NCBI GenBank assembly: GCA_012520995.1 | Contig: JAAYNI010000071.1 | Span: 1 to 64,000 of the forward strand | DNA: 64,000 bases | Direction of reading: 5' to 3' | DNA from: Candidatus Rifleibacteriota bacterium | Lineage (GTDB): Bacteria > Muiribacteriota > Ozemobacteria > Ozemobacterales > Ozemobacteraceae | Shown: positions 1-64,000 of the stretch, one piece after another | Layout: each line of letters starts with the position of its first letter | How positions within the stretch are numbered: position 1 is the first letter of the stretch | Translations under genes and position numbers: made by a program | Notes under the pieces: model-generated | Databases searched by the model: none | Seen by the model: the letters and a program-made list of their open reading frames with translations, nothing else | What the model was told of the DNA's origin: nothing

Positions 1-13
1 CGAATGTAGATTG

Positions 14-47
14 AAAAGCTGCGGGAAATATCCCGCAGCTTTTTTTA
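14..47 (+). terminator. Rho-independent terminator of an upstream gene
   Basis: A 10-bp perfect stem (AGCTGCGGGA, 17-26, with TCCCGCAGCT, 31-40) closes an AATA loop and runs into T7. It presumably ends a transcript entering from the left; no coding end is visible in the 13 bases before it. Confidence 0.8.
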
Positions 48-241
48 TTAGCTTGAGAATTAAGAATTAAATGATGAATTTAAATGGTATATAAAGCTGT
101 AATTGGTGTAAAATTATGGAGTATGGAAATAGAAGACAAAAGACCTAAAATTAGCTTTACCGACTGATGAAACTCTGTTTCATTTGCAGCTGATTTTGTT
201 TTTTTAAAATTTCTGATTTTATTTTATTTAGAGGTATCTTA

Positions 242-895
242 ATGAGAAGAGAGATTTTTTTTGTTTTAGCATTGCTTTTGGTTCTTAGCCTTTCCCTGAC
301 AGGATGCGGCGTTGGCGGTATTGTCGGTTCTGTCGAATCTTACACTTGGACTCCTGAAAATCGCCCGCATATCATTAATTGTCACATTAATAATACTGCT
401 GTTACCAGCTTGCTTAAATCTGGAGCGGCTTATGCTGGCGGAATAGCTGGGGATGCTGAAAAGAGCAGAATAGAAGGCTGTACGGTTAAAGCTGCTGTCG
501 GAGTTCCGCTTAAAACCATAGTAAAAGTTGAAAATGTTGCCTATGCTGGCGGTATTGCCGGGCATCTCGCAGATAAAGGTGAAATTATTGACTGCACCTT
601 CTCTGATGGAAAAATTGAAGGAGGAGACCTGGTTGGCGGTATTGCGGGCGGGATTTCAACTGAAACCTTGCTTTTAAACTGCAATGTTAACAACGGAGAG
701 ATTATAGGCAATAATATGGTCGGCGGCATAGTAGGGCATGCAGAAGCTTATAAAGCTCAAGAAATAAGAAATTGTGGTGCCAGCAGCAGCGGCAACAAGG
801 TAATAAGCTCAGGCGCCAAAGACAGGATCTGCGGAGATGGCAATCCGAACTTGACAGGCACGACTACTGGCAACGGATTTACACTTCATCCTTAA
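242..895 (+). CDS. GLUG-repeat surface lipoprotein
   Basis: A 217-aa protein of unknown function, probably a cell-envelope lipoprotein. The N-terminus is a lipoprotein signal with lipobox LTGC (Cys about residue 22). The rest is built of about 20-25-residue units containing YAGGIAG, LVGGIAG and MVGGIVG, each followed by a hydrophilic stretch and an asparagine/cysteine-rich strand. This is the pattern of GLUG motifs found in bacterial surface adhesins and IgA-protease-like proteins. At least four units are visible, so it is a short version of proteins that are usually much longer. An AGAGG ribosome site (about 230-234) precedes the ATG. It stands alone: a hairpin follows at 909-943 and then 550 bases without genes. 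The repeat fold suggests a beta-solenoid; an adhesive or structural role is inference. Confidence 0.75.
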   Translation: MRREIFFVLALLLVLSLSLTGCGVGGIVGSVESYTWTPENRPHIINCHINNTAVTSLLKSGAAYAGGIAGDAEKSRIEGCTVKAAVGVPLKTIVKVENVAYAGGIAGHLADKGEIIDCTFSDGKIEGGDLVGGIAGGISTETLLLNCNVNNGEIIGNNMVGGIVGHAEAYKAQEIRNCGASSSGNKVISSGAKDRICGDGNPNLTGTTTGNGFTLHP

Positions 896-908
896 TTTGC
901 TTTCACCC

Positions 909-943
909 AACAGCTTCAGAGAGGAACCCTCTCTGAAGCTGTT
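909..943. terminator. Long perfect hairpin after the GLUG lipoprotein
   Basis: A 16-bp perfect inverted repeat (909-924 and 928-943, AACAGCTTCAGAGAGG and its complement) closes on three bases, 13 nt after the stop codon. There is no T-run on either side, so it may be an mRNA 3'-end stabiliser or an atypical terminator. Confidence 0.5.
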
Positions 944-961
944 AGATGCGGGTGGCGAACT

Positions 962-1019
962 CCAAGGGAGTAGGGGTTAGGGAGTAGGGTGTAGCATTCA
1001 TTAACAGCCAGTGATGAGT
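962..1019 (+). repeat. G/T-rich GTAGGG module plus GAGTGG module
   Basis: A degenerate tandem of GGGAGTAGGG-GTTAGGGAGTAGGG-TGTAGCA is followed by CAGTGATGAGT, leading directly into the 60-nt core at 1020. The same order recurs at 20993-21052. Confidence 0.6.
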
Positions 1020-1079
1020 GGCGAGCTTAATTAAATTAGAAATTATAATGTATAAATTAGAAATAAATGTTTAGAACTC
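1020..1079 (+). repeat. 60-nt dispersed core repeat, copy A
   Basis: Starts GGCGAGCTTAATTAAATTAG and ends TGTTTAGAACTC. Exactly 60 nt, with only two or three differences from the copies at 9026, 21053 and 24850. Similarity decays downstream, although a short run around GCTTTTAGCTGCTTATAAAT (1100-1119) is shared with copy D. Confidence 0.9.
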
Positions 1080-1303
1080 CAATATTGGAACTTACAACTG
1101 CTTTTAGCTGCTTATAAATCTCCGATATCCATATCTAAACCACAAAAACCAAACTGACTCTCGTAAAAATATAAAATATTTTTACTTTCCTTGTTGCTTC
1201 CTAGAGCACAAATACAAACTGCTGCTTTAATGTGACTCCTAAAAAAATGTAAGCTGCCATTTATCAAATAACTTTGCTAAAAAGCTCTTTTCATCAGAGA
1301 CAT

Positions 1304-1352
1304 GAGTAAAATCTTAGTTAATTCTATTGCCTAAGATTTTACTCGATTTTTA
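1304..1352 (+). terminator. AT-rich terminator-like hairpin in non-coding DNA
   Basis: GAGTAAAATCTTAG (1304-1317) pairs perfectly with CTAAGATTTTACTC (1331-1344) over a 13-nt loop and is followed by GATTTTT. No gene precedes it within 400 nt, so it would end either a long 3' UTR or a small unannotated RNA. Confidence 0.5.
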
Positions 1353-1460
1353 CCCTTTAAAAAACTACATAAGTAATGGCAAAGCAATTATTAGGTACAG
1401 CAATTGAGTCTAAATAATTACACTGTCCACCGCCCACTGACAACAGATCACTGTTTGTAC

Positions 1461-1489
1461 TTGTGCACATGCCTGCCTTATGCTATAGA
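1461..1489 (+). promoter_or_regulatory. Possible promoter driving leaderless recD2
   Basis: TTGTGC (1461-1466), 17 nt, then an extended -10 TGC-TATAGA (1481-1489). A start site seven bases after this -10 would be position 1496, the first base of the recD2 GTG, which would make the mRNA leaderless. No Shine-Dalgarno sequence is present. Confidence 0.4.
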
Positions 1490-1495
1490 TAATGC

Positions 1496-3676
1496 GTGGA
1501 AGTTGAAAGCATTACAGCAAAAATAGAGCGTATAACTTTTTATAACGAGGCCAGCGGCTATTATGTTTTAAAGGCCGTTTCAGACGATGTTACTGGCGAA
1601 TTCACTTTAGTTGGCAATTTTGGCTATGTGCATCCTGGTGAGGAACTTCGTGTACACGGTCTTTGGGTGACTCATCCTACATTCGGAAATCAATTTCGCG
1701 CTCTTCGCTTTAACCTTCTAAAGCCTAACACTCTGGCAGGTATAAAGAACTTTCTTGGTTCAGGCAAGTTTAAGGGTATAGGTAAGAGTACAGCAGCTAA
1801 ACTGGTTGACTGTTTTGGAATAGACACGCTTGAAATTATAGAGAAAAATCCTGAGCGTTTGATGGAATGTCCAGGTATAGGCAGCCGTAAAATGGAAACC
1901 ATTATGAAAGGCTGGAATGTGCAACGTTCTTTGCAGGATGTGATGGTGTTTTTACAGGGTTACGGACTTTCTTCGGCTTATGCGTTCAAAATTTATAAAA
2001 AACTTGGGCGTGAAGCATACAAAAAGCTTTCAGAAAATCCATACATTCTCTCTTATGAGATTCCGGGAACAGGCTTTAAAAAAGCGGACAATATAGCTAA
2101 AGAATTCGGCATTTCCGGGAATGATCCCAGACGCATTGAGGCAGCCTTGATGTATGTAGCTGACAAGGCTATGAAGTCGGGCCACCTTTATTCTGAACGA
2201 GAGCGTCTCCTTGCGGTCTGCAATAAGCTCCTTGAGGCACCGGCATCGGAAGTTGATAAGATTGAGAGAGCTTTGCATAACTTGGCTTTACGCGGCAAGA
2301 TAAAGCTTGTTGAAAGTGAGGGCAAACAGCTTTGCTATCTGCCTTCCGCTTATGCTGCTGAATTCAATGCTGCTGCTCTTGTTAATAATAGACTGAGAGT
2401 TTCCTCTGCGATTTCGCGAGAAACCTTGTTAAAGGTTTTTGACTCTCCGGCATTTTCGGAGGTATTTTGTCTTTCCGATGCACAAAAAGCGGCTGTCGAG
2501 CTGACTCTTAAAGAGAGTTTTACTATAATAACAGGAGGGCCTGGAACAGGCAAAACCACAGTACTTAAAGCGGTTTCTTTTTCTCATAAGCTTTTAGGCA
2601 AAAAGGTGCTTTTGGCTGCGCCTACTGGCAGAGCTGCTAAGCGTTTGGCTGAGGTTTCCGGCGAAGAGACTTTCACTTTGCATCGTCTCTTGGAGTTTAA
2701 TCCTGAAACAGGCCATTTCAGTCGCACTCAGGAGCGGCCTTTGGAGGCGGATACCCTTATAATAGATGAAGCTTCAATGGTAGATGCCTTCTTGTTTGCC
2801 TCGATTCTTAAGGCTTTGCCTCTCTCGGCTTCATTAGTTTTTGTAGGAGATGCCGATCAGCTTCCCTCTGTTGGGCCGGGAGCAGTCTTGGGAGAGCTTT
2901 TGGCATCGGGCGCTGTTCCGGCTTTTAGACTGAAAGAAGTTTTTCGTCAGGTAGCCGATTCAGATATAATTATAAACAGTCACCTGATTAACAATGGACG
3001 TATGCCAAACCTTAGAATACCTGACGGAAATACCAAAACTGACTGTTATTTTATTCCGGAGGAAACAGAGCAGGATCTTTTGGATAAGCTGGTTAACGTT
3101 GTTCAGAGGAGTTTGCCTAAATCTTTCGGGTTTGTTCCTTCAAAAGATATTCAGGTTATAACTCCGACTAATAAGGGAAATTTAGGTGTGGCAGCTTTGA
3201 ATGTTTTGCTGCAGGCTGCTGTAAATCCTCCTTCACTTGAAAAGGAAGAATTTGCCCATTTAGAGAGAATTTTTCGACAAGGGGATAAGGTTATACAATT
3301 AAAAAACAATTATGACCTTAACATTTTTAATGGAGATATGGGAATCGTAGTTGAGGTGAATTCAGATGACAACGAACTCACAGTAGATTTCGATGATGTC
3401 ACGGTTACCTTGGATTCAGGCGATTTGCCGGATTTATCTCACGCTTATGCTGTAACTGTCCATAAAGCGCAGGGCAGTGAGTATCCTGCGGTAGTTTTTG
3501 TAGCTTCAACATCTCACTTTGTCATGTTGGAGAGAAACTTGCTCTATACAGCTTTAACCAGGTCTAAAAAAACTATTGTAATAATAGGGCAAAAGCGGGC
3601 GATTGAGATGGCTGTAAATAACAATCGCATAAAAAAACGCAATACATTGCTTTCAAAGCTTGTAAAGTCTCCATAA
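1496..3676 (+). CDS. recD2: RecD2-type ATP-dependent 5'-3' DNA helicase
   Basis: A 726-aa superfamily 1B helicase of the RecD2/RecD-like family, which acts in DNA repair and fork processing without RecBC. The N-terminal OB-like domain begins with the family's typical start (about 1-90). Helix-hairpin-helix-rich segments follow (90-200: PGIGSRKM, GTGFKKAD). Walker A GGPGTGKTT lies at about 348-356, motif II LIIDEAS about 422-428, GDADQLPSVGPG about 450, and the C-terminal helicase motifs HAYAVTVHKAQGSEYPAV (about 648-665) and YTALTRS near 685. Length is normal for the family. The GTG start is forced: an in-frame TAA lies at 1490-1492, and the upstream ATG at 1492 is in another frame. recB and recC are absent nearby, as expected for RecD2. 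Confidence 0.93.
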   Translation: MEVESITAKIERITFYNEASGYYVLKAVSDDVTGEFTLVGNFGYVHPGEELRVHGLWVTHPTFGNQFRALRFNLLKPNTLAGIKNFLGSGKFKGIGKSTAAKLVDCFGIDTLEIIEKNPERLMECPGIGSRKMETIMKGWNVQRSLQDVMVFLQGYGLSSAYAFKIYKKLGREAYKKLSENPYILSYEIPGTGFKKADNIAKEFGISGNDPRRIEAALMYVADKAMKSGHLYSERERLLAVCNKLLEAPASEVDKIERALHNLALRGKIKLVESEGKQLCYLPSAYAAEFNAAALVNNRLRVSSAISRETLLKVFDSPAFSEVFCLSDAQKAAVELTLKESFTIITGGPGTGKTTVLKAVSFSHKLLGKKVLLAAPTGRAAKRLAEVSGEETFTLHRLLEFNPETGHFSRTQERPLEADTLIIDEASMVDAFLFASILKALPLSASLVFVGDADQLPSVGPGAVLGELLASGAVPAFRLKEVFRQVADSDIIINSHLINNGRMPNLRIPDGNTKTDCYFIPEETEQDLLDKLVNVVQRSLPKSFGFVPSKDIQVITPTNKGNLGVAALNVLLQAAVNPPSLEKEEFAHLERIFRQGDKVIQLKNNYDLNIFNGDMGIVVEVNSDDNELTVDFDDVTVTLDSGDLPDLSHAYAVTVHKAQGSEYPAVVFVASTSHFVMLERNLLYTALTRSKKTIVIIGQKRAIEMAVNNNRIKKRNTLLSKLVKSP

Positions 3677-3780
3677 ATTCATCATAATATTAATAATTGA
3701 GGATGCTAATCTAAGAAAAATTGTTATTATTAACGATAGTTCTGTACGGAATTTAAAAATACAAAGAGAGCAGGTTTAGG

Positions 3781-4869
3781 ATGGCTGATTTCAAGCAGGT
3801 TTGTGAAGCGGCAAAAAAAATAAAGGCTTCAGACGTTCATATAGTAAGCGATGAGCAAATTTATTGCCGTGTCAATGGTAAGATTGTGCCTCTTCCCGAT
3901 ATGCTAATGTCACAAAAAGAAGTGAAACAAAGCATTTTGGATACTAGTTCGCCTAAAGCCTTGGCAATTTTAGGCAAACAAAAGCATGTTACCTATGCGG
4001 CAGATATTGAGGACATAGGCAAGGTGCGTTTCGCTCTTTATTTTAACAGGCAGGAATTTGCGCTTTCAGCCAGATTTATTCCGGATGATTTAACAAAAAT
4101 GTTAGGTCTTTTGCCTAATCCGCAAATTGAGAGCTTCTTGGATCAAAACAGAGGCTTGATACTTGTCGGAAGTCCTTCGGGTGAAGGTAAAAGCACTACT
4201 GTGGCTTCTATGCTCAATTATATTAATAACAAGCATGACAGGCTCATTTTTACAGTAGAGAACCCTGTGGAATATGTTCATAAAGATAATCGCTCAACAT
4301 TTATTCAGCGCAGTATACCTATCGATATTGTGGACTTTTATGACGGTTTAAGCGAAGCCGCAAGGATTGCTCCTGATATAGTAGTGACCGACTCAATTTC
4401 TTATGATGACGCTTTTGATCAAGCCTTGACTCTCTCTGAGTCAGGTTGCATGGTAATAGCTCTTACAGAAGGCGGAGATTGCCAGCAAATTATTGAAAGA
4501 GTAATTAAATCCCGAAAAATAGAAGATCAAGCGAGTTTTCGCAGCAGGCTTGCTACTCAGCTTATGCTTACTGTAGGCCAGCGTCTATGCCCTATGGCTG
4601 TATCTTCCATGACACGGGTTCCCATTTTTGATATTATGGAAAATACTCAGCAGTCCAAGATTTTTATCAGAAATGACAACCTCACAATGTTCCGCACGGT
4701 TCAGCAAGAACATGAACGTGCAGCATCAGGGGGGAGAACTGACACTTTGGCTAGAACCTTTGACAAACAGCTTCAGACTTTGCTCGCGGAAGGCAAGATA
4801 ACCAGAGAGACGGCTTATGACTTGGCTGTTAATAAACAATCCTTCCCTTTGCCTAAGAAAGGGGTGTAA
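3781..4869 (+). CDS. Degenerate PilT-like ATPase, first of a tandem pair
   Basis: A 362-aa member of the PilT/GspE secretion ATPase family. PilT hexamers power retraction of type IV pili at the inner membrane. The overall PilT order is present: N-terminal domain (1-115), P-loop region at 130-140, the ENPVEYVHKD segment (PilT IEDPIEF), and the QLMLTVGQRL / FDIMENTQ region. Key residues are altered. The Walker A reads SPSGEGKS, with Lys137 kept but the first Gly replaced by Ser. The Walker B/Asp-box region reads DIVVTDSISYDD, without the GE and RD of the family's VGEMRD. The His-box TLHT is replaced by ALTEG. It is followed 3 nt later by a second PilT homologue. ATPase activity is therefore doubtful; a regulatory or heteromeric role is inference. 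Confidence 0.8.
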   Translation: MADFKQVCEAAKKIKASDVHIVSDEQIYCRVNGKIVPLPDMLMSQKEVKQSILDTSSPKALAILGKQKHVTYAADIEDIGKVRFALYFNRQEFALSARFIPDDLTKMLGLLPNPQIESFLDQNRGLILVGSPSGEGKSTTVASMLNYINNKHDRLIFTVENPVEYVHKDNRSTFIQRSIPIDIVDFYDGLSEAARIAPDIVVTDSISYDDAFDQALTLSESGCMVIALTEGGDCQQIIERVIKSRKIEDQASFRSRLATQLMLTVGQRLCPMAVSSMTRVPIFDIMENTQQSKIFIRNDNLTMFRTVQQEHERAASGGRTDTLARTFDKQLQTLLAEGKITRETAYDLAVNKQSFPLPKKGV

Positions 4870-4872
4870 TAA

Positions 4873-5922
4873 ATGGAAGTAGTCAAGCTTATAGAAAAGG
4901 TTTATACGGCAGGCGGCAATGAGCTTCATTTGAAAGTGGGCACTAAGCCCATGATGAGGCGCAACAAACATTTAATACAGCTGGATGTTCCTGTATTGGT
5001 TGAAGATGACATGAAACATCTTTTCAATGACCTTTTAAAGGATGATCACCGCAAAGAATTTGAAGAGGAAAGTTTTTTAGAGTTAAACTTCTGGGACAAC
5101 AAACCTTGTAATTACAGACTTTCTTTGTTTCGCTCTCAAGGAACCACAGTTGCTACTATAAAGCTTATTGAAAGCGAAGTCCCGTCTATTGATAAGTTGC
5201 AGTTTCCTCAGAGCATTGTATCCTTGCTTTCAGCTCGACAAGGGCTTCTGATATTTGCAGGACCTACTCGCTCTGGTATAACAACATTGATGGCTAGTGC
5301 TATTCAACATATAAATGAAACTTCTGAGCGCCACATACATATAATAGAAGATCCTGTTGAATATCGTTACAAAAACGATAAAAGCTATATTTCACAGCGC
5401 CAGCTTGGCAAAGACCTTTTGGTTATTGAGCAAGGCATCAACTTTGCAAAGCGCATGGACGTAGATGTTTTGGTCATAGGCGATATTAAACGTGAAATTC
5501 CTTTTTTCAACATTATTGAGTATATGATGGGCGGCCATATGGTGATACTCTGTATGCCGACTTTGGGTGTTACAACTACCTTGGAGAAATTTGTTTACTC
5601 ATTTGATGAATCCAGAAGAAATTACATATATCACGCGCTTTCAGAACATCTCTTGGCTGTTATGTCTCAAGGCTTGATAGAGAACAGAATGAAAAGCGGA
5701 GTTGTTCCTGTTCACGAACTCCTGCTCTGCAATACTATTACCACTGATATATTCTCAAAAGGAAAACTTGCTCAAATAGAACCCAACATGAGATCTGCTG
5801 GACCTGGAAGCGTTACCTTCGCAGAAACGGTTAAAAGGCTGATTACTCAAGGCACTATATCTGAGGCGGAGGGAAACACCTTCTTGGGCGAAGTGCGTAA
5901 TTCGCGGCAGAATAGACCTTAA
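4873..5922 (+). CDS. Degenerate PilT-like protein lacking the Walker A lysine
   Basis: A 349-aa PilT-family protein, paralogous to the gene 3 nt upstream. The P-loop is GPTRSGITT at residues 130-138, so the nucleotide-binding lysine is isoleucine (136). The downstream IIEDPVEYRYKND segment is well conserved. The Asp/Walker B stretch VDVLVIGDIKRE keeps an acidic residue but not GExRD, and the His-box reads LCMPT instead of TLHT. It is the same length as ordinary PilT and has no frameshift, so it is under selection as a protein rather than simply decaying. The stop codon overlaps the next ATG (TAATG), which couples it to the radical SAM gene. No intact pilT, pilB or pilC is in the window. Likely a pseudo-ATPase partner; function unknown. 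Confidence 0.8.
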   Translation: MEVVKLIEKVYTAGGNELHLKVGTKPMMRRNKHLIQLDVPVLVEDDMKHLFNDLLKDDHRKEFEEESFLELNFWDNKPCNYRLSLFRSQGTTVATIKLIESEVPSIDKLQFPQSIVSLLSARQGLLIFAGPTRSGITTLMASAIQHINETSERHIHIIEDPVEYRYKNDKSYISQRQLGKDLLVIEQGINFAKRMDVDVLVIGDIKREIPFFNIIEYMMGGHMVILCMPTLGVTTTLEKFVYSFDESRRNYIYHALSEHLLAVMSQGLIENRMKSGVVPVHELLLCNTITTDIFSKGKLAQIEPNMRSAGPGSVTFAETVKRLITQGTISEAEGNTFLGEVRNSRQNRP

Positions 5923-6770
5923 TGCTTAAAGCTCTTTATTTTGAGACTAACAAAGCAGACGGTTCTGTTAACTGTCTGCTTTGTCCGCATAAATGCAAAA
6001 TTTTACCAGGCAAAAAAGGTTTTTGCGGTGTAAGAACTAATATAGGCGGCGAACTCTTTTCTTTGGTTGACAGAGTTTATTCTGGAATAGCTTATGATCC
6101 TATTGAGAAGAAACCTCTTTATAGATTTCATCCAGGCAGCCGTATATTTTCTATTGGCAGTTTTGGATGTACCTTGAGGTGTGATTTTTGTCAGAACTGG
6201 CATCTGCTTAATTTGCCTGAAAGAGCTCCATTACAGGATGACGATGCTATTTTGCAAGCGGCTGCACAGGAAGGTTCCATAGGCATAGCCTATACTTATA
6301 ACGAGCCGACAGTAAGCTATGAAACAGTTTTAAGGCTCTCCAAAAAAGCAAGGGAGAGGGGACTTGTAAATGTGCTTATCACAAACGGTTATATCAACCC
6401 GGAGCCATTTACAGAGCTTCTTAAGTATATTGATGCTGCCAATATTGATATTAAGGCGTTTAATAACGAATATTACAAAAAGTTTTGCAAGGGCGAACTT
6501 GAACCTGTTAAAGAGAACGTGAGAATAGCTTCAAAAATGGTACATCTTGAGATTACCACTTTGCTGACAGGCGAAAACAACTCAGCTCCAGATGAAATAG
6601 AGGCCTTAGCTAAATTTTTGGCTGATTTAGACGAGAATATTCCGTTGCATTTGAGCAGATACTTTCCTGCTTACAAAATGACTGAACCGCCGACAGATAT
6701 TAAGCTGATGCTGAGAGCAAAAGAAATTGCGTCTCAGCATCTCAAGCATGTTTATTTGGGCAACGTATAG
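5922..6770 (+). CDS. amrS: AmmeMemoRadiSam-type radical SAM enzyme
   Basis: A 282-aa radical SAM protein matching the AmmeMemoRadiSam system enzyme (AmrS). An N-terminal cysteine cluster (C18, C21, C25, C35; CLLCPHKC) is followed by YDPIEKKPLYRFHPGS. The radical SAM motif is C83-x3-C87-x2-C90 (CTLRCDFCQNW), then the IAYTYNEPTV segment and a C-terminal HVYLGNV, all characteristic. It is shorter than typical members (over 320 aa). The usual partners, an AMMECR1-domain protein (AmrA) and a MEMO-like protein (AmrB), are not in the window. Translation is coupled to the pseudo-PilT gene by TAATG. The substrate of this system is not established. The 3' end overlaps the convergent nifS gene by 19 nt. 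Confidence 0.85.
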   Translation: MLKALYFETNKADGSVNCLLCPHKCKILPGKKGFCGVRTNIGGELFSLVDRVYSGIAYDPIEKKPLYRFHPGSRIFSIGSFGCTLRCDFCQNWHLLNLPERAPLQDDDAILQAAAQEGSIGIAYTYNEPTVSYETVLRLSKKARERGLVNVLITNGYINPEPFTELLKYIDAANIDIKAFNNEYYKKFCKGELEPVKENVRIASKMVHLEITTLLTGENNSAPDEIEALAKFLADLDENIPLHLSRYFPAYKMTEPPTDIKLMLRAKEIASQHLKHVYLGNV

Positions 6771-7924
6771 AATGGCGACATCTCGCGTAAAGATTGAATT
6801 ACGCTTGGAATATGCTCTATAGCGTAGTCTATCTCTTCTTCGGTAGTAAACTTGGAGAGAGAAAGTCTCAGGGAGCCATGAATGAAAGAGTAGGGGAGTT
6901 TCATAGCTGTAAGCACATGGGAAGGATCCAAACTTCCGCTTGCGCAAGCTGAACCTGTGCTTCCTGCTATGCCCAATTCGCTGAGTTTCAGAAGGATTGC
7001 TTCGCCTTCTACAAATTCGAATGCCAAATTGGTGGTGTTTGGCAGTCTGTTGGGTACATTTCCATTAATCTTGGTATTCGAAATCTGCTTTACAAGAGCT
7101 TGTTCGAGTTTGTTTCTCAATGCGGAAATCTTCTGCAAGGAGCCGTCTTTAAGTTCTTGTCCAGCTTCTTGGCAAGCTTGTCCCAGAGCGACTATATAGG
7201 GTATGTTTTCTGTGCCTGCTCGCCTGCCTGATTCTTGATGACCGCCTATGATGAATGGGTGAATTTTGACACCTTCTCTTATATACAGAGCACCGATGCC
7301 TTTGGGAGTATGAAGCTTATGGCCTGAAAGAGAGAGCATACTGACGGGTGTTTTTTGCAGGTCAATAGGTATTTTGCCGACTGCTTGAACTGCATCAGTA
7401 TGGAAGAGAATTCCTTTTTCTGCTGCGAATTCGGCTATTTCACGAATCGGATAGATTACCCCGGTTTCGTTGTTAGCGGACATAATAGTAATGAGACCAG
7501 TGTTAGTAGTGACAGCTTCTTTCAGTTTCTCTAAAGATATGTTGCCATTTTGATCAACTGGCAAAAGGGTAAGGGTGCAACCTTTGTTTTTTTCAAGGAA
7601 CTTTAAAGTCTGTAATACTGCAGGATGTTCCACAACCGTGCTGATGATATGATTTTTTTTCGGATAAGACTCCAGAAAACCTCTCAGGGCATGGTTGTTA
7701 GACTCAGAACCGCAAGAAGTGAAAATGATTTCAGAGGGCTTTGCATTTAAGAGAGCGGCAACCTGTTCTCGAGCTTTTTTTAGGGCTTTCGCTGCAGGCT
7801 CGCCGAAAATGTGCATGGAGCTGGGATTGCCATAAAATTCATTGAAATAAGGCATCATGGCATCTCTGACAGAGGGAGATGTCATACATGTTGCATTGTT
7901 GTCCAAATAGACAAGTTTTTTCAT
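6752..7924 (-). CDS. nifS: NifS/IscS-type cysteine desulfurase
   Basis: A 390-aa PLP enzyme that removes sulfur from cysteine as a persulfide for Fe-S cluster assembly on NifU. Visible features are the N-terminal YLDNNATC (usual LDNNATT), NPSSMH, TSCGSESNN, HTDAVQAVGK, the PLP-binding Lys203 in SGHKLHTPKG, and catalytic Cys327 in GSACASGS. The extended SACASGSLDPS loop fits the NifS/IscS class. The start overlaps the nifU stop by 4 nt (ATGA), so the pair is one operon. The C-terminus overlaps amrS on the other strand. Confidence 0.93.
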   Translation of the reverse strand: MKKLVYLDNNATCMTSPSVRDAMMPYFNEFYGNPSSMHIFGEPAAKALKKAREQVAALLNAKPSEIIFTSCGSESNNHALRGFLESYPKKNHIISTVVEHPAVLQTLKFLEKNKGCTLTLLPVDQNGNISLEKLKEAVTTNTGLITIMSANNETGVIYPIREIAEFAAEKGILFHTDAVQAVGKIPIDLQKTPVSMLSLSGHKLHTPKGIGALYIREGVKIHPFIIGGHQESGRRAGTENIPYIVALGQACQEAGQELKDGSLQKISALRNKLEQALVKQISNTKINGNVPNRLPNTTNLAFEFVEGEAILLKLSELGIAGSTGSACASGSLDPSHVLTAMKLPYSFIHGSLRLSLSKFTTEEEIDYAIEHIPSVIQSLREMSPFYTLPK

Positions 7925-8769
7925 CTGCGGCTTGCCTCAAAGACTCTCAGTTCTGGGGATATATAGTCTTGAAGCTGTTTTTCTACAAACACCTTCAAAG
8001 TTATGAACATGTTTGGGCAGCCAGAGCAGGCGCCTTTGAATTTGACGTAGACATCGTTGTTTTTTATGTCTACTACTTCTATGTCTCCTCCGTCAGCTTG
8101 CAGAGCTGGGGCTATGGCTTGTTCAATAAAGTCTGATATTTGTTTCATACGTTGGAAAGGTGTAAGCTGTTCGTCCATTTCGTTTCCTTCTGTTGCTTCA
8201 GTATTTTTGTTGCCTGTTTCATCGGCGAGTATTTTGGCTATTTTCTCTTTGCATTGTCCGCAGGCACCGCCGGCTTTTGTATAGTCGGTGACTTCTTCCA
8301 AGGTAGTAAGACCGTGCTCTCTGATTTGTTCGCGTATTTTCTTTTCTGTGACATTGAAGCAAGTGCAAATTACAGGGCTGTCTTCTGTTGCAACGGTCTC
8401 ACCTCTGTAGTTGGCGATAGCGGCCTCAAGAGCTTCTTGTCCCATGACTGAACAATGTATTTTTTGAGCTGGTAGCCCGCCGAGTTGTTTTACTATATCG
8501 TCATTTGTGATTTTTTGAGCTTCGCTGAGTGTCATTCCAGGAAGCATTTCAGTCAAAATCGAAGAGCTGGCTATGGCACTTGCGCAACCGAAAGTCTGGA
8601 ATGTGGCCTTTTCTATAATTTCTGTTTCAGGATTTATTTTAAGATAGAGGGTGAGGGCATCACCGCATGCCAATGAGCCTACTTCGCCTATCCCGTTTGC
8701 ATCAGGCATTTTGCCGACATTTCTGGGGTTTTTGAAGTGTTCCATTACTTCATCTGTGTAATCCCACAT
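7921..8769 (-). CDS. nifU: NifU Fe-S cluster scaffold protein
   Basis: A 282-aa three-domain NifU. An IscU-like N-domain (1-125) carries ACGD around Cys35, FGCAS near 62 and HCSVMG near 106. A central BFD-like [2Fe-2S] domain (about 131-180) carries CTCFN and ACGQC. A C-terminal Nfu domain (about 205-280) carries the DGGDIEVVDI strand and CSGCP. This full architecture is typical of NIF-type machinery in anaerobes that lack Isc, where it serves general Fe-S maturation. The ribosome site GGAAGGAGT is well placed. No nitrogenase genes are near, so a housekeeping role is more likely than nitrogen fixation. Confidence 0.95.
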   Translation of the reverse strand: MWDYTDEVMEHFKNPRNVGKMPDANGIGEVGSLACGDALTLYLKINPETEIIEKATFQTFGCASAIASSSILTEMLPGMTLSEAQKITNDDIVKQLGGLPAQKIHCSVMGQEALEAAIANYRGETVATEDSPVICTCFNVTEKKIREQIREHGLTTLEEVTDYTKAGGACGQCKEKIAKILADETGNKNTEATEGNEMDEQLTPFQRMKQISDFIEQAIAPALQADGGDIEVVDIKNNDVYVKFKGACSGCPNMFITLKVFVEKQLQDYISPELRVFEASRR

Positions 8770-8839
8770 ATCTGACTCCTTCCAGCATTTATTGTAAGTT
8801 GGTGGTATGTTTGTTTGTCATATCTTTAACATCCGCAAT

Positions 8840-8868
8840 ATGATAAGTCTATTCAAAAAATACTTCAA
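8840..8868 (-). promoter_or_regulatory. Probable nifU-nifS promoter
   Basis: On the minus strand, TTGAAG (8868-8863), 17 nt, TATCAT (8845-8840), about 70 nt upstream of the nifU ATG. No IscR-like site was recognised. Confidence 0.4.
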
Positions 8869-8941
8869 GGAAATTTGAATAGCTTTCGAACCATGAAACC
8901 CACGAACTAGGGTAGCATGCCTAAAAACCAAAAACATCTTT

Positions 8942-8975
8942 AAACCGCAGACCACACAGAATACACGGAAAAGAA
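8942..8975. repeat. Degenerate ACACAGA/ACACGGA repeat
   Basis: AAACCGCAGACCACACAGAA followed by TACACGGAAAAG. It belongs to the same loose family as 11446-11529, 25046-25083 and 25677-25759. Confidence 0.55.
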
Positions 8976-9007
8976 TAAAATATTTTTCATCCAGTTGATA
9001 TCAAAAT

Positions 9008-9085
9008 CAGTGACGCGTGGTGGGTGGCGAGCTTAATTAAATTAGAAATTATAAAGTATAAATTAGAAATAACTGTTTAGAACTC
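9008..9085 (+). repeat. 60-nt core repeat copy B with GAGTGG-type lead-in
   Basis: The lead-in CAGTGACGCGTGGTGGGT (9008-9025) runs into the conserved 60-nt core at 9026-9085, which is nearly identical to the copies at 1020, 21053 and 24850. Confidence 0.9.
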
Positions 9086-9207
9086 AATCGCTGTAAATAA
9101 TAACAGCTTTTATATGCTGATAAACAGCTGAAGCTATGATGTAGAGAAACTAATAATACTTAGGTAGCGTAAATCAAATGGAAAATATTGACAATTGTCC
9201 TTTTTAT

Positions 9208-9262
9208 CCCCTACACCCTACGCCCTACGCCTCCTCCCTGATTTTAAGCTATGATTAAAATC
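9208..9262 (-). repeat. Inverted GTAGGG module plus GATTTTAAGC palindrome
   Basis: CCCCTACACCCTACGCCCTA and following bases (9208-9239) are the reverse complement of the G/T-rich modules elsewhere. GATTTTAA-GCTATGA-TTAAAATC (9240-9262) is an 8-bp palindrome resembling the one at 11534-11554. Confidence 0.55.
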
Positions 9263-9403
9263 CCATCTGTGGAAAGAAAAAAATCTGTCCGATAATAAAC
9301 ATTTAGAGAAAACAAAGCACTAGAAAATAGAGAAGCTACATCTGGTGTTTTTATTAATGATCCTTTATAATTGAAGAGGTAGACTTATTCTTAGGAGAAA
9401 GCT

Positions 9404-10309
9404 TTGAAAAGAACTCTGAAACTTTTGTCTGTTCAAACTGCTCTTGCTTTGTTCTTTTGCGCTGCTTCTAGAGCAGATGCTCAGCTCATTTTGCCAATGC
9501 CTGGGCAACAGCAGCAGCCGTCTTCAGACACTGGAAGCCAGCAGATGCCTCAGCAACAGCGGCAACAACAGCAACAGAGTGGAACTCAAAAACCTGCCTC
9601 TGGATACTCTCAGCAGCAACAGCGATATCAGCAGCAACAACAGCAACAACAGCAACAACAGCGACGGCAGAGTCAACAAGAGAGCAGCAACACAGGCTTG
9701 AGTACTTCAAGCGGTCTTTTCTTGCCCATGCCAGGCATGCCGCAACAGCAGCCTGCTCAAACAAAACCTTCTGGAAAGACAGGAGGTTTCATACCTCCCG
9801 CTTATTCTACGACTACAACTCAATCTGAACAGATTGCGGAAGAGATTGTTCCTTCTTATTCCGGCTATGGACAAGCTACTTCTCCTCAAAAGCAGGCAGT
9901 GACTCCTGAGCAGGAGAAAAAAATAGACGAACTGCTAGACTCTCAAATGAAACCGCAAATGGCAGCTGCGGGCAACGAAGAAATAGAAATTTTCCCAAGA
10001 GATACAAGCGCAGCTCTTTTCATGATGATGAAAACTTGGGAGTGTGAAGATTATGATGCCAGAACTCTTTTGACGCATGCTGTAAAAGTTTATGCAGAGG
10101 ATGCAGGTGAAACATTCGAAATAAACTTTCACTTGCCTGCTACGGAGTATCCAAACATTTCCTGTAACGAAGAAGATGTCACTTTAGATGAATTATTGGA
10201 TGAGGTGACCTCCAGACTTGGATATTCTTGGGGAGCTGATATACCTAATGGCGTGATTCATATTTATCCTGGAGGACTTGTTGCTGAGGATGAATACAGT
10301 TTATGGTAA
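9404..10309 (+). CDS. Secreted glutamine-rich protein with STN-like C-terminal domain
   Basis: A 301-aa exported protein of unknown function. A signal peptide (about 1-26, ending SRADA) is followed by a low-complexity Gln/Ser/Pro region (30-160) with an uninterrupted run of 11 Gln. Near 25-32 and 105-112 the segments LILPMPGQ and LFLPMPGM repeat, so the Gln region may be built of two units. The C-terminal 110 residues are ordered; VTLDELLDEVTSRLGYSW followed by IHIYPGG resembles the short N-terminal domain of secretins and TonB receptors (STN/AMIN-like). That similarity is by eye. The TTG start is supported by TAGGAGA at 9392-9398. The phosphatase gene begins 33 nt downstream, so they are probably co-transcribed. 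A role in envelope or secretin assembly is speculative. Confidence 0.65.
   Translation: MKRTLKLLSVQTALALFFCAASRADAQLILPMPGQQQQPSSDTGSQQMPQQQRQQQQQSGTQKPASGYSQQQQRYQQQQQQQQQQQRRQSQQESSNTGLSTSSGLFLPMPGMPQQQPAQTKPSGKTGGFIPPAYSTTTTQSEQIAEEIVPSYSGYGQATSPQKQAVTPEQEKKIDELLDSQMKPQMAAAGNEEIEIFPRDTSAALFMMMKTWECEDYDARTLLTHAVKVYAEDAGETFEINFHLPATEYPNISCNEEDVTLDELLDEVTSRLGYSWGADIPNGVIHIYPGGLVAEDEYSLW
9613..9671 (+). repeat. CAG/CAA trinucleotide microsatellite
   Basis: A near-continuous run of CAG and CAA codons inside the glutamine-rich gene. The two synonymous codons alternate, which limits slippage compared with a pure tract, but length variation remains possible in steps of three. Confidence 0.8.
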
Positions 10310-10342
10310 ACAAAATAATATAGGATTATTTAAGGAGTGATA

Positions 10343-11398
10343 ATGACAAAAAAAATCTTGAAGAACTGCTCTCCCTTTCTTTTATTAGTAGCGTTGTTCT
10401 TTGCTGTTTCCCCAGCCTTTGCCTTTAAGCGTGATTGGAAAGCATATCCTGCTTGGATCGAAGTTACAGGCGTTAAGCGAGTTTGTGCTGTGGGAGATAT
10501 TCACGGCAGTTTTGATCAAATGGCTGATACTTTTAAAGCCTTGGGAGTCGCAGAAAGAACCGCTCCTGATGCTTTTACTTATGAATGGATTGGAAAAGAC
10601 ACTGTGCTTGTGTTAGTAGGCGACTATACAGATAGAGGTCTTTATAGCAAACAAGTGTATGATGCTATACATGATTTGCAGAAAAAAGCTGCAAAAGCTG
10701 GCGGACAAGTAATAGCTCTTATGGGTAATCACGAAATAATGATGATTAATGGGCAAGTCAAAGAATGGGCTCAAACACTGAAATCTCATAAGAAACAGCA
10801 TTATCAAAATACCATAGATTCTTTTACAAGAGATGGAGTCAACTATGATGAAGCTATTTCTGAACGCGGTTTTTATGGGCAAATGATAAGAAATATGCCT
10901 CTTTTTGCGGTAGTTAACGGTTATTTCTTTGTGCATGGCGGAATAAATAACCGCCCGATAACCAAGTCTACATTAGCTGCCGATTTTATGGATGATATTG
11001 AAAGAGGTAACTTCAAAAAAGGCATCTTTATGAACCATGATATGGTTCTTTGGAATCGTGACTGGTGGGATGATCAAAACCTATTGGAACGCAATCTTAA
11101 GTTGTTGGGCGTTTCAGGCATAGTATTTGGTCACACTCCAGGCGCTTTGGGAAGCGATAAGGGCAAAATAGCTTCTAAATATGACAAAATAGTATCTATA
11201 GATATAGGCATGAATCCTGTATATGGATTCAGCAATGGCGGCGGTTTGGAGATATTGGCGGTTGCTGGTAATAAACTTCAGTTCAAGGCCATATATCCTG
11301 ACAAGAATCCCGAACATATATTTACTGTGCCCATGCCTGCTTCAGCCTATCCGCAAACAAATCGTAAACACTGGATGTACAACTATAACAACAAGTGA
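10343..11398 (+). CDS. Exported PPP-family (Shewanella-like) metallophosphatase, copy 1
   Basis: A 351-aa calcineurin-like phosphoesterase with a signal peptide (about 1-27, ending AFA), so probably periplasmic. It has the PPP-family metal and phosphate motifs: GDIHG (about 51-55), GDYTDRG (93-99), GNHE (128-131), a central MVLWNRDWW segment and FGHTP (about 262). The arrangement fits bacterial Shewanella-like protein phosphatases; a protein-Ser/Thr or Tyr phosphatase activity is likely but the substrate is unknown. ATG 10343 is chosen over an in-frame GTG at 10337 because the ribosome site AAGGAG (10332-10337) overlaps that GTG. It lies 33 nt after the Gln-rich gene. A close paralogue follows at 11587 and a wrecked third copy at 12769. 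The stop codon lies inside a GAGTGG-type repeat. Confidence 0.85.
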   Translation: MTKKILKNCSPFLLLVALFFAVSPAFAFKRDWKAYPAWIEVTGVKRVCAVGDIHGSFDQMADTFKALGVAERTAPDAFTYEWIGKDTVLVLVGDYTDRGLYSKQVYDAIHDLQKKAAKAGGQVIALMGNHEIMMINGQVKEWAQTLKSHKKQHYQNTIDSFTRDGVNYDEAISERGFYGQMIRNMPLFAVVNGYFFVHGGINNRPITKSTLAADFMDDIERGNFKKGIFMNHDMVLWNRDWWDDQNLLERNLKLLGVSGIVFGHTPGALGSDKGKIASKYDKIVSIDIGMNPVYGFSNGGGLEILAVAGNKLQFKAIYPDKNPEHIFTVPMPASAYPQTNRKHWMYNYNNK

Positions 11399-11423
11399 CG
11401 AGTGCTGAGTGGCGAGTGGTGAG
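11395..11423 (+). repeat. GAGTGG-type repeat starting at the stop codon
   Basis: GTGACGAGTGCTGAGTGGCG followed by AGTGGTGAG. It begins at the TGA of phosphatase copy 1; the equivalent sequence begins at the stop of copy 2 (12636). Confidence 0.7.
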
Positions 11424-11445
11424 AAACTCCCAAAACTATTATAAC

Positions 11446-11529
11446 CACAAAACACACGAAAAACACGAAGTAAGGACAAAAATAGCCTTTTTATTCGCTG
11501 ATTATGCAGATAAACGCAGATTCACACAG
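11446..11529. repeat. Degenerate ACACGAA and CAGATTCACACAG repeats
   Basis: CCACAAAACACACGAAAAAC (with ACGAAG following) and, after about 25 nt, GATTATGCAGATAAACGCAG then ATTCACACAG. Same family as 8942-8975 and 25677-25759. Confidence 0.6.
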
Positions 11530-11561
11530 CTTGGATTTTAAGCTCTGCTTAAATCCAAGCT
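11528..11561. promoter_or_regulatory. Hairpin upstream of phosphatase copy 2
   Basis: AGCTTGGATTTTAAGC (11528-11543) pairs with GCTTAAATCCAAGCT (11547-11561) with one bulged base and a 3-nt loop. It ends 25 nt before the ATG. There is no T-run, so it is either part of the repeat complex or a 5'-UTR structure. Confidence 0.45.
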
Positions 11562-11586
11562 CCCTTATTCTTTGACTAAAATAATT

Positions 11587-12639
11587 ATGAAATTTAATGC
11601 CTTTAAAAAAACTGCAATATTTTTATTTGTTTTGTTGCTCTGGGCAGGCGCGCCTCTATTTGCGTATGAACGAGATTGGAGTGCTAATCCTGCTTGGATA
11701 GAGATTGCGGGAGCCAGGCGTGTTTGTGCGGTTGGCGATATTCACGGTGCGTTTGACCAAATGGCGGCAACTTTAAAAGCCTTAGGAGTAGCTGAGAGAA
11801 CATCGCCTGATTCTTTTGCATATAATTGGATCGGAAAAGATACTGTTCTCATCTTTTTGGGAGACTATGCAAATAGAGGTCTTTATACCAAACAGGTCTA
11901 TGACGCTATACATGACCTTCAACAAAAGGCTCCCAAGTATGGCGGGCAAGTAATAGCTTTGTTGGGAAACCATGAAATCAGACTGCTAAACGGCGAAATA
12001 CAAGAGAAAGCGGCAAAGAAAAAGTCTAAAAAAAATCAAGATTACCAAAATACCATAGATTCGTTTACTAGAGACGGTCTTGATTATAATGAAGCTGTTT
12101 CTGAAAAAGGCTTCTATGGAAAGATGGTAAGAAATATGCCTTTGTTCGCTGTTATAAATGGCTATTTTTTCTCTCATGGAGGTCTCAACAACGATCCTGT
12201 TAGTAAAGCGACTCTATCTTCTGCGTTCATGGATGCTATTGACAAAGGCGACTTCAACAAAGGAATTTTAGTAAATGAAGAGATGCTCATCTGGAATCGC
12301 GATTGGTGGGATGACTTTGAACTTATTGAACGCAATCTGAAGCTTCTTGGCGTTTCAGGCGTTGTCTTTGGGCATACTCCAGGCGCATTCGGCAAAGATA
12401 AAGGCAAGATAGCTTCCAAATACGACAAAATAGTAGCTATAGACATAGGCATGACTCCGCTTCACGGATACAGTAATGGCGGGGGATTGGAGATACTTAT
12501 GTTGTCTGATAAAAGCCTGCAATTCAAGGCTATATATCCAGATTTACCGGAAGAACATATTTTTTCAGTGCCTGCACCTTCTGAACCTCCTTCTCATTCT
12601 GAACGAGAATTTTGGATGTACGACTACAACAACCGGTGA
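11587..12639 (+). CDS. Exported PPP-family metallophosphatase, copy 2
   Basis: A 350-aa paralogue of the preceding phosphatase, alignable end to end, with GDIHG, GDYANRG (usual GDxxDRG; Asp replaced by Asn), GNHE and FGHTP kept. The change of the second motif from GDYTDRG to GDYANRG affects a position next to metal and phosphate ligands, so activity may differ between copies. It has an N-terminal signal peptide ending LFA. ATG 11587 gives an N-terminus matching copy 1 in length; an in-frame TTG at 11572 is possible but would add five residues and lacks a ribosome site. Also unlike copy 1 it has no good Shine-Dalgarno sequence. The stop codon lies in a GAGTGG repeat. Confidence 0.85.
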   Translation: MKFNAFKKTAIFLFVLLLWAGAPLFAYERDWSANPAWIEIAGARRVCAVGDIHGAFDQMAATLKALGVAERTSPDSFAYNWIGKDTVLIFLGDYANRGLYTKQVYDAIHDLQQKAPKYGGQVIALLGNHEIRLLNGEIQEKAAKKKSKKNQDYQNTIDSFTRDGLDYNEAVSEKGFYGKMVRNMPLFAVINGYFFSHGGLNNDPVSKATLSSAFMDAIDKGDFNKGILVNEEMLIWNRDWWDDFELIERNLKLLGVSGVVFGHTPGAFGKDKGKIASKYDKIVAIDIGMTPLHGYSNGGGLEILMLSDKSLQFKAIYPDLPEEHIFSVPAPSEPPSHSEREFWMYDYNNR

Positions 12640-12696
12640 CGAGTGGTGAGTGGCGTGTAGCAAAACAAAGGGGGGTAGGGCGTAGGGGCTAGAAGG
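12636..12696 (+). repeat. GAGTGG module followed by GTAGGG module
   Basis: GTGACGAGTGGTGAGTGGCG then TGTAGCAAAACAAAGG and GGGGTAGGGCGTAGGGGCTAG. The order of modules is opposite to that at 962-1019. Confidence 0.65.
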
Positions 12697-12768
12697 ATAA
12701 AAACCTTGAAACTCCAAACTGAACTTTGCTTTTGGGCGTTGACTAGGATTTCTACACTTTACACTAGC

Positions 12769-12938
12769 TAGGCGTGTTTGTGCGGTTGGTGATATTCATG
12801 GAATCTTTTACCAATGTCGGTGTTCTGGAAATACTTCTTTTGCCTGGCAATAGATTGCAGTTTAAGACTATATATCCAGATGTGCCGGAAGAACATCTGT
12901 TTACGGTTTCTATGCCGACTTTAGCCTATGTTCCTTGA
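12769..12938 (+). pseudogene. Collapsed third copy of the PPP phosphatase
   Basis: Two pieces of the phosphatase survive, joined after loss of about 800 bases. From 12769 one frame reads RRVCAVGDIHG, matching the ARRVCAVGDIHG of copy 2. From about 12811 another frame reads VGVLEILLLPGNRLQFKTIY followed by PDVPEEHLFTVSMPTLAYV, ending in TGA at 12936-12938, and matches the C-terminus of both copies (LEIL...LQFKAIYPD...EHIF). The junction lies around 12800-12812. The 5' part also lacks a start codon and signal peptide. Identity at DNA level is highest to copy 2 at the left end. Confidence 0.85.
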
Positions 12939-12991
12939 AGGTTGGACTTGATGTAAAAGTGAAAGATGAGACTTAACTTCTTTTAAATGAA

Positions 12992-14128
12992 ATGTTTTCT
13001 TTAAAAAAAATCCGAATTCTTCTATTGTCTGTCTTTGCAGCGGCCACACTTTTGCTCTTGCTTTCCCCGAACCTTAAAGAGCCTTCCCAATGTACTTTTT
13101 ATCCTGCAGTAATTCATGCAGAGTCAGTTTCGCCGCTCTCACCTGGCAAACCATCAGATATAGTTTTTTATTTTATTCAACATGGAAAGCTTGTAGAGAG
13201 TATGGACTTTAAAGCAGTTTTTACTTTTACATGCAAAGACGGTAAACAAGTTATTCAGGAAAAACACAGTCATTTTCTCTCTAACTATGCTTTAAAAGCG
13301 ACTGCGGAGCCTCCTGAAGATGCTGTCTCTTGTCTTGTTGAGCTTTATTCGCCGAAGGATCAAAAAAGTTTTTCAAGAGAACTTAAAGTCAGTACAGATC
13401 TGCTCTTAGGAGTAGCTCCGCCTCATATGCCTTTTTTTTATCTTTCGCCCTTGAAATTTGAATTAGCGGTTTTTGACCCTCATGATTTAGTTCTGAAATC
13501 CGACGAAGTTATTGTATCCAGCTTGTCGCGTGATGAGGAAATCTTACTTGCTAATGAACATTTGTCAGGCGGGGAAGAATTGATCGAAAGCGTTTTTGTT
13601 ATAAAACAAGAAAAAGCTTCAGAGAAGATAAACTTTAAAGCTGTATGGCAAAATCAAACCAAAACCTTTCACATCAGATTGTTTAAGATTAACCCTTCAA
13701 TGCTTAAAAGCTCATATAATGAGTTCTTTTATCCTCTGGAGGCGAAAAATATATCTGAAAATAAATATCTTAAAAAGCTGGAAAAAAGTCATAGCATGGT
13801 TAAGGTGTCGATTGCAAAAGAGTTTTCTTCAAAAGCTGGTTTTCTGGAGCTTTGGCAAAACAGAAAGTTGATAAATCTGATTGCCTTGGATGGCAGTGAA
13901 AGCTATCGTTTGAGTTTTGGCGCCAGAAATAAATCTCTGCCTTTTTTTGTAAAGATTGCTATTTACGAAGAGGATAAGATTCATTTTGAGCGTGAATCTA
14001 TTTATTATGAAACTCCTGACTCAGAAAACCCTGTGACAAAACTGCTGTACCGAATAGCACAGCTTAAATCCCCGGTAATAGGCAAAAGTTGTGCGGAACT
14101 ATTCTTAAACAGCTGTTTGGCTAATTAA
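12992..14128 (+). CDS. Unknown exported or membrane-anchored protein
   Basis: A 378-aa protein I do not recognise. One N-terminal hydrophobic segment (about 7-25) reads as a signal peptide or anchor. The remainder looks beta-rich, with no cysteine clusters or catalytic motif that I can see. A recurring pattern of short hydrophobic strands (FKAVFTFTCKDGK, FYLSPLKFELAVF, NFKAVWQNQTK) suggests tandem Ig-like domains, but that is an impression only. No clear ribosome site precedes the ATG, and it follows the phosphatase remnant by 53 nt. Its 3' end overlaps convergent recN by 8 nt. Confidence 0.6.
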   Translation: MFSLKKIRILLLSVFAAATLLLLLSPNLKEPSQCTFYPAVIHAESVSPLSPGKPSDIVFYFIQHGKLVESMDFKAVFTFTCKDGKQVIQEKHSHFLSNYALKATAEPPEDAVSCLVELYSPKDQKSFSRELKVSTDLLLGVAPPHMPFFYLSPLKFELAVFDPHDLVLKSDEVIVSSLSRDEEILLANEHLSGGEELIESVFVIKQEKASEKINFKAVWQNQTKTFHIRLFKINPSMLKSSYNEFFYPLEAKNISENKYLKKLEKSHSMVKVSIAKEFSSKAGFLELWQNRKLINLIALDGSESYRLSFGARNKSLPFFVKIAIYEEDKIHFERESIYYETPDSENPVTKLLYRIAQLKSPVIGKSCAELFLNSCLAN

Positions 14129-15788
14129 GCATAGTTTTGGCAAACTCAATGGTTTTGCTGTCAAGTGAGCCAAGCATTCTTGCAATTTCTTCGGCTCTTT
14201 CGGCATCTTTCACTTCGGCAATGCAGACCTCTGTTTCATTGTTGGAAACGCTCTTTGTCACTGTGAAGTGTTTATCGCCCTCTTTTGCGATTTGATGCAA
14301 GTGGGTTACCAAAATAACCTGTTTGTCGTCAGACAGTGTCTTGAGACTTTCTGCAACAGCTTCCGCTGTTTGTCCGCCAATACCAGCGTCTATTTCATCA
14401 AAAACCAGCGTGGGCAGATTATCGCAAGCAGCCAGAACTGTTTTGATAGCCAAAGCCACTCTGGAAAGTTCGCCGCCCGATGCTATCTTTTTCAAAGGAC
14501 CGCCAGGAGAACCTGGGTTTAAGGAAACGCAAAACTCAGCTGTTTCATTACCCTTTGCGGTCGGCTCTACTGTTTTAAAGTCTATATAAAACTTGGCTTG
14601 ATTAAAGCCGAGCTTTGACATTTCTGAGGAGACGGTTTTTTCTAAGGTTTTACCTGATTTTTTTCTCTCAGAGGTTACCAGAGCGGCGGTTTTTAAGAAC
14701 TGTTCGTTAATTTTATCGAACTTCTCTTGCAACTTTTTCTTGGCTGCATCAGGGCGTTCCAGTTCATATAGCTCTTCTGAAAGCTCTTGATTCATTTTTA
14801 TAAGGCCTAGAAAATCGGTATGGTATTTTCTTTGAGCCCTGGAAAGTTCCATAAGTCTGCTTTGAATCCAGTCGAGTCTTTGAGGGTCTGATTGAAGTGA
14901 ATCCAGTTCTGATGAAAGATCAGATTCTACAGATTTCAGTTCATAATACATATCTGAAATCTTTTCAGATAGATCGGTGAAATCATTTCGGTAAGCTGAA
15001 ATGGCTGAGAAATTAGAAGAAATTCTATGAAGCATTGAGACGAGAGAAGGGGAGTCGTCTGTGCCAGAGAGAAGATTGTAGGACTCAGCCAGTTTTTCTA
15101 TTATATTCTCTGCGTTTGCAAGCTTGTTCAATTCTGATTTAAGCTCATCTTCTTCGTTTTGATCTTCTATATTCAGATAATTAAGTTCGTCAAGGATATC
15201 TTTTATTTCATTGGCTCTGCGTTCTGAGGCTTCCAGATTAGACTCCAGTTCTTCAAGTTTGGCGGCAAGAGTTTTCCTATCTTTGTGGAGGTCTTTGAGT
15301 TTTTCCAAATTGTTTTCATGTTCTTTGCCGCAGAACTTGTCCAGCAGTAGTCTTTGAGTATCTGTTTTTAACATGGTTTGATGCTCGTTTTGTCCATGTA
15401 TTTCTACAAGACCTTCTCCTATATCTTTCAGCAGAGCCATGTTGCCTAATATGCTGTTTACAAGAATATTGCCTTTGCCATCTTCTTTAAAAGTTCTTGA
15501 TATCAGGAGCTTTTCAGGATCATCTTCATTTTCAAAGCCTCTCTCTTCAAGCAAGTCCTGTAAAGGTTTATTGCCTTTTAATGAAAATACTGCTTGAATT
15601 TTGGCAGTCTTTTCCTTGTTAAGAGCAGGATTGCTTTTCGGCTTTTTGCCAAGAAGAAGCTTTATAGCTTCCAATAGAACGCTCTTGCCTGCACCAGTTT
15701 CTCCTGTGATGACGTTTAGACCTTTTGAAAAAGACAGGTCAGCATTGTTCATGAATAAAAAATTTTCTAAGTGGACTGATTCGATCAT
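14121..15788 (-). CDS. recN: DNA repair protein RecN
   Basis: A 555-aa SMC-like ATPase of double-strand break repair. Walker A GETGAGKS lies at residues 29-36. A long central coiled coil (about 160-370) is interrupted by the usual hinge-like segment. The C-terminal ABC signature GGELSRVALAIK (about 435) is followed by Walker B LPTLVFDEIDAGIGG and the THLHQIA switch. Length and domain order are normal. The start overlaps the stop of the SpoIID gene by 4 nt, placing it third in a minus-strand operon with the TPR and SpoIID proteins. There is no LexA-type site that I can see near it. Confidence 0.95.
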   Translation of the reverse strand: MIESVHLENFLFMNNADLSFSKGLNVITGETGAGKSVLLEAIKLLLGKKPKSNPALNKEKTAKIQAVFSLKGNKPLQDLLEERGFENEDDPEKLLISRTFKEDGKGNILVNSILGNMALLKDIGEGLVEIHGQNEHQTMLKTDTQRLLLDKFCGKEHENNLEKLKDLHKDRKTLAAKLEELESNLEASERRANEIKDILDELNYLNIEDQNEEDELKSELNKLANAENIIEKLAESYNLLSGTDDSPSLVSMLHRISSNFSAISAYRNDFTDLSEKISDMYYELKSVESDLSSELDSLQSDPQRLDWIQSRLMELSRAQRKYHTDFLGLIKMNQELSEELYELERPDAAKKKLQEKFDKINEQFLKTAALVTSERKKSGKTLEKTVSSEMSKLGFNQAKFYIDFKTVEPTAKGNETAEFCVSLNPGSPGGPLKKIASGGELSRVALAIKTVLAACDNLPTLVFDEIDAGIGGQTAEAVAESLKTLSDDKQVILVTHLHQIAKEGDKHFTVTKSVSNNETEVCIAEVKDAERAEEIARMLGSLDSKTIEFAKTMLN

Positions 15789-17215
15789 TTTTTTATTACT
15801 TTCTTAGTGGCTGGAGTGACAGGAAGTTTGATTTTCTTAAGAGTTTCTGTTTTGATTTCTTCAACTTTATTTTTAAGCTTGGCCTTTTCAGCTTCTTTTT
15901 CTCTTTCTTGCTGTTTTTTGATGCGTTCTGCCGCTTCTTTGATCATATCCTTTCCTGATTTGGTAAGAATTTCAGGTTGCTTTGTTTGAGAGACGGTGGT
16001 CAGAATGCGAGGGTCTTTGGTCTTGAGAGCGTCAGTAATTGCAGAAAGAGGATCTTTCGTGGCAGATGGTTTGTCCGCTATGGTGCCTTTGGGCTTATTA
16101 TAGGAATCGTCTATCAATCTTATAGAGTCGCTCAAGCCATAATTAAGCTTAACCAGTTGGGTGCCTGGATAATAAAACTTCAGTATCTGTGTACAGGAAT
16201 AGCCGCAAGCAGCCATTCCAGTTGCTCCGTCTTGGCACATTCCGACCCTATGTCCACTGGAGGGGAAGAGTTTCTGTTTTGCATAAGGCGGAGTTACGCC
16301 TACGACCAGCTTTTGTTTTTTATCAGGCATTCCGGAAAGAGATTGTTTTTTAAAATAGCGGTTGCCAAAATAGCAAAAGGGTTTATAGCCTTTTATACCG
16401 TCATAATGTCCAACCAGATAGGATACGGCTTTTCCGCCCCAAGCTGCTTGACTGCTTATAAGATAGCCTCCGCAATTAGAGTGATAGACGGTGTTTGCCG
16501 GCTCTTTGGTGGATGGAGCCAAAAGTATTCTGGCAATGCTGTTTACAACTCCTTTGGTGGTTCTGGAATCTTCTTTGGCAATACCTGTATAGGCTTGGCA
16601 ATGAACCGAGTCACAGAGGTTATAATTATCTTTTTTATGTTGGTTAAAGTTTCTAATCGCGTAAGTTCTGGCTGCGACTGTTTGTGCTTCAATTGCTTGC
16701 AGGGGAGCGGAAGGCGGGATCTCGGAAGGCACAACAGATTTTAAATAGTCTTCAATAAAAACTGAGTTTATTATTTTTAATGTGCTGTTTTTACTGAAAA
16801 CGGTTATATTGCCTCTAAATGAAAATGAAGTGCGTTGAGAGAGTTTGATCTGTATATAGGAAGTCGTATCGGCTGAAGGAATAATCTTTACAGAGCCTCC
16901 AAGTTGAAGAGACTTCTCAGACCCGATTTGAAGTTTCATTTGATTGCCTTTTATGGCTTGAATTGTAATTTTTTGTGTTTTGCCTGAATATATTTGACGG
17001 TTGCCTGCTTCTATTGTCATAGTTTCGGAAGCAGGTATAAAAAACAGCTGATTGTATTTGGAGACCTTTGTTAAAGCTATATCGAGAAATTTGTCGGAGT
17101 TTAAAAAGTCTCTTAAATCAGTATCAGCAAATAATTTTGCTGGAAGAAAGATAAAGGTCGCCAAAGAAAATAAAAAGAATAAGTATTTGTTAAATGTGTT
17201 TTGTAAAGGTTTCAT
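15785..17215 (-). CDS. SpoIID/LytB-domain cell-wall protein
   Basis: A 476-aa exported protein with a signal peptide (about 1-31, ending LFA). The SpoIID/LytB domain occupies roughly 150-370, with IEDYLKSVVPSEIPPSAPLQ, AIEAQTVAARTYAIRN, TVYHSNCGG and GHRVGMCQDGATGMA, all typical. In spore-formers SpoIID is a lytic transglycosylase acting on peptidoglycan; homologues in non-sporulating diderms are thought to act in cell-wall remodelling or division. The C-terminal about 80 residues are Lys/Glu-rich and probably helical, an extension not part of the core domain. It overlaps its neighbours on both sides by 4 nt, so translation is coupled from the TPR gene through to recN. Confidence 0.88.
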   Translation of the reverse strand: MKPLQNTFNKYLFFLFSLATFIFLPAKLFADTDLRDFLNSDKFLDIALTKVSKYNQLFFIPASETMTIEAGNRQIYSGKTQKITIQAIKGNQMKLQIGSEKSLQLGGSVKIIPSADTTSYIQIKLSQRTSFSFRGNITVFSKNSTLKIINSVFIEDYLKSVVPSEIPPSAPLQAIEAQTVAARTYAIRNFNQHKKDNYNLCDSVHCQAYTGIAKEDSRTTKGVVNSIARILLAPSTKEPANTVYHSNCGGYLISSQAAWGGKAVSYLVGHYDGIKGYKPFCYFGNRYFKKQSLSGMPDKKQKLVVGVTPPYAKQKLFPSSGHRVGMCQDGATGMAACGYSCTQILKFYYPGTQLVKLNYGLSDSIRLIDDSYNKPKGTIADKPSATKDPLSAITDALKTKDPRILTTVSQTKQPEILTKSGKDMIKEAAERIKKQQEREKEAEKAKLKNKVEEIKTETLKKIKLPVTPATKKVIKK

Positions 17216-19356
17216 AAGGTTTTACTTTTTGCTTTGTCTATCAAGTCTTGCAGAGTTTTTTCTTTCTCAGAGCCAATGTTATGTTTTACAGCTTCTTTCA
17301 AAAGTTGATCCGCTTTCAATATATCTATGTCTTGAACTCCGTAATACCCCGCATATATTAAAGCTGCTTCATAATAGGCTTCAGCAACATGAGGGCTGTT
17401 GGGGTGAAGCACTGGAACCCTGAGTATTTCGAGTGCTCCTTCTGTGGCTTTCTTGTCTGCTGCAAGCGATTTTCCTAAGTTAATTCTGATTCTGGGTTCA
17501 GCAGAGCTTTCAGTTTTTCGCATTTTTAAAGCTTCTCTGTAAGACTCTGATGCGGAGGCATAGTCTTTGAGACTATATAAACAGTTGGCGACTTCTTCGG
17601 TTGCCGCAGGCACTAGTGTGCTTTCCGGGGCTTCTGAAATTATAGCCTTGTAGTTTTGAATGGCCAAGGCGTAGCTTCCTGCTTTTTGAGCTATTTTAGC
17701 AATATTAAATCTGGCTTCTTGTCTGAAATATCCTTCGGAGTTGAGAAGCTGTGAAAAAGCAGCTAAAGCTTGAGCATCATCATTAAGCTCTAACCAAGCC
17801 AGACCAATTTTAAACTTAGCGTCGTCTGTCATTGAAGCTTGAGGATATTTTTTGAGATAGGTTTCGAAGAGATTTATCGCTTCTTTGATTTTAGCAGCTC
17901 TCATCGCAACTTCTCCGCTTCTGAAAAGTGCTTGAGAGGCGAGGGGTTTTCCGCTTTCCGCTATCAGAGAAAAGGCAGTCAAGGCTTCGTCAAAGCTTTC
18001 TTGGAGGTATGCCAGTTCTCCAAGTTGATAGAGGGCATCAATTCTTGTTTCTCCTTTTGGGAATTTTGTGACAATTTCATTGAAGTATTTGCCTGCATCT
18101 TTTACGTTGCCAAGGTTGAAGTAGGATTCGCCAAGTCTGTATAGAGCCTTTTCTTTTACGTCAGCTGGAGTTTTAGTGTTTTCAGCAAGTTTTAGAAGGG
18201 TATTTATAGCTTTGGTAAAGTCTTTTTGTCCTATGTATGAAAGACCTAGTCTGTAAGTAGCTTCGTATACTCTAGGAGAATCTTTGTAATTGTCTAAAAA
18301 TTCTTTGAAAGCTCTTTCGCTGTTTCCGAATTGATTTAGCGAATAAAGAGCAAGGGCTTTCATGTATGCCAACTCAGGTTTCAATGGGTCATTAACGCTC
18401 AAGACGAAAAGGTATTTGTCTATAGAGTCAGCTGCTTCCTGAAACTTTCGGAGGTTCAGAAGTATATCCACCCAAGTTTTCAAAGAAGCGCTTCTAACAG
18501 CCGATTTCGGATTTTCAACTTGCTGTTTCAGTATATCAGCGGCTTTGTCGTTGTCAGCCATATATATATAGCACCAAGCCATAGAGTAGGCGGCTTTATG
18601 AGCCGATGAGGAATCAGGATCTGCTTTTATGGTGTTTTCGTAATAGGCTATAGCTTCTTTGTATTGCTTGGTTCTGAAGGCACATTCACCCATATAAAAC
18701 AATATGTCTCTTGCTGATTCGGGGTTGGGTGTGATCGCCAAAGCTTTTTCAAAGTCCGGCAGTGCTTGTCTGTAGATGCTTAGATTGAACTTGGCTATGG
18801 CTGTTTGCAGGTATGCGTCAAAACGCATGGTCTGATCCAGTTGCTCAAAGGGTTTCAAAAGTTCGTAGGTGTCTATGATTTGTTGCGGCGGAAAGGAGTA
18901 TTTTGCAAGTATGTATCCGCGCTTCATGACTGCGTCAGTGTAGAGAACTTTATCTTTTTTGCTGACTTTTGCAAAGGCTTCCAAGGCTGATTTTGGGTTC
19001 ATATCCTTCATGTGAGTCCAGCCAAGGCCATAAGCGCTTCGGTCATAATAAGGGCTTTCTGGATAATTGTTTGTAATCTCTGTATAGCAGGCAGCTGCTT
19101 TAGTCCAGTTTTCCAGCTTGTAGTTTGCTTCAGCCAACCAAAAATAAGCTTCATCAGCTTGGTCGAATGGACGGGGGTCTTTTATTATTTTATCCAAGAC
19201 TATGTCAGCTTCTTTAAAAAAGCCTTTGCGATATAGTCCTAAGGCATATTTGAAGTTTTCCTGAATGCTGTCTTGATAGGCAAACAGGGTGCCGCTCATG
19301 AGAATTGCTGACAAGACGGCAGCTGAAAAACAAATCTGGCGAAACTTGCACATCAT
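17212..19356 (-). CDS. Exported TPR-repeat protein (YbgF/BamD-like array)
   Basis: A 714-aa protein with signal peptide (ending LFA, about residue 26) and a continuous array of tetratricopeptide repeats across nearly its whole length. Typical units include AYFWLAEANYKLENWTKAAA, YRLGESYFNLGNVKDAGKYF and ARFNIAKIAQKAGSYALAIQ. Such arrays are protein-protein interaction scaffolds in the periplasm (YbgF, BamD-like). It is first in the operon with the SpoIID protein and recN, suggesting an envelope role with the SpoIID partner. ATG codons occur at both 19356 and 19353; neither has a strong ribosome site. Confidence 0.85.
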   Translation of the reverse strand: MMCKFRQICFSAAVLSAILMSGTLFAYQDSIQENFKYALGLYRKGFFKEADIVLDKIIKDPRPFDQADEAYFWLAEANYKLENWTKAAACYTEITNNYPESPYYDRSAYGLGWTHMKDMNPKSALEAFAKVSKKDKVLYTDAVMKRGYILAKYSFPPQQIIDTYELLKPFEQLDQTMRFDAYLQTAIAKFNLSIYRQALPDFEKALAITPNPESARDILFYMGECAFRTKQYKEAIAYYENTIKADPDSSSAHKAAYSMAWCYIYMADNDKAADILKQQVENPKSAVRSASLKTWVDILLNLRKFQEAADSIDKYLFVLSVNDPLKPELAYMKALALYSLNQFGNSERAFKEFLDNYKDSPRVYEATYRLGLSYIGQKDFTKAINTLLKLAENTKTPADVKEKALYRLGESYFNLGNVKDAGKYFNEIVTKFPKGETRIDALYQLGELAYLQESFDEALTAFSLIAESGKPLASQALFRSGEVAMRAAKIKEAINLFETYLKKYPQASMTDDAKFKIGLAWLELNDDAQALAAFSQLLNSEGYFRQEARFNIAKIAQKAGSYALAIQNYKAIISEAPESTLVPAATEEVANCLYSLKDYASASESYREALKMRKTESSAEPRIRINLGKSLAADKKATEGALEILRVPVLHPNSPHVAEAYYEAALIYAGYYGVQDIDILKADQLLKEAVKHNIGSEKEKTLQDLIDKAKSKTL

Positions 19357-19480
19357 TTATCCGATTAGCCTTTCTAATTTTGTTACAGACTCAGCGATTG
19401 TAGCGCTAATTACGGCTTCATTTCAAGCTAGGAACTTATTAATTGCCGGATTTGTAAAGAATCTTCTATTTATCTCATAA

Positions 19481-19509
19481 ATTTGGTAAAATTTAAGAAA
19501 CTATATAAT
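19481..19509 (+). promoter_or_regulatory. Probable promoter of the TPR-protease gene
   Basis: TATAAT at 19504-19509 with a weak TTTGGT (19481-19486) 17 nt upstream. A transcript starting near 19516 would exclude the ATG at 19512 and supports initiation at 19530. Confidence 0.45.
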
Positions 19510-19529
19510 TAATGCGAAAAGAGGAATTT

Positions 19530-20990
19530 ATGAGACCAGCAAACAACTCCTATTTGTTTTCAGCAGTCTGCCTAATTTTAATTTTCTCTATTTCGACTGC
19601 TTATACAAAACCTCTATTGCCTGTGAAACTATTTTCTGGGGACTTTTTGGAACTCAGGGATGAAACTTTGATTGCTACTGTAGCTTCGACAGGTAAAGAT
19701 CAGAAGGCTTTATTTGAAGCCTATGACAAGATTTTGCAACTTTTCAATAAAAAATATTCCTCAGGCGAGGCTTTAACTCCGGATGAACGCCATGATTACG
19801 CTTCAGTTTTGACGGTCTCTGCTATTATGAGCCTTGATTCCGCATATCCTGAAGACCTTGAAGAAATGTTTTTGAAAGCAGCTGATATGGTTCCTTATGA
19901 TTATCGTGCTTTCATGTTAAAGGGAGACTTTTACGTTTATCGGAAAAAAAATGAAGAGGCCTTGCAAGCTTATGAAATAGCAGCAAGACTTGAGCCCGAA
20001 TACGAAATGGCTCAAGTAAAGGTCGGAATGACAGCATTTAACACTGGCAGGTTTGATGTAGCTGCCGAGTATTTTGCTTATCCACATCAAAATAACACAG
20101 ACGACTTTCTTTTAGCCTATTTGCTGGCTTATGCTTGCTACAAAAATCATGATTTTGAAAATGCTCGGGATGTTCTAGAGAATACCTTGGATTTAATCGA
20201 ATATGCTACAAAGAAGCCGGAGCAAAAATTCATTGATAATATGAAAGAGCTTTTGAGAACGGTAAAAAGATATATAGCCAGCGATGAAGGTTCTACACAA
20301 TTTGAAGATCAAAAATTTATAATCAGTTATGCAGGTTCTTCAGAGGAAGATATTGGGGATATGACCTTGGATGCTTTGGATGAAATCTACTATGAAGTGA
20401 CTTCTTTTTTAGATTTTGATCCTCATACCCAAGTGAGAGTAACTTTCCTTACAGGCGATGATTATGCGGCAAGCGGTGCTATGAAATGGTCTGCGGCATC
20501 TGCTGTTGGCGCTCATATCATAGTTCCCTTGAAAAGCGGGTATAAAACTCCTGACTATGTCAAAGGAGTTTTAGCTCACGAATTTACTCATGCGATTATA
20601 CATATGAAAACCAAGGGAAACATACCCACCTGGCTGAATGAAGGCATAGCTCAATATCAGGAGTTTAACACTCAATATGGTTCTCTGGAAACGATTAGAC
20701 CAGACCATGAGGGTATCATGAAAAATATGATCGAGAGTGAGAGTGCTCCCGATTTAATGAGAGCAGACAGAATGTTCAGATCTCCCAATGCAAATGAAGC
20801 CAGAAAAGGTTATGTAGCAGCTTATTTAGCTGTAAGGTACATAGTCGATACATACGGCGAAAGAACTGTATCCGATATTTGTGATGCTCTGGGTAAAGGC
20901 ATGAATATATCAGATGCTCTGGATGACACTATAGGCAGTGATCTAGAGACCTTCAATGATGATTACAAACGCTGGGCTCATAACCTTTAA
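19530..20990 (+). CDS. Exported TPR plus zinc metalloprotease (peptidase MA-like), copy 1
   Basis: A 486-aa protein with a signal peptide (ending about residue 25, STAYT). Helical TPR-like repeats occupy 90-250 (LKGDFYVYRKKNEEALQAYE, EYEMAQVKVGMTAFNTGRFD). A C-terminal gluzincin-type protease domain carries HEFTH at 350-354 and the downstream glutamate in TWLNEGIAQYQE (about 370), as in the peptidase MA family. The substrate is unknown; location is probably periplasmic. ATG 19530 is preferred over ATG 19512 because GAGGA (19521-19525) precedes it and the mature N-terminus then matches the paralogue at 21256 exactly in length. Confidence 0.82.
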   Translation: MRPANNSYLFSAVCLILIFSISTAYTKPLLPVKLFSGDFLELRDETLIATVASTGKDQKALFEAYDKILQLFNKKYSSGEALTPDERHDYASVLTVSAIMSLDSAYPEDLEEMFLKAADMVPYDYRAFMLKGDFYVYRKKNEEALQAYEIAARLEPEYEMAQVKVGMTAFNTGRFDVAAEYFAYPHQNNTDDFLLAYLLAYACYKNHDFENARDVLENTLDLIEYATKKPEQKFIDNMKELLRTVKRYIASDEGSTQFEDQKFIISYAGSSEEDIGDMTLDALDEIYYEVTSFLDFDPHTQVRVTFLTGDDYAASGAMKWSAASAVGAHIIVPLKSGYKTPDYVKGVLAHEFTHAIIHMKTKGNIPTWLNEGIAQYQEFNTQYGSLETIRPDHEGIMKNMIESESAPDLMRADRMFRSPNANEARKGYVAAYLAVRYIVDTYGERTVSDICDALGKGMNISDALDDTIGSDLETFNDDYKRWAHNL

Positions 20991-20992
20991 AA

Positions 20993-21112
20993 GCAGGGTT
21001 TGGAGGATGGGGTGTCGGGGGTAGCAAAAAATAAGAGTGATAAGTGTCGGGTGGCGAGCTTAATTAAATTAAAAATTATAAAGTATAAATTAGAAAAAAT
21101 TGTTTAGAACTC
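20993..21112 (+). repeat. GTAGGG module, GAGTG module and 60-nt core copy C
   Basis: G-rich GGATGGGGTGTCGGGGGTAG (21004-21023), CAAAAAATAA, then GAGTGATAAGTGTCGGGT (21035-21052) and the 60-nt core (21053-21112). The whole composite lies between the two paralogous protease genes. Confidence 0.85.
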
Positions 21113-21255
21113 AATACTACAACTGATAACTGCTTATCGAGTCATAATAAATAACTGTAATCTAGCTTTTATTAAGAAACATTTATTTTTACATTCCACA
21201 ATACACACTTTACATTATTAAAGCTCGACATCCTGTGTACAGTTTACATATAAAA

Positions 21256-22716
21256 ATGAATAGAAACTTTAGATGTTCTAAGTCTTTAATTGTTCTCATA
21301 ATACTGTTTTTTTCTCTTTCTACAGCCTATTCGCAGAATACAATTCCAGTAAGACTTTTTAAGGAAGATTTTATACATGTAAAGAGCAGTGCTACTATCT
21401 TTGGCTTGGCACTGGAAGCTAAAGGCAGTAAACCGTCATTAAGTGATTATGATAAGCTTATTGATATTTTTGAAACTAAATCCCGTTCAGGAGACCTGTC
21501 TCCCAGTGAATCTCATGATTATGCCGCACTTCTTACAACAAAAGCGATTTTGACTCTGGAAACTGCTCAATATGATGAGCTTGAAACAATGTTTTCTAGG
21601 GCCTGTGAGCTTCTGCCTGAGGATCATAAAGTCTTCATGTTGAAAGGTGATTTTTACCTTTTTTATGAGAATAATGATAAGGCCGTCAATGCCTATATTC
21701 AGGCTGCAAAGTTAAACCCTGAATACGAAATGGCTCACATCAAAGCTGGAATAACAGCTTTGAAAACTGCACAATATGCCAGAGCGACGGAATCTTTTGC
21801 TTTTCCTCAACAAAATAATGCGGAAGATTTTCTCTTAGCTTATTGGCATGCCTATGCTAGATATAAAAACCATGATTTTGAAAGAGCCCAAGATATATTG
21901 GAGTATTCTTTGAATTTGCTTGAATATTCAATGCAACGGCCAGATGATGAGCTGATAGATGATATGCGGGAACTTTTATCCAAAGCTAAGACTTATGTAT
22001 CTGGTGATGAAGACGCCTCGATTATTAAAGATAAAAAATTCATAATCAGCTTTGCCGGGACTTCAGAAGAGGACATAGGCTGTATGACATTTGAGGCTTT
22101 GGACGATGTGTATTATGAGGTGACTTCTTTTCTGAACTTTGATCCTCATATGCAAGTCAGAGTGACTTTCATGAATAGAGAAGATTATGCGGCAAGCGGG
22201 GCTATGGAGTGGTTTGGGGCTCACATAGATACGCTCCACATACATGTTCCTCTTACCAGAGGATACAGGCATCCGACTTATGCTAAAGCACTGCTGGCTC
22301 ACGAATTCACTCATGCCATTATTCATATGAAAACCAAGGGGAATATACCCACTTGGTTAAATGAGGGAATAGCTCAATATCAGGAATTCACTGTTTGGTT
22401 TGGTTCGCCTGATATCATAAGACCTGACTATGAAGGCCTTATGAAACATATGATTGAAAATAACAGCTTGCCTGATTTGAGTGAGGCTGAGCAAATGTTT
22501 CGCTCCAAAGACGGAAATGAAGCTACAAAAGCTTATATTGCTTCCTATTTGGCGATCAGATACATAGTGGAGAAACACGGAGAAAAAAGCTTAGCAAAGA
22601 TATGTGATGCCTTGGGCAAAGACATGACTATTTCAGAAGCTTTGAATAGGGTTGTCGGCTATGATTTTGAAACATTAAACAACTCTTACAAGCTTTGGGT
22701 TCATGCTTTTCAATAA
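21256..22716 (+). CDS. Exported TPR plus zinc metalloprotease, copy 2
   Basis: Also 486 aa and collinear with copy 1. Signal peptide (STAYS), TPR-like region, and HEFTH at about 349-353 with TWLNEGIAQYQE. The stretch around the active site (LAHEFTHAIIHMKTKGNIPT) is identical in the two, while the surrounding substrate region differs (copy 1 WSAASAVGAHIIVPL, copy 2 WFGAHIDTLHIHVPL). Both catalytic motifs are intact. ATG 21256 is used; an in-frame GTG at 21235 would only prepend seven residues to the signal peptide and break the match to copy 1. No clear ribosome site. The duplication is separated by a dispersed repeat, not by a terminator. Confidence 0.82.
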   Translation: MNRNFRCSKSLIVLIILFFSLSTAYSQNTIPVRLFKEDFIHVKSSATIFGLALEAKGSKPSLSDYDKLIDIFETKSRSGDLSPSESHDYAALLTTKAILTLETAQYDELETMFSRACELLPEDHKVFMLKGDFYLFYENNDKAVNAYIQAAKLNPEYEMAHIKAGITALKTAQYARATESFAFPQQNNAEDFLLAYWHAYARYKNHDFERAQDILEYSLNLLEYSMQRPDDELIDDMRELLSKAKTYVSGDEDASIIKDKKFIISFAGTSEEDIGCMTFEALDDVYYEVTSFLNFDPHMQVRVTFMNREDYAASGAMEWFGAHIDTLHIHVPLTRGYRHPTYAKALLAHEFTHAIIHMKTKGNIPTWLNEGIAQYQEFTVWFGSPDIIRPDYEGLMKHMIENNSLPDLSEAEQMFRSKDGNEATKAYIASYLAIRYIVEKHGEKSLAKICDALGKDMTISEALNRVVGYDFETLNNSYKLWVHAFQ

Positions 22717-22748
22717 TCTTTCCTAAGTCCGCTGGGTGAGTGCCTTTA

Positions 22749-22777
22749 TTGACACATTGGAGTCTATCGGATATAAT
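22749..22777 (+). promoter_or_regulatory. Near-perfect sigma70 promoter
   Basis: TTGACA (22749-22754), exactly 17 nt, TATAAT (22772-22777). The start site would fall near 22784, so the transcript begins at or next to the ribosome site TGGAGGA (22784-22790) of the lipoprotein gene. It drives the lipoprotein-apbE-NusG_II operon. Confidence 0.85.
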
Positions 22778-22799
22778 CGGACATGGAGGAATTCCCTGT

Positions 22800-23126
22800 A
22801 TGAACAAGTATAAATTACCAGCATTGCTTTTAGCGACTCTGTGTTTGTCTGGTTGCATGCAGGATGGTTCGAACTCTGTTTCTACGCGTTCGCCTGTTCC
22901 CCCCTTGAAACGCAAAGCTGTACAGACTAAGCAGCATCCTGTCTCACAAAATAAACTTGAGCAGGAATATGACAAAGCCTACAAGGAATATACTGAAGCC
23001 TATAATGAGTATGTCCGCTTACTTCGTGAAAGCGGTCCTCAGACCAGAGTCACCCTAGATGCCTTGCTTGATTATCAAAAAAAATATAATTTTTACATCA
23101 AACTCAAGGAACAGCTCGGCAAATAG
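22800..23126 (+). CDS. Small lipoprotein
   Basis: A 108-aa protein with a signal sequence and lipobox LSGC (Cys about residue 19), then a Ser/Pro-rich linker and a charged helical region from about 55 (EQEYDKAYKEYTEAYNEYVR), possibly a coiled coil. Function unknown. TGGAGGA is placed 9 nt before ATG 22800; longer in-frame starts would lie within the promoter. First gene of the operon with apbE (57 nt downstream). Confidence 0.75.
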   Translation: MNKYKLPALLLATLCLSGCMQDGSNSVSTRSPVPPLKRKAVQTKQHPVSQNKLEQEYDKAYKEYTEAYNEYVRLLRESGPQTRVTLDALLDYQKKYNFYIKLKEQLGK

Positions 23127-23183
23127 TAACAAACATAACTTGCTGAGAGTCAGAATAATGCAGCAGCTTGAAAGAGCTTGGCG

Positions 23184-24209
23184 ATGAGTAAAAATCTCCT
23201 CTTTGTCATTTTAGTGGCGATTTTGCTCTTTTTGTATTTAGGAACTTTTCAAAGCTCCTCGAATACCCCTTATCGCAAAACTATAATTGCGATGGATACT
23301 TATGTGACTACATCAGTATATTCAAAAGACCCGCAAGCAGCTTTTGATAAGGTTTTTCAAATTTTCTCTGATGTCGAGCGCAAAGTTTCTTTTTTTGAAG
23401 AAAAGTCGGCTCTTTCCTGTTTAAATAAAAGACATTTGATCAAGGCTGGAGAAGCTGGTTTTGAAACACTTAAAGCCTTGCTGGAGATAACTCTTTCATA
23501 TGTGAAAGAGACAGATGGTTACTTTGATCCGTCATTTGCAATTTATCAAGCAGCTTACGGATTTTATGACCAAAACCCAAGAATTCCCGCTGATGAAGAT
23601 ATTAAGGCGATTGTACATTTAGCTTCATTTCAAAACAATGTACATATTTCAGAAGAAGAGATAAAAACTGAAAGAGGAACTTTAATAAATCTGGGTGGTA
23701 TAGCAGGCGGCTTTGCATTGGAAGAATGTAAAAAGGCTCTCTTGCAAAAGGGATATGAGAACTTTTTGATCGATGATGCTGGCGATATAATAACAGAAGG
23801 TACAAAGCCAGACGGCTCTTTGTGGAAAATAGGAGTAAAAGACCCTCTGGATGAAAACCCCAACTCCTTGGCGGCTCATATTGTTTTGCCAGGTGGAAAA
23901 GCTGTTTCAACCTCTGGCAGCTACGAAAGATTTATAGAGGTAGAAGGCAAAAAATTAAACCATATATTCGACCCTATGACAGGAAGACCTGCTGAGAGCT
24001 TTGTTTCTGTAACTGTAATAGGAGATAGTCCAATTTTTGTGGATGTTTTAAGCACGGCTTTGTTTGCAATGCCTGAAGAGAAAGCCATATCTTTTACGGA
24101 AAATTCTAAAATAGCAGCATTTTTCATTACGGCTGATGGAAGGCGGATTATTTCGGAGTCGGCAAAAAATTATATCACTTTGCCGAAGAGGCAAAATGCG
24201 CAACTCTGA
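23184..24209 (+). CDS. apbE: FAD:protein FMN transferase ApbE
   Basis: A 341-aa ApbE-family enzyme that attaches FMN covalently to threonines of target flavoproteins such as Rnf and Nqr subunits. An N-terminal hydrophobic anchor (about 5-21) is followed by the family signatures: MDTYVTTSVYS, INLGGIAGGFALEECKKAL, the IDDAGDI strand, STSGSYERF, NHIFDPMTGRPA and FVDVLSTALFAMP. Metal ligands in the C-terminal part appear intact. No Rnf or Nqr genes are present, so the flavinylation target is outside the window or is an unrecognised protein. An in-frame TTG two codons earlier is less likely. It overlaps the following gene by 14 nt. Confidence 0.92.
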   Translation: MSKNLLFVILVAILLFLYLGTFQSSSNTPYRKTIIAMDTYVTTSVYSKDPQAAFDKVFQIFSDVERKVSFFEEKSALSCLNKRHLIKAGEAGFETLKALLEITLSYVKETDGYFDPSFAIYQAAYGFYDQNPRIPADEDIKAIVHLASFQNNVHISEEEIKTERGTLINLGGIAGGFALEECKKALLQKGYENFLIDDAGDIITEGTKPDGSLWKIGVKDPLDENPNSLAAHIVLPGGKAVSTSGSYERFIEVEGKKLNHIFDPMTGRPAESFVSVTVIGDSPIFVDVLSTALFAMPEEKAISFTENSKIAAFFITADGRRIISESAKNYITLPKRQNAQL

Positions 24210-24732
24210 CGATATTTCCAAATTGGAACAACCTGACTCTTCTTTGTCAGATTCATCTGAAACTGAAGACTCTAAATCAGAGGATATGAATTGCGAGGAG
24301 ACAAAAGGGCAGGTTTCATTGGAAAGTATCGAAGAAAGTCAAAAGCCGATTTTCTTCAATAAGAGTGATTGGGCAACTATTATTTTATTGCTTTTATTAG
24401 CTCCGATTTTTTTTCTGTTAGGCACTGCTGATAAGGGCAGAATTATCAAATATGAAATTTCCTCTTTTGGAGATAAACCTGAAAAAATCACTATAATAGC
24501 ACCAGAATCTGGAATTTATGAGCTTGACGCTCTTGCAGGCAAGTTTGTTCTTGAATTTGCCAAGGATGGGAAAGTAAAAGTCAAATCATCAGAATGTCCT
24601 GGCAAAAACTGTATGAGACAAGGTTTCGCGGGGGCAGGGGAGAGCATAATATGTATTCCCAATATGCTGATGGTCGAACCTATAGGAGAAAAACAAAGAG
24701 CAATCTCAGAAGTAGACGCTGTCACGAAGTAG
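24196..24732 (+). CDS. NusG domain II membrane protein
   Basis: A 178-aa protein: acidic Ser/Glu/Asp-rich N-terminus (1-55), one transmembrane helix (about 60-78), and a C-terminal NusG_II-like domain (about 90-170) with the hallmark SSECPGKNCMRQG followed by ICIPN. Despite the name this family is not NusG; it is found beside ApbE and Gx-family membrane proteins in anaerobes. Start at ATG 24196 overlaps the end of apbE and has GAAGAGG ahead of it. The Gx-family gene lies 400 nt downstream beyond repeats, so it probably has its own promoter. The electron-transport or thiamine-related role often assumed for this set is not demonstrated. Confidence 0.8.
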   Translation: MRNSDDISKLEQPDSSLSDSSETEDSKSEDMNCEETKGQVSLESIEESQKPIFFNKSDWATIILLLLLAPIFFLLGTADKGRIIKYEISSFGDKPEKITIIAPESGIYELDALAGKFVLEFAKDGKVKVKSSECPGKNCMRQGFAGAGESIICIPNMLMVEPIGEKQRAISEVDAVTK

Positions 24733-24738
24733 CTAATG

Positions 24739-24826
24739 CTAGTGCTGCTTTTTCACTAAAAGTTACCTGTTTAATTTCAAGAAAGTTAATAAATGCTTTA
24801 TGCTTATCTGATGCAGCAACAGCACC
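24739..24826. mobile_element. About 90-nt element with terminal inverted repeats (MITE-like), copy 1
   Basis: The left end CTAGTGCTGCTTTTTCACTA (24739-) and right end GATGCAGCAACAGCAC (24810-24825) are imperfect inverted repeats of the consensus CTAGTGCTGTTGCTGCATC. It starts 6 nt after a stop codon. Related to the elements at 25637 and 28152. Confidence 0.6.
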
Positions 24827-24909
24827 GTGGCGAGTGATGAGTGGCTGGTGGCGAGCTTAATTAAATTAGAAATTATAAAGTATAAATTAGAAATAATTGT
24901 TTAGAACTC
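24827..24909 (+). repeat. GAGTGG module and 60-nt core copy D
   Basis: CGTGGCGAGTGATGAGTGGC followed by TGGT (24826-24849), then the 60-nt core at 24850-24909, directly abutting the MITE-like element on its left. Confidence 0.9.
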
Positions 24910-25045
24910 TGATACTCAAGCTTCCAACAGTTTTTAGCTGCTTATAAATATTCGAAACCCAAAATATAAAATGTAGAGTGTAAAAAAGAATGTTCGCTCA
25001 GAAAAAAAGTGTCACCCTTTAGGGGGCATGTCACTGTGCTTAAAA

Positions 25046-25083
25046 TCTCGTCTGTGTTAATCTGTGTTTATCTGCGGATAAAA
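25046..25083 (-). repeat. Degenerate CTGTGTTAATCTGTGTTTATC repeat
   Basis: TCTCGTCTGTGTTAATCTGT then GTTTATCTGCGGATAAAA; the reverse complement gives the CCGCAGATAAACACAGAT type also seen at 11495 and 25680. GCTTAAAATC precedes it, as at the palindromes of 9240 and 11534. Confidence 0.6.
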
Positions 25084-25133
25084 AAGTTAAAAAGAAATAT
25101 TTAGTTGCAATAAGCTCTTAGTAAAAGGTCAAA

Positions 25134-25640
25134 ATGGAAAATGCCAGATATGAAACTTTAATAAAAACAGCTAAAATTGCAGTGCTGATAGCGGCGGCTT
25201 CAGCTTTGCAATGCTTGGAAGCACCCATAGCTGCTGCTTTTCCTTGGGTCAAGGTCGGGCTTGCCAATATACTGACTCTTTATGCCGTGATAAGACTTTC
25301 AGCATCGGAAGCCATATTGATTGCGGCAGGGCGAACCTTTCTTTCGGCTTTGATTTTGGGTTCGCTTTTTACGCCTTTTCACTTTATGTCATTCAGCGGA
25401 GCCGTTTCATCTGCTGTCTTAATGGCATTTTTGCATAAAGCGGCTCCTAAGATTTCGCTCTCACTAAAAAGCATCTTTGGAGCTGTAGCCAGCAACAGTG
25501 CTCAGCTCTTGGCTATATCCTTTCTTTTTAAAGCAAAGATTAATCTTTACTGGTATTTTGGAGCTGCGATTTTATTCAGCGTACCAGCAGGGCTGTTGAA
25601 CGCGAAAATAACGGAGAAACTCCTGCAAGCGGACGGCTAG
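25134..25640 (+). CDS. Gx transporter family membrane protein
   Basis: A 168-aa hydrophobic protein with five or six predicted membrane segments, matching the Gx transporter family (Pfam model named heptaprenyl diphosphate synthase component I). Recognisable elements are the N-terminal helix with ALQCLEAPIAA, the PWVKVGLANILTLYAV segment and the GRTFLSALILGSLFTPFHFMS region. The family is an ECF S-component-like membrane protein group whose substrate is uncertain. Its neighbourhood here, NusG domain II and ApbE, is the one usually seen in anaerobes. Despite the Pfam name it is not itself a prenyl synthase. Confidence 0.8.
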   Translation: MENARYETLIKTAKIAVLIAAASALQCLEAPIAAAFPWVKVGLANILTLYAVIRLSASEAILIAAGRTFLSALILGSLFTPFHFMSFSGAVSSAVLMAFLHKAAPKISLSLKSIFGAVASNSAQLLAISFLFKAKINLYWYFGAAILFSVPAGLLNAKITEKLLQADG

Positions 25641-25665
25641 TGCTGTATTGCAGCTAAAAATTCCT
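25637..25665 (+). mobile_element. MITE-like element, left end only
   Basis: CTAGTGCTGTATTGCAGCTA then AAAATTCCT matches the left end of the 28152 copy at about 24 of 29 positions. The CTAG overlaps the TAG stop codon of the Gx-family gene. No right end was found. Confidence 0.55.
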
Positions 25666-25676
25666 TCTCCTTTTTT

Positions 25677-25759
25677 ATCCACAGATTACACAGATGACAC
25701 AGATAAGACCTGAAATTTAAAATCCGCAGATGACGCAGATGGCCGCAGATAAAGAAACC
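25677..25759 (+). repeat. CACAGATTACACAGATGACACAGAT-type repeat block
   Basis: Degenerate 9-10-nt units: CACAGATTACACAGATGACA, CAGATAAG, then CCGCAGATGACGCAGATGGC and CGCAGATAAAG. This is the clearest example of the family in the window. Confidence 0.75.
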
Positions 25760-25783
25760 AATGACAAAATTCTTTTGTCCTGC

Positions 25784-25846
25784 GTCTGTAATTAAAAGCC
25801 AGATTGCCCAAATAAATTTGCTCAATTTGAGCTTTTAATCACAGAC
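25784..25846. repeat. Inverted repeat with 16-nt arms
   Basis: GTCTGTAATTAAAAGC (25784-25799) and GCTTTTAATCACAGAC (25831-25846) match at 15 of 16 positions over a 31-nt spacer that contains a second small inverted repeat. Could be a terminator-like structure or a repeat end. Confidence 0.6.
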
Positions 25847-25892
25847 TCTGCAAAAACTTAAATCGTTTTTGCTAAAATTGGCTTCTTAAAAA

Positions 25893-26111
25893 CAGATTAA
25901 AAAAAACAGTGGGTCGAGGGTAGCACCCGCTAATTTATACCATATCCGAAAATGGCAAAAAGCAGCGTTACAGAAAAAAATCATCTTAAAAGATGTTTTC
26001 AAGGCAATCAAAACACACCTGATTGATCAATTCCCAGTCAGCCTGATAACATGGTTTGTGCTTTTCTTATTATTTATGATGGTATACTTTACTGCGTTCG
26101 GTGTTGAGTGA
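25893..26111 (+). pseudogene. Open frame without start codon, possible gene remnant
   Basis: This frame stays open for about 72 codons and ends in TGA (26109-26111). The C-terminal part would read ILKDVFKAIKTHLIDQFPVS, then a hydrophobic helix (LITWFVLFLLFMMVYFTAFG). No ATG, GTG or TTG occurs before the hydrophobic stretch, and the left part runs through repeat-like DNA. It may be the 3' end of a decayed membrane-protein gene; I do not recognise it. Confidence 0.25.
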
Positions 26112-26149
26112 ATTCCGTTTTTGAAGCTCGCCATTTGCTGCTCTCTTTG

Positions 26150-26158
26150 TGCTATAAT
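26150..26158 (+). promoter_or_regulatory. Extended -10 promoter of the nitroreductase gene
   Basis: TGCTATAAT with no convincing -35. The identical nonamer precedes the genes at 44139 and 49401. Confidence 0.6.
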
Positions 26159-26187
26159 GCCTAAAGAGACAAAACAAGGAGAGAGAT

Positions 26188-26757
26188 ATGAACATATTTG
26201 ACACAATTTATGCCAGGAAGTCAGTCAGGAGTTATACAGGAAATAAAATCAGCCAGTCGCAAATGAGACAGTTGCTTGATGCTGCCTGTGCTTCACCGAT
26301 AGCCGTTTGCAGATATGAAAACATGCATTTGACAGTAGTTTCTGATTCTGTAATTATGAACGCTTTTGAAGAGAATGATTCTAGAGCAAAGGGGCAAGAA
26401 TCCCATCCTTTTCACGGTGCTCCACAAATGATAGTAATTTCTGTAAAACCTTTTGAGTCAGACTTGCAGAACATGGAATATGCAAATGCTGGCATAGTAG
26501 CTGAAAATATTTGTTTGGCAGCGACTGCCTTGGGGATAGGCTCTTGTATGATTTGGGGTACATTCAGAAGAGCTTTGGCAAACCAAGAGCTGCTGGATAT
26601 GCTTAAGCTTCCTGAAGGCTTTATTCCTTGCGGCGCTGTTATTGTCGGAGAAACCGAAGAGAAGTTCGCTCCTCAAAAAGGCCGCCACTGCATGAAAATA
26701 AATAGCCTCGGCTGGACAGAAGAAGGCAAGGAAATAAACCCATTCGTTAATTGCTAG
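26188..26757 (+). CDS. Nitroreductase-family FMN oxidoreductase
   Basis: A 189-aa flavoprotein of the nitroreductase superfamily. The N-terminal RKSVRSYTGNKISQSQ gives the FMN-phosphate-binding Arg/Ser pair; APQMIVIS, AENICLAATALGIGSCMI and the closing IVGETEEKFAP are the other family landmarks. Members reduce nitroaromatics, quinones or flavins with NAD(P)H, and no substrate can be read from sequence. A good ribosome site (AAGGAGAGAG) and an extended -10 promoter precede it. It is monocistronic as far as can be seen. Confidence 0.88.
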   Translation: MNIFDTIYARKSVRSYTGNKISQSQMRQLLDAACASPIAVCRYENMHLTVVSDSVIMNAFEENDSRAKGQESHPFHGAPQMIVISVKPFESDLQNMEYANAGIVAENICLAATALGIGSCMIWGTFRRALANQELLDMLKLPEGFIPCGAVIVGETEEKFAPQKGRHCMKINSLGWTEEGKEINPFVNC

Positions 26758-27110
26758 CACTCCCTTTTTCTAAAACTTTTTTTATCTACAGACCTTTATT
26801 TAGGGACTAGGGGGTAGGGAGTAGCAAAAAACAAAACCAAAAACGCAGGACAACTATTGCAGAAAAGACCAAAACATTTCTTTGGTACCCTTAATAACTC
26901 TCTTTTTTCAGTCTGGAAAGCGAGTTTTGCCGCAAATACGAACAGAGAGGCGACTTTTAATAATGTAAAGTGTAAAATCAAGATAAAATATATCCTAAAG
27001 ACAAACGAAAAAAACTAACTAAGCAGGTAAAAATCAAAACTTGCTTGAGTTGGATAAATCTTTCGAATAATGATATAAAATATCTGCTATCTCTAAATTG
27101 AGTTTTTTAT
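26758..27110. other. 353-nt gene-free stretch with a GTAGGG module
   Basis: TAGGGACTAGGGGGTAGGGA then GTAGCAAAAAAC lies at 26801-26831, the same G/T-rich family as 962, 12670 and 28243. A weak promoter (TTGGAT 27050, TGA-TATAAA 27071-27079) precedes the next gene. Nothing else is recognised. Confidence 0.5.
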
Positions 27111-27614
27111 ATGAAGAAAAAGAGACCTCCAAATAAATATGACTTAATAATGTTTTTGCTCATAGCCGTGGGCATGTTATTTTTTATGGATGCTACTTTG
27201 AAACTTATTCTGGGCGGTGTGATAATGCTGATGGTAGGTCTTATTCTGCTTACAATAGCGGGCATTTACTATAGCGTCTTGGAGGGAAAGCGTAACTCCT
27301 TTGCTTCAGTTCATTTTCCCGGTTTAATTGCAGGTAAAAAGCAACTTTCAAATATATTAGAAAAAGCAAAAAGTGAACTGGAAACCTTAAATAGAGTTTT
27401 GTTAACTATGAGAAGAGCTCCTGAACAGGATCCAGCCCATTTTGCTTATGAACAGCTGATTAAAGAAATTGAAAAGACGACTTTGCCTAAGTTAGATGAA
27501 AGAGTGAAAGTGTTTTATGATGCCCGGAAAAGAAAATTTAATAGATACTCGACTAAATTCGTCTATAGTAATCTGTGGATAAAAATACATGAAGCTTTAG
27601 CTGGCATACTCTAG
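27111..27614 (+). CDS. Small membrane protein with two adjacent helices
   Basis: A 167-aa protein of unknown function. Two hydrophobic segments (about 11-28 and 32-53) form a membrane hairpin. The remaining about 110 residues are charged and helical (LSNILEKAKSELETLNRVLL), likely a cytoplasmic coiled coil. No conserved catalytic motif. It is followed 51 nt later by another membrane-plus-coiled-coil protein of similar size and layout, so the two may function together. Confidence 0.65.
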   Translation: MKKKRPPNKYDLIMFLLIAVGMLFFMDATLKLILGGVIMLMVGLILLTIAGIYYSVLEGKRNSFASVHFPGLIAGKKQLSNILEKAKSELETLNRVLLTMRRAPEQDPAHFAYEQLIKEIEKTTLPKLDERVKVFYDARKRKFNRYSTKFVYSNLWIKIHEALAGIL

Positions 27615-27665
27615 TATATAAGAGCTCTTTTACAGAAGAAATCAAGATTCTGAAGGAACTGTTTT

Positions 27666-28151
27666 ATGGAATATCTGGCATTTTTGCAATTATTATTAGT
27701 TACACCAGTTTTTTCGGTTATCCTAGTATCATTGGGAGCAGCATTGTTTTGGTTCATAGCCTCTCGTATGTCAAGCGAAGATGTTGATGATTGGGCTAAG
27801 AAACATTGCCCTGACCTGCTGTCTAACAAACAAATAATCTGGGACATTGCTTCTGCTGCGCTAAACAAACGCATTGAAATGGAGAATGCTGCTTCAGAAG
27901 TTAAAAGTCATCCAACTTATAATGCACGATTGTTATCTTATGATGCTTTACATAGGAGATGCGATAAGCTTTTCAAAGAACTTCACGGCAGAATGACTGA
28001 GCTTCATGACGAGTTTCGTAAGGTGGGGGCAAAACACAGTTCCTATCAAGCAAAGGTTACAGAGATTATTGCTAAGAGCAACGCCGAAGTTGAAGAGCTT
28101 GCTATCATTAGTGAGAAACTTGAGGAGAGAATGCGGGAGCTCATAGGCTGA
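27666..28151 (+). CDS. Small membrane-anchored coiled-coil protein
   Basis: A 161-aa protein of unknown function: one N-terminal hydrophobic segment (about 5-32), then a long helical region, including KLFKELHGRMTELHDEFRKV (about 105) and SNAEVEELAIISEKLEERMR, likely coiled coil. Ribosome site AAGGAAC lies 9 nt before the ATG. Probably co-transcribed with the gene before it. A MITE-like element begins on the base after the stop codon. Confidence 0.65.
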   Translation: MEYLAFLQLLLVTPVFSVILVSLGAALFWFIASRMSSEDVDDWAKKHCPDLLSNKQIIWDIASAALNKRIEMENAASEVKSHPTYNARLLSYDALHRRCDKLFKELHGRMTELHDEFRKVGAKHSSYQAKVTEIIAKSNAEVEELAIISEKLEERMRELIG

Positions 28152-28242
28152 CTAGTGCTTTGTTGCAGCTAAAACTTCTCTATTAAATGACAAGCAGTCA
28201 ACATGGACTATTCATGGTTATTTGATGCAACAATCGCACTAG
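28152..28242. mobile_element. MITE-like element, complete 91-nt copy
   Basis: CTAGTGCTTTGTTGCAGCTA at the left and GATGCAACAATCGCACTAG at the right form imperfect terminal inverted repeats of about 24 nt. It begins immediately after the TGA at 28149-28151. Confidence 0.7.
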
Positions 28243-28275
28243 AGGGAGTGTAGGGCGTATGGGGTAGAGGGTAGT
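28243..28275 (+). repeat. GTAGGG module
   Basis: AGGGAGTGTAGGGCGTATGG then GGTAGAGGGTAGTG, directly abutting the right end of the MITE-like element. Confidence 0.6.
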
Positions 28276-28380
28276 GAAACACTTTTCAACTCAGTATTAC
28301 AGCCAACGACTGCTTTAAGATATTATTAAATGGTTGAAACTTTAAGATTTGAAAAACAGAGAACAAAGCCTAAAATAAAT

Positions 28381-28451
28381 GTACCCGATAACGAACAATT
28401 AGGCACAACAGTCTACTAGTACTGTGTGCCTAAAAATTTATTATCGGGTAC
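28381..28451. terminator. 71-nt interrupted palindrome between convergent genes
   Basis: Outer arms GTACCCGATAA (28381-28391) and TTATCGGGTAC (28441-28451) pair perfectly; inner arms AGGCACA (28401-28407) and TGTGCCT (28425-28431) also pair. T6 follows on the plus strand (28454-28459). It lies just past the dnaJ stop and may terminate both the 27666 transcript and the chaperone operon. Confidence 0.6.
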
Positions 28452-28459
28452 AATTTTTT

Positions 28460-29584
28460 CTATCCGCCGAGGACTTCCTTGAATTTGTCGAGGAAAGATT
28501 TGCCCGAGCCTATACCAGTCGCTTTTGATTCAGGGTCTTCTTCAGCCAGCTGCATCAAGAGTTCCTTTTGTCTCTTGTTCAGCTCTGTGGGAGTTCTGAC
28601 GAAGATTTTAACTAGCTGATCGCCTACGCCGCCTCTAAGGGATTTTGAGCCGTAGCCTCTAAGACGGAAAATCTTGTTCGTCTGAGTTCCAGGCGGTATC
28701 TTGATTTTTACAACGCCTTTAAGAGTAGGCACTTCAATCTCGCCACCTAATGCAGCCAGAGGGAAGGTGATATCTTTTTCGCATATAATGTCGTCGCCGA
28801 CTCGCTCGAAAAAGTCGTGTTTCTTCACCGTCAGGAATATATAAAGGTTGCCGTTGGGACCGCCTTTTGAGCCAGGTTCACCTTCGCCTGCAAGTTTAAG
28901 TTTGCTGCCGGTTTCTACTCCTGGAGGAATCTTCACGTCTATGTTTTGTTCGTGGCTGATTTTGCCGCTTCCCTTACAGGTTTTGCACGGTTTTTCAATG
29001 ATTTCTCCAGAACCTTGGCATTGGTGGCAGGTGCGTCTCATGGCAAAGAAGCCCTGAGATATTGAAATAGAACCTGAACCGTTACAAACAGGACATTGTT
29101 TGCTGCTTGTTCCAGGCTCTGCGCCAGAACCGCCGCATTCCGTACAGTTGGCGGGTCTGTTGATTTTTATTTGTTTTTCGCAGCCGAATACGGCTTCTTC
29201 AAAATCAATTGTTAAGTCATAGCGAAGGTCGGCTCCGCGAACAGCTCCTCTGGAAGCAGATGAGTATCCGCCTCCGCCAGAGAACATGCCGGAGAAGAGA
29301 TCTCCGAAGATGTCATTGAAGCTGCTGAATCCGCCAAAGTCACGGAAATCAAATCCTGCCGCATTAAGGCCGGCATGGCCAAATTGGTCATAAGCGCTTC
29401 TTTTGTCTTTGTCAGACAGAACCTGATAGGCTTCGTTTATTTCTTTGAACTTGGCATCAGCATTGGCTTCTTTGCTAACATCAGGGTGATATTTGCGGGC
29501 AAGATCCCTGAACGCTTTTTTGATCTCGTTTTCGTCGGCATTTCTGGCGACTCCGAGCACCTCGTAATAATCACGTTTTGACAT
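28460..29584 (-). CDS. dnaJ: Chaperone DnaJ (Hsp40)
   Basis: A 374-aa full-length type I DnaJ: J-domain (about 4-70) with the HPD triad in [10 protein letters not shown], a Gly/Phe-rich linker (75-125), four zinc-finger repeats CxxCxGxG (about 150-215: [32 protein letters not shown]) and C-terminal substrate-binding domains. It stimulates DnaK ATPase and delivers unfolded clients. Last gene of the chaperone operon. GGAG precedes the ATG. A short hairpin sits between it and dnaK. Confidence 0.97.
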
Positions 29585-29609
29585 TAATCTGTGACTCCAG
29601 TTGTATTTT

Positions 29610-29633
29610 CCTCTCTTCCTGAAGGAAGAGAGG
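29610..29633 (-). promoter_or_regulatory. Intercistronic hairpin between dnaK and dnaJ
   Basis: CCTCTCTTCC (29610-29619) and GGAAGAGAGG (29624-29633) form a perfect 10-bp stem with a 4-nt loop. The mRNA side is followed by a short A-rich stretch rather than a strong U-run, so it probably tunes mRNA stability or dnaJ expression rather than ending transcription. Confidence 0.55.
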
Positions 29634-29648
29634 ATATGTCAGTCGTTA

Positions 29649-31496
29649 TCAGTCAGCTTTTTTGAATTCAGCATCAACAACGTTCGGATCGTTATCGCTG
29701 GCTGAAGCGGTATGCCCTGCTGCGTTTGCATGTGCTTGTTGCTGCTGAGCATTGGGGTTGCCATATATGGCTTCGCCCATCTTTTGAGCTGTCTGTTGCA
29801 ACTCTTCTATCTTAGCTTTGATATTTGCGGTATCCTTGGTTTCCAGAGCCTTTTTAAGTTCATCGACTTTGCTCTGAATCTGACCTTTTAGTTCGGCCGG
29901 AATCTTGTCGCCCAAGTCGCTGAGAGTTTTTTCGGTCTGATAGACAAGGCTTTCGCCCGTATTCATTGTGTCAATATTGTCTTTCAGCTTTTTATCTTCT
30001 TCGGCGAATTGTTCAGCTTTTTTGATCATTTCGTCGATCTCATCTTTTTTCAGGCCAGAGCTGTTGGTGATAGTGATTTTCTGCTCTTTGTTGGTTCCGA
30101 GGTCTTTCGCAGAAACGTTTACTATGCCGTTAGCGTCAATGTCGAATGTGACTTGGATTTGGGGCACGCCGCGAGGCGCGGGGGGGATGCCGACCAAATC
30201 AAAGCGTCCGAGAGTTTTATTGTCAGCCGCCATGGGTCTTTCACCCTGAAGAACGTGGACTGAAACTGCGGGCTGATTGTCTGCCGCTGTTGAGAAAACT
30301 TGGCTTTCTTGTGTCGGAATAGTAGTGTTTCTCTTAATGAGTGTAGTCATTACGCCGCCGAGAGTTTCAATTCCGAGAGAGAGGGGGGTGACGTCAAGAA
30401 GAAGAATGTCTTTTACGTCTCCGTCCAAGATACCAGCTTGGATAGCAGCACCCATAGAGACGCATTCCATTGGGTCAATTCCTCTTTCGGGCTCTTTGCC
30501 GAAGTGGTCATTGAGAAGCTTCTGGATTATGGGCATTCTTGTAGGACCGCCGACCATGATTATGTGGTCAATTTCGGATCTCTTGAAACCAGCATCGTTC
30601 AGAGCATTGTCTATAGGAGTGAGACAGCGTTTTACAACGTCGTCGATCAGCTGTTCAAGTTTCGCTCTGGTGATGGTCATTGTAAGGTGTTTGGGACCAT
30701 CCTGGTTTGCGGAAATAAAGGGCAGGTTGAGGTCTGTGCTGGTAGTGGTTGAGAGCTCAATTTTGGCCTTTTCGGCTTCTTCGCGGATTCTCTGCATTGC
30801 CATGCTGTCTTTTGACAAGTCAATGCCTTCGGCTTTTTTGAACTCGTCAACTATGTAGTCGATAAGCCTTGCGTCCATGTCGGTGCCGCCGAGCTGAGTG
30901 TCTCCGTTGGTTGATTTAACTTCGACCAAGCCGCTTGCGAGCTCAAGAATAGTAACGTCTAGTGTTCCGCCGCCAAGGTCAAAAACCAAAATCTTTCTTT
31001 CGCCTTCTTTGTCAAGACCGTATGCAAGAGCGGCTGCGGTAGGTTCGTTAATTATTCTCTTTACTTCAATACCTGCAATTGCGCCCGCGTCTTTGGTGGC
31101 TTGTCTTTGAGCGTCATCAAAATAAGCTGGAACTGTGATAACAGCGCCTGTTACCTTGTCGTTTAAGAAAGCTTCAGCGTCAGCTTTAATTTTCTGAAGT
31201 ATGAAAGAAGATATTTCCTGCGGAGTATAAACTTTTCCGTCTATATTATATTTATGGTTTGATCCCATTTTGCGCTTGGCGGCAAGAATGGTTCTGTCAG
31301 GGTTTGTGGTAGCCTGTCTTCTTGCGGGTTCGCCAATAAGTCTGTGTCCGTCTTTGGTAAAAGCCACAACGCTGGGGAATGCTTTTCCGCCTAGGGAATT
31401 GCCTTCCGCGCTGGGTATAATTACCGGCTTGCCAGCTTCTATAACTGAAGCAGCCGAGTTAGATGTTCCAAGGTCTATTCCTATAACTCTTCCCAT
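29649..31496 (-). CDS. dnaK: Chaperone DnaK (Hsp70)
   Basis: A 615-aa Hsp70: N-terminal ATPase with [13 protein letters not shown] (about 5-17), [12 protein letters not shown] and the [13 protein letters not shown] region, then the substrate-binding domain ([17 protein letters not shown]) and a Gln/Ala-rich C-terminal tail ending [11 protein letters not shown], close to the DnaK-type VVDAEFEE end. GIDLGTSNS has Ser where most DnaK proteins have Thr. RBS AAGGAGGA. Part of the groE-hrcA-grpE-dnaK-dnaJ operon. Confidence 0.97.
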
Positions 31497-31548
31497 GATG
31501 TGTCCTCCTTGTAGGTGTTTATGGTTGAATTAAATAATTTCAAAAATA

Positions 31549-32106
31549 TTATTGAGGTCTGTTAATAACGACTTTTGCCGTTCTTAAAACTCTGTCTTTA
31601 TAAGTGTAACCTTTTACAAAAATCTGTATTACTTCGTTTTCTTCGGCGCCTTCTTTGTATGAATGGGACATAGCTTCATGGACTGTAGGATCAAAAGGCT
31701 TACCGATAGCAGGTATTTCTTTTACTCCCGACTTTGTGAGCATATCTGAAAATTGAATTGCAAACATCTCAAAGCCGTCTGCAAAAGATTTGTCGACGTT
31801 TGCGACCGCAAGCTGTTCAACAGCTTTATCTAAGGTGTCCAATACTGGGAGAAGGTTTTTCAGAAAGTCTTCTACGCCTCTGTTGCGAGCTTCGCTCTGA
31901 GCAGTTTCAGTGCGGCGTTGCAGGTTTTGATAGTCGGCTAGAGCTCTGAAATATTTGTTCTTGGTATCCTCCAGCTCTTTTTGCAGCTGTTTAAAAGATT
32001 TATCATCTGAAGAAGTTTCAGTTTCAGCTTTTGTCTTGCTTTCCTCTGATAACTCTACTTCTTCTTGAGTGTTTTTTGGGGAGTCTTGTTTTTTGTCTTT
32101 CTTCAT
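31549..32106 (-). CDS. grpE: Nucleotide exchange factor GrpE
   Basis: A 185-aa GrpE. A charged Lys/Glu/Ser N-terminus (1-45) precedes the long coiled coil (DTKNKYFRALADYQNLQRRT) and the beta domain with the family signature around GFEMFAIQFSDMLTKSGVKE, PTVHEAMSH and VIQIFVKGYTYKDRVLRTAK. It releases ADP from DnaK. It sits between hrcA and dnaK, the common order in CIRCE-controlled operons. Confidence 0.95.
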   Translation of the reverse strand: MKKDKKQDSPKNTQEEVELSEESKTKAETETSSDDKSFKQLQKELEDTKNKYFRALADYQNLQRRTETAQSEARNRGVEDFLKNLLPVLDTLDKAVEQLAVANVDKSFADGFEMFAIQFSDMLTKSGVKEIPAIGKPFDPTVHEAMSHSYKEGAEENEVIQIFVKGYTYKDRVLRTAKVVINRPQ

Positions 32107-32150
32107 CTTTTATATTCACCTTTGAAAAATAACCATGTCTAGAGCTTAAC

Positions 32151-33230
32151 TTAATGTTGGCCTATAAAAACCCGGCTTAAAGCATTTGAAAGCTGTGCCA
32201 ATATAGCTACCACTTGTCCGTAGTTCATTCTCAGTGGACCTATCACGCCTATGTTGCCTATGGACTGATTAGGTCCGGAGTAGGAAGCGGTAACTAGTGA
32301 CATATCATTCAAAGCCAGTCCGGAATCGGTTCCTATGTTTACCATAATCTGGGGTCGTTGATCCAGAGAATTTGAAAGAAGTTCCAATAATTCTTCTTTT
32401 TGATTCAGCATTTGCAGAAGCATTTTCATTTTTTCCGGCTCGCTGAACTCAGGCTGTTCAAGAATATTGGCAAATCCGTCAATAAGCAGAGGGTTGTGTA
32501 CGGTATGAGCTTTTTGTTGAGACTCTTTGATCTTGGCAACCAAAGCGTTTAAAAGTTCATTATATTTTCCCAGCAGCTGTTTTATGTGATTTATCTGGCC
32601 TTGCTCGACCTTGGCATTTCTTTGATGACAGAGTTTCACGTTCAGAAGCATTACTATTCTGTCTAGCATTTCATCGGTAATGTCAGGTGCAATATCTACA
32701 ACTGTATTATCTATATTGCCGAGCTGATCAATCATAATTACCATCAGTTTGTCTGAAAGAATTCTGAAAAATTTTATATGTTCCAGAGCTGCGGATTTCA
32801 TTTGTGGCATTAACAACAGACCTGCCAGACCGGTTTGGTTGCAAACAAATCTGACTGCTTGTTTGAGCAGCTCTTCCAGTTCCAAGTCTTCTCTTTGAGC
32901 TAAGCTTTGCAGTTTGGTTACTATGCTTTCTTCCAAATTGCTTATTTTCTCATACTTTATGAGGCATGAAACGTAGAATCTGTAGCCTTTTTCAGTAGGC
33001 AAGCGGCCTGCTGATGCGTGGGGGGCTGCCAGGTACCCCATTACCTCAAGGTCTGACATCTCATTGCGAATGGTCGCAGGAGAGCAGGAGAGCGAGCTCA
33101 GCTTGGACAAAGTCCTGGAGCCGACCGGCACGCCTGTCATTATAAAAGAATCGCAAATTTCCTGAAGAATGATTTTTTGTCTTTCATTCAGGGCATCAGC
33201 GTCTATATTTTTGTTGTCAGTTAAAGGCAT
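32151..33230 (-). CDS. hrcA: Heat-inducible transcription repressor HrcA
   Basis: A 359-aa HrcA. The winged-helix DNA-binding domain (about 15-90) contains LNERQKIILQEICDSFIMTG, PVGSRTLSKLSSLSCSPATI and RNEMSDLEVMGYLAAPHASA; a GAF-like and dimerisation region follows. HrcA binds CIRCE and is reactivated by GroEL. ATG 33230 is chosen over a TTG at 33302, which would add 24 residues not seen in the family; neither has a strong ribosome site. Its predicted operator is the perfect CIRCE at 36957-36983, so the operon is autoregulated. Confidence 0.94.
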   Translation of the reverse strand: MPLTDNKNIDADALNERQKIILQEICDSFIMTGVPVGSRTLSKLSSLSCSPATIRNEMSDLEVMGYLAAPHASAGRLPTEKGYRFYVSCLIKYEKISNLEESIVTKLQSLAQREDLELEELLKQAVRFVCNQTGLAGLLLMPQMKSAALEHIKFFRILSDKLMVIMIDQLGNIDNTVVDIAPDITDEMLDRIVMLLNVKLCHQRNAKVEQGQINHIKQLLGKYNELLNALVAKIKESQQKAHTVHNPLLIDGFANILEQPEFSEPEKMKMLLQMLNQKEELLELLSNSLDQRPQIMVNIGTDSGLALNDMSLVTASYSGPNQSIGNIGVIGPLRMNYGQVVAILAQLSNALSRVFIGQH

Positions 33231-33258
33231 GTTTATAAAAATCCAGTTAATAAAAGCC

Positions 33259-33289
33259 TTTTTCTCTCCCCTTTCGGGGAAGAGAAAAA
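33259..33289 (-). promoter_or_regulatory. GAAA-tetraloop hairpin between groEL2 and hrcA
   Basis: On the mRNA strand CTCTTCCCC-GAAA-GGGGAGAG forms a strong stem with a GNRA loop and one bulged base, flanked by T6 before and A5 after. It lies 20-80 nt from both genes and, lacking a downstream U-run, resembles an RNA-processing or stability element that could lower hrcA relative to groEL. Confidence 0.55.
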
Positions 33290-33308
33290 AGCGGGGAATC
33301 AAGAGAGA

Positions 33309-34925
33309 TCAGTATCCCATGTCAGGGAGTTGCGGTGTCTCGTCTTTTGGCTCAGCTACCAATACATCAGTAGTGAGCAATATAGAAACGATTGAAGCCG
33401 CGTTCTGCAAAGCTGATCTTGTGACTTTGGCAGGGTCTATTATACCTGCTTCGAACATATCCACGTATTCGTCGGTCATAACGTTGTAACCAAGATTCTG
33501 ATTATCAGAATTTGTGATCTTGTCTGCTATGATTGCAGGGTTCAATCCTGCATTTGACAAAATGGTGTTAATCGGAGCAGCGAGAGCTTTTTCCAGAATG
33601 TTTACGCCTATTCGTTCTTCGTTTGTCAGGTCGTTTTTGAAGTTTTCCAGAATTTTAGCGGCTCTGAGAAGAGTGACACCGCCGCCAGCGACAACGCCTT
33701 CTTCGACGGCTGCGCGTGTTGCGCTCAAAGCATCTTCGACTCTGGTTTTCTTTTCTTTCATTTCAGTTTCTGTAGCAGCACCGACTTTGATTACGGCGAC
33801 GCCGCCAGAAAGTTTCGCAAGTCTTTCTTGGAGTCTTTCTTTTTCGAAAGAGCTGGAAGTTAGTTCCAAAGTTTTGCGAATTTGAGCCATTCTGCTCTTG
33901 AGTTGCTGAGCATCGTATCCGCCTTCTATGATAGTGGTGGATTCCTTGCCGACTATTACGCGTTTGGCTCTGCCAAGCATATTGACTGTCGCAGACTCTA
34001 GTTTTGTGCCAGTTTCTTGGGAGATCAGAAGTCCGCCAGTGAGGATGGCCATATCTTCAAGCATAGCTTTTTTGTTGTCGCCAAAACCCGGAGCCTTTAC
34101 GGCTACACAGTTGAATGTGCCTCTGAGCTTGTTGACAACCAAGGTCGCAAGCGCATCTCCAGCTATGTCTTCTGCTATGAGAAGGAGAGGGCGATTTAAC
34201 TCAACTACTTTTTCCAAAATGGGCAGAAGCTCTTTAATTGCATTGACTTTGGCATCGGTTATGAGAACATACGGATTTTCCAGAACCGCTTCCATGCGCT
34301 GGGAATCTGTGGTCATGTAAGGGCTTACATAGCCTTTGTCAAATTCCATGCCGTCAACGAATTCAAGCGAACTGTCAAAAGTGCTTGCTTCTTCAACGGT
34401 AATTACGCCGTCTCTGCCTACTTTTTCCATAGCTTCGGCAATGACTTCGCCTATTTCAGGATCTCTTGCGGAAATTGTAGCTACCTGAGCTACTTTGGCT
34501 TTGTTGTCATCGATCCTTTGAGAAACATTGGCGATTTCTTCAACGATCCTGTTTACAGCTTTGTCTACGCCGCGTCTGATATAGACAGGGTTGGCTCCTG
34601 AAGCTACATTTTTGAAGCCTTCCTGAAGCATTGCTTGAGCGAGGACTGTGGCTGTGGTTGTGCCGTCGCCGGCCACATCGTTGGTTTTGCTTGCGACTTC
34701 TTTGATGAGCTGAGCGCCCATATCTTCAAATGGGTCGGGCAAAGAAATTTCTCTGGCTATGGAAACGCCATCGTTGGTAACCGTGGGGCTTCCGTATGAT
34801 TTTTCGATGACCGCATAGCAGCCCTTGGGGCCAAGGGTGGCTTTAACTGCATTAGCTACAGCTTCCACGCCTTTTGCCAAGGTTCGCCTTGCGTCTTCGT
34901 TATATTTTAATTCTTTAACGCTCAT
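33309..34925 (-). CDS. groEL2: Chaperonin GroEL, second copy, without GGM tail
   Basis: A 538-aa GroEL with intact ATP-binding [13 protein letters not shown] (about 85-98), TLGPKG near 30, the intermediate and apical domains, and the [16 protein letters not shown] region near the C-terminus. It is clearly paralogous to the copy at 35284-36921. Unlike most GroEL, and unlike that copy, it ends in PQLPDMGY rather than a Gly/Met-rich tail, which normally lines the cavity and aids folding. Positioned between groES and hrcA in the same operon, so both copies share the CIRCE promoter. Divergence in the apical region suggests different clients; that is inference. Confidence 0.96.
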
Positions 34926-34944
34926 TTTTATCTTCCTCGGGTTG

Positions 34945-35238
34945 TCAGTTCGCTACGACAGCCAGAATGTCTTCTTCTTTGAGAATCAGATAAGAATCTT
35001 CGCCGAATTTAACTTCTGTTCCGGCATATTTGGAGAACACAACGTTGTCGTCCTTTTTTACCTGGAGAGAAATTCTCTGGCCGTCATTGTTGAGTTTGCC
35101 GGGGCCTACAGCTACCACAACGCCTTCTATGGGGCGTTCTTTGCTTGCGGTTTCAGGAAGGATAATTCCGCCTTTTGATACTTCTTCTGTTTCTTTGGGC
35201 TGTATAATAACTCTGTCATTCAAAGGTTTTAAATTCAT
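34945..35238 (-). CDS. groES: Co-chaperonin GroES
   Basis: A 97-aa GroES: N-terminal [16 protein letters not shown], mobile loop around 16-35 ([14 protein letters not shown]) and the typical VVAVGPGK and [19 protein letters not shown]. It caps GroEL; here a single GroES gene lies between two groEL genes and presumably serves both. RBS AAGGAAA. Confidence 0.97.
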
Positions 35239-35283
35239 TTTTAGTTTCCTTTCGTTAGGCTTTTATTGATTACGGCTTTTAAA

Positions 35284-36921
35284 TTACATCATTCCAGGCA
35301 TCATGCCGCCACCCATTCCGGGCATAGGAGCAGCTTTTTTGTCTTCGGGAAGGTCAGCTACCAAAACTTCGGTAGTCATGAGAATAGAAGCGATGGAGGT
35401 AGCGTTCTGAAGGGCTGATCTGGTGACCTTTGCAGGGTCTATGATGCCAGCTTTGAACATGTCTGTATATTCGTTTGTGAGAACGTTGTATCCGTGATTG
35501 GGTTTGTTGGCTTCTTTGATTTTAGCGATTATGAGAGAGGGCTCAAGACCTGCGTTTTCAAGAATGAAGTGAGCGGGTCTGCTGAGAGCGTTTCTCAAAA
35601 TGTTGACGCCTATGCGCTCATCGCCTTCCACTTTGATTTCATCAAGGGTGGGGAGAGCGTTCAGAAGAGCGATTCCGCCGCCGGCAACAACGCCTTCTTC
35701 AACAGCTGCGCGTGTTGCGCTCAGAGCGTCTTCTACTCTGGTTTTTCTTTCTTTCATGGCTGTTTCGGTTGCCGCGCCAACTTTGATTACAGCTACGCCG
35801 CCTGAAAGTTTGGCAAGTCTTTCCTGCAGTTTTTCTTTGTCATAAGAGCTGGAGGTGTGTTCGATCTGGTTTTTGATCTGAGAGATTCTGTTGGCTATAT
35901 CTTCTGTTGAGCCGGAACCTTCAATGATGGTGGTGTTTTCTTTTGTAACCACTATCTTTTTGGCTGAACCTAAATGTTCGATGTTAGCGTTTTCGAGTTT
36001 GAGGCCGACTTCTTCGCTGATCTTGGTGCCGTTAGTCATAACAGCTATGTCTTCCAGCATGGCTTTTCTTCTGTCGCCGAATGCGGGGGCTTTAACCGCT
36101 ACACAGTTGAATGTGCCTCTGAGTTTGTTTACTACGAGCATTGCAAGAGCTTCGCCTTCAATGTCTTCAGCAACAATAAGAAGAGGTCTCTTTGCCTGAA
36201 CTACGCTCTCGAGAACAGGGAGAATATCTTTGATGTTGGTGATTTTGGAGTCTGTTATAAGAACATAAGGATTGTCCAGAACAGCTTCCATTCTTTCAGC
36301 GTCTGTTACCATGTAAGGGCTGACATAACCTTTGTCGAATTCCATGCCTTCTACAAAATCAAGGGTGGTATCAAAGCTCTTGGCTTCTTCAACTGTGATT
36401 ACGCCGTCTTTGCCGACTTTATCCATTGCTTCGGCAATGAGATTGCCTATTTCTGGATCTCTGGCAGAAACAGTAGCTACCTGAGCGATACTTTCTTTGC
36501 TGTCGTCGATTCTCTTGGACTGGTTTTTGATAGATTCCAAGACTTTTGCTAAGCCTTTTTCAAGACCGCGTTTTACATAAATAGGTGTGGCGCCTGCCGT
36601 GGTGTTCTTAAAGCCTTCTTGGACTATGGCTTGAGCCAGAACAGTGGCTGTAGTGGTGCCGTCGCCGGCTATGTCGTTGGTCTTGCTGGCGACTTCTTTT
36701 ACCAGCTGAGCGCCCATGTTTTCAAATTTATCTTCAACTTCAATTTCTTTTGCTATTGATACGCCGTCATTGGTTACAGTGGGGCTTCCGAAGCTTTTGC
36801 TCAGGATAGCGTAACAACCTTTGGGGCCTAGTGTTGATCTTACTGCGTCTGCAACGGTATTAACGCCTTTTTCAAGAGCTCTTCTTGCGTCTTCTCCGTA
36901 TTTAAGCTGTTTAGGTGCCAT
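35284..36921 (-). CDS. groEL1: Chaperonin GroEL, first copy, with GGM tail
   Basis: A 545-aa GroEL beginning [19 protein letters not shown], with [23 protein letters not shown] and a C-terminal [16 protein letters not shown] 36921 is chosen because AAGGAG precedes it and an upstream in-frame start (36963) lies inside the CIRCE operator. It is the first gene of the operon, directly behind the promoter, and so is expected to be the more abundant chaperonin. Confidence 0.97.
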
Positions 36922-36956
36922 TATAATTCTCCTTGTGAAAAATATTTTGAGTTTTG

Positions 36957-36983
36957 TTAGCACTCATTTAAGTCGAGTGCTAA
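36957..36983. promoter_or_regulatory. Perfect CIRCE operator
   Basis: TTAGCACTC (36957-36965), 9-nt spacer, GAGTGCTAA (36975-36983), the exact consensus. It overlaps the -10 box and the predicted start site, 36 nt upstream of the groEL1 ATG. Confidence 0.98.
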
Positions 36984-37010
36984 TATATCATCTATTTTGC
37001 TAAATGTCAA
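36982..37010 (-). promoter_or_regulatory. sigma70 promoter of the chaperone operon
   Basis: On the minus strand TTGACA (37010-37005), exactly 17 nt, TATATT (36987-36982). The -10 shares two bases with CIRCE, so HrcA binding would block the polymerase. Confidence 0.85.
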
Positions 37011-37137
37011 AAAAAGTTCGTTTTTCTTTGATTATTTTGCAATAAAAGGGAATTTTTTGAGACTTTTAGCGTTTAAATTCGTACAATTGGTGAAGAGGTG
37101 TGTACCGACAGTTATCTTTCTGAGGGAGTGTTTTTTC

Positions 37138-38004
37138 ATGTCAAATAATCAGGGCAGGAAGCCTGAGAAAATAACCTTATCTTCGGTTTTTAAACGTCTT
37201 GATCCGGGAGATTACAAATTTATTCTTCTAGTTACTCTTTTTTTTGTAATTCCTGTTGTTATAAGCGTTTTGATATTGGTTTTTAAAGACCCTCCTGACA
37301 TAGCGGCATCCAAGATTTACAGACCTTCTGCAAGCCGTAAAAGCTCTCTGAATTTCGGAGAAGCCCAGAAAAAAAACAAAGAGAAAGTCTCCAAACGCAG
37401 CAATTTTCCTTCTATACGCAGTTATGTGACTCCTAGTTCGCCTGTTATGCAAGAGATTGCAGAATTTAAAAAGCATATGGAAAAACACTCAAGAAACTAT
37501 GTGCCGCCGATACCATTGGGAGCTTCAACTGAGCAAAAAGAGATGTTGATAGCCGAACATAATTACGATCTTTCTATTGGCAATAATTTTTATGAGCTTG
37601 GCAACTATGAGGAAGCGGAGCGTGCTTATGCCGCTGCTTTGAGAACTGCTGAACAATCAGATAATACTTTTCTTAAGGTGATGGCGATGGGCTCTTTAAT
37701 AGCAGTTTATGAAGCGCAAGGTAATAAAGAAAAAACATCGGAAGCTTATAAAAAATATGCCGAATATGCTGCAGCTCTTCCCCCAGGCTCTCAAGGCAGG
37801 ATGATTGGCAAATATATGAAAGCTTCTGCAGCTATGCTTAAAGAGCTCTCTGCAAATTATAATACTTATTTGCCGGGACTTCAGAAAACTTTAGATAAAG
37901 ACCTTTCTTCTAGTCCAGAAAAGAAACAGGTTATGCTGGAGAGCTTGAAGAATGCTCCCAGTATTTTCCCCGTTCAATTTGATGATATTTTCGATGACCT
38001 TTGA
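37138..38004 (+). CDS. Membrane-anchored TPR protein heading the pseudopilin operon
   Basis: A 288-aa protein with one transmembrane segment (about 28-50) and a C-terminal helical region with TPR-like repeats (NNFYELGNYEEAERAYAAAL, about 145; MAMGSLIAVYEAQGNKEKTS). Cytoplasmic N-terminus (MSNNQGRKPEK). ATG 37138 follows GAGGGAG; more upstream in-frame starts are not supported. It is followed 13 nt later by the PilX/GspK-like gene, so it is probably part of the same pilus or secretion machinery, by context only. Confidence 0.7.
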   Translation: MSNNQGRKPEKITLSSVFKRLDPGDYKFILLVTLFFVIPVVISVLILVFKDPPDIAASKIYRPSASRKSSLNFGEAQKKNKEKVSKRSNFPSIRSYVTPSSPVMQEIAEFKKHMEKHSRNYVPPIPLGASTEQKEMLIAEHNYDLSIGNNFYELGNYEEAERAYAAALRTAEQSDNTFLKVMAMGSLIAVYEAQGNKEKTSEAYKKYAEYAAALPPGSQGRMIGKYMKASAAMLKELSANYNTYLPGLQKTLDKDLSSSPEKKQVMLESLKNAPSIFPVQFDDIFDDL

Positions 38005-38017
38005 TATGGAGGAATGC

Positions 38018-40903
38018 ATGAAAGTAAGAACTTTAAATAGGCGTGGCAGTGCCTTCGTAGTGATCATAGGCATTTTGTCTGTAATTATTATTATTGGTTA
38101 TTTGTTCATGGGTTCCACCATAGAACAAGGAAGGCAGACTTCTCAGAGTGTTCAAGGCTTGCAGGCTACTTATTTAGCGGAAGCTGCTCTTGAAAGAACT
38201 ATGACTTTGCTTAAAACAGATGCCAATGAGCAGGATTTTAAAACTTTTGAAACAGCAAAGTCAATTCCTTTGCAGCTGCGCTTGCCTATGAAGGAAGGCT
38301 CAGGCTCTATTTCAAGTTCCTTAGGAACCGATAAACTTCTTGCTTTGCCGAACTCAGCTCTTGTCACTGAGGGAGTAACTTTGACTAAGGAAGATTTGCA
38401 AGCTGAGGGTTTGGGCACCTCCTTGGATGAGCTTGTAGAATTTATGACAGACGGCCGAGCCGAATCCTATGATGTTAAGGTAAATATTAAACTGGATAAG
38501 GCTTTCTCATATGGTCCGGGAAAAGAGTATGAGGATTATAAAATTCCTGGAGTCCAATTGCCTTGGAATATAAGAAAAGACGTTGAAAATTTTCTTGATG
38601 GCAAAGGCTATGTAGCTATGATTTTACAGTTTCCTGATAGCATGAAGTGGTTTGACTTTACTATTAACCTGGGCGGAGGAGTATTTTCTCTAGAGCTGGA
38701 TTTAGTAAAGGAATTTGACAAACTAATTGCTGCCATGGGTATCAAGGACTTTGAATTATCAAAATATCTTTTGATAGATACTTTTGCTAGGTGGATTTTC
38801 AATGATGTGCTTTTTAAGGGTAAAGACCCCCCTGTTTATCCTTTCAAAAAAATACTAGAGAAAAATCTGAAGACTTCTTTGGAGGATTTTCTTCCTGCCG
38901 ATTTTCTGGCAACCTCGGGTGTTTCCCCGACGGATAAGGATTTACACTTTGAAAAATATGGACAACTTTTAATAGAGTGTGAAGCCAGCATAAAATATAA
39001 AGGTTCTACAGAGACGAAAAGACGCATTTCTGCTGTCAAAGACTTTAAAGTAGCAGACTGTGAACCCATAGCTCCCATGTACAGTTTCTTTGTTAATAAT
39101 TCTCCTAATGACTATCTGACCTTCAATAGCGCTGGGGGACAATTCTATGTTAACAATATTGACCATGGCGGTTTGGGTGAGATGATAAACAAAATAAAGA
39201 GCATACCCGGCAAAATAGTCAATGTTTTCAAAAAGAAAGCCCCTCCTACAATGGATGAGCTCGAAAAGAAAGAATATCCTGGTCTAATAAGACTGAATTA
39301 CAAGGGTGATGAAACTTTCCCATACCCTATGTTGTGCAATGTCAGTTTTCTAGGCGATACAACTGTGCCAGATATGCCGGATACCAAGAAACTTGTAGAT
39401 CTGCCGCTTGGTATAGACAATCTTTTCAGATCTATGGAGGTTGGATCTATTATTAAGCCTGGCAGCAGCATGGTTATTGCCTCTGGTCACATGACTATGA
39501 AAGGAGTGGTGAAAGACGGCGGAGGAGCCAGTAATGAATTCGCTAAAGATAAGACTCCTCCTTCTGATGCACAAGCGCCAGATAAGCTTACTAAAGAAAC
39601 TGGAGGAGCTCCTGCTCCTAAAAATACGGCAGGCATGACGGGAACCTCCTTTTCAGATGAGACTGCAGATAAACAAAAGAATAATCCTAGTTTAGGAATG
39701 AATATGACTTCAGGCTTGGGCTTGGCAGATGTCATGGGGCAATTAAAGAAAATGGCCAAGATTAATGTTGTTCCTAATCTTATGGACATCAGTAAACACT
39801 TGCTGGATTTTACCCTTGGTATGGCAAACTATGCTTTCAATGAAGTAAAAGCCAGCTCAGAGACTCTTAGCAAGGTTCCAATAAAAATGGATGGCGGTGA
39901 CAGCTTTGAAAGATGGGAAATGCCATATTTTGGCACAAAAAACTCGTTTTATACTTTGCCTACCACTGGAATATCTGATAATAGAACCCATTTTTTTGGC
40001 AATAATGCTATGCATCCGACTATGACCAGAGAAATAGAGGGCAATGTAATGAAGGTTTATCGTCAGTGGAACATGATGATAGTCGGTTTGAAGCCTGAAC
40101 ATAGATTGCCGACTCCTTGGCCTCCTATAACTATACCGCCCTTTCCTGTCCCTATTTGGTATACGAAAACTATTGCTGAAAAGTATGGCTATTCCTTGGG
40201 AACTTTGGCTCCTGTGGATAATGAGGGGAATGTGGAACATGCTATAAACTCATATGACCCTGCTTTGTTATCTAATTATCCCCCTAACTTGAGCACTGCC
40301 GAACAATATGCTAAGAAAGCTACTTATTATTATGACACCTACCAAGAGTTTTTGGACGACATTAAAAATCGAACCACAAAAGTTGATATAGAAGGGGTGG
40401 GCGAAAAAGATTGTTTCTTGCTCAATGGTATTACTTTTGTTGCTGACAGTATTGGCACCTTCAACGAGCCTTTTGTTCCGCCTCTTGACGACAAAAAAGA
40501 CTTCTATGTCACGGGCAAGGGCGCTATAGTTTGCTCTGGAAACTTTTTCTTGGGCTGCAACATAAGATGTGCGGATCGCGGCGATTTGAGAACCAATTTT
40601 TCTTTGATTTGCCGTACAGGTGGACTGATTGTGCCTGCAACTTCCGACTCTCTTCTTTTTGAGGGTTCCCTCTATACAGATATGGGTTTAATGAGCTTGA
40701 TGGGTGCAGGTCTTCAAATTAGAGGAAACTGGGTTACGGATGTTTTTAACAAGCCGCTTATGGGAGGAGCTGTACAGCTGGATTACATAAGCTCAAGAGT
40801 GAGAACTTCTCTTGGCAGTTTGCATCCTGAGAGAGGCAGGTTTGAGCCTAACAGATATTTCGTAACATTCAGCCCGGCTTGGGCATCTTGGAGGGTTCAC
40901 TGA
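38018..40903 (+). CDS. Very large PilX/GspK-like pseudopilin
   Basis: A 961-aa protein with a pilin-like N-terminus: RRGSAFVVIIGILSVIIIIG, a short basic leader ending in Gly, then a hydrophobic helix without the usual Glu at +5, as in GspK/PilX minor pilins. The segment QSVQGLQATYLAEAALE is typical of the PilX N-domain. The other 900 residues are unlike any pilin I recognise; they include Pro/Lys/Gly linkers (APDKLTKETGGAPAPKNTAG) and a Cys-containing C-terminal part. GspK and PilX proteins are normally 200-400 aa, so this is far longer. The ribosome site GGAGG is well placed and the next gene overlaps by TGATG. Presumably sits at the tip of a pilus-like fibre. Confidence 0.75.
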   Translation: MKVRTLNRRGSAFVVIIGILSVIIIIGYLFMGSTIEQGRQTSQSVQGLQATYLAEAALERTMTLLKTDANEQDFKTFETAKSIPLQLRLPMKEGSGSISSSLGTDKLLALPNSALVTEGVTLTKEDLQAEGLGTSLDELVEFMTDGRAESYDVKVNIKLDKAFSYGPGKEYEDYKIPGVQLPWNIRKDVENFLDGKGYVAMILQFPDSMKWFDFTINLGGGVFSLELDLVKEFDKLIAAMGIKDFELSKYLLIDTFARWIFNDVLFKGKDPPVYPFKKILEKNLKTSLEDFLPADFLATSGVSPTDKDLHFEKYGQLLIECEASIKYKGSTETKRRISAVKDFKVADCEPIAPMYSFFVNNSPNDYLTFNSAGGQFYVNNIDHGGLGEMINKIKSIPGKIVNVFKKKAPPTMDELEKKEYPGLIRLNYKGDETFPYPMLCNVSFLGDTTVPDMPDTKKLVDLPLGIDNLFRSMEVGSIIKPGSSMVIASGHMTMKGVVKDGGGASNEFAKDKTPPSDAQAPDKLTKETGGAPAPKNTAGMTGTSFSDETADKQKNNPSLGMNMTSGLGLADVMGQLKKMAKINVVPNLMDISKHLLDFTLGMANYAFNEVKASSETLSKVPIKMDGGDSFERWEMPYFGTKNSFYTLPTTGISDNRTHFFGNNAMHPTMTREIEGNVMKVYRQWNMMIVGLKPEHRLPTPWPPITIPPFPVPIWYTKTIAEKYGYSLGTLAPVDNEGNVEHAINSYDPALLSNYPPNLSTAEQYAKKATYYYDTYQEFLDDIKNRTTKVDIEGVGEKDCFLLNGITFVADSIGTFNEPFVPPLDDKKDFYVTGKGAIVCSGNFFLGCNIRCADRGDLRTNFSLICRTGGLIVPATSDSLLFEGSLYTDMGLMSLMGAGLQIRGNWVTDVFNKPLMGGAVQLDYISSRVRTSLGSLHPERGRFEPNRYFVTFSPAWASWRVH

Positions 40904-41424
40904 TGCCATTTAGCACTTTCTTTAAACAGAAATCAGCAGTTTCTCTTCTTGAGGTTCTTATCGCTGCTGTAATAATAGCTCTGACCTTTATTCCCATCAT
41001 GAGATTGGTGGACTTCGGTTCTGTTTCAACTGTGAAGCAAGGCAACTATGCCAGGGCGACGAGACTTGCTCAAGAATTGATTGAAGAATGCAAATCTGTT
41101 CCCTTCAAACTTTACGAGGAGAAATATCGTGAGCTGGGTAGCGAGGGAAAGAATGAAGAAGACCTTTCTAATACTGATTTCTTTCCGAAAACCCAAGAAA
41201 ATATACAAAAGTTTGTTGATGAAGAAGGAAAGAAGGGAAACTTAAAGCAATTTAAGTTAAAAGCCAAGATCAAGGGGATAAGAAACGAGCTGAATCAATT
41301 GGCCGAAATATGGTTCTTTGTAGAAATGAATTGGGTTGACAAAGGCGATCTTGAGTCCGCCTCAGAAGAGCAAAAAAGAACCGTAAAGGTGGGTTCAGCT
41401 TATCATAATGCTGAAATAATTTGA
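40903..41424 (+). CDS. GspI/PilV-like minor pseudopilin
   Basis: A 173-aa prepilin-like protein. The N-terminal KQKSAVSLLEVLIAAVIIAL fits type II/IV pseudopilins: short charged leader, likely cleavage after Ala, Glu at +5 and a hydrophobic helix. The remainder is charged and helical/beta mixed. The start at 40903 shares bases with the stop of the upstream gene (TGATG) and is preceded by GGAGGG. Together with the genes before and after it makes a set of GspK-, GspI- and GspJ-like subunits. Confidence 0.8.
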   Translation: MPFSTFFKQKSAVSLLEVLIAAVIIALTFIPIMRLVDFGSVSTVKQGNYARATRLAQELIEECKSVPFKLYEEKYRELGSEGKNEEDLSNTDFFPKTQENIQKFVDEEGKKGNLKQFKLKAKIKGIRNELNQLAEIWFFVEMNWVDKGDLESASEEQKRTVKVGSAYHNAEII

Positions 41425-41439
41425 GACAGGAGATTAGCG

Positions 41440-42972
41440 ATGATTAGAAAGCCAAGAAGACTTTCCGCTTTTACTTTTGTTGAAGTCATGGCGGCTTTGG
41501 TTATAAGTATAATGGCTTTGACCGCCGGATATGCTTTGTGGTCCAGAATTTCGCGCCAGTTTACTTTGTCTACTACTAGACAAAGGTTACAGAGTGAGTT
41601 GAGGAAAACTGCTGAAATTATGGCAAGGGATTTCAAGGCGATAAAAAAAGGCACTCTCTCGGCTGACTCACGTTCATCGGCAGAGAGAAACGACTTGAAT
41701 TTTTCCTTTGAGGTCTTTAAAGAATTAGGTGATGAAGAAAAAAATACAGATGGAAATGTTAAGCTTGCTCAAGAATTTGTCAGCAAGGTAACTTATAATC
41801 TGAATAGCTCAGTTCTTTCTAGAGAAGAAGACGGCAAAGGTAAGAAAATATTATCTATATCAGTAGAATCTATAGTTTTGGATTCTCAAGGCGCTTCCGC
41901 CTCTGGCGAAGAAAAGAAAAAAAAGTTGACTGCAGATGAGCTTTGGGAGGCTGGGAAGCAAGCAAAGCTTGATATAGTTGTAACCGGGAAAGCCAAAGTT
42001 CCTGGTACTGGTAAAGACATTTATCACGAAGAGCGTACTTCTATCGTGATGAGAGATGAGTTTAATCAAATAATGGCTCAAAACTATGTCTCTCTAGCAG
42101 ATCTGTTTACCAAAGAATCAGATGAAGTGATTAAAACGGCAGAAGAGGGCGAAGATCCTTTTGGCGATGGAATGAACGAAGACTTTTTAGCATCCCTGCC
42201 AAGAGAAGTCCTTGATAGTATGTTAAATTCAAAGAATCAGGAAAAAGGACAGCTTGAAGATTATATAAAGAAGGTTAATGAAGATTCTGGGGATGTTGAT
42301 ATTGGCAAGCGTTGGTTCTTTCATTCGCAATACTCATCTAGTTTAAGTTCCCTCAAAGATGACTTGAAAAAGTCGCAAACTGTCGATGATACAAAAAAAG
42401 CGCAAAAAGGTCTTGAGGGCGAGATTCAATTTATTGAAAATAATTATATGAAAAGGTTCTTGGGCGATGTGCCAACCATACCGTCAAGGAAAGATTTTCA
42501 AACCGAAGATGAGTATAATGCTAAAATTGCTGAATTATCAAAAGATCCTGCGAAGCTGAGAGAGGCAAGAATTAATCAAGAAGCCATACAAATGGCACTT
42601 ATGGATAAAGATGCAAGAAAGACTAACGAAAATGATGGTGAAGACCTCGAGAAAGGTACAAGTATAGAAGGATATAGAAAAGCTTCTGCAGACGCAGCGA
42701 GTTCCAGTACGCCTTTAAGTCAGGAAGAAAGAGATTATAGATCTGCAGTTGAAGAACGATATAATCAGATAGTCTCTTCTGAAGCCTATACATCATGGGA
42801 TCACAAAGACAGCACTTTGTGGATTGACGGAGCAGATAAAAAAGATTATGAAGCATATTGCGGTGCAAAAACTCTAGTCAACTATGCTATTACGAAGGGA
42901 CAGGTGCAAGAAACTTTAGCTGGGGTTCAAGACACTATAACAGCTATTGAAAATGCTAAAAAAACCACCTAA
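41440..42972 (+). CDS. GspJ/PilW-like pseudopilin with long charged C-terminus
   Basis: A 510-aa protein with prepilin motif LSAFTFVEVMAALVISIMAL (cleavage after Ala, Phe +1, Glu +5). The region up to about 200 resembles PilW/GspJ. From there the protein is dominated by Lys/Glu/Asp-rich, helical sequence with no Gly/Pro-rich pilin globule (for example about 250-450), extending far beyond the usual 200-260 aa of the family. RBS AGGAG; last gene before a terminator-like structure. Confidence 0.75.
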   Translation: MIRKPRRLSAFTFVEVMAALVISIMALTAGYALWSRISRQFTLSTTRQRLQSELRKTAEIMARDFKAIKKGTLSADSRSSAERNDLNFSFEVFKELGDEEKNTDGNVKLAQEFVSKVTYNLNSSVLSREEDGKGKKILSISVESIVLDSQGASASGEEKKKKLTADELWEAGKQAKLDIVVTGKAKVPGTGKDIYHEERTSIVMRDEFNQIMAQNYVSLADLFTKESDEVIKTAEEGEDPFGDGMNEDFLASLPREVLDSMLNSKNQEKGQLEDYIKKVNEDSGDVDIGKRWFFHSQYSSSLSSLKDDLKKSQTVDDTKKAQKGLEGEIQFIENNYMKRFLGDVPTIPSRKDFQTEDEYNAKIAELSKDPAKLREARINQEAIQMALMDKDARKTNENDGEDLEKGTSIEGYRKASADAASSSTPLSQEERDYRSAVEERYNQIVSSEAYTSWDHKDSTLWIDGADKKDYEAYCGAKTLVNYAITKGQVQETLAGVQDTITAIENAKKTT

Positions 42973-42988
42973 CATCTATAAGAATGGC

Positions 42989-43050
42989 AAAGCAGCTAAG
43001 CAAAGTTGCTTGAAAAAGTCTAATCTATATGACTTGTCTGCTTTTTATAT
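42989..43050 (+). terminator. Terminator of the pseudopilin operon
   Basis: AAAGCAG (42989-42995) pairs with CTGCTTT (43038-43044), with an inner AAGTC/GACTT pair (43016-43020, 43031-43035), followed by T-rich sequence TTTTTATATTTTG. Confidence 0.4.
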
Positions 43051-43079
43051 TTTGTTTCTAACTATTTAAAATCTTCAAA

Positions 43080-43132
43080 AAACTGCCGACCGTTTAGCTG
43101 AATGAAAAGCAAAAAATGGTCGGTGTTTTTTT
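43080..43132 (+). promoter_or_regulatory. Inverted repeat spanning the lipoprotein start codon
   Basis: CCGACC (43086-43091) pairs with GGTCGG (43118-43123), followed by TGTTTTTTTAT. The ATG of the next gene (43102-43104) lies in the loop and the right arm is coding. It looks like a terminator but overlaps the start of the gene. Confidence 0.5.
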
Positions 43133-44052
43133 ATTTAGCAGCAATATTAATCCTTCTGCCTTTCCTGCTATCAGCTTGCTCTACTGCTACTGATGGCGGT
43201 TTCTCTGATTGGGAAGAGCTGATTCCTAAAGCAAGAACCTTCAGAGTTTCAGGAAAGGTGGATTTTTCTGTACAGGCTATATCAGCAGGAGGATATGAGA
43301 CCCTTGACAGAGATATGACTGGGACGGAGGTGTACATAGACGGGTACTCGTCAACCTGCTATGCCAAAACAGACGAGTTCGGGCGTTTTAGCATAGAAAA
43401 TGTGCCGGAAGGATATCAAAGCATAATTGCAATTAAACATCCAAAATATAGTCCGCCATGGATAGCTAAAACTGAAACCTTTCCAGTCTTTGAAAATACA
43501 ATTGACCTTAAGAAAGTCGTTGAGTTGTCTCCTGCTACAGTTTTCAGAAAAATGGTTATCAGGGATTTGTTGACCGCTTCTCCATTGGATGCGACGGTTA
43601 ACGTTTGGGGGATGACAAAAAAAGCAGTTGGGGGCAAAGTTACCGTGGGACCTGCCGTTGCTGATGAAAGTGCGAAAGAGGTAAGGATAACAGCAAAAGG
43701 TTACAAGCCTTTAACAGGTGTTTTGCTTTTTGACGGAAAGGCTCAAGCGGAAGTATTTGTAAACTTGACTCCTTTGGGCTTTGCTAACAGAGCTCCTATT
43801 GCTGATATTATTGCATCTTCAACAGTTATGAGAGCAGGGGAGTCTCAAGAGCTTGTAGCCTCATGGCTTGATGCCGACGGTGATCCTGTAACCTGGGCTT
43901 GGGAATTCGATGGCGGCGAACTAGAAAATCCTAGAAGGAATAGAACACGGTACACAGCTCCGCTTCAAAAAGGATATTACAGTATAACTTTGAGAGTTGC
44001 TGACCCTGCGGGTGCAAGCGGTTCTGCCAGACTTATAATAGAGGTTATATAA
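43102..44052 (+). CDS. Lipoprotein with carboxypeptidase-regulatory-like and PKD-like domains
   Basis: A 316-aa lipoprotein: signal peptide with lipobox LLSAC (Cys about residue 26), a beta-sandwich like the carboxypeptidase regulatory domain (about 75-135: TEVYIDGYSS, TDEFGRFSIENVPEGYQSII), a second Ig-like segment (about 150-225) and a C-terminal PKD-like domain (about 230-315: NRAPIADIIAS, WLDADGDPVTWAWEFDGGEL, GYYSITLRVADPAGAS). All three point to an extracellular beta-rich protein with a carbohydrate- or protein-binding role. There is no ribosome site, and the start lies in the loop of an inverted repeat. Family function unknown. Confidence 0.7.
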   Translation: MKSKKWSVFFYLAAILILLPFLLSACSTATDGGFSDWEELIPKARTFRVSGKVDFSVQAISAGGYETLDRDMTGTEVYIDGYSSTCYAKTDEFGRFSIENVPEGYQSIIAIKHPKYSPPWIAKTETFPVFENTIDLKKVVELSPATVFRKMVIRDLLTASPLDATVNVWGMTKKAVGGKVTVGPAVADESAKEVRITAKGYKPLTGVLLFDGKAQAEVFVNLTPLGFANRAPIADIIASSTVMRAGESQELVASWLDADGDPVTWAWEFDGGELENPRRNRTRYTAPLQKGYYSITLRVADPAGASGSARLIIEVI

Positions 44053-44079
44053 AAAATATCTTCATTTATTTGCAAGCTC

Positions 44080-44088
44080 TGCTATAAT
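44080..44088 (+). promoter_or_regulatory. Extended -10 promoter
   Basis: TGCTATAAT with no clear -35, 50 nt upstream of the HEAT-repeat gene. Confidence 0.55.
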
Positions 44089-44138
44089 GTCATGTAGAAA
44101 TCCTTATTTGCATTATAAAAACGGAGCTTATTGCACAA

Positions 44139-46193
44139 ATGAAAGATTTTGCGGACAATTTCTGCATACAACGCCTTAGCCATAGGCAAAGGCAAATTAT
44201 AAATAAAAACTCAGAAAAGTTTGAATTTTTGCAATCCTATCAAGCTGATTGCAGAGAGATTAACCAAGATATATTAGATCAGTGGCTTGCCAGCTCTTCC
44301 AAAACTTTTCGTTATGCTGCCCTTTCTTACATGCTTTGGACAGAGGTTTCAACCTTGCCGGCCAGCTTCAAAAAACTTTTCGATGAAGAAACAGATGAGT
44401 TTTTAATTTTAAAAATGATTCTTCTGGTACAGAGAACTTCTTCCAAAGACTATGTCAATATTCTGAAACGATTTTTAGTGCATAAGAACAACAGAATCAG
44501 ATCCTATGCGGTAGAAGCCCTCGCTACATTGGATTATGAGAACGCCAAAGATTATATGAAGCCGCTTTTAAGCGATTCTGATAACAGGGTGATGGCTAAT
44601 TTGATTTTTCTTTTTGGAAAGTCGGCTTCCACAGACGTAATAGACTTGTTGCATACTTTGCTCGGAAAGAAAAATAATCGTTATAAACAGAGCGTTCTAT
44701 ATGTTGTTAATGAATTAAAGCTCTCAGAAGCGGAGCAGATATTATGCAAAACTCTTTACGACTCTAACCCCCGTGTTAGAGATCGTTCTTATTTGATGCT
44801 TAAAACATTTACAGAGAACAGCATCTGTGATGGAACTCATCTCTTAGAAGAAACCAATGCCATAATAGAAAACAAAAAGCTTTCTTCAGGTGAGCCAGAA
44901 CTGACTCCAGAAGCTTTTGATGCTAAAATCTGTGCGGAACGCGATGCGGTTGTCGCTCTTGCAAAGCATGCTATTGACTCTGGGCAAGCAGATAAAAACG
45001 AGCAAAGAATTTTATCGCAAGTAACCAATGAACTGACTACTCCGTTAGGTATCTTAAAAGATCTTGAAAATAACAAGGAAAAACTCGCGGAAGGTTGCTG
45101 TTTGATCGATACAAAACACTTTGCAAGTGCCATTGTAGATGACATAACTTCTATTATGGAGAGAGAGGAGTCTTTCCTCTATAACTTAGGTCTTGACGTT
45201 TATGAGGGACATCTTGCTAAGGGAGACGAATCTCCTGAAGAAGTGACTTTAAGAGAGAATGTTGCAAAATCTCTTTATTCGGAGATTCCGGAGCTTTTTG
45301 CTCTAGTGCCTTCACCAAATGTTTCCTTTTTGAATTTTATGTCACTGTCTTTTGACCTTTATAAGAAGTTTTTCTCGGTTGTTTTTCTGAAAACCTTGCT
45401 TTCATTTGTATTCTTTATATGGCTTGTTTTCCTCTTTATGAGAGGAACATTGCCAATTTTCCATAGTTGGACTAATCCTACGGAATCTCTTGGTGCAGCT
45501 CAAAATATGAGCATCTTGGGTTATACGACTCTGTTTTTGCTGACTATACTTATAATTTATTTGGACTGGAGCGCTTTTTTAACTATATTGACGCAACGAG
45601 GTTTAAGTCATAGACGAACCAGCTTCTTTCAGTTATTGAGATACTCATTGGAAAATCATGTTTATGCTCTTAAAACCGTCAGCATTAAATTTGTTGTTAT
45701 TTTTGCTGCCATGACCATTGTTTTTATGCCGTTATCATTTTTGTCTAAGGCTAGCTTTTTCAGTGATACGGGTATTTCCTTATTGCTGAAAGTGTTGGTT
45801 TTTGTTTTATTGCCTGCTTTGCTGTTACTATATGCTATCTTGCGTCTTGGATATGTTGAAGAGTGCAAGGGACTTTTGCCTTTGGAAGATGCTTTTGTTC
45901 TTTCGGCAAGAGTGTTGTCGGCTAACAGATATAAAGGTCTGAAAATAAAGTTCTTTGTGTTTTTGTCTATGCTGGCTGTGTTTTCAGTATTTTTCTCTTT
46001 TCTGTTTGAAGTGGTTAATATGGAACAAATAGCTTTGAAATTTGGTTCTGTCACAGTGCTTCTGTTTATTTTGATTTTGCTGGTTTTGCCATTCGGTATT
46101 TTACCGACAGCAGCCTATGTCATGAGCATATATAAACCAGAAGTTACAGCTCATGAGCTTAAGACCTTTGCCGGAATGAAAAAGAAAACATAA
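44139..46193 (+). CDS. HEAT-repeat protein with multispan membrane domain
   Basis: A 684-aa protein. Residues about 20-260 form helical repeats resembling HEAT/PBS-lyase-like repeats (ILKRFLVHKNNRIRSYAVEA, VANL-type pairs), and 270-390 is a charged linker. The C-terminal 300 residues hold about six hydrophobic segments (for example around 420-440, 455-480, 515-540, 555-580, 600-625, 640-660). I do not recognise the combined architecture; it may be a membrane anchor for a repeat scaffold. It is followed by an M3 peptidase gene 27 nt later, so they are probably co-transcribed. Confidence 0.7.
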   Translation: MKDFADNFCIQRLSHRQRQIINKNSEKFEFLQSYQADCREINQDILDQWLASSSKTFRYAALSYMLWTEVSTLPASFKKLFDEETDEFLILKMILLVQRTSSKDYVNILKRFLVHKNNRIRSYAVEALATLDYENAKDYMKPLLSDSDNRVMANLIFLFGKSASTDVIDLLHTLLGKKNNRYKQSVLYVVNELKLSEAEQILCKTLYDSNPRVRDRSYLMLKTFTENSICDGTHLLEETNAIIENKKLSSGEPELTPEAFDAKICAERDAVVALAKHAIDSGQADKNEQRILSQVTNELTTPLGILKDLENNKEKLAEGCCLIDTKHFASAIVDDITSIMEREESFLYNLGLDVYEGHLAKGDESPEEVTLRENVAKSLYSEIPELFALVPSPNVSFLNFMSLSFDLYKKFFSVVFLKTLLSFVFFIWLVFLFMRGTLPIFHSWTNPTESLGAAQNMSILGYTTLFLLTILIIYLDWSAFLTILTQRGLSHRRTSFFQLLRYSLENHVYALKTVSIKFVVIFAAMTIVFMPLSFLSKASFFSDTGISLLLKVLVFVLLPALLLLYAILRLGYVEECKGLLPLEDAFVLSARVLSANRYKGLKIKFFVFLSMLAVFSVFFSFLFEVVNMEQIALKFGSVTVLLFILILLVLPFGILPTAAYVMSIYKPEVTAHELKTFAGMKKKT

Positions 46194-46220
46194 AAAGATA
46201 TAAAAAATAGGAGTGATAAA

Positions 46221-48353
46221 ATGAATTTGGAAGACAACCCATTATTGCTGCGGGAAGAATTCATCAGGTATGATTTAATAAAACCTGAGCATTTTAGACC
46301 GGCTCTCAACCATGTTTTTGAAGAACTAGAATCTCAATTTGAAAAGATTGAAGCTAATCATGAGCCTACATGGGAAGGTCTGATGAAGCCTTTAGAAGAT
46401 TTGTCGCTCCCAATAGAATATACTTGGAATGCTTTATCACACTTGCTCGCTGTAAAAAACAAACCTGAGCTTAGAAAAATTCATGCGGAGTTTTTACCCC
46501 GAATTACACAGTTTGTTTTAAAAATGGGACAGAGCCCTAAAATTTATCGTGCTCTGAAAAATCTCAGGAAAACCCAATATTATAAAACTCTTTCAAATGC
46601 TAAACGCAGGGCTATAAATATAAGGCTGTTTGCCGCAAAGAGCAGCGGTATAGAGCTTGAAGGCTCAGAACGTGACGAATTTAATAGAGTAGTTAACGAA
46701 ATGAAGGAGCTTGAAAGCAAGTTTTCTAACAATCTTTTGGATTCATTGGCCGATTACCGTCTTATAATAACAGAACCAGCTGATTCTGAAGGGTGGCCGG
46801 ATTCTCTTTTAAGCATGACCGCCAGCAGCTACAATGAAGCTTTTCCGACAGAAGCTCAAAAGGCTACTCCTGAAAACGGGCCTTGGCTGATTACTTTGGC
46901 GCCATCTGTTTTTATGGGAATAATGAAACATTGTAAAAACAGAGAGATAAGAAAAAAGGTCCACACGGCCTATGTAACTCGTGCAACAGAGCCAGAGAGA
47001 GATAGTGCTCCGATTATCAATAGAATGCTTGAGTTACGAAAGAAACAGGCTAGTTTGCTTGGATTTGAAACATTCGCTGATTTTTCTCTCACAAATAAAA
47101 TGGCTAAAACTCCAGCCAATGTGCAGAGAGTTCTTCATGAATTGGAAGTTGCTAGCAAGCCTTTTGCCGAAAAAGAAAAAAATGACTTGGAGAAGCTGGC
47201 CTTGGCTAATGGCCAAAAAGACCCTATAATGGCCTATGATGTGCCTTATTGGGCAGAGCAGCTTAGAGAACAGCTTTTTGATTACAAAGATGAAGACATA
47301 AGACCTTATTTTCCATTAGATAATGTGCTTCAAGGCATGTTTGATTTGGCAGCAAAACTTTTTGACGTATCTATCGGACTCTCAGATTATCCCAATTACC
47401 CTAAGTGGGATAAAGAAGTAAGGCTTTACGATGTTAAGAACTCAGAGGGCAAGCTGATCGCCAGATTTTACTTGGATCCCTTTTCCAGACCAGGGCAAAA
47501 ACGCAGCGGCGCTTGGATGAGTCCATGCTTTAACAGACGTATCATCAACGGAAATATTAAAAATCCCCTTGTTTACATAGTTTGCAATGCTATGCCTCCT
47601 ATAGACGGCAAGCCATCACTATTGAATTTCACTGAAATCAACACTCTGTTTCATGAATTTGGACATGCTCTTCAAGCTATGCTGACAACAGTTGACGAAT
47701 CAGAGGTTGCAGGAGTTCAGGGAATAGAGTGGGATGCGGTTGAACTTGCCAGCCAATTTATGGAGAGATGGTGTGTTTTGCCTTCGACACTAAAGGCTAT
47801 GAGCAAGCATTACATTACAGGTGAACCATTGCCGAAAGAAATCGTTCACAAAATATGCGATTCTAAAAAGTTCCAGGCGGGCTTTCAAATGCTGCGACAG
47901 ATTTCATTGGCAAGAACAGACCTCTATCTGCACAGCGAATATAATCCTAAGGCTATGACTCCCTTTGAAGCAGCCAGAAAAATCGAAATGCAGACAACTG
48001 TTTATGAGCCTATAGAAGAAAATAAATTTTTATGTTCTTTTGGACATATCTTTGCTGGCCCGTATGCTTCAGCCTATTATTCATACAAGTGGGCGGAAAT
48101 TCTCAGTTCTGACGCTTTTTCTGCTTTTGAAGAAGTTGGACTTGACGATGATGAAGCAATGAGGCGGGTAGGTAAGAGGTTTAAAGAGACAATTCTTGCC
48201 TCTGGCGGAAGCATACAGCCTGACAAACTTTTTAAAGCTTTCAGAGGACGTGAGCCGTCGGTTGAGCCTCTACTTAGACATTCAGGTTTGCTTGCTCCTA
48301 TAATAGTTAAGCCTAAAAAGACCTTGAAAAAAGCTAAGCATTCACAAGCATAG
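46221..48353 (+). CDS. prlC: M3 family oligopeptidase (OpdA/PrlC type)
   Basis: A 710-aa zinc peptidase that cleaves short peptides and leftover signal peptides in the cytoplasm. Zinc site HEFGH at 478-482 with the third ligand in VELASQFMERW about 25 residues on; N-terminal NPLL and KPEHFRPALNHVFEEL are typical of this subfamily. Length is near the E. coli PrlC size (680). No signal peptide. RBS TAGGAGTG. A strong terminator follows. Confidence 0.9.
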   Translation: MNLEDNPLLLREEFIRYDLIKPEHFRPALNHVFEELESQFEKIEANHEPTWEGLMKPLEDLSLPIEYTWNALSHLLAVKNKPELRKIHAEFLPRITQFVLKMGQSPKIYRALKNLRKTQYYKTLSNAKRRAINIRLFAAKSSGIELEGSERDEFNRVVNEMKELESKFSNNLLDSLADYRLIITEPADSEGWPDSLLSMTASSYNEAFPTEAQKATPENGPWLITLAPSVFMGIMKHCKNREIRKKVHTAYVTRATEPERDSAPIINRMLELRKKQASLLGFETFADFSLTNKMAKTPANVQRVLHELEVASKPFAEKEKNDLEKLALANGQKDPIMAYDVPYWAEQLREQLFDYKDEDIRPYFPLDNVLQGMFDLAAKLFDVSIGLSDYPNYPKWDKEVRLYDVKNSEGKLIARFYLDPFSRPGQKRSGAWMSPCFNRRIINGNIKNPLVYIVCNAMPPIDGKPSLLNFTEINTLFHEFGHALQAMLTTVDESEVAGVQGIEWDAVELASQFMERWCVLPSTLKAMSKHYITGEPLPKEIVHKICDSKKFQAGFQMLRQISLARTDLYLHSEYNPKAMTPFEAARKIEMQTTVYEPIEENKFLCSFGHIFAGPYASAYYSYKWAEILSSDAFSAFEEVGLDDDEAMRRVGKRFKETILASGGSIQPDKLFKAFRGREPSVEPLLRHSGLLAPIIVKPKKTLKKAKHSQA

Positions 48354-48356
48354 ACT

Positions 48357-48397
48357 AAAAACGGCATTGGCAATTAAAAGTCAATGCCGTTTTTTTA
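48357..48397 (+). terminator. Rho-independent terminator
   Basis: AAAAACGGCATTG (48357-48369) pairs with CAATGCCGTTTTT (48382-48394), followed by further T residues. It ends the HEAT-M3 transcript. Confidence 0.9.
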
Positions 48398-48419
48398 TAT
48401 TTTACGAACTGCTGGACAG

Positions 48420-49118
48420 ATGGATTATACTAAAAACAATATTACCTTTCTTAAAAAGCTCTTTTTGGGAATAGGCCTTATTTTTTTGCTTTTTGCTTTT
48501 TGGAGCATATATTGGCTTGTTAGCGTTCTTCATTTTGGAGATCTTGTAGCTATTACCAAGACAGAGGCTGGGAAAGAGCAGGACTGGCAGCCTCAGCGAA
48601 CAGAGAAGGAATATCTTCCATTCGAACCTGATGAACTTAAAGTTTTTGTTCCTGTTGAGCGAATAAATGCTTATGTCTTGCAGGGAATTGAAGGAAACAT
48701 AAAAACAAAGTATTTGCATAAGACCTTACAAAAAACTTCACGCAGGTCCTCTAAGTCGTCTTTTGCAAAATCAGGGAGCAATTCAGCAGTAAATGAGGCT
48801 TTTCGAAAAGATGGCGATGAAGTTGTAAAAAAACACTTAGTGAATACCGTCATGCGCTTGTCTGACTCTCTAAGACCTTTTGCTAAGCAGAGTGATATAG
48901 GACAAGGGCAAATCAGTCGACTTCTAAGATCCTATCCATTTATTTCTGACGGTTTTTATAAGTCGCCGGATGAATATAAGCCTTTGTCTTATAATGATTT
49001 ACAAGACTTGCTTAAAGCAGTTTCCAAAGAACAGAAAAATCTTGTGAAAACTCAGTTGCCGCAAGCAGTTTTTAAGCTTGCAACGACCTTGTCGCCCTTG
49101 CCTGAACCTGTTTCTTGA
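48420..49118 (+). CDS. Unknown membrane-anchored protein
   Basis: A 232-aa protein with one N-terminal hydrophobic segment (about 14-38, GIGLIFLLFAFWSIYWLV) and a charged Ser/Lys-rich remainder. No motif recognised. ATG 48420 is chosen because the longer in-frame start at 48384 lies inside the terminator stem; the ribosome site is weak (GGACAG). It could be read through from the operon upstream only past a strong terminator, so it may have its own weak promoter. Confidence 0.55.
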   Translation: MDYTKNNITFLKKLFLGIGLIFLLFAFWSIYWLVSVLHFGDLVAITKTEAGKEQDWQPQRTEKEYLPFEPDELKVFVPVERINAYVLQGIEGNIKTKYLHKTLQKTSRRSSKSSFAKSGSNSAVNEAFRKDGDEVVKKHLVNTVMRLSDSLRPFAKQSDIGQGQISRLLRSYPFISDGFYKSPDEYKPLSYNDLQDLLKAVSKEQKNLVKTQLPQAVFKLATTLSPLPEPVS

Positions 49119-49257
49119 ACGGGGTTTTAAAATGCAAAAAGCCATTGTCATATTGAAAAGATTTCTAGCTGATTCTTAAGACTTGTTTTGTATCTTTCAA
49201 TAGACTTATAACTTTTATCGAACTTACAGCGCTTTCTCTTTTTTAATAGTTTTTTCT

Positions 49258-49265
49258 GCTATAAT
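49258..49265 (+). promoter_or_regulatory. Extended -10 promoter, third TGCTATAAT
   Basis: TGC-TATAAT 135 nt upstream of the 49401 start. A nearer TTGACA (49364-49369) has a -10-like TAAACT 17 nt on (49387-49392), so either could drive the gene. The 282-nt gap from 49119 holds nothing else that I recognise. Confidence 0.45.
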
Positions 49266-49400
49266 TTAAGAAGTTGTTTCCTGCTTTCTGCGGCTTTGTT
49301 TTGTAATCATAAAATATCTTTGTTCATAACTTTTAATCTGCGAATTTAAACTCTTTGGCACAATTGACAAAGTCTTGAGCCTGACTTAAACTTTAGGTAT

Positions 49401-51023
49401 ATGAATATGAAAAAGAAAAAAACTGAGATTCTGCTTTTGCTTATTTCTTTGTTCAGCTTGGCTATTATGCCAGCTACAGCTCAGTCTTATAGACAAACTG
49501 GCAGGCGTCTCTTGCAAGATATTCCGGAGCCGCCAAATGCCTCTAGAGAGCTGGCTTCGCCTGTTCCAGTAGTTTACAACTTTATAGAAGCTTTGACCGA
49601 AGGAGAGTTTGATAAGGTTTTATCCTATTTTGACGTTCAAACTTTTTTAGAACTGATTTTTGGGCAGAATATTCTCCGGACATTGAATAAAGAGCAATAT
49701 GGAGAACTTTTTGCTTATCAGGTTCAGTCTCAGCGCAGCGAATTCAGGTTTCTTTCCAGCATAATTCATAGAGTTGCTGACGGAGCAAGACTTGAGTATT
49801 CCGATCCTCGTTATCACGGCAAGGTTCAAAGTAAAATAGTGGTGCGTATGCTGACTTCTCGCGGCATTTATCTTTTTGAGGTTTATTGCTCCTATAGAAA
49901 TAATGAGTGGAAAGTATACGATTACCAAATGAATAATCAGCGCTTGACACGCGTATTTATTTCTTCTCTTAAAAATGTGCCAGTATCGCAATACATAGCT
50001 TTGTTGGGAAAATATTATGGCAATGTTCCTATAGACAAGAAAATTAAAAATACCCAGTATGGTATTGAAATGAATGTTCCCTCTTCATTTGATCTTGCTG
50101 AGAACGTAAGTCCTGTGTTGCTGGCTTCTTTAGCTGCTTATAATGGTCACTTTCTTATGCACATGCAGGCTTCGGAATATCCAGAGATTTTGACTCTTCC
50201 AAAGGTCGGTCAGGCTATTAAAGATACGCTTATGCCTTTCTCGCCGAGGCTTTATGACCAATGGAAAGGTTACATAGCCGATGTTGAAATAGGAAACGTG
50301 CTTTTCAACTTTAAACAGGGTGTAAATACTTTGTATGCCCATATGGTTCTGATACCATTGCGAAAGAATCTGATAATACTTAATTTTTATCACACAAGCT
50401 TGGCTCAGATGAAGCACATGAGCAATCTGCGAGAAGCTATGATTCGCACCTTGGCTCTGCCTTCTGTAACAGGACCTGTCGATGTAGCTCTTAATGAGTT
50501 GCCGGAAGAAATAAATATAGATGATCCGTTTGGCAGTAATTGGAGCGGTTTTGAAAATGACCCGTTTTTTGCTGATAATGACTTTGGCACTTCTTTTGGT
50601 CCCGCGATTTCCTCGACATCGCCCGCTTCCTCATCAACTTCAACAACAGCTTCAACTTCTGAAACTACAACTTCATCTGCGACTTCCAGCGGTTGGAGTG
50701 ATGACGATTGGGCCACAGAGGACGAAGGCTGGGGAGATGATAATTGGAGCAGCAGCTGGGGTGATGACACTTCTTCTTCTGCCACTTCAACTACTACTTC
50801 CTTTGATGATGATGAGTTCAGGCCTGACACTACCACAGTAACTCAGGAACCTTCATCTGAGACCTCTGGAAGCAGCGAAGATTATGGCGGCTATGAAGAT
50901 TACAGCGGATATGATGATTACGGGGATTATGACGATTATGACTCAGATGGTTATGATAGCTATGATAGCTATGATAGCTATGACAACTATGGCGGGTATG
51001 ATTCAGAGCCTATAACCTTTTAA
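49401..51023 (+). CDS. Secreted protein with Asp/Tyr/Ser-rich repetitive tail
   Basis: A 540-aa exported protein (signal peptide ending about residue 27, MPATAQS). Residues about 45-170 look like a small mixed domain (FIEALTEGEFDKVLSYFDVQ), perhaps NTF2-like, and 190-360 a second conserved-looking region. From about 395 it becomes Ser/Thr-rich (SSTSTTASTSETTTSSAT), then alternates acidic and aromatic segments (GWGDDNWSSSWGDD, DDYGDYDDYDSDGYDSYDSY) to the end. The tail is highly acidic and could bind calcium or anchor to a surface; this is inference. ATG 49401 and 49407 are both possible. It ends in a strong bidirectional terminator. Confidence 0.65.
   Translation: MNMKKKKTEILLLLISLFSLAIMPATAQSYRQTGRRLLQDIPEPPNASRELASPVPVVYNFIEALTEGEFDKVLSYFDVQTFLELIFGQNILRTLNKEQYGELFAYQVQSQRSEFRFLSSIIHRVADGARLEYSDPRYHGKVQSKIVVRMLTSRGIYLFEVYCSYRNNEWKVYDYQMNNQRLTRVFISSLKNVPVSQYIALLGKYYGNVPIDKKIKNTQYGIEMNVPSSFDLAENVSPVLLASLAAYNGHFLMHMQASEYPEILTLPKVGQAIKDTLMPFSPRLYDQWKGYIADVEIGNVLFNFKQGVNTLYAHMVLIPLRKNLIILNFYHTSLAQMKHMSNLREAMIRTLALPSVTGPVDVALNELPEEINIDDPFGSNWSGFENDPFFADNDFGTSFGPAISSTSPASSSTSTTASTSETTTSSATSSGWSDDDWATEDEGWGDDNWSSSWGDDTSSSATSTTTSFDDDEFRPDTTTVTQEPSSETSGSSEDYGGYEDYSGYDDYGDYDDYDSDGYDSYDSYDSYDNYGGYDSEPITF
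50952..50987 (+). repeat. 9-nt tandem repeat in the Asp/Tyr tail
   Basis: TATGATAGC three times in tandem plus one degenerate unit (TATGACAAC), encoding Tyr-Asp-Ser. Part of a longer run of similar codons from about 50875. Confidence 0.8.
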
Positions 51024-51028
51024 CTTTT

Positions 51029-51071
51029 CAGAATAAAAAGACGGGCTTTAAAAGCCCGTCTTTTTATTCTG
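51029..51071. terminator. 21-bp perfect bidirectional terminator
   Basis: CAGAATAAAAAGACGGGCTTT (51029-51049, central bases around ACGGGCTTT) pairs with its complement (51051-51071); both ends are A/T-rich, giving a U-run on either strand. It serves the convergent genes at 49401 and 51064, and the minus-strand stop codon lies inside the right arm. Confidence 0.9.
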
Positions 51072-52635
51072 CGAAAGAAGAACCGTCACGTCTGAAATCG
51101 CCGAATGCTTTGAGCTGTCTGATGTTAGAGTCTTTTAATATTAAGCATTCCAAGCCAAAATAGTCTTCGCCATAGTTTCTGTGATTTATTTTTGGATAAT
51201 CTATGAGGGGCTCTATTCCTTCTGGATTACTTTCCAAGTGAAGAATTTGTTTGTGATCCATAAAAAAGCGCAGCCTGGAGAGCATATTTTTATCTGTTTG
51301 ATTTGATAGTAATTGGCCTAGCAACAAACCTGTGTTTTGAATTATTCTGTCTGAACCGGCGCCGCCTAAGGCAGCAAAAAGCTGTCTGTTTTTTAAGACA
51401 ATAATAGGGGACTTGGAGGAAATGGGTCCCAACTTTTTTGAATAATCATCAGGATAGTCTGCTACGGCTTTTGTATAGTTTTTGAGTTCATTATTGTAGA
51501 AAAAACCGCATGGAGAAAGTTCTTGGGTTCCAAAATGACTGCCTAAAGTAAGAGTCATTGAAACTGCATTTCCAAAGCTATCCCAGACGCAAATGTGGGT
51601 GGTGTTGGAAGCTTCTGCCAATATTTTTTCTGAGTTTGCAGGGTTACAGTTATCAGGAATGAGCTGAAAGAGTTCATAGGGGTTGTGAGCATAAAAGGCT
51701 AGGCTTGAGTATCTTTCTTCTAAAAAGGGTCTGGAGAATTTTGCCAAGAGAAAAGAATTGTAAGGAGAATCGTCAGAGAGGTCTAAGCCTGAAGCATCCA
51801 GAGCAGTGCCCAGTTTAATTGCTATGAGAGAGCTTGAGGGTGGGAGAGTGCCAAATATATCAAAGTTTTCATATTCTACTCGCAAAGGCAAGGTGAGTTT
51901 TGGATTGTAACGGACAAAATCTGTGAACCTGTAACCAGAGCCCTTAATTTTAAGATCTTCAAGAATTGCTTTTGCAGTCTGACCAGAATAAAAGGATTTA
52001 TTAGAGTCGCTTGCCATTTCTTTTAAAGTAGTTGCCAAGATTGGTTGCTTGAAAATTTCTCCTGCCTTTAAATTGGAACCGGTTAAAAGAGAGAGAGCCT
52101 TTTTATCTTTTATTTTAGGGATTGTTTTTAAAGCAACTGTTTCTAAATAAGGTGTGACTTTAAAACCCTCTTCAGCATAGTTTATGGCTGGTTTTAAAAT
52201 TTCTGAATACGGCATTGTGCCGTGATTTTTAAGCATTTGTAAAAGCAAAGCCGGCAAAGCAGGCAAGCCAGCGTAAGAAGTGTTTGGGGCAGAGGGGCGA
52301 GTGATTGAGCCGTCATAGGCGAAAATTCTATTTTTGCCGTATATGTGCTGAGAAACAAGAGCGAATCCGTCGCCGCCTATTCCTGAGTTGCTGAAATCAA
52401 CAACTCCTAGTACAAAAGCTGCAGATACTGCCGCATCAATTGCGTTCCCTCCTTTTCGCAAAATTTCAGCCGCAGTTTTGGTTGCCAAGGTATGACCTGA
52501 GGATACGGCATATTTTTCGCCTATAGCATAAAAAGTTCTTTCGGATCCGCTTATTTGGCTAGGGAAAAAGAGGGGCAGAAGGAATAAAAATGCGATAAAA
52601 TAGTTGAAACTATGATTTTTTTTTATATTACTCAT
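51064..52635 (-). CDS. ggt: Gamma-glutamyltransferase, exported
   Basis: A 523-aa GGT. A signal peptide (about 1-31) is followed by the large-subunit region with NAIDAAVSAAF and GIGGDGFAL. The autocatalytic NTTH (about 344-347) supplies the catalytic Thr that becomes the N-terminus of the small subunit, and LGGAGSDRI follows. It transfers gamma-glutamyl groups from glutathione and related peptides in the periplasm. Domain order and length are normal. Divergent from dnaE; TATAAT at 52671 is on the dnaE side. Confidence 0.9.
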   Translation of the reverse strand: MSNIKKNHSFNYFIAFLFLLPLFFPSQISGSERTFYAIGEKYAVSSGHTLATKTAAEILRKGGNAIDAAVSAAFVLGVVDFSNSGIGGDGFALVSQHIYGKNRIFAYDGSITRPSAPNTSYAGLPALPALLLQMLKNHGTMPYSEILKPAINYAEEGFKVTPYLETVALKTIPKIKDKKALSLLTGSNLKAGEIFKQPILATTLKEMASDSNKSFYSGQTAKAILEDLKIKGSGYRFTDFVRYNPKLTLPLRVEYENFDIFGTLPPSSSLIAIKLGTALDASGLDLSDDSPYNSFLLAKFSRPFLEERYSSLAFYAHNPYELFQLIPDNCNPANSEKILAEASNTTHICVWDSFGNAVSMTLTLGSHFGTQELSPCGFFYNNELKNYTKAVADYPDDYSKKLGPISSKSPIIVLKNRQLFAALGGAGSDRIIQNTGLLLGQLLSNQTDKNMLSRLRFFMDHKQILHLESNPEGIEPLIDYPKINHRNYGEDYFGLECLILKDSNIRQLKAFGDFRRDGSSFAE

Positions 52636-52705
52636 AAAATCTCTCTTTAATAATTTTTATGTTCGGGGTATATAATACTATAAAATAAACAGGAAAAAAT
52701 TGCAC

Positions 52706-55700
52706 ATGAACACCAAATACCATGAGTTTGTACACCTTCATGTTCACAGTCATTACAGCCTGCTAGACGGCGCTGCTCCAGTCAAAGGCATAGTAGACTT
52801 GGCTCATAAATATAATATGTCTTCTGTGGCTATAACAGACCACGGAAATATGTTTAATGCTGTTGAATTTTATCAGTATGCTTTGAAGCGCGGCGTAAAG
52901 CCAATTATCGGTTTTGAAGCCTATATAAGCGCTGGATCCAGATTTGAGAAAAATAGAAATATCCCTCTTCATCACGTAGTTTTGTTAGCCAGAAACAATG
53001 AAGGCTATAAGAACTTGGTGAAGTTAGCGACCAAAGGCTACACAGAAGGTTTTTATTATAGACCTAGAATAGATCACGAACTTCTCGCCGAACATTCCGA
53101 GGGTTTAATAGCCTTGGGAGCTTGTTTGGCAGGAGAGGTTCCAGCTGCTTTGCTTGAAAACGACATGGATAAAGCTGTTGCAGCTATCAAGCGTTATCAG
53201 GATATTTTAGGAAAAGAAAATTTTTATGTGGAGTTGCAAAATCATGGAATGCCGGAGCAAATTCGCATATTGGAACCCCTAGTGGAAGCGGCAAAATTGG
53301 CAGGAGCGCCAATTTGTGCAACTAATGACAGCCATTATCTGCTTCCGGAAGATTGGGAAGCTCAAGATGCTTTGCTATGTTTGGGAACAAACGCGAAGCT
53401 GGAAGACGAAAAAAGATACAGATTTCCATCCCGTGAATTTTATTTCAAAACAGCCCAAGAAATGGAACGGCTTTTTGAAAAGTGGCCGGAAGCTATCCGT
53501 AATACCAGAATTATTTCTGAGCGCTGCAATGTACAGCTGACTCTTGGAAAGTCGATTTTGCCGCATTTTGATTTGCCGCAAGGCAAAACAGCAGACAGTT
53601 ACCTTGCTGAACTTTGCCATGATGGCTTTGTAAAACGTTATGGCACTAGAACTCCCGGTGAAGAAATTCAAAAGAGATTGGATTATGAACTGTCTGTTAT
53701 CAGGGATATGGGCTTTTCTGATTACTTTCTTATAGTTTGGGATTTTATAGAAGCAGCCCGAAGAATGGATGTTCCTGTCGGACCGGGACGAGGTTCAGCA
53801 GCTGGTTCAATAGTTGCCTATTTGCTTGGAATCACAGACGTAGACCCGCTGAAATACGGCTTGCTTTTTGAAAGATTCCTTAATCCTGAGAGAATCAGCA
53901 TGCCCGATATTGACGTTGACTTCAGTGATGAAGGCCGTGACAAAGTGGTTGAGTATGTTAAAGAGAAATATGGCAGAGATCGTGTTTCTCAGATCATAAC
54001 TTTTAACTTTATGCTGGCTAAAATGGCTATCAGAGACGTAGGCAGGGTTTTGGGTGTTGATTTGGCAGAGGTTAACAGGCTGGCTAAATTGGTACCTGAT
54101 AAACCTGGCATTCACTTGAAAAAATGTCTGCAAGAAGTTCCAGAGTTAAAAGATATTCTTGCTAATGGTACACCTGAGGAAAAGAAACTATTGGATATTG
54201 CTTCCAAGGTAGATGGACTTGCAAGACATACGGGTGTACACGCATGCGGTGTTGTAATTTCATCAGTAGACTTAATGGATATAGTTCCGCTTTATGTTGA
54301 TAAAGATAAAAACATCGTCTCTCAATATGAGAAAAAGGCGATTGAATCTATTGGCCTTCTTAAAATGGACTTTTTAGGTTTGAAAACTTTAAGTATCATT
54401 AAGAGAGCTTTAGAAAACATAAAGCAAACAACAGGCAAAGATATTGATCTTGATAATATTCCCCTTGATGACAAGAAAACTTATGAGCTTTTGCAAAAGG
54501 CTTGGACGCTAGGTGTCTTTCAGCTGGAATCTGATGGCATGAGAAAGGTCGTTGCCAGCCTTCAGCCGAGCGTTTTTGAAGATATTATAGCACTTTTGGC
54601 TATTTATAGACCTGGTCCGCTGAACTCAGGAATGGTCGATGATTTCATTGAACGTAAACATGGCAGGAAAGAGTTAGCTTATCCGCACCCTGATCTTGAG
54701 CCGGTTTTAAAAGATACCTATGGCGTTTATCTCTATCAAGAACAGGTTATGCAGACTTCAAATATTCTGGCTGGTTTCACTATGGGACAAGCAGACAGTT
54801 TGCGTAAAGCTATGGGAAAGAAAATACCGGCTGCCATGCAGGAAATGAGCAAACTCTTTGTAGAAGGAGCAGTTAAAAAAGGCCTAACAGAAGAAAATGC
54901 TCAAGGCATATTTGATCTCATGGCTGGCTTTGCGGAATATGGTTTTAACAAGTCCCACTCTGCGGCATATGCTGTAATAACTTATAGAACTGCATATTTA
55001 AAGGCTTATTATCCTGTTGAATTCATGGCGGCGATCCTTTCTTCAGAATTGGATAATACTGACAAGTTGGCAAAATATACTGAAGAATGTAAAACTATGA
55101 AAATAGAAGTTTTGCCGCCGGATATTAATGCTTCGGGTCTCTATTTCGGAGTAGAAAATGGGGCTATCAGGTATGCTCTTGGAGCTTTAAAGGGTATAGG
55201 AACAGGAGCTGCTGAGTCTATAGCCAAGGAACGTGAAAAGAACGGTCCCTATCTTTCTTTCTCGGATTTTATTCACAGAGTTGATTCTTCACAGGTTAAT
55301 GCCAGAGTCATGGATGCCCTTATTAAATCAGGAAGCTTTAATTGCTTTAATCTACGTAAGAGCCAGCTTTTGCTTATGTCTGTCGATGCTTTGAAAACTG
55401 CTCAGCAGACTCAAAAAGAGAGAAGCAAGGGGCAAGTCACCTTCTTTGACTTGTTCGGTTCAGAAGCTAAAGGCATGGGAAGTATAGAGATTAAAGCTCC
55501 AGATGTTCCTGAGCTTTCTGAAAAAGAACTATTGATGTTCGAAAAAGAAATTTTCGGCTTTTATTTCAGCAATAGTCCTTATAAGTCTATAGCGCCTATA
55601 GGAGATGCTTTTGCTACTCATTCGGTTTCCTTCCTGAAAGAAAACGCAGTAGAAACCTCTTGCCGTATTGCTGGCATATTAACTTCATTTAAGCGGCACA

Positions 55701-56233
55701 TTACTAAAAAGGGTGACGCTATGGCTTTTTTGACCCTTGAGTCGGACAACGCTTCCATAGAAGTCACAGTTTTTCCTCGAACCTATGCTGATTGTTCAGC
55801 AAAACTAGTAGTCGATGAGCCTATATTTGCAGCAGTGACTACTGAGGTGGTAGATGATACTGTAAAAGCAATTGCGGAGGATATATATTCTGCAAGTGAC
55901 TTTGAAAATCCCGATTTTGTAGATGTGCTTTTCAAAATTCCTAGTGACAAGGCAAATCGTGAAACCTATGAGAATCTCTTGCCTCTGTTGCAAAAACATC
56001 CAGGCGCTTTAAAAGTAAACATGAAAATCTGCAGCGGTGATGAAAACAAGAAAAACGTATATATAGAATTACCTGACAGATTTAGGGTCAAACTATCTCC
56101 TGTAGTAGTTAAGAGTTGGCAAGATATTTGCGGAAAAAATTCGGTTCAGTTGGCTTTCCCTGAAATAGAACGTAAGCTTGAGACTTCAAGGAGACGACGT
56201 AATTTTAAACCTAAGCAAAGAGAAGCGGCATGA
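52706..56233 (+). CDS. dnaE: DNA polymerase III alpha subunit
   Basis: A 1175-aa DnaE1-type replicative polymerase: N-terminal PHP domain with intact HVHSHYSLLDG and AITDHGNM, C-family polymerase core including GPGRGSAAGSIVAYLLGITD and the catalytic PDIDVDFSD (about 400-406), thumb/fingers, tandem HhH and a C-terminal OB fold (about 985-1060) followed by a basic tail. Proofreading Asp/His of the PHP site appear intact, so the domain may be an active exonuclease. The start ATG 52706 follows AGGAAAA; the TTG at 52700 is less likely. It overlaps the next gene by ATGA. Confidence 0.96.
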   Translation: MNTKYHEFVHLHVHSHYSLLDGAAPVKGIVDLAHKYNMSSVAITDHGNMFNAVEFYQYALKRGVKPIIGFEAYISAGSRFEKNRNIPLHHVVLLARNNEGYKNLVKLATKGYTEGFYYRPRIDHELLAEHSEGLIALGACLAGEVPAALLENDMDKAVAAIKRYQDILGKENFYVELQNHGMPEQIRILEPLVEAAKLAGAPICATNDSHYLLPEDWEAQDALLCLGTNAKLEDEKRYRFPSREFYFKTAQEMERLFEKWPEAIRNTRIISERCNVQLTLGKSILPHFDLPQGKTADSYLAELCHDGFVKRYGTRTPGEEIQKRLDYELSVIRDMGFSDYFLIVWDFIEAARRMDVPVGPGRGSAAGSIVAYLLGITDVDPLKYGLLFERFLNPERISMPDIDVDFSDEGRDKVVEYVKEKYGRDRVSQIITFNFMLAKMAIRDVGRVLGVDLAEVNRLAKLVPDKPGIHLKKCLQEVPELKDILANGTPEEKKLLDIASKVDGLARHTGVHACGVVISSVDLMDIVPLYVDKDKNIVSQYEKKAIESIGLLKMDFLGLKTLSIIKRALENIKQTTGKDIDLDNIPLDDKKTYELLQKAWTLGVFQLESDGMRKVVASLQPSVFEDIIALLAIYRPGPLNSGMVDDFIERKHGRKELAYPHPDLEPVLKDTYGVYLYQEQVMQTSNILAGFTMGQADSLRKAMGKKIPAAMQEMSKLFVEGAVKKGLTEENAQGIFDLMAGFAEYGFNKSHSAAYAVITYRTAYLKAYYPVEFMAAILSSELDNTDKLAKYTEECKTMKIEVLPPDINASGLYFGVENGAIRYALGALKGIGTGAAESIAKEREKNGPYLSFSDFIHRVDSSQVNARVMDALIKSGSFNCFNLRKSQLLLMSVDALKTAQQTQKERSKGQVTFFDLFGSEAKGMGSIEIKAPDVPELSEKELLMFEKEIFGFYFSNSPYKSIAPIGDAFATHSVSFLKENAVETSCRIAGILTSFKRHITKKGDAMAFLTLESDNASIEVTVFPRTYADCSAKLVVDEPIFAAVTTEVVDDTVKAIAEDIYSASDFENPDFVDVLFKIPSDKANRETYENLLPLLQKHPGALKVNMKICSGDENKKNVYIELPDRFRVKLSPVVVKSWQDICGKNSVQLAFPEIERKLETSRRRRNFKPKQREAA

Positions 56234-59007
56234 GAATAATTAGAGCTGTTTGTTTAGTTATTGCGATTTTTCTTTTGCCTGTAAATGTTCAAGCTAAAGG
56301 CTTTGAAGGAAAGATAAACAGAACTTCGGGCAGATATTCACTTTATAAAGGCAACTCTTTTCGCTTGCTCTTTCCCGAAGCTATGAAACCGAGAATCGCT
56401 GCTATAGCTTCTCTTCTGGAGAAACAAACAGCTTTTGTAAAAGAGCAGTTTCCTGATTTGGCTGCCGGTTATCCTTATTTGTTGGTCGTAAAGAATAACT
56501 CTGAAATTTCAGACTTTGACGATGATATGAAGATTTTCGGGTTTGAGTTGAATCCACACTATATACCCGGTTACGTTTCAATTTCATATGAGACCACCTC
56601 ACAAAACTGTGCTTTTCAGCTTGCTAAAAAGCATATATTAGAACTTGTAAACTCTTCTAAAAACCTTTGGTCAAAAGGGCTTGCAATTTTGAAAATACCG
56701 AGATGGTTTCTTTTTTCAGCTGCAATGAATTTGTCTTATTCCCAAGAGCCCTTTCAAAAAGCTATGGTTATGAGGCTTTTTAAAAATGGCAATTATTATT
56801 CTTTGAAAGATATGGACAAGTTTATTTCTGAGCCTCCTATGAAACAAGCAGAATTGCTTGCTCAGGGACACGCAATGCTTGAGTTTTGGGAAAAGCAATA
56901 TGGCAAGGGTTCAATGATCAAGATAATTAATCAAACAGGCCAAGGCAAGGCATTCAGAAAAAGTTTTGAAAGTGTTTGCGGAATTTCTTTGCCTCAAGCT
57001 TTTACCGAATTCAAGGAAAAGGTCTCAAAAGACCTTGATACTATAGACAAAGCTTCTTTTTGTCATTTTAACACATTGGAAGAAAAGGAATATTTGTTTG
57101 AAGGGGAACTTGTGCGTTCCTTTGTTAAAATAGCTGACAACTCTTATGCTTGGGCTTCTAATTCAGACTATGAACAGGAAAAATATGATTTGTACATTAA
57201 GCAGTCTGGAGAACCGCCTAAAAGAGTCGCACAAAATATACATCCATTTCTATTTGCAAGCAAAGGCAAGCTTTTTTTTGCCAGACTGGCATTAGATAAG
57301 AGAACGGTAAAAAGGCTCTTTATTTCTTCATGTGATCAATACGGAAGGAAGATGATTAAGAGCAATATGCCTGGCAGTTTTTATCCTTTGGCTGAACATG
57401 ATGGAAGAATTTATTTTCTTTCGATAGCTGATTATACTCTTTCATTACTATCTGCGAACTTTGATAATTTTAATGATGTCAGGCAAGAATATCATTTCCC
57501 TGCTCATATTTCACCTCTGGCTTTTGCTTATGATCCGGATAACAGAAAACTGTATTTTTCCCAAGAAACTCATCCTTCTTCCTCAGAGATTTACTCCGTA
57601 GACTTGATGGATTCAGAGCCGGTACCCTTGAAGGTTCTTTCTTTTGACTCATTACTCAGAGTTATGACTTTTGCTTCTGATTCTCTTTGGTTTGTAGCTC
57701 CATCAAAATTAGTTGGATTTTCTCTTTTTTCATTTGAACCTTCTGAAGATAAAGTGACAGAAGTTCTTAGAACAGCTTCGGGAATAACAGATATTTCTTT
57801 TTTGGGTGATGAGCTTTATTTGTCTGCGCTTGTTGAGAAGGGCTTAAGGCCTTGCTCTTGGAGCTCTAGAGAATTTTGTGAATTTGAGCCTGAGGAAAAA
57901 AAAGTTTCTGAGCCTCTCGAGCTTTTTACAGCAAATATAGAATCAGAGAAAACTTCAACTTTGCAAGATGATTTATCTGATAGTTATGAGCCTTACAGTG
58001 CCGTCTTAAACAAAGAATATATAAGGCCTATGGTTTCGGAGGATCCTGCCGGCAAAGTCTTTGGAGCTTTTAGTATTTTTTCTGATGTTTTGGGAAGAGA
58101 AACTTTTAATTTTGCTCCTACATATGGCTTGTCCAGTCGTAAAAAAGGCTATCTTGTAAGGTATGGCAAGAAGTTTTTTGATATTTCTCTTAATTTGTCA
58201 TTTTCTAATTACACATTAAAAGAATCTTATCTAGGAAACAGCTATTTTTCTGAAAGACGCTCAATAAATCCCGAGATAGAATGGGTTTTAACTCCTGCAA
58301 CTCTGTTTACGGTAGGAGCAGATCGGAAAAGAGTCACAAGTATTAAGGATAGATATCAGGATGCTTCTGTACCAATGCCAAGCAGCGGACGTGATCATTC
58401 TCTTTATTTTGTTCTTCAGCATGAATATATCAGACCTGATTTGTACAGTGACCTGTTGCCGAGAAAAGGCGTGAAAGGTGAAATCGCTTTTGCTAAAGGT
58501 TCGCCTCACATTTTTGACGGAGAATTCAATTATGATGCTTTAAGAGCTTCATTTAATCAATATTTTCCTCTTGGTTATAATAGAGTTTTTTCTATATCCC
58601 TGAAGTATGGGAGAGACAAGAAAAGAGATGGTTTGAGAAGACCTGCTGACTTGTCAGTTGGTGGTAACGATATGTTAATGGCTTTTGATGATTCATTTAG
58701 AAGCGGTGACAGGCTTAAGTATGCGTCAGTGTCCTTGGCTGCTCCATTTGAGCTGCAAGCGCCGAAGTTTTTACGCTTTTTTGTCAGCACATACAGCTTT
58801 TTCTCGCTGTTCTTTGAAGTTGGCGACGCTACTGATTCAGATTTTGATTATGCAAGGGATATGGGTGCTGAAATCCAATCAAAAATTCTCTTGTTTAGGC
58901 AAGTGCCTTTGGTTTTAAGAGTGGGACATGCCAGAGCTTTGGACGTGAGTCGTTCCAACTCTTATTTTTATGTCGACTTTTCACCCCTTGCACAGCTTTT
59001 CCGCTAA
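56230..59007 (+). CDS. Large exported protease-like, beta-propeller and beta-barrel protein
   Basis: A 925-aa protein with a signal peptide (about 1-23). Residues about 40-280 resemble a peptidase-MA-like domain but lack HExxH (WFLFSAAMNLSYSQEP in the equivalent place), so it is probably inactive. The middle (about 290-580) is beta-propeller-like (repeated FxxDS, YxxSxxTHPSSSEIYSVDLM patterns) and the C-terminal 300 residues are rich in alternating hydrophobic strands like an outer-membrane barrel (for example ISLNLSFSNYTLKESYLGNS). Similar inactive-protease plus propeller plus barrel combinations are known among TolB-like and surface proteins. Coupled to dnaE by ATGA and followed closely by a Sel1 protein. 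Confidence 0.65.
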   Translation: MRIIRAVCLVIAIFLLPVNVQAKGFEGKINRTSGRYSLYKGNSFRLLFPEAMKPRIAAIASLLEKQTAFVKEQFPDLAAGYPYLLVVKNNSEISDFDDDMKIFGFELNPHYIPGYVSISYETTSQNCAFQLAKKHILELVNSSKNLWSKGLAILKIPRWFLFSAAMNLSYSQEPFQKAMVMRLFKNGNYYSLKDMDKFISEPPMKQAELLAQGHAMLEFWEKQYGKGSMIKIINQTGQGKAFRKSFESVCGISLPQAFTEFKEKVSKDLDTIDKASFCHFNTLEEKEYLFEGELVRSFVKIADNSYAWASNSDYEQEKYDLYIKQSGEPPKRVAQNIHPFLFASKGKLFFARLALDKRTVKRLFISSCDQYGRKMIKSNMPGSFYPLAEHDGRIYFLSIADYTLSLLSANFDNFNDVRQEYHFPAHISPLAFAYDPDNRKLYFSQETHPSSSEIYSVDLMDSEPVPLKVLSFDSLLRVMTFASDSLWFVAPSKLVGFSLFSFEPSEDKVTEVLRTASGITDISFLGDELYLSALVEKGLRPCSWSSREFCEFEPEEKKVSEPLELFTANIESEKTSTLQDDLSDSYEPYSAVLNKEYIRPMVSEDPAGKVFGAFSIFSDVLGRETFNFAPTYGLSSRKKGYLVRYGKKFFDISLNLSFSNYTLKESYLGNSYFSERRSINPEIEWVLTPATLFTVGADRKRVTSIKDRYQDASVPMPSSGRDHSLYFVLQHEYIRPDLYSDLLPRKGVKGEIAFAKGSPHIFDGEFNYDALRASFNQYFPLGYNRVFSISLKYGRDKKRDGLRRPADLSVGGNDMLMAFDDSFRSGDRLKYASVSLAAPFELQAPKFLRFFVSTYSFFSLFFEVGDATDSDFDYARDMGAEIQSKILLFRQVPLVLRVGHARALDVSRSNSYFYVDFSPLAQLFR

Positions 59008-59009
59008 TC

Positions 59010-59627
59010 ATGAATGAAAATTCATTTAAAAGAATTGTAAAGTTTTTTAAGTTATTACTTTTATTAGTCTTTACAATATTTTTGCTTTATCACTTGCCAA
59101 AAAACAGGAAAGAGCCTCTTGCTCCTGAAGCCATTCTATATCAGAAGGCACAAGACTTGAGCTTAAAAGAGAATCCTGATCCGCAAAAGATTTTTGATAT
59201 CTATAAGGAAGCTGCGGATATTGGACATTCGGAAAGCCAAGTTAAAACCGGGGAAGCTTTGTTTTATGGATTAGGTGTGCTAAAAAATCCCGAGACTGCT
59301 TTTGATTATTATCAAAAAGCGGCATTGCAAAACAATCCTGAGGCTTATTTCCAACTTGGTACGATGTACGAGCACGGTTATCAATTGCTTGTTCCATTGG
59401 AAAAGGCTGTCGAGTATTTTCAAAGGGCAGGGGAACTGGGGTTGTCTGAAGGTTGGTTCAAAGCAGGAATGCTTGTTTTCGATGACAAAAACATGCCGCA
59501 AAGCCTACGAATAGAAAAAGCGGAAGCCTATTTCAGGCGTGCTGCTCTGGCAGGGCACGAAAAGGCTAAAGATTTGCTCTCGAAAAATGTGCCGCTTTTT
59601 GACAGCTACAGAGATTACCGCAGATGA
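59010..59627 (+). CDS. Membrane-anchored Sel1-repeat protein
   Basis: A 205-aa protein with an N-terminal hydrophobic segment (about 9-27) and four Sel1-like repeats (GHSESQVKTGEALFYGLGVL, NNPEAYFQLGTMYEHGYQLL, LGLSEGWFKAGMLVFDDKNM, AGHEKAKDLLSK), each about 36 residues. Sel1 repeats mediate protein interactions. It starts 3 nt after the upstream gene, so is in one operon with dnaE and the barrel protein. Confidence 0.78.
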   Translation: MNENSFKRIVKFFKLLLLLVFTIFLLYHLPKNRKEPLAPEAILYQKAQDLSLKENPDPQKIFDIYKEAADIGHSESQVKTGEALFYGLGVLKNPETAFDYYQKAALQNNPEAYFQLGTMYEHGYQLLVPLEKAVEYFQRAGELGLSEGWFKAGMLVFDDKNMPQSLRIEKAEAYFRRAALAGHEKAKDLLSKNVPLFDSYRDYRR

Positions 59628-59663
59628 AGCTTCATTTCTAATTTATACTTTAAATTTTAAATT
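59616..59663 (-). repeat. Degenerate inverted relative of the 60-nt core
   Basis: AGATTACCGCAGATGA (59613-59628 region) is of the CAGATTACACAGAT family. ATTTCTAATTTATACTTTAA and following ATTTTAAATT (59634-59663) are the reverse complement of the middle of the 60-nt core, with a few changes. It starts in the last codons of the Sel1 gene. Confidence 0.5.
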
Positions 59664-59709
59664 TTTATAGAAGCGTTCTATATTTTAATTTATGTGAATT
59701 ATTGAGAAT

Positions 59710-59747
59710 AAAAAAATGCGATTCAGTTTATAGAATCGCATTTTTGT
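59710..59747. terminator. Bidirectional rho-independent terminator
   Basis: AAAAATGCGATTC (59712-59724) pairs with GAATCGCATTTTT (59733-59745) around an 8-nt loop. Serves the convergent Sel1 and subtilase genes. Confidence 0.85.
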
Positions 59748-59824
59748 TTATATGCAGTCTAAGGTGTGTGGTATTTCAGCTTTTTACTGTCCACAGTCTT
59801 GCCGTTCACTCATCACTGTTTTTA

Positions 59825-61282
59825 TCAGAATACAGTCATGTACATTGCTCTGACTTCGGGATCTGAAAGATCGGGCGAGGTAGTTCTGAATGTACGAACA
59901 GCTTTGTCTTTGACCTTTTTATTTGCTATTTGTATGGCTTCGTCAATAGATCTGCCTTGTTTTACTTGCTTAGCAGCATAAATAGCTCTGACATCATTTA
60001 TGACTCCACTGGTTCTTACTTTGCCTTTGAGCCAGTCTTTTTTATCGACTGTGCCCATAAGAATTTTTTTGAGTTGAACAGGAGTTAAATTAGGATTTTC
60101 ATTTAACACCATGGAGGCATATCTGAGAGCCATTGGGCAAGCCATAGAGGTGCCTGACATGTAACCCATCTTGTTGTTTGGATAGGTTGCATATATATTT
60201 ACGCCAGGAACTGCAACGTCAACGGTTTTAGCTCCATAACATGAGAAAGCGGCTAGTCTGCGATCCATATCGGTTGCGCCTATAACTATTTTGTTTTCAA
60301 TGGGGACATTATTTGGTGAAGTTATGAAGGGATCCAAGTTTTCAGAAGAGTTGCCGGCAGCTATAAAGACCAACGCATCTTTGCAGCCTGAGAAGAGAGC
60401 AACATCTCTGGGGAGGAAAGCGTGCTTAACAAAGAGATTTACAACCTGCTGAACTTCTTTGTCTGTAGGGTTTAGAAATCCCCATTGAGTCATGTTTTTC
60501 TTCATCATGGCAACAAGTGTCGAGTTTTCACTGCCAAAAGAGCAGTTGATCAATCTGGGTTTCATTGAAGCTATATAAGCGGCTTTTTTCTGAATATCTT
60601 TCGCATTTTTTGCCCCAAGCTGTTTGAAATATGCTTCCAAATCAGCCATGCTTACACGCTGTTCATTAGCGGAATCTTCTAAACTTCTTCCTTCTTTTTG
60701 ACGTTTATCGGCAAAATGGAGATTTACAAGATCCAAGTTAGCTTGGATAAATTTAGGAGCTGCGCCTGTGGCTATGTGTCTTATTGCGTTGAGAGAAACA
60801 GCATTGTTTTTGTCTGCAATAATTCCAGCACAGTGAGTACCATGAGCCCAGCCGCCTATAAAGCCTATCCAAGGCTGTATTGCAGGGTCATTGTAGTTGG
60901 TTGCAAGCCAATTCCATTCGTCTTTTGTAAAGTCTTCTTTGCCGTAAGCTTGCAATCTGCCTAAGTATTCCATGATCTTGAGCAGCTTGTCATATTGTGG
61001 TGGTGTGTCATAGAGATTTACAAGAATATTGTTGTTTTCGACAAAGTTCCAGCCGTAAATATCGTCAATATAACCGTTTTTGTCGTCATCAACGCCTTTT
61101 TTTCCGTTAAGTTCAGGAAGATTGGGACGTGCTTTTGGTTTTAGCAGTTTGTGTGTAAAGTCGGTTCCTGAGTCAATTACCAGAACGTTTATTTTATTCG
61201 ACGCTACAGCGGGTAAAATTGTGCCGTACATCATGGCAAGAGAAAGGGTTGCTACAAAGAGTGTCCTTATGTTTCTTATCAT
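59825..61282 (-). CDS. Exported subtilisin-like serine protease
   Basis: A 485-aa S8 protease with a signal peptide (about 1-28). The catalytic triad is visible: Asp37 in VLVIDSGTD, His147 in HGTHCAG and Ser379 in SGTSMACP, with the oxyanion Asn in IAAGNSSENLDP. Between His and Asn there is a roughly 90-residue insertion (about 180-260) containing a charged helix (RQKEGRSLEDSANEQRVSMA), longer than in ordinary subtilases. There is no separate propeptide recognisable before the catalytic Asp. RBS GGAGG close to the ATG. Confidence 0.9.
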   Translation of the reverse strand: MIRNIRTLFVATLSLAMMYGTILPAVASNKINVLVIDSGTDFTHKLLKPKARPNLPELNGKKGVDDDKNGYIDDIYGWNFVENNNILVNLYDTPPQYDKLLKIMEYLGRLQAYGKEDFTKDEWNWLATNYNDPAIQPWIGFIGGWAHGTHCAGIIADKNNAVSLNAIRHIATGAAPKFIQANLDLVNLHFADKRQKEGRSLEDSANEQRVSMADLEAYFKQLGAKNAKDIQKKAAYIASMKPRLINCSFGSENSTLVAMMKKNMTQWGFLNPTDKEVQQVVNLFVKHAFLPRDVALFSGCKDALVFIAAGNSSENLDPFITSPNNVPIENKIVIGATDMDRRLAAFSCYGAKTVDVAVPGVNIYATYPNNKMGYMSGTSMACPMALRYASMVLNENPNLTPVQLKKILMGTVDKKDWLKGKVRTSGVINDVRAIYAAKQVKQGRSIDEAIQIANKKVKDKAVRTFRTTSPDLSDPEVRAMYMTVF

Positions 61283-61498
61283 ATATGCCTCCGTACTTGT
61301 GTCTTGAAAGTATAATGTTTTTTCAGGGAACTGTAAAGTCTTTGAAGCTATAAGTTAGGTAAATGAAACATTTGCAAGCTTTGTTCTTTAAAAAAGCTTA
61401 TGTAAAGAGAAACTAATAAAGTTTTTACTCAAGATTTACTTATTCCTGAGTTTATTATAGAATCCTCATAGACAAATATTCAGGAAGGAATGCAACGG

Positions 61499-62977
61499 AT
61501 GAAAAATGAAAAATCGCAAATTTTGCAAGAGCAGATAGAACGTCTTGCAAAACTCGGTGCTGATTACGTAGATGCCCGCATTTACCAGTTTGACAGCTAT
61601 GAAACTCTTAGAATGTTCAACGGCGTTTTAGATGAAAGTACAGCTCTTTTGGAGCCTGGTCTTGGCGTGCGGGTTCTGTACAAAGGAGCTTGGGGCTTTG
61701 CTGCTACAAGCGGTAAAGCAGAAATTGAAAAATGTTTCGACAGAGCTTTGCAAAATGCCAGAGCTGCTTCAGAAATTGTGGGTTTGCCCATTGAAATGCC
61801 TAAGGAAGATGCTTGTTCGCATACATATAAATCTCCTGTAGAACGAAAATATTCTGATGTTTCTTTTTCTGACAAAGTTGCATTTATGTCTGATATAGAC
61901 GAAAAGTTGAAGGCTTCACATGTCAAACAAAGAATGATGCAGCTGATTTTTCAAGAAATGAACATATATTTCTTGAACAGTGAAGGCAAAGAAACTTCAA
62001 GAAATCTCTTCAATGTTTTTGGAAAGATGGGAATCTTCGGCATAGACTCAGATGGTGGCTCTCACAGACGTACCGCAGATCTCTATTCAAATGGCTACGG
62101 AACCAGAGGATATGAGATGCTGGCAAATCCGGAACTCTTTGCGAATCACGCAGAGCGAATAAAAAAAGAACTTTCCGAAACTCTGGTGGCTCCGAAGCTT
62201 GAATATGGCAAACGTTCTCTTATTATGCTGCCAGGCCAGGGCTTTTTGCAAGTGCACGAAACTATTGGTCATCCTCTGGAGCTTGATAGAATCTTAGGTT
62301 ATGAACTTTCCTTTGCAGGCGGTTCCTTTGTGAAGCTGGACTCTTTTGGCAAGCTGAGATATGGCAGTGACAAGCTTTCAGTTTCCGCAGGTTGTGCTTA
62401 TCCTAACTCTCCTGGAACAACCGGCTGTGATGATGAAGGTACAGAGCAAAGAACCTATTTGCTTATAGACAAGGGGATCTTGGTAAATGCCCTTTCTTCG
62501 CGTTCCAGTGTTTGCGAGGCTAACCGCAAAGCTGGCAGAACTATTTTTGATGCAAGCGGGGCTTCAGCCAGATCTACTTCATTCTATAGACCTCCTATAG
62601 ACAGAATGACTAATGTGAACGTTTTGCCGGGCAACGACGGAACTTTGGCCGATATAATCGCCAATACGGAGAACGGTATTATATTGGATACACCGCTTTC
62701 TTGGTCGATTGGCTCTAACAGAGAACACTTCCACTTTGGTTGTGAATATGGTCAAATAGTTAAAGACGGCAAAATAACAGGAACAGTCAAAAACACTTCT
62801 TATCAAGGTCATACACTTGATTTTTACAATTCTCTTTCGGCGGTCGGCAATGAATCAACTCTGGAATTGAGACAGGTCGAAAATTGCGGCAAGGGTGAGC
62901 CTAACCAAGTTTTGGAACTTGGACATGGCATTCCCGTTATGAAATTTGAGAATGTAATCACAGGGGAAAGGAAATGA
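61499..62977 (+). CDS. tldD: TldD metalloprotease
   Basis: A 492-aa TldD-family protein. TldD/TldE (PmbA) form a heterodimeric zinc protease that degrades unfolded peptides and processes some microcin and RiPP precursors. The HExxxH zinc motif VHETIGHPLELD lies at about 252-263 (H253, H258); GDD-like and GTTGCDDEGT segments follow. ATG 61499 (MKNEKSQ) is chosen over ATG 61490, which directly abuts the ribosome site GGAAGGA (61483-61489). Immediately followed by its partner gene. Confidence 0.93.
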   Translation: MKNEKSQILQEQIERLAKLGADYVDARIYQFDSYETLRMFNGVLDESTALLEPGLGVRVLYKGAWGFAATSGKAEIEKCFDRALQNARAASEIVGLPIEMPKEDACSHTYKSPVERKYSDVSFSDKVAFMSDIDEKLKASHVKQRMMQLIFQEMNIYFLNSEGKETSRNLFNVFGKMGIFGIDSDGGSHRRTADLYSNGYGTRGYEMLANPELFANHAERIKKELSETLVAPKLEYGKRSLIMLPGQGFLQVHETIGHPLELDRILGYELSFAGGSFVKLDSFGKLRYGSDKLSVSAGCAYPNSPGTTGCDDEGTEQRTYLLIDKGILVNALSSRSSVCEANRKAGRTIFDASGASARSTSFYRPPIDRMTNVNVLPGNDGTLADIIANTENGIILDTPLSWSIGSNREHFHFGCEYGQIVKDGKITGTVKNTSYQGHTLDFYNSLSAVGNESTLELRQVENCGKGEPNQVLELGHGIPVMKFENVITGERK

Positions 62978-62979
62978 CC

Positions 62980-64000
62980 ATGAAAAATACATCACATGAA
63001 ATTATATCGTTGGTTCGAGATAAAGCTGCCGCAAAAGGTATAAAGGCTCTTTTCTTTCTTCACGAAGAGAACAGTTCTCTTATGAGGTTAAGAGATTCAG
63101 CTGTTTCCATGAATACCTCCGAGCATTTGACAAGGCTTGATATCAAAGTATTTGGCGAAAAGAATATAGGCCATATTTTAGCTATGGGGAATATAGCTGA
63201 TGAAGACTATGTGGAAGGTCTTTTATATAAAGCGGCTGAAAGAGCAAAAGTGAATTCCGGCATGACAAAACTGCCAGCTTTGCCTGTTATAGAAAAAAGC
63301 ATTGAGATTGAGCGACAGTTTGATACTGAGTTGGCTGAACTTGATTCAATCAGAAAAGCTGATTTCTATAAAAAGGTAATGGAGAAAACAGGGACTCAAT
63401 ATTCTTATTCTGGTTCTTGGTCTTCCGGCTCGGTAAAGCTTTTTGCAACTTCAACGGCTAATACTAACAGTCTCATGCAAAAGTTAACGGATCAATCTTG
63501 TAATCTTGTTTTACAACATCCTAAAAAATATTGGGAATTAAAACAAATTCAAAACTCTTGGAAATTTTCAGCGCTCTCTCCTGAAAAAATGGCTAAGGAT
63601 TTTTTGAATATATTGCCTATATACGAAAAGAATGAAGGTGTCAGGCTTGAGAACGGCAGATACAGAGTTCTTTTTGGGCCGCAAGCTTTGGGGACTCTCG
63701 TAGAGCTTGTAGTCAGCTCAGGCTTTACGGCAAACTTGTATGAAGAAAAGCAATCGTGGACATCAAAATTCAAAAAGGGTGACAGAATTTTGCCTGAAAA
63801 TATATCTATAATTGATGATCCTTCAGAAGCTTATGTCTTTGGCAGAGATTTTGACGATTGCGGAATATTAAGAACTGCTTTCCCCCTCATTGAAAATGGC
63901 AAGCTGGGCAATATTGCTTATAAATTTCAGGAGGCTGCATACTATCAAAAACAGCCTACTGGTCATGACAAAGCAATTGATGCTGTTATGAAGCCAGGGA
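62980..64000 (+). CDS. pmbA: PmbA/TldE metalloprotease partner, cut by the window edge
   Basis: The first 340 codons of a TldD/PmbA-family protein, open to the end of the window. Recognisable features are the N-terminal region with RLRDSAVSMNT, the SGSWSSGSVKLFATSTANTN segment and RYRVLFGPQALGTLVELV. TldE proteins lack the HExxxH motif, and none is seen in this part. It lies 2 nt after the tldD stop; ATG 62980 has GGAAAGGA 8 nt upstream, while ATG 62974 overlaps the tldD stop. Together they form the TldD-TldE pair. Confidence 0.88.
   Translation, partial: MKNTSHEIISLVRDKAAAKGIKALFFLHEENSSLMRLRDSAVSMNTSEHLTRLDIKVFGEKNIGHILAMGNIADEDYVEGLLYKAAERAKVNSGMTKLPALPVIEKSIEIERQFDTELAELDSIRKADFYKKVMEKTGTQYSYSGSWSSGSVKLFATSTANTNSLMQKLTDQSCNLVLQHPKKYWELKQIQNSWKFSALSPEKMAKDFLNILPIYEKNEGVRLENGRYRVLFGPQALGTLVELVVSSGFTANLYEEKQSWTSKFKKGDRILPENISIIDDPSEAYVFGRDFDDCGILRTAFPLIENGKLGNIAYKFQEAAYYQKQPTGHDKAIDAVMKPG

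Follow-up and report, generated by a model that had tools for sequence, protein, structure and literature searches.

A co-inherited pair of PilT-family pseudo-ATPases with different catalytic losses in the Ozemobacteraceae

In PilT rings the Arg fingers that complete an ATP site come from the adjacent packing unit, closure of an interface goes with ATP binding, and the first Arg finger also makes a structural contact (PMC6858323). The catalytic Glu and other invariant residues of the family have been described (PMC5424180). In Vibrio cholerae PilU-driven retraction still works when PilT has lost its Walker A Lys (K136A) but fails without PilT, so that an ATP-incompetent PilT is needed beside an active paralog (PMC6821130). 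No description of PilT-family pseudo-ATPases was found in the mostly open-access literature searched. Here we analyse two adjoining PilT paralogs, A and B, in a 64,000-nucleotide stretch of a Candidatus Rifleibacteriota contig (JAAYNI010000071.1, hereafter the window). Whereas K136A is a laboratory mutant in a system of homohexamers, A and B form a natural pair in which both members are altered, and differently.

The two genes are separated by three bases:

3781..4869, + strand: A, PilT-fold pseudo-ATPase of 362 aa, intact open reading frame
4873..5922, + strand: B, PilT-fold pseudo-ATPase of 349 aa, intact open reading frame

Both matched PilT structures across nearly their whole length (A to 5fl3, E 2.6e-40; B to 2gsz, E 2.6e-44), which bears out an earlier reading of the bare sequence, the first-pass annotation, in describing both as full length and B as frame-intact. 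Pfam PF00437 (T2SSE, the type II/IV secretion ATPase superfamily) matched both above its cut-off of 24.9 bits (A 60.6, B 64.7). On NCBIfam TIGR01420 (PilT/PilU), A and B scored 215.0 and 216.8 bits, far below the cut-off of 319.1, compared with 480.7 bits for the canonical PilT of the same genome. AlphaFold models, each built on the protein's own orthologs, gave the PilT fold for both. The model of B reached a pLDDT of 88.7, with TM scores of 0.87 against PilU and at most 0.91 against PilT; that of A reached 78.3, with a TM of about 0.8 against the best-matching PilT/PilU structures and one weak stretch at residues 162-184. A and B share with PilT and PilU the two-domain full-length fold, the Asp-box Glu, the first Arg finger and the side-by-side arrangement of paralogs, which is common for pilT and pilU, but differ from them in the residues of catalysis. 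These columns were tabulated across orthologs, with roles taken from PMC5424180 and PMC6858323:

4171..4194, + strand: P-loop of A, S131-S138 (SPSGEGKS); Ser instead of the first Gly in 19/19, Lys137 retained in 19/19
4258..4272, + strand: Asp box of A, E160-E164 (ENPVE); Asp replaced by Asn in 19/19, Mg-coordinating Glu retained in 19/19
4390..4395, + strand: D204-S205 of A, in place of the Walker B Gly and catalytic Glu in 19/19
4438..4476, + strand: former HIS box of A, E220-G232; first His is Cys, Ser or Thr and second His is Glu or Asp in all orthologs
5260..5286, + strand: P-loop of B, G130-T138 (GPTRSGITT); Ile136 (ATA, 5278-5280) instead of Lys in 19/19
5479..5484, + strand: G203-D204 of B; catalytic Glu replaced by Asp in 19/20 orthologs, one fragment among the 20
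5530..5562, + strand: former HIS box of B, G220-T230; second His is Gln, Pro or Ser in all orthologs

All orthologs of A thus combine a shifted P-loop (SxSxxGK; GSPSGEGKST in the window copy) with an ENPVE Asp box, Asp-Ser for Gly-Glu and no HIS-box His (ESGC...TEGG in the window copy). The earlier reading that the Walker A Lys of A is present while the first Gly, the GE and the HIS box are lost therefore holds for all 19 orthologs, the window copy among them. In B, the fourth P-loop residue is Arg instead of Gly in 19/19, alongside the Ile already pointed out for the window copy. The claim that both the Asp box and the HIS box of B are altered stood in half: the second HIS-box His is lost, but the Asp box (IEDPVEY) is intact, with the Mg-coordinating Glu in 20/20, and the altered Asp box is that of A. 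One B ortholog has Gly-Glu at the catalytic position; its Walker A Lys is still Ile. The second HIS-box His corresponds to the phosphate-contacting H230 of Geobacter metallireducens PilT. Both Arg fingers are present in A in 19/19, and the first is present in B in 19/19. At the second Arg finger position, which we assigned from a spacing of 15 residues, B has Lys in 14 orthologs, Arg in three and His in two.

Because A retains the Walker A Lys, the Asp-box Mg-Glu and both Arg fingers, it should bind ATP, and is predicted to do so without hydrolysis. B should not bind ATP normally in its own P-loop, since the Walker A Lys is replaced by Ile. We infer from these residues that A and B have lost hydrolysis in different, fixed ways. 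An altered route, in which an acidic residue close by, either D204 of A or one from B, replaces the Glu and the pair works as a slow but real motor, would draw on the Lys, Mg-Glu and Arg fingers kept by A, on the always acidic second HIS-box position of A and on the Asp at the catalytic position of nearly all B orthologs. We consider it improbable, as conservation of the catalytic Glu is complete across the family (PMC5424180), substitutions at this Glu or at the HIS-box His abolish Pseudomonas aeruginosa twitching (PMC6858323), and the scores of both proteins fall far short of the PilT family cut-off.

We searched 24 Ozemobacteraceae genomes, the window genome included, and 16 genomes from other families of the phylum. 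Of the 24 family genomes, 19, from 9 of 11 genera, have a complete adjoining A-B pair, always in the order A then B and with -4 to +14 nt between the genes (19/19 complete loci). Among the family genomes with no complete pair, two (G008 and G025) carry a copy cut off at a contig end, the contig of a third (G005) stops short of the expected site, and G014 is only 70% complete; in G026, which is 94% complete, neither A nor B was found. The 16 genomes of other families gave matches at the ordinary PilT level only. In a phylogenetic tree A and B each formed a single clade with full support, the stems being long (1.47 and 1.76 changes per column), and the losses therefore predate the divergence of the sampled genera. 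A-B is a co-inherited PilT-family pseudo-ATPase pair that is fixed in the Ozemobacteraceae. The first-pass annotation had suggested a pseudo-ATPase pair and named relatives with normal catalytic residues or pseudogene features as grounds against it; the complete orthologs share the same losses and show no frameshifts, and no A or B ortholog with the full normal catalytic set was found among the relatives. A sequencing or alignment artefact behind the unusual motifs was ruled out, as 19 genomes agree.

While A was searched within the phylum, B was also searched outside Riflebacteria, by scanning genome contigs and plasmid records. With B as a single sequence the contig scan gave no match; with an alignment of B it returned 18 loci; the titles of 15 name Riflebacteria, Rifleibacterium or Ozemobacter(aceae), and one of the other three belonged to a MAG labelled Methylomirabilis. 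The plasmid records contained only PilT-like proteins with less than 60% identity to B (about 28% among the best matches listed).

A rival reading takes A and B for former pilT copies that are turning into pseudogenes. Across genera A and B do evolve faster than their intact neighbours, and the window copies are the fastest, with the longest branches in the tree (0.76 and 0.77). However, in comparisons between close relatives A gave a dN/dS of 0.045-0.163 and B one of 0.024-0.192, a range similar to that of intact neighbour genes, indicating strong purifying selection and arguing against decay. As none of these comparisons involves a genome close to the window's genus, the window copies were assessed by the retention of invariant columns instead. 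Window A keeps 65 of the 75 columns (87%) that are invariant in the other 18 orthologs, with a 37% majority match at other columns; window B keeps 59 of 63 (94%), with 43% elsewhere. Furthermore, the same losses recur across 9 genera, reading frames are intact in every complete copy, and the lost sites are mostly fixed to one new residue, whereas decay would let them drift. Decay was rejected on frame integrity, dN/dS and invariant-column retention, and we regard it as very improbable. Judging from the long branches, constraint on the window copies may be somewhat weaker.

In most relatives A and B are the last two genes of a five-gene cluster, T1-T2-H-A-B. Like A and B, T1 and T2 are tandem PilT paralogs, but those of this type (type I) keep the Walker A Lys and the catalytic Glu, with one exception among the T2 proteins. 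Unlike any of its orthologs, this T2 (L076:2304-3341) has Lys at the position of the catalytic Glu (GKMRD), by mutation or assembly error. In T1, Lys replaces the first HIS-box His. H is a protein of about 715 aa with HEAT and TPR repeats. In one genome (G010) the T1-T2-H trio and A-B lie at separate sites. A second, type II trio (L103, L142-L146, L149, L155 and L156) has a partly degenerate T2, in which Pro takes the place of the second HIS-box His in 9/9 and the Asp-box Asp has become Asn, Ser, Cys or Lys; its T1, too, carries Lys at the first HIS-box His. The pair at L155 is altered even further. Other PilT pairs in relatives are intact. The phylum thus habitually carries PilT paralogs in pairs, changed to varying extents, and A-B is the most extreme of them.

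No T1-T2-H trio was found in the window genome, and the type I trio was not found in G009, which has A-B. Since the pair persists in both genomes without type I genes, T1-T2-H as obligate partners were ruled out. The window genome (2.84 Mb, 96% complete) nevertheless gave seven strong hits of PilB type and encodes, next to a PilB, a canonical PilT whose catalytic residues are all present. On the window contig itself a whole-genome search found A and B as the only pilus ATPases, in line with the earlier statement that the window holds no intact one. Elsewhere in this genome a 910 aa protein (L097:4466-7198) fuses HEAT repeats to a PilT-type ATPase, and similarly long PilT-containing frames recur in relatives.

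The direct neighbours of A-B in the window are the following:

1496..3676, + strand: RecD2 helicase, upstream neighbour; T1-T2-H sits at this place in most relatives; not part of the system
5922..6770, + strand: AmmeMemoRadiSam-system radical SAM enzyme (AmrS-like; TIGR04337, 252 bits); probably outside the system

The stop codon of B overlaps the start of the radical SAM gene by one base (TAATG, 5920-5924), in line with the translational linkage noticed before. This linkage is peculiar to the window genome: in every relative examined the radical SAM gene is absent beside A-B, and with a neighbour that is not conserved a functional link was rejected.

Further along the window, three consecutive open reading frames (37952-42972) have prepilin-like hydrophobic N-termini by eye (GSAFVVIIGIL, AVSLLEVLIAA and FTFVEVMAALV). 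They gave no Pfam match and are possibly minor pseudopilins. Judged from translations only, two GroEL paralogs (33309-34925 and 35284-36963) flank a single GroES-like frame (34945-35238), and HrcA-, GrpE-, DnaK- and DnaJ-like frames (28460-33302) adjoin this group.

The neighbourhood of A-B bears on the question whether the pair serves pili. The window neighbours, RecD2, AmrS and NifS/NifU-like genes, are not pilus genes, a pseudopilin-like gene adjoins B in some relatives only, and the stem branches are very long. These observations would suit recruitment to a job other than pili, with the PilT fold serving only as an assembly platform, for instance of a scaffold or nucleotide sensor in a Riflebacteria-specific envelope or trafficking process. 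We consider such a recruitment unlikely, since most relatives have, ahead of the pair, two PilTs in which Walker A and the catalytic Glu are intact, and since features of the PilT ring interface (Arg finger 1, the R195 position and the Asp-box Glu) are retained. The first-pass annotation had proposed a heteromeric ring or a regulator of a PilB/PilT elsewhere, which fits the intact PilT and PilB in the window genome and the intact PilT pair beside A-B in most relatives.

We infer the partner, ring and role of A-B from these data. Probably A-B is a fixed non-hydrolysing PilT pair, perhaps assembled into a mixed ring, that acts as an adaptor or regulator of active pilus motors. A more specific version, which we put forward tentatively, is a locked, alternating mixed ring with ATP at the A sites only, none of it hydrolysed, which evolved to serve type IV pilus motors as a dedicated adaptor or brake. 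The ATP site of A would be closed in trans by its neighbour, most simply B (or another PilT), while the own site of B would stay empty and open, so that closed and open interfaces alternate in a static ring. Such a non-turning ring could dock at the pilus base and either let another motor engage or hold it off. The motor served might be T1-T2 where present and the canonical PilT in the window genome. The closest parallel from experiment is the V. cholerae PilT K136A mutant (PMC6821130). That the second Arg finger of B is mostly Lys counts against the adaptor or regulator reading, as do the separate homohexamers of V. cholerae PilT and PilU.

As a variant of the adaptor or regulator reading, with which its probability overlaps, A and B might form two separate homomeric pseudo-ATPases that each tune a motor, much as PilT and PilU of V. 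cholerae assemble into independent homohexamers (PMC6821130). We find this arrangement rather doubtful. The genes always adjoin in the same order with at most 14 nt between them, the predicted losses are complementary (an ATP-binding A and a non-binding B), and a ring of B only would offer no ATP to the conserved Arg finger 1. However, conservation of this finger need not mean that it acts on ATP, because it also makes a structural contact (PMC6858323).

The pair bears on two open questions, namely why several PilT paralogs occur in many bacteria and what role PilT has beyond ATP use. As a natural pair whose losses are split, fixed and under family-wide selection, A-B offers a ready means of telling ATP binding, hydrolysis and docking apart in pilus motors.
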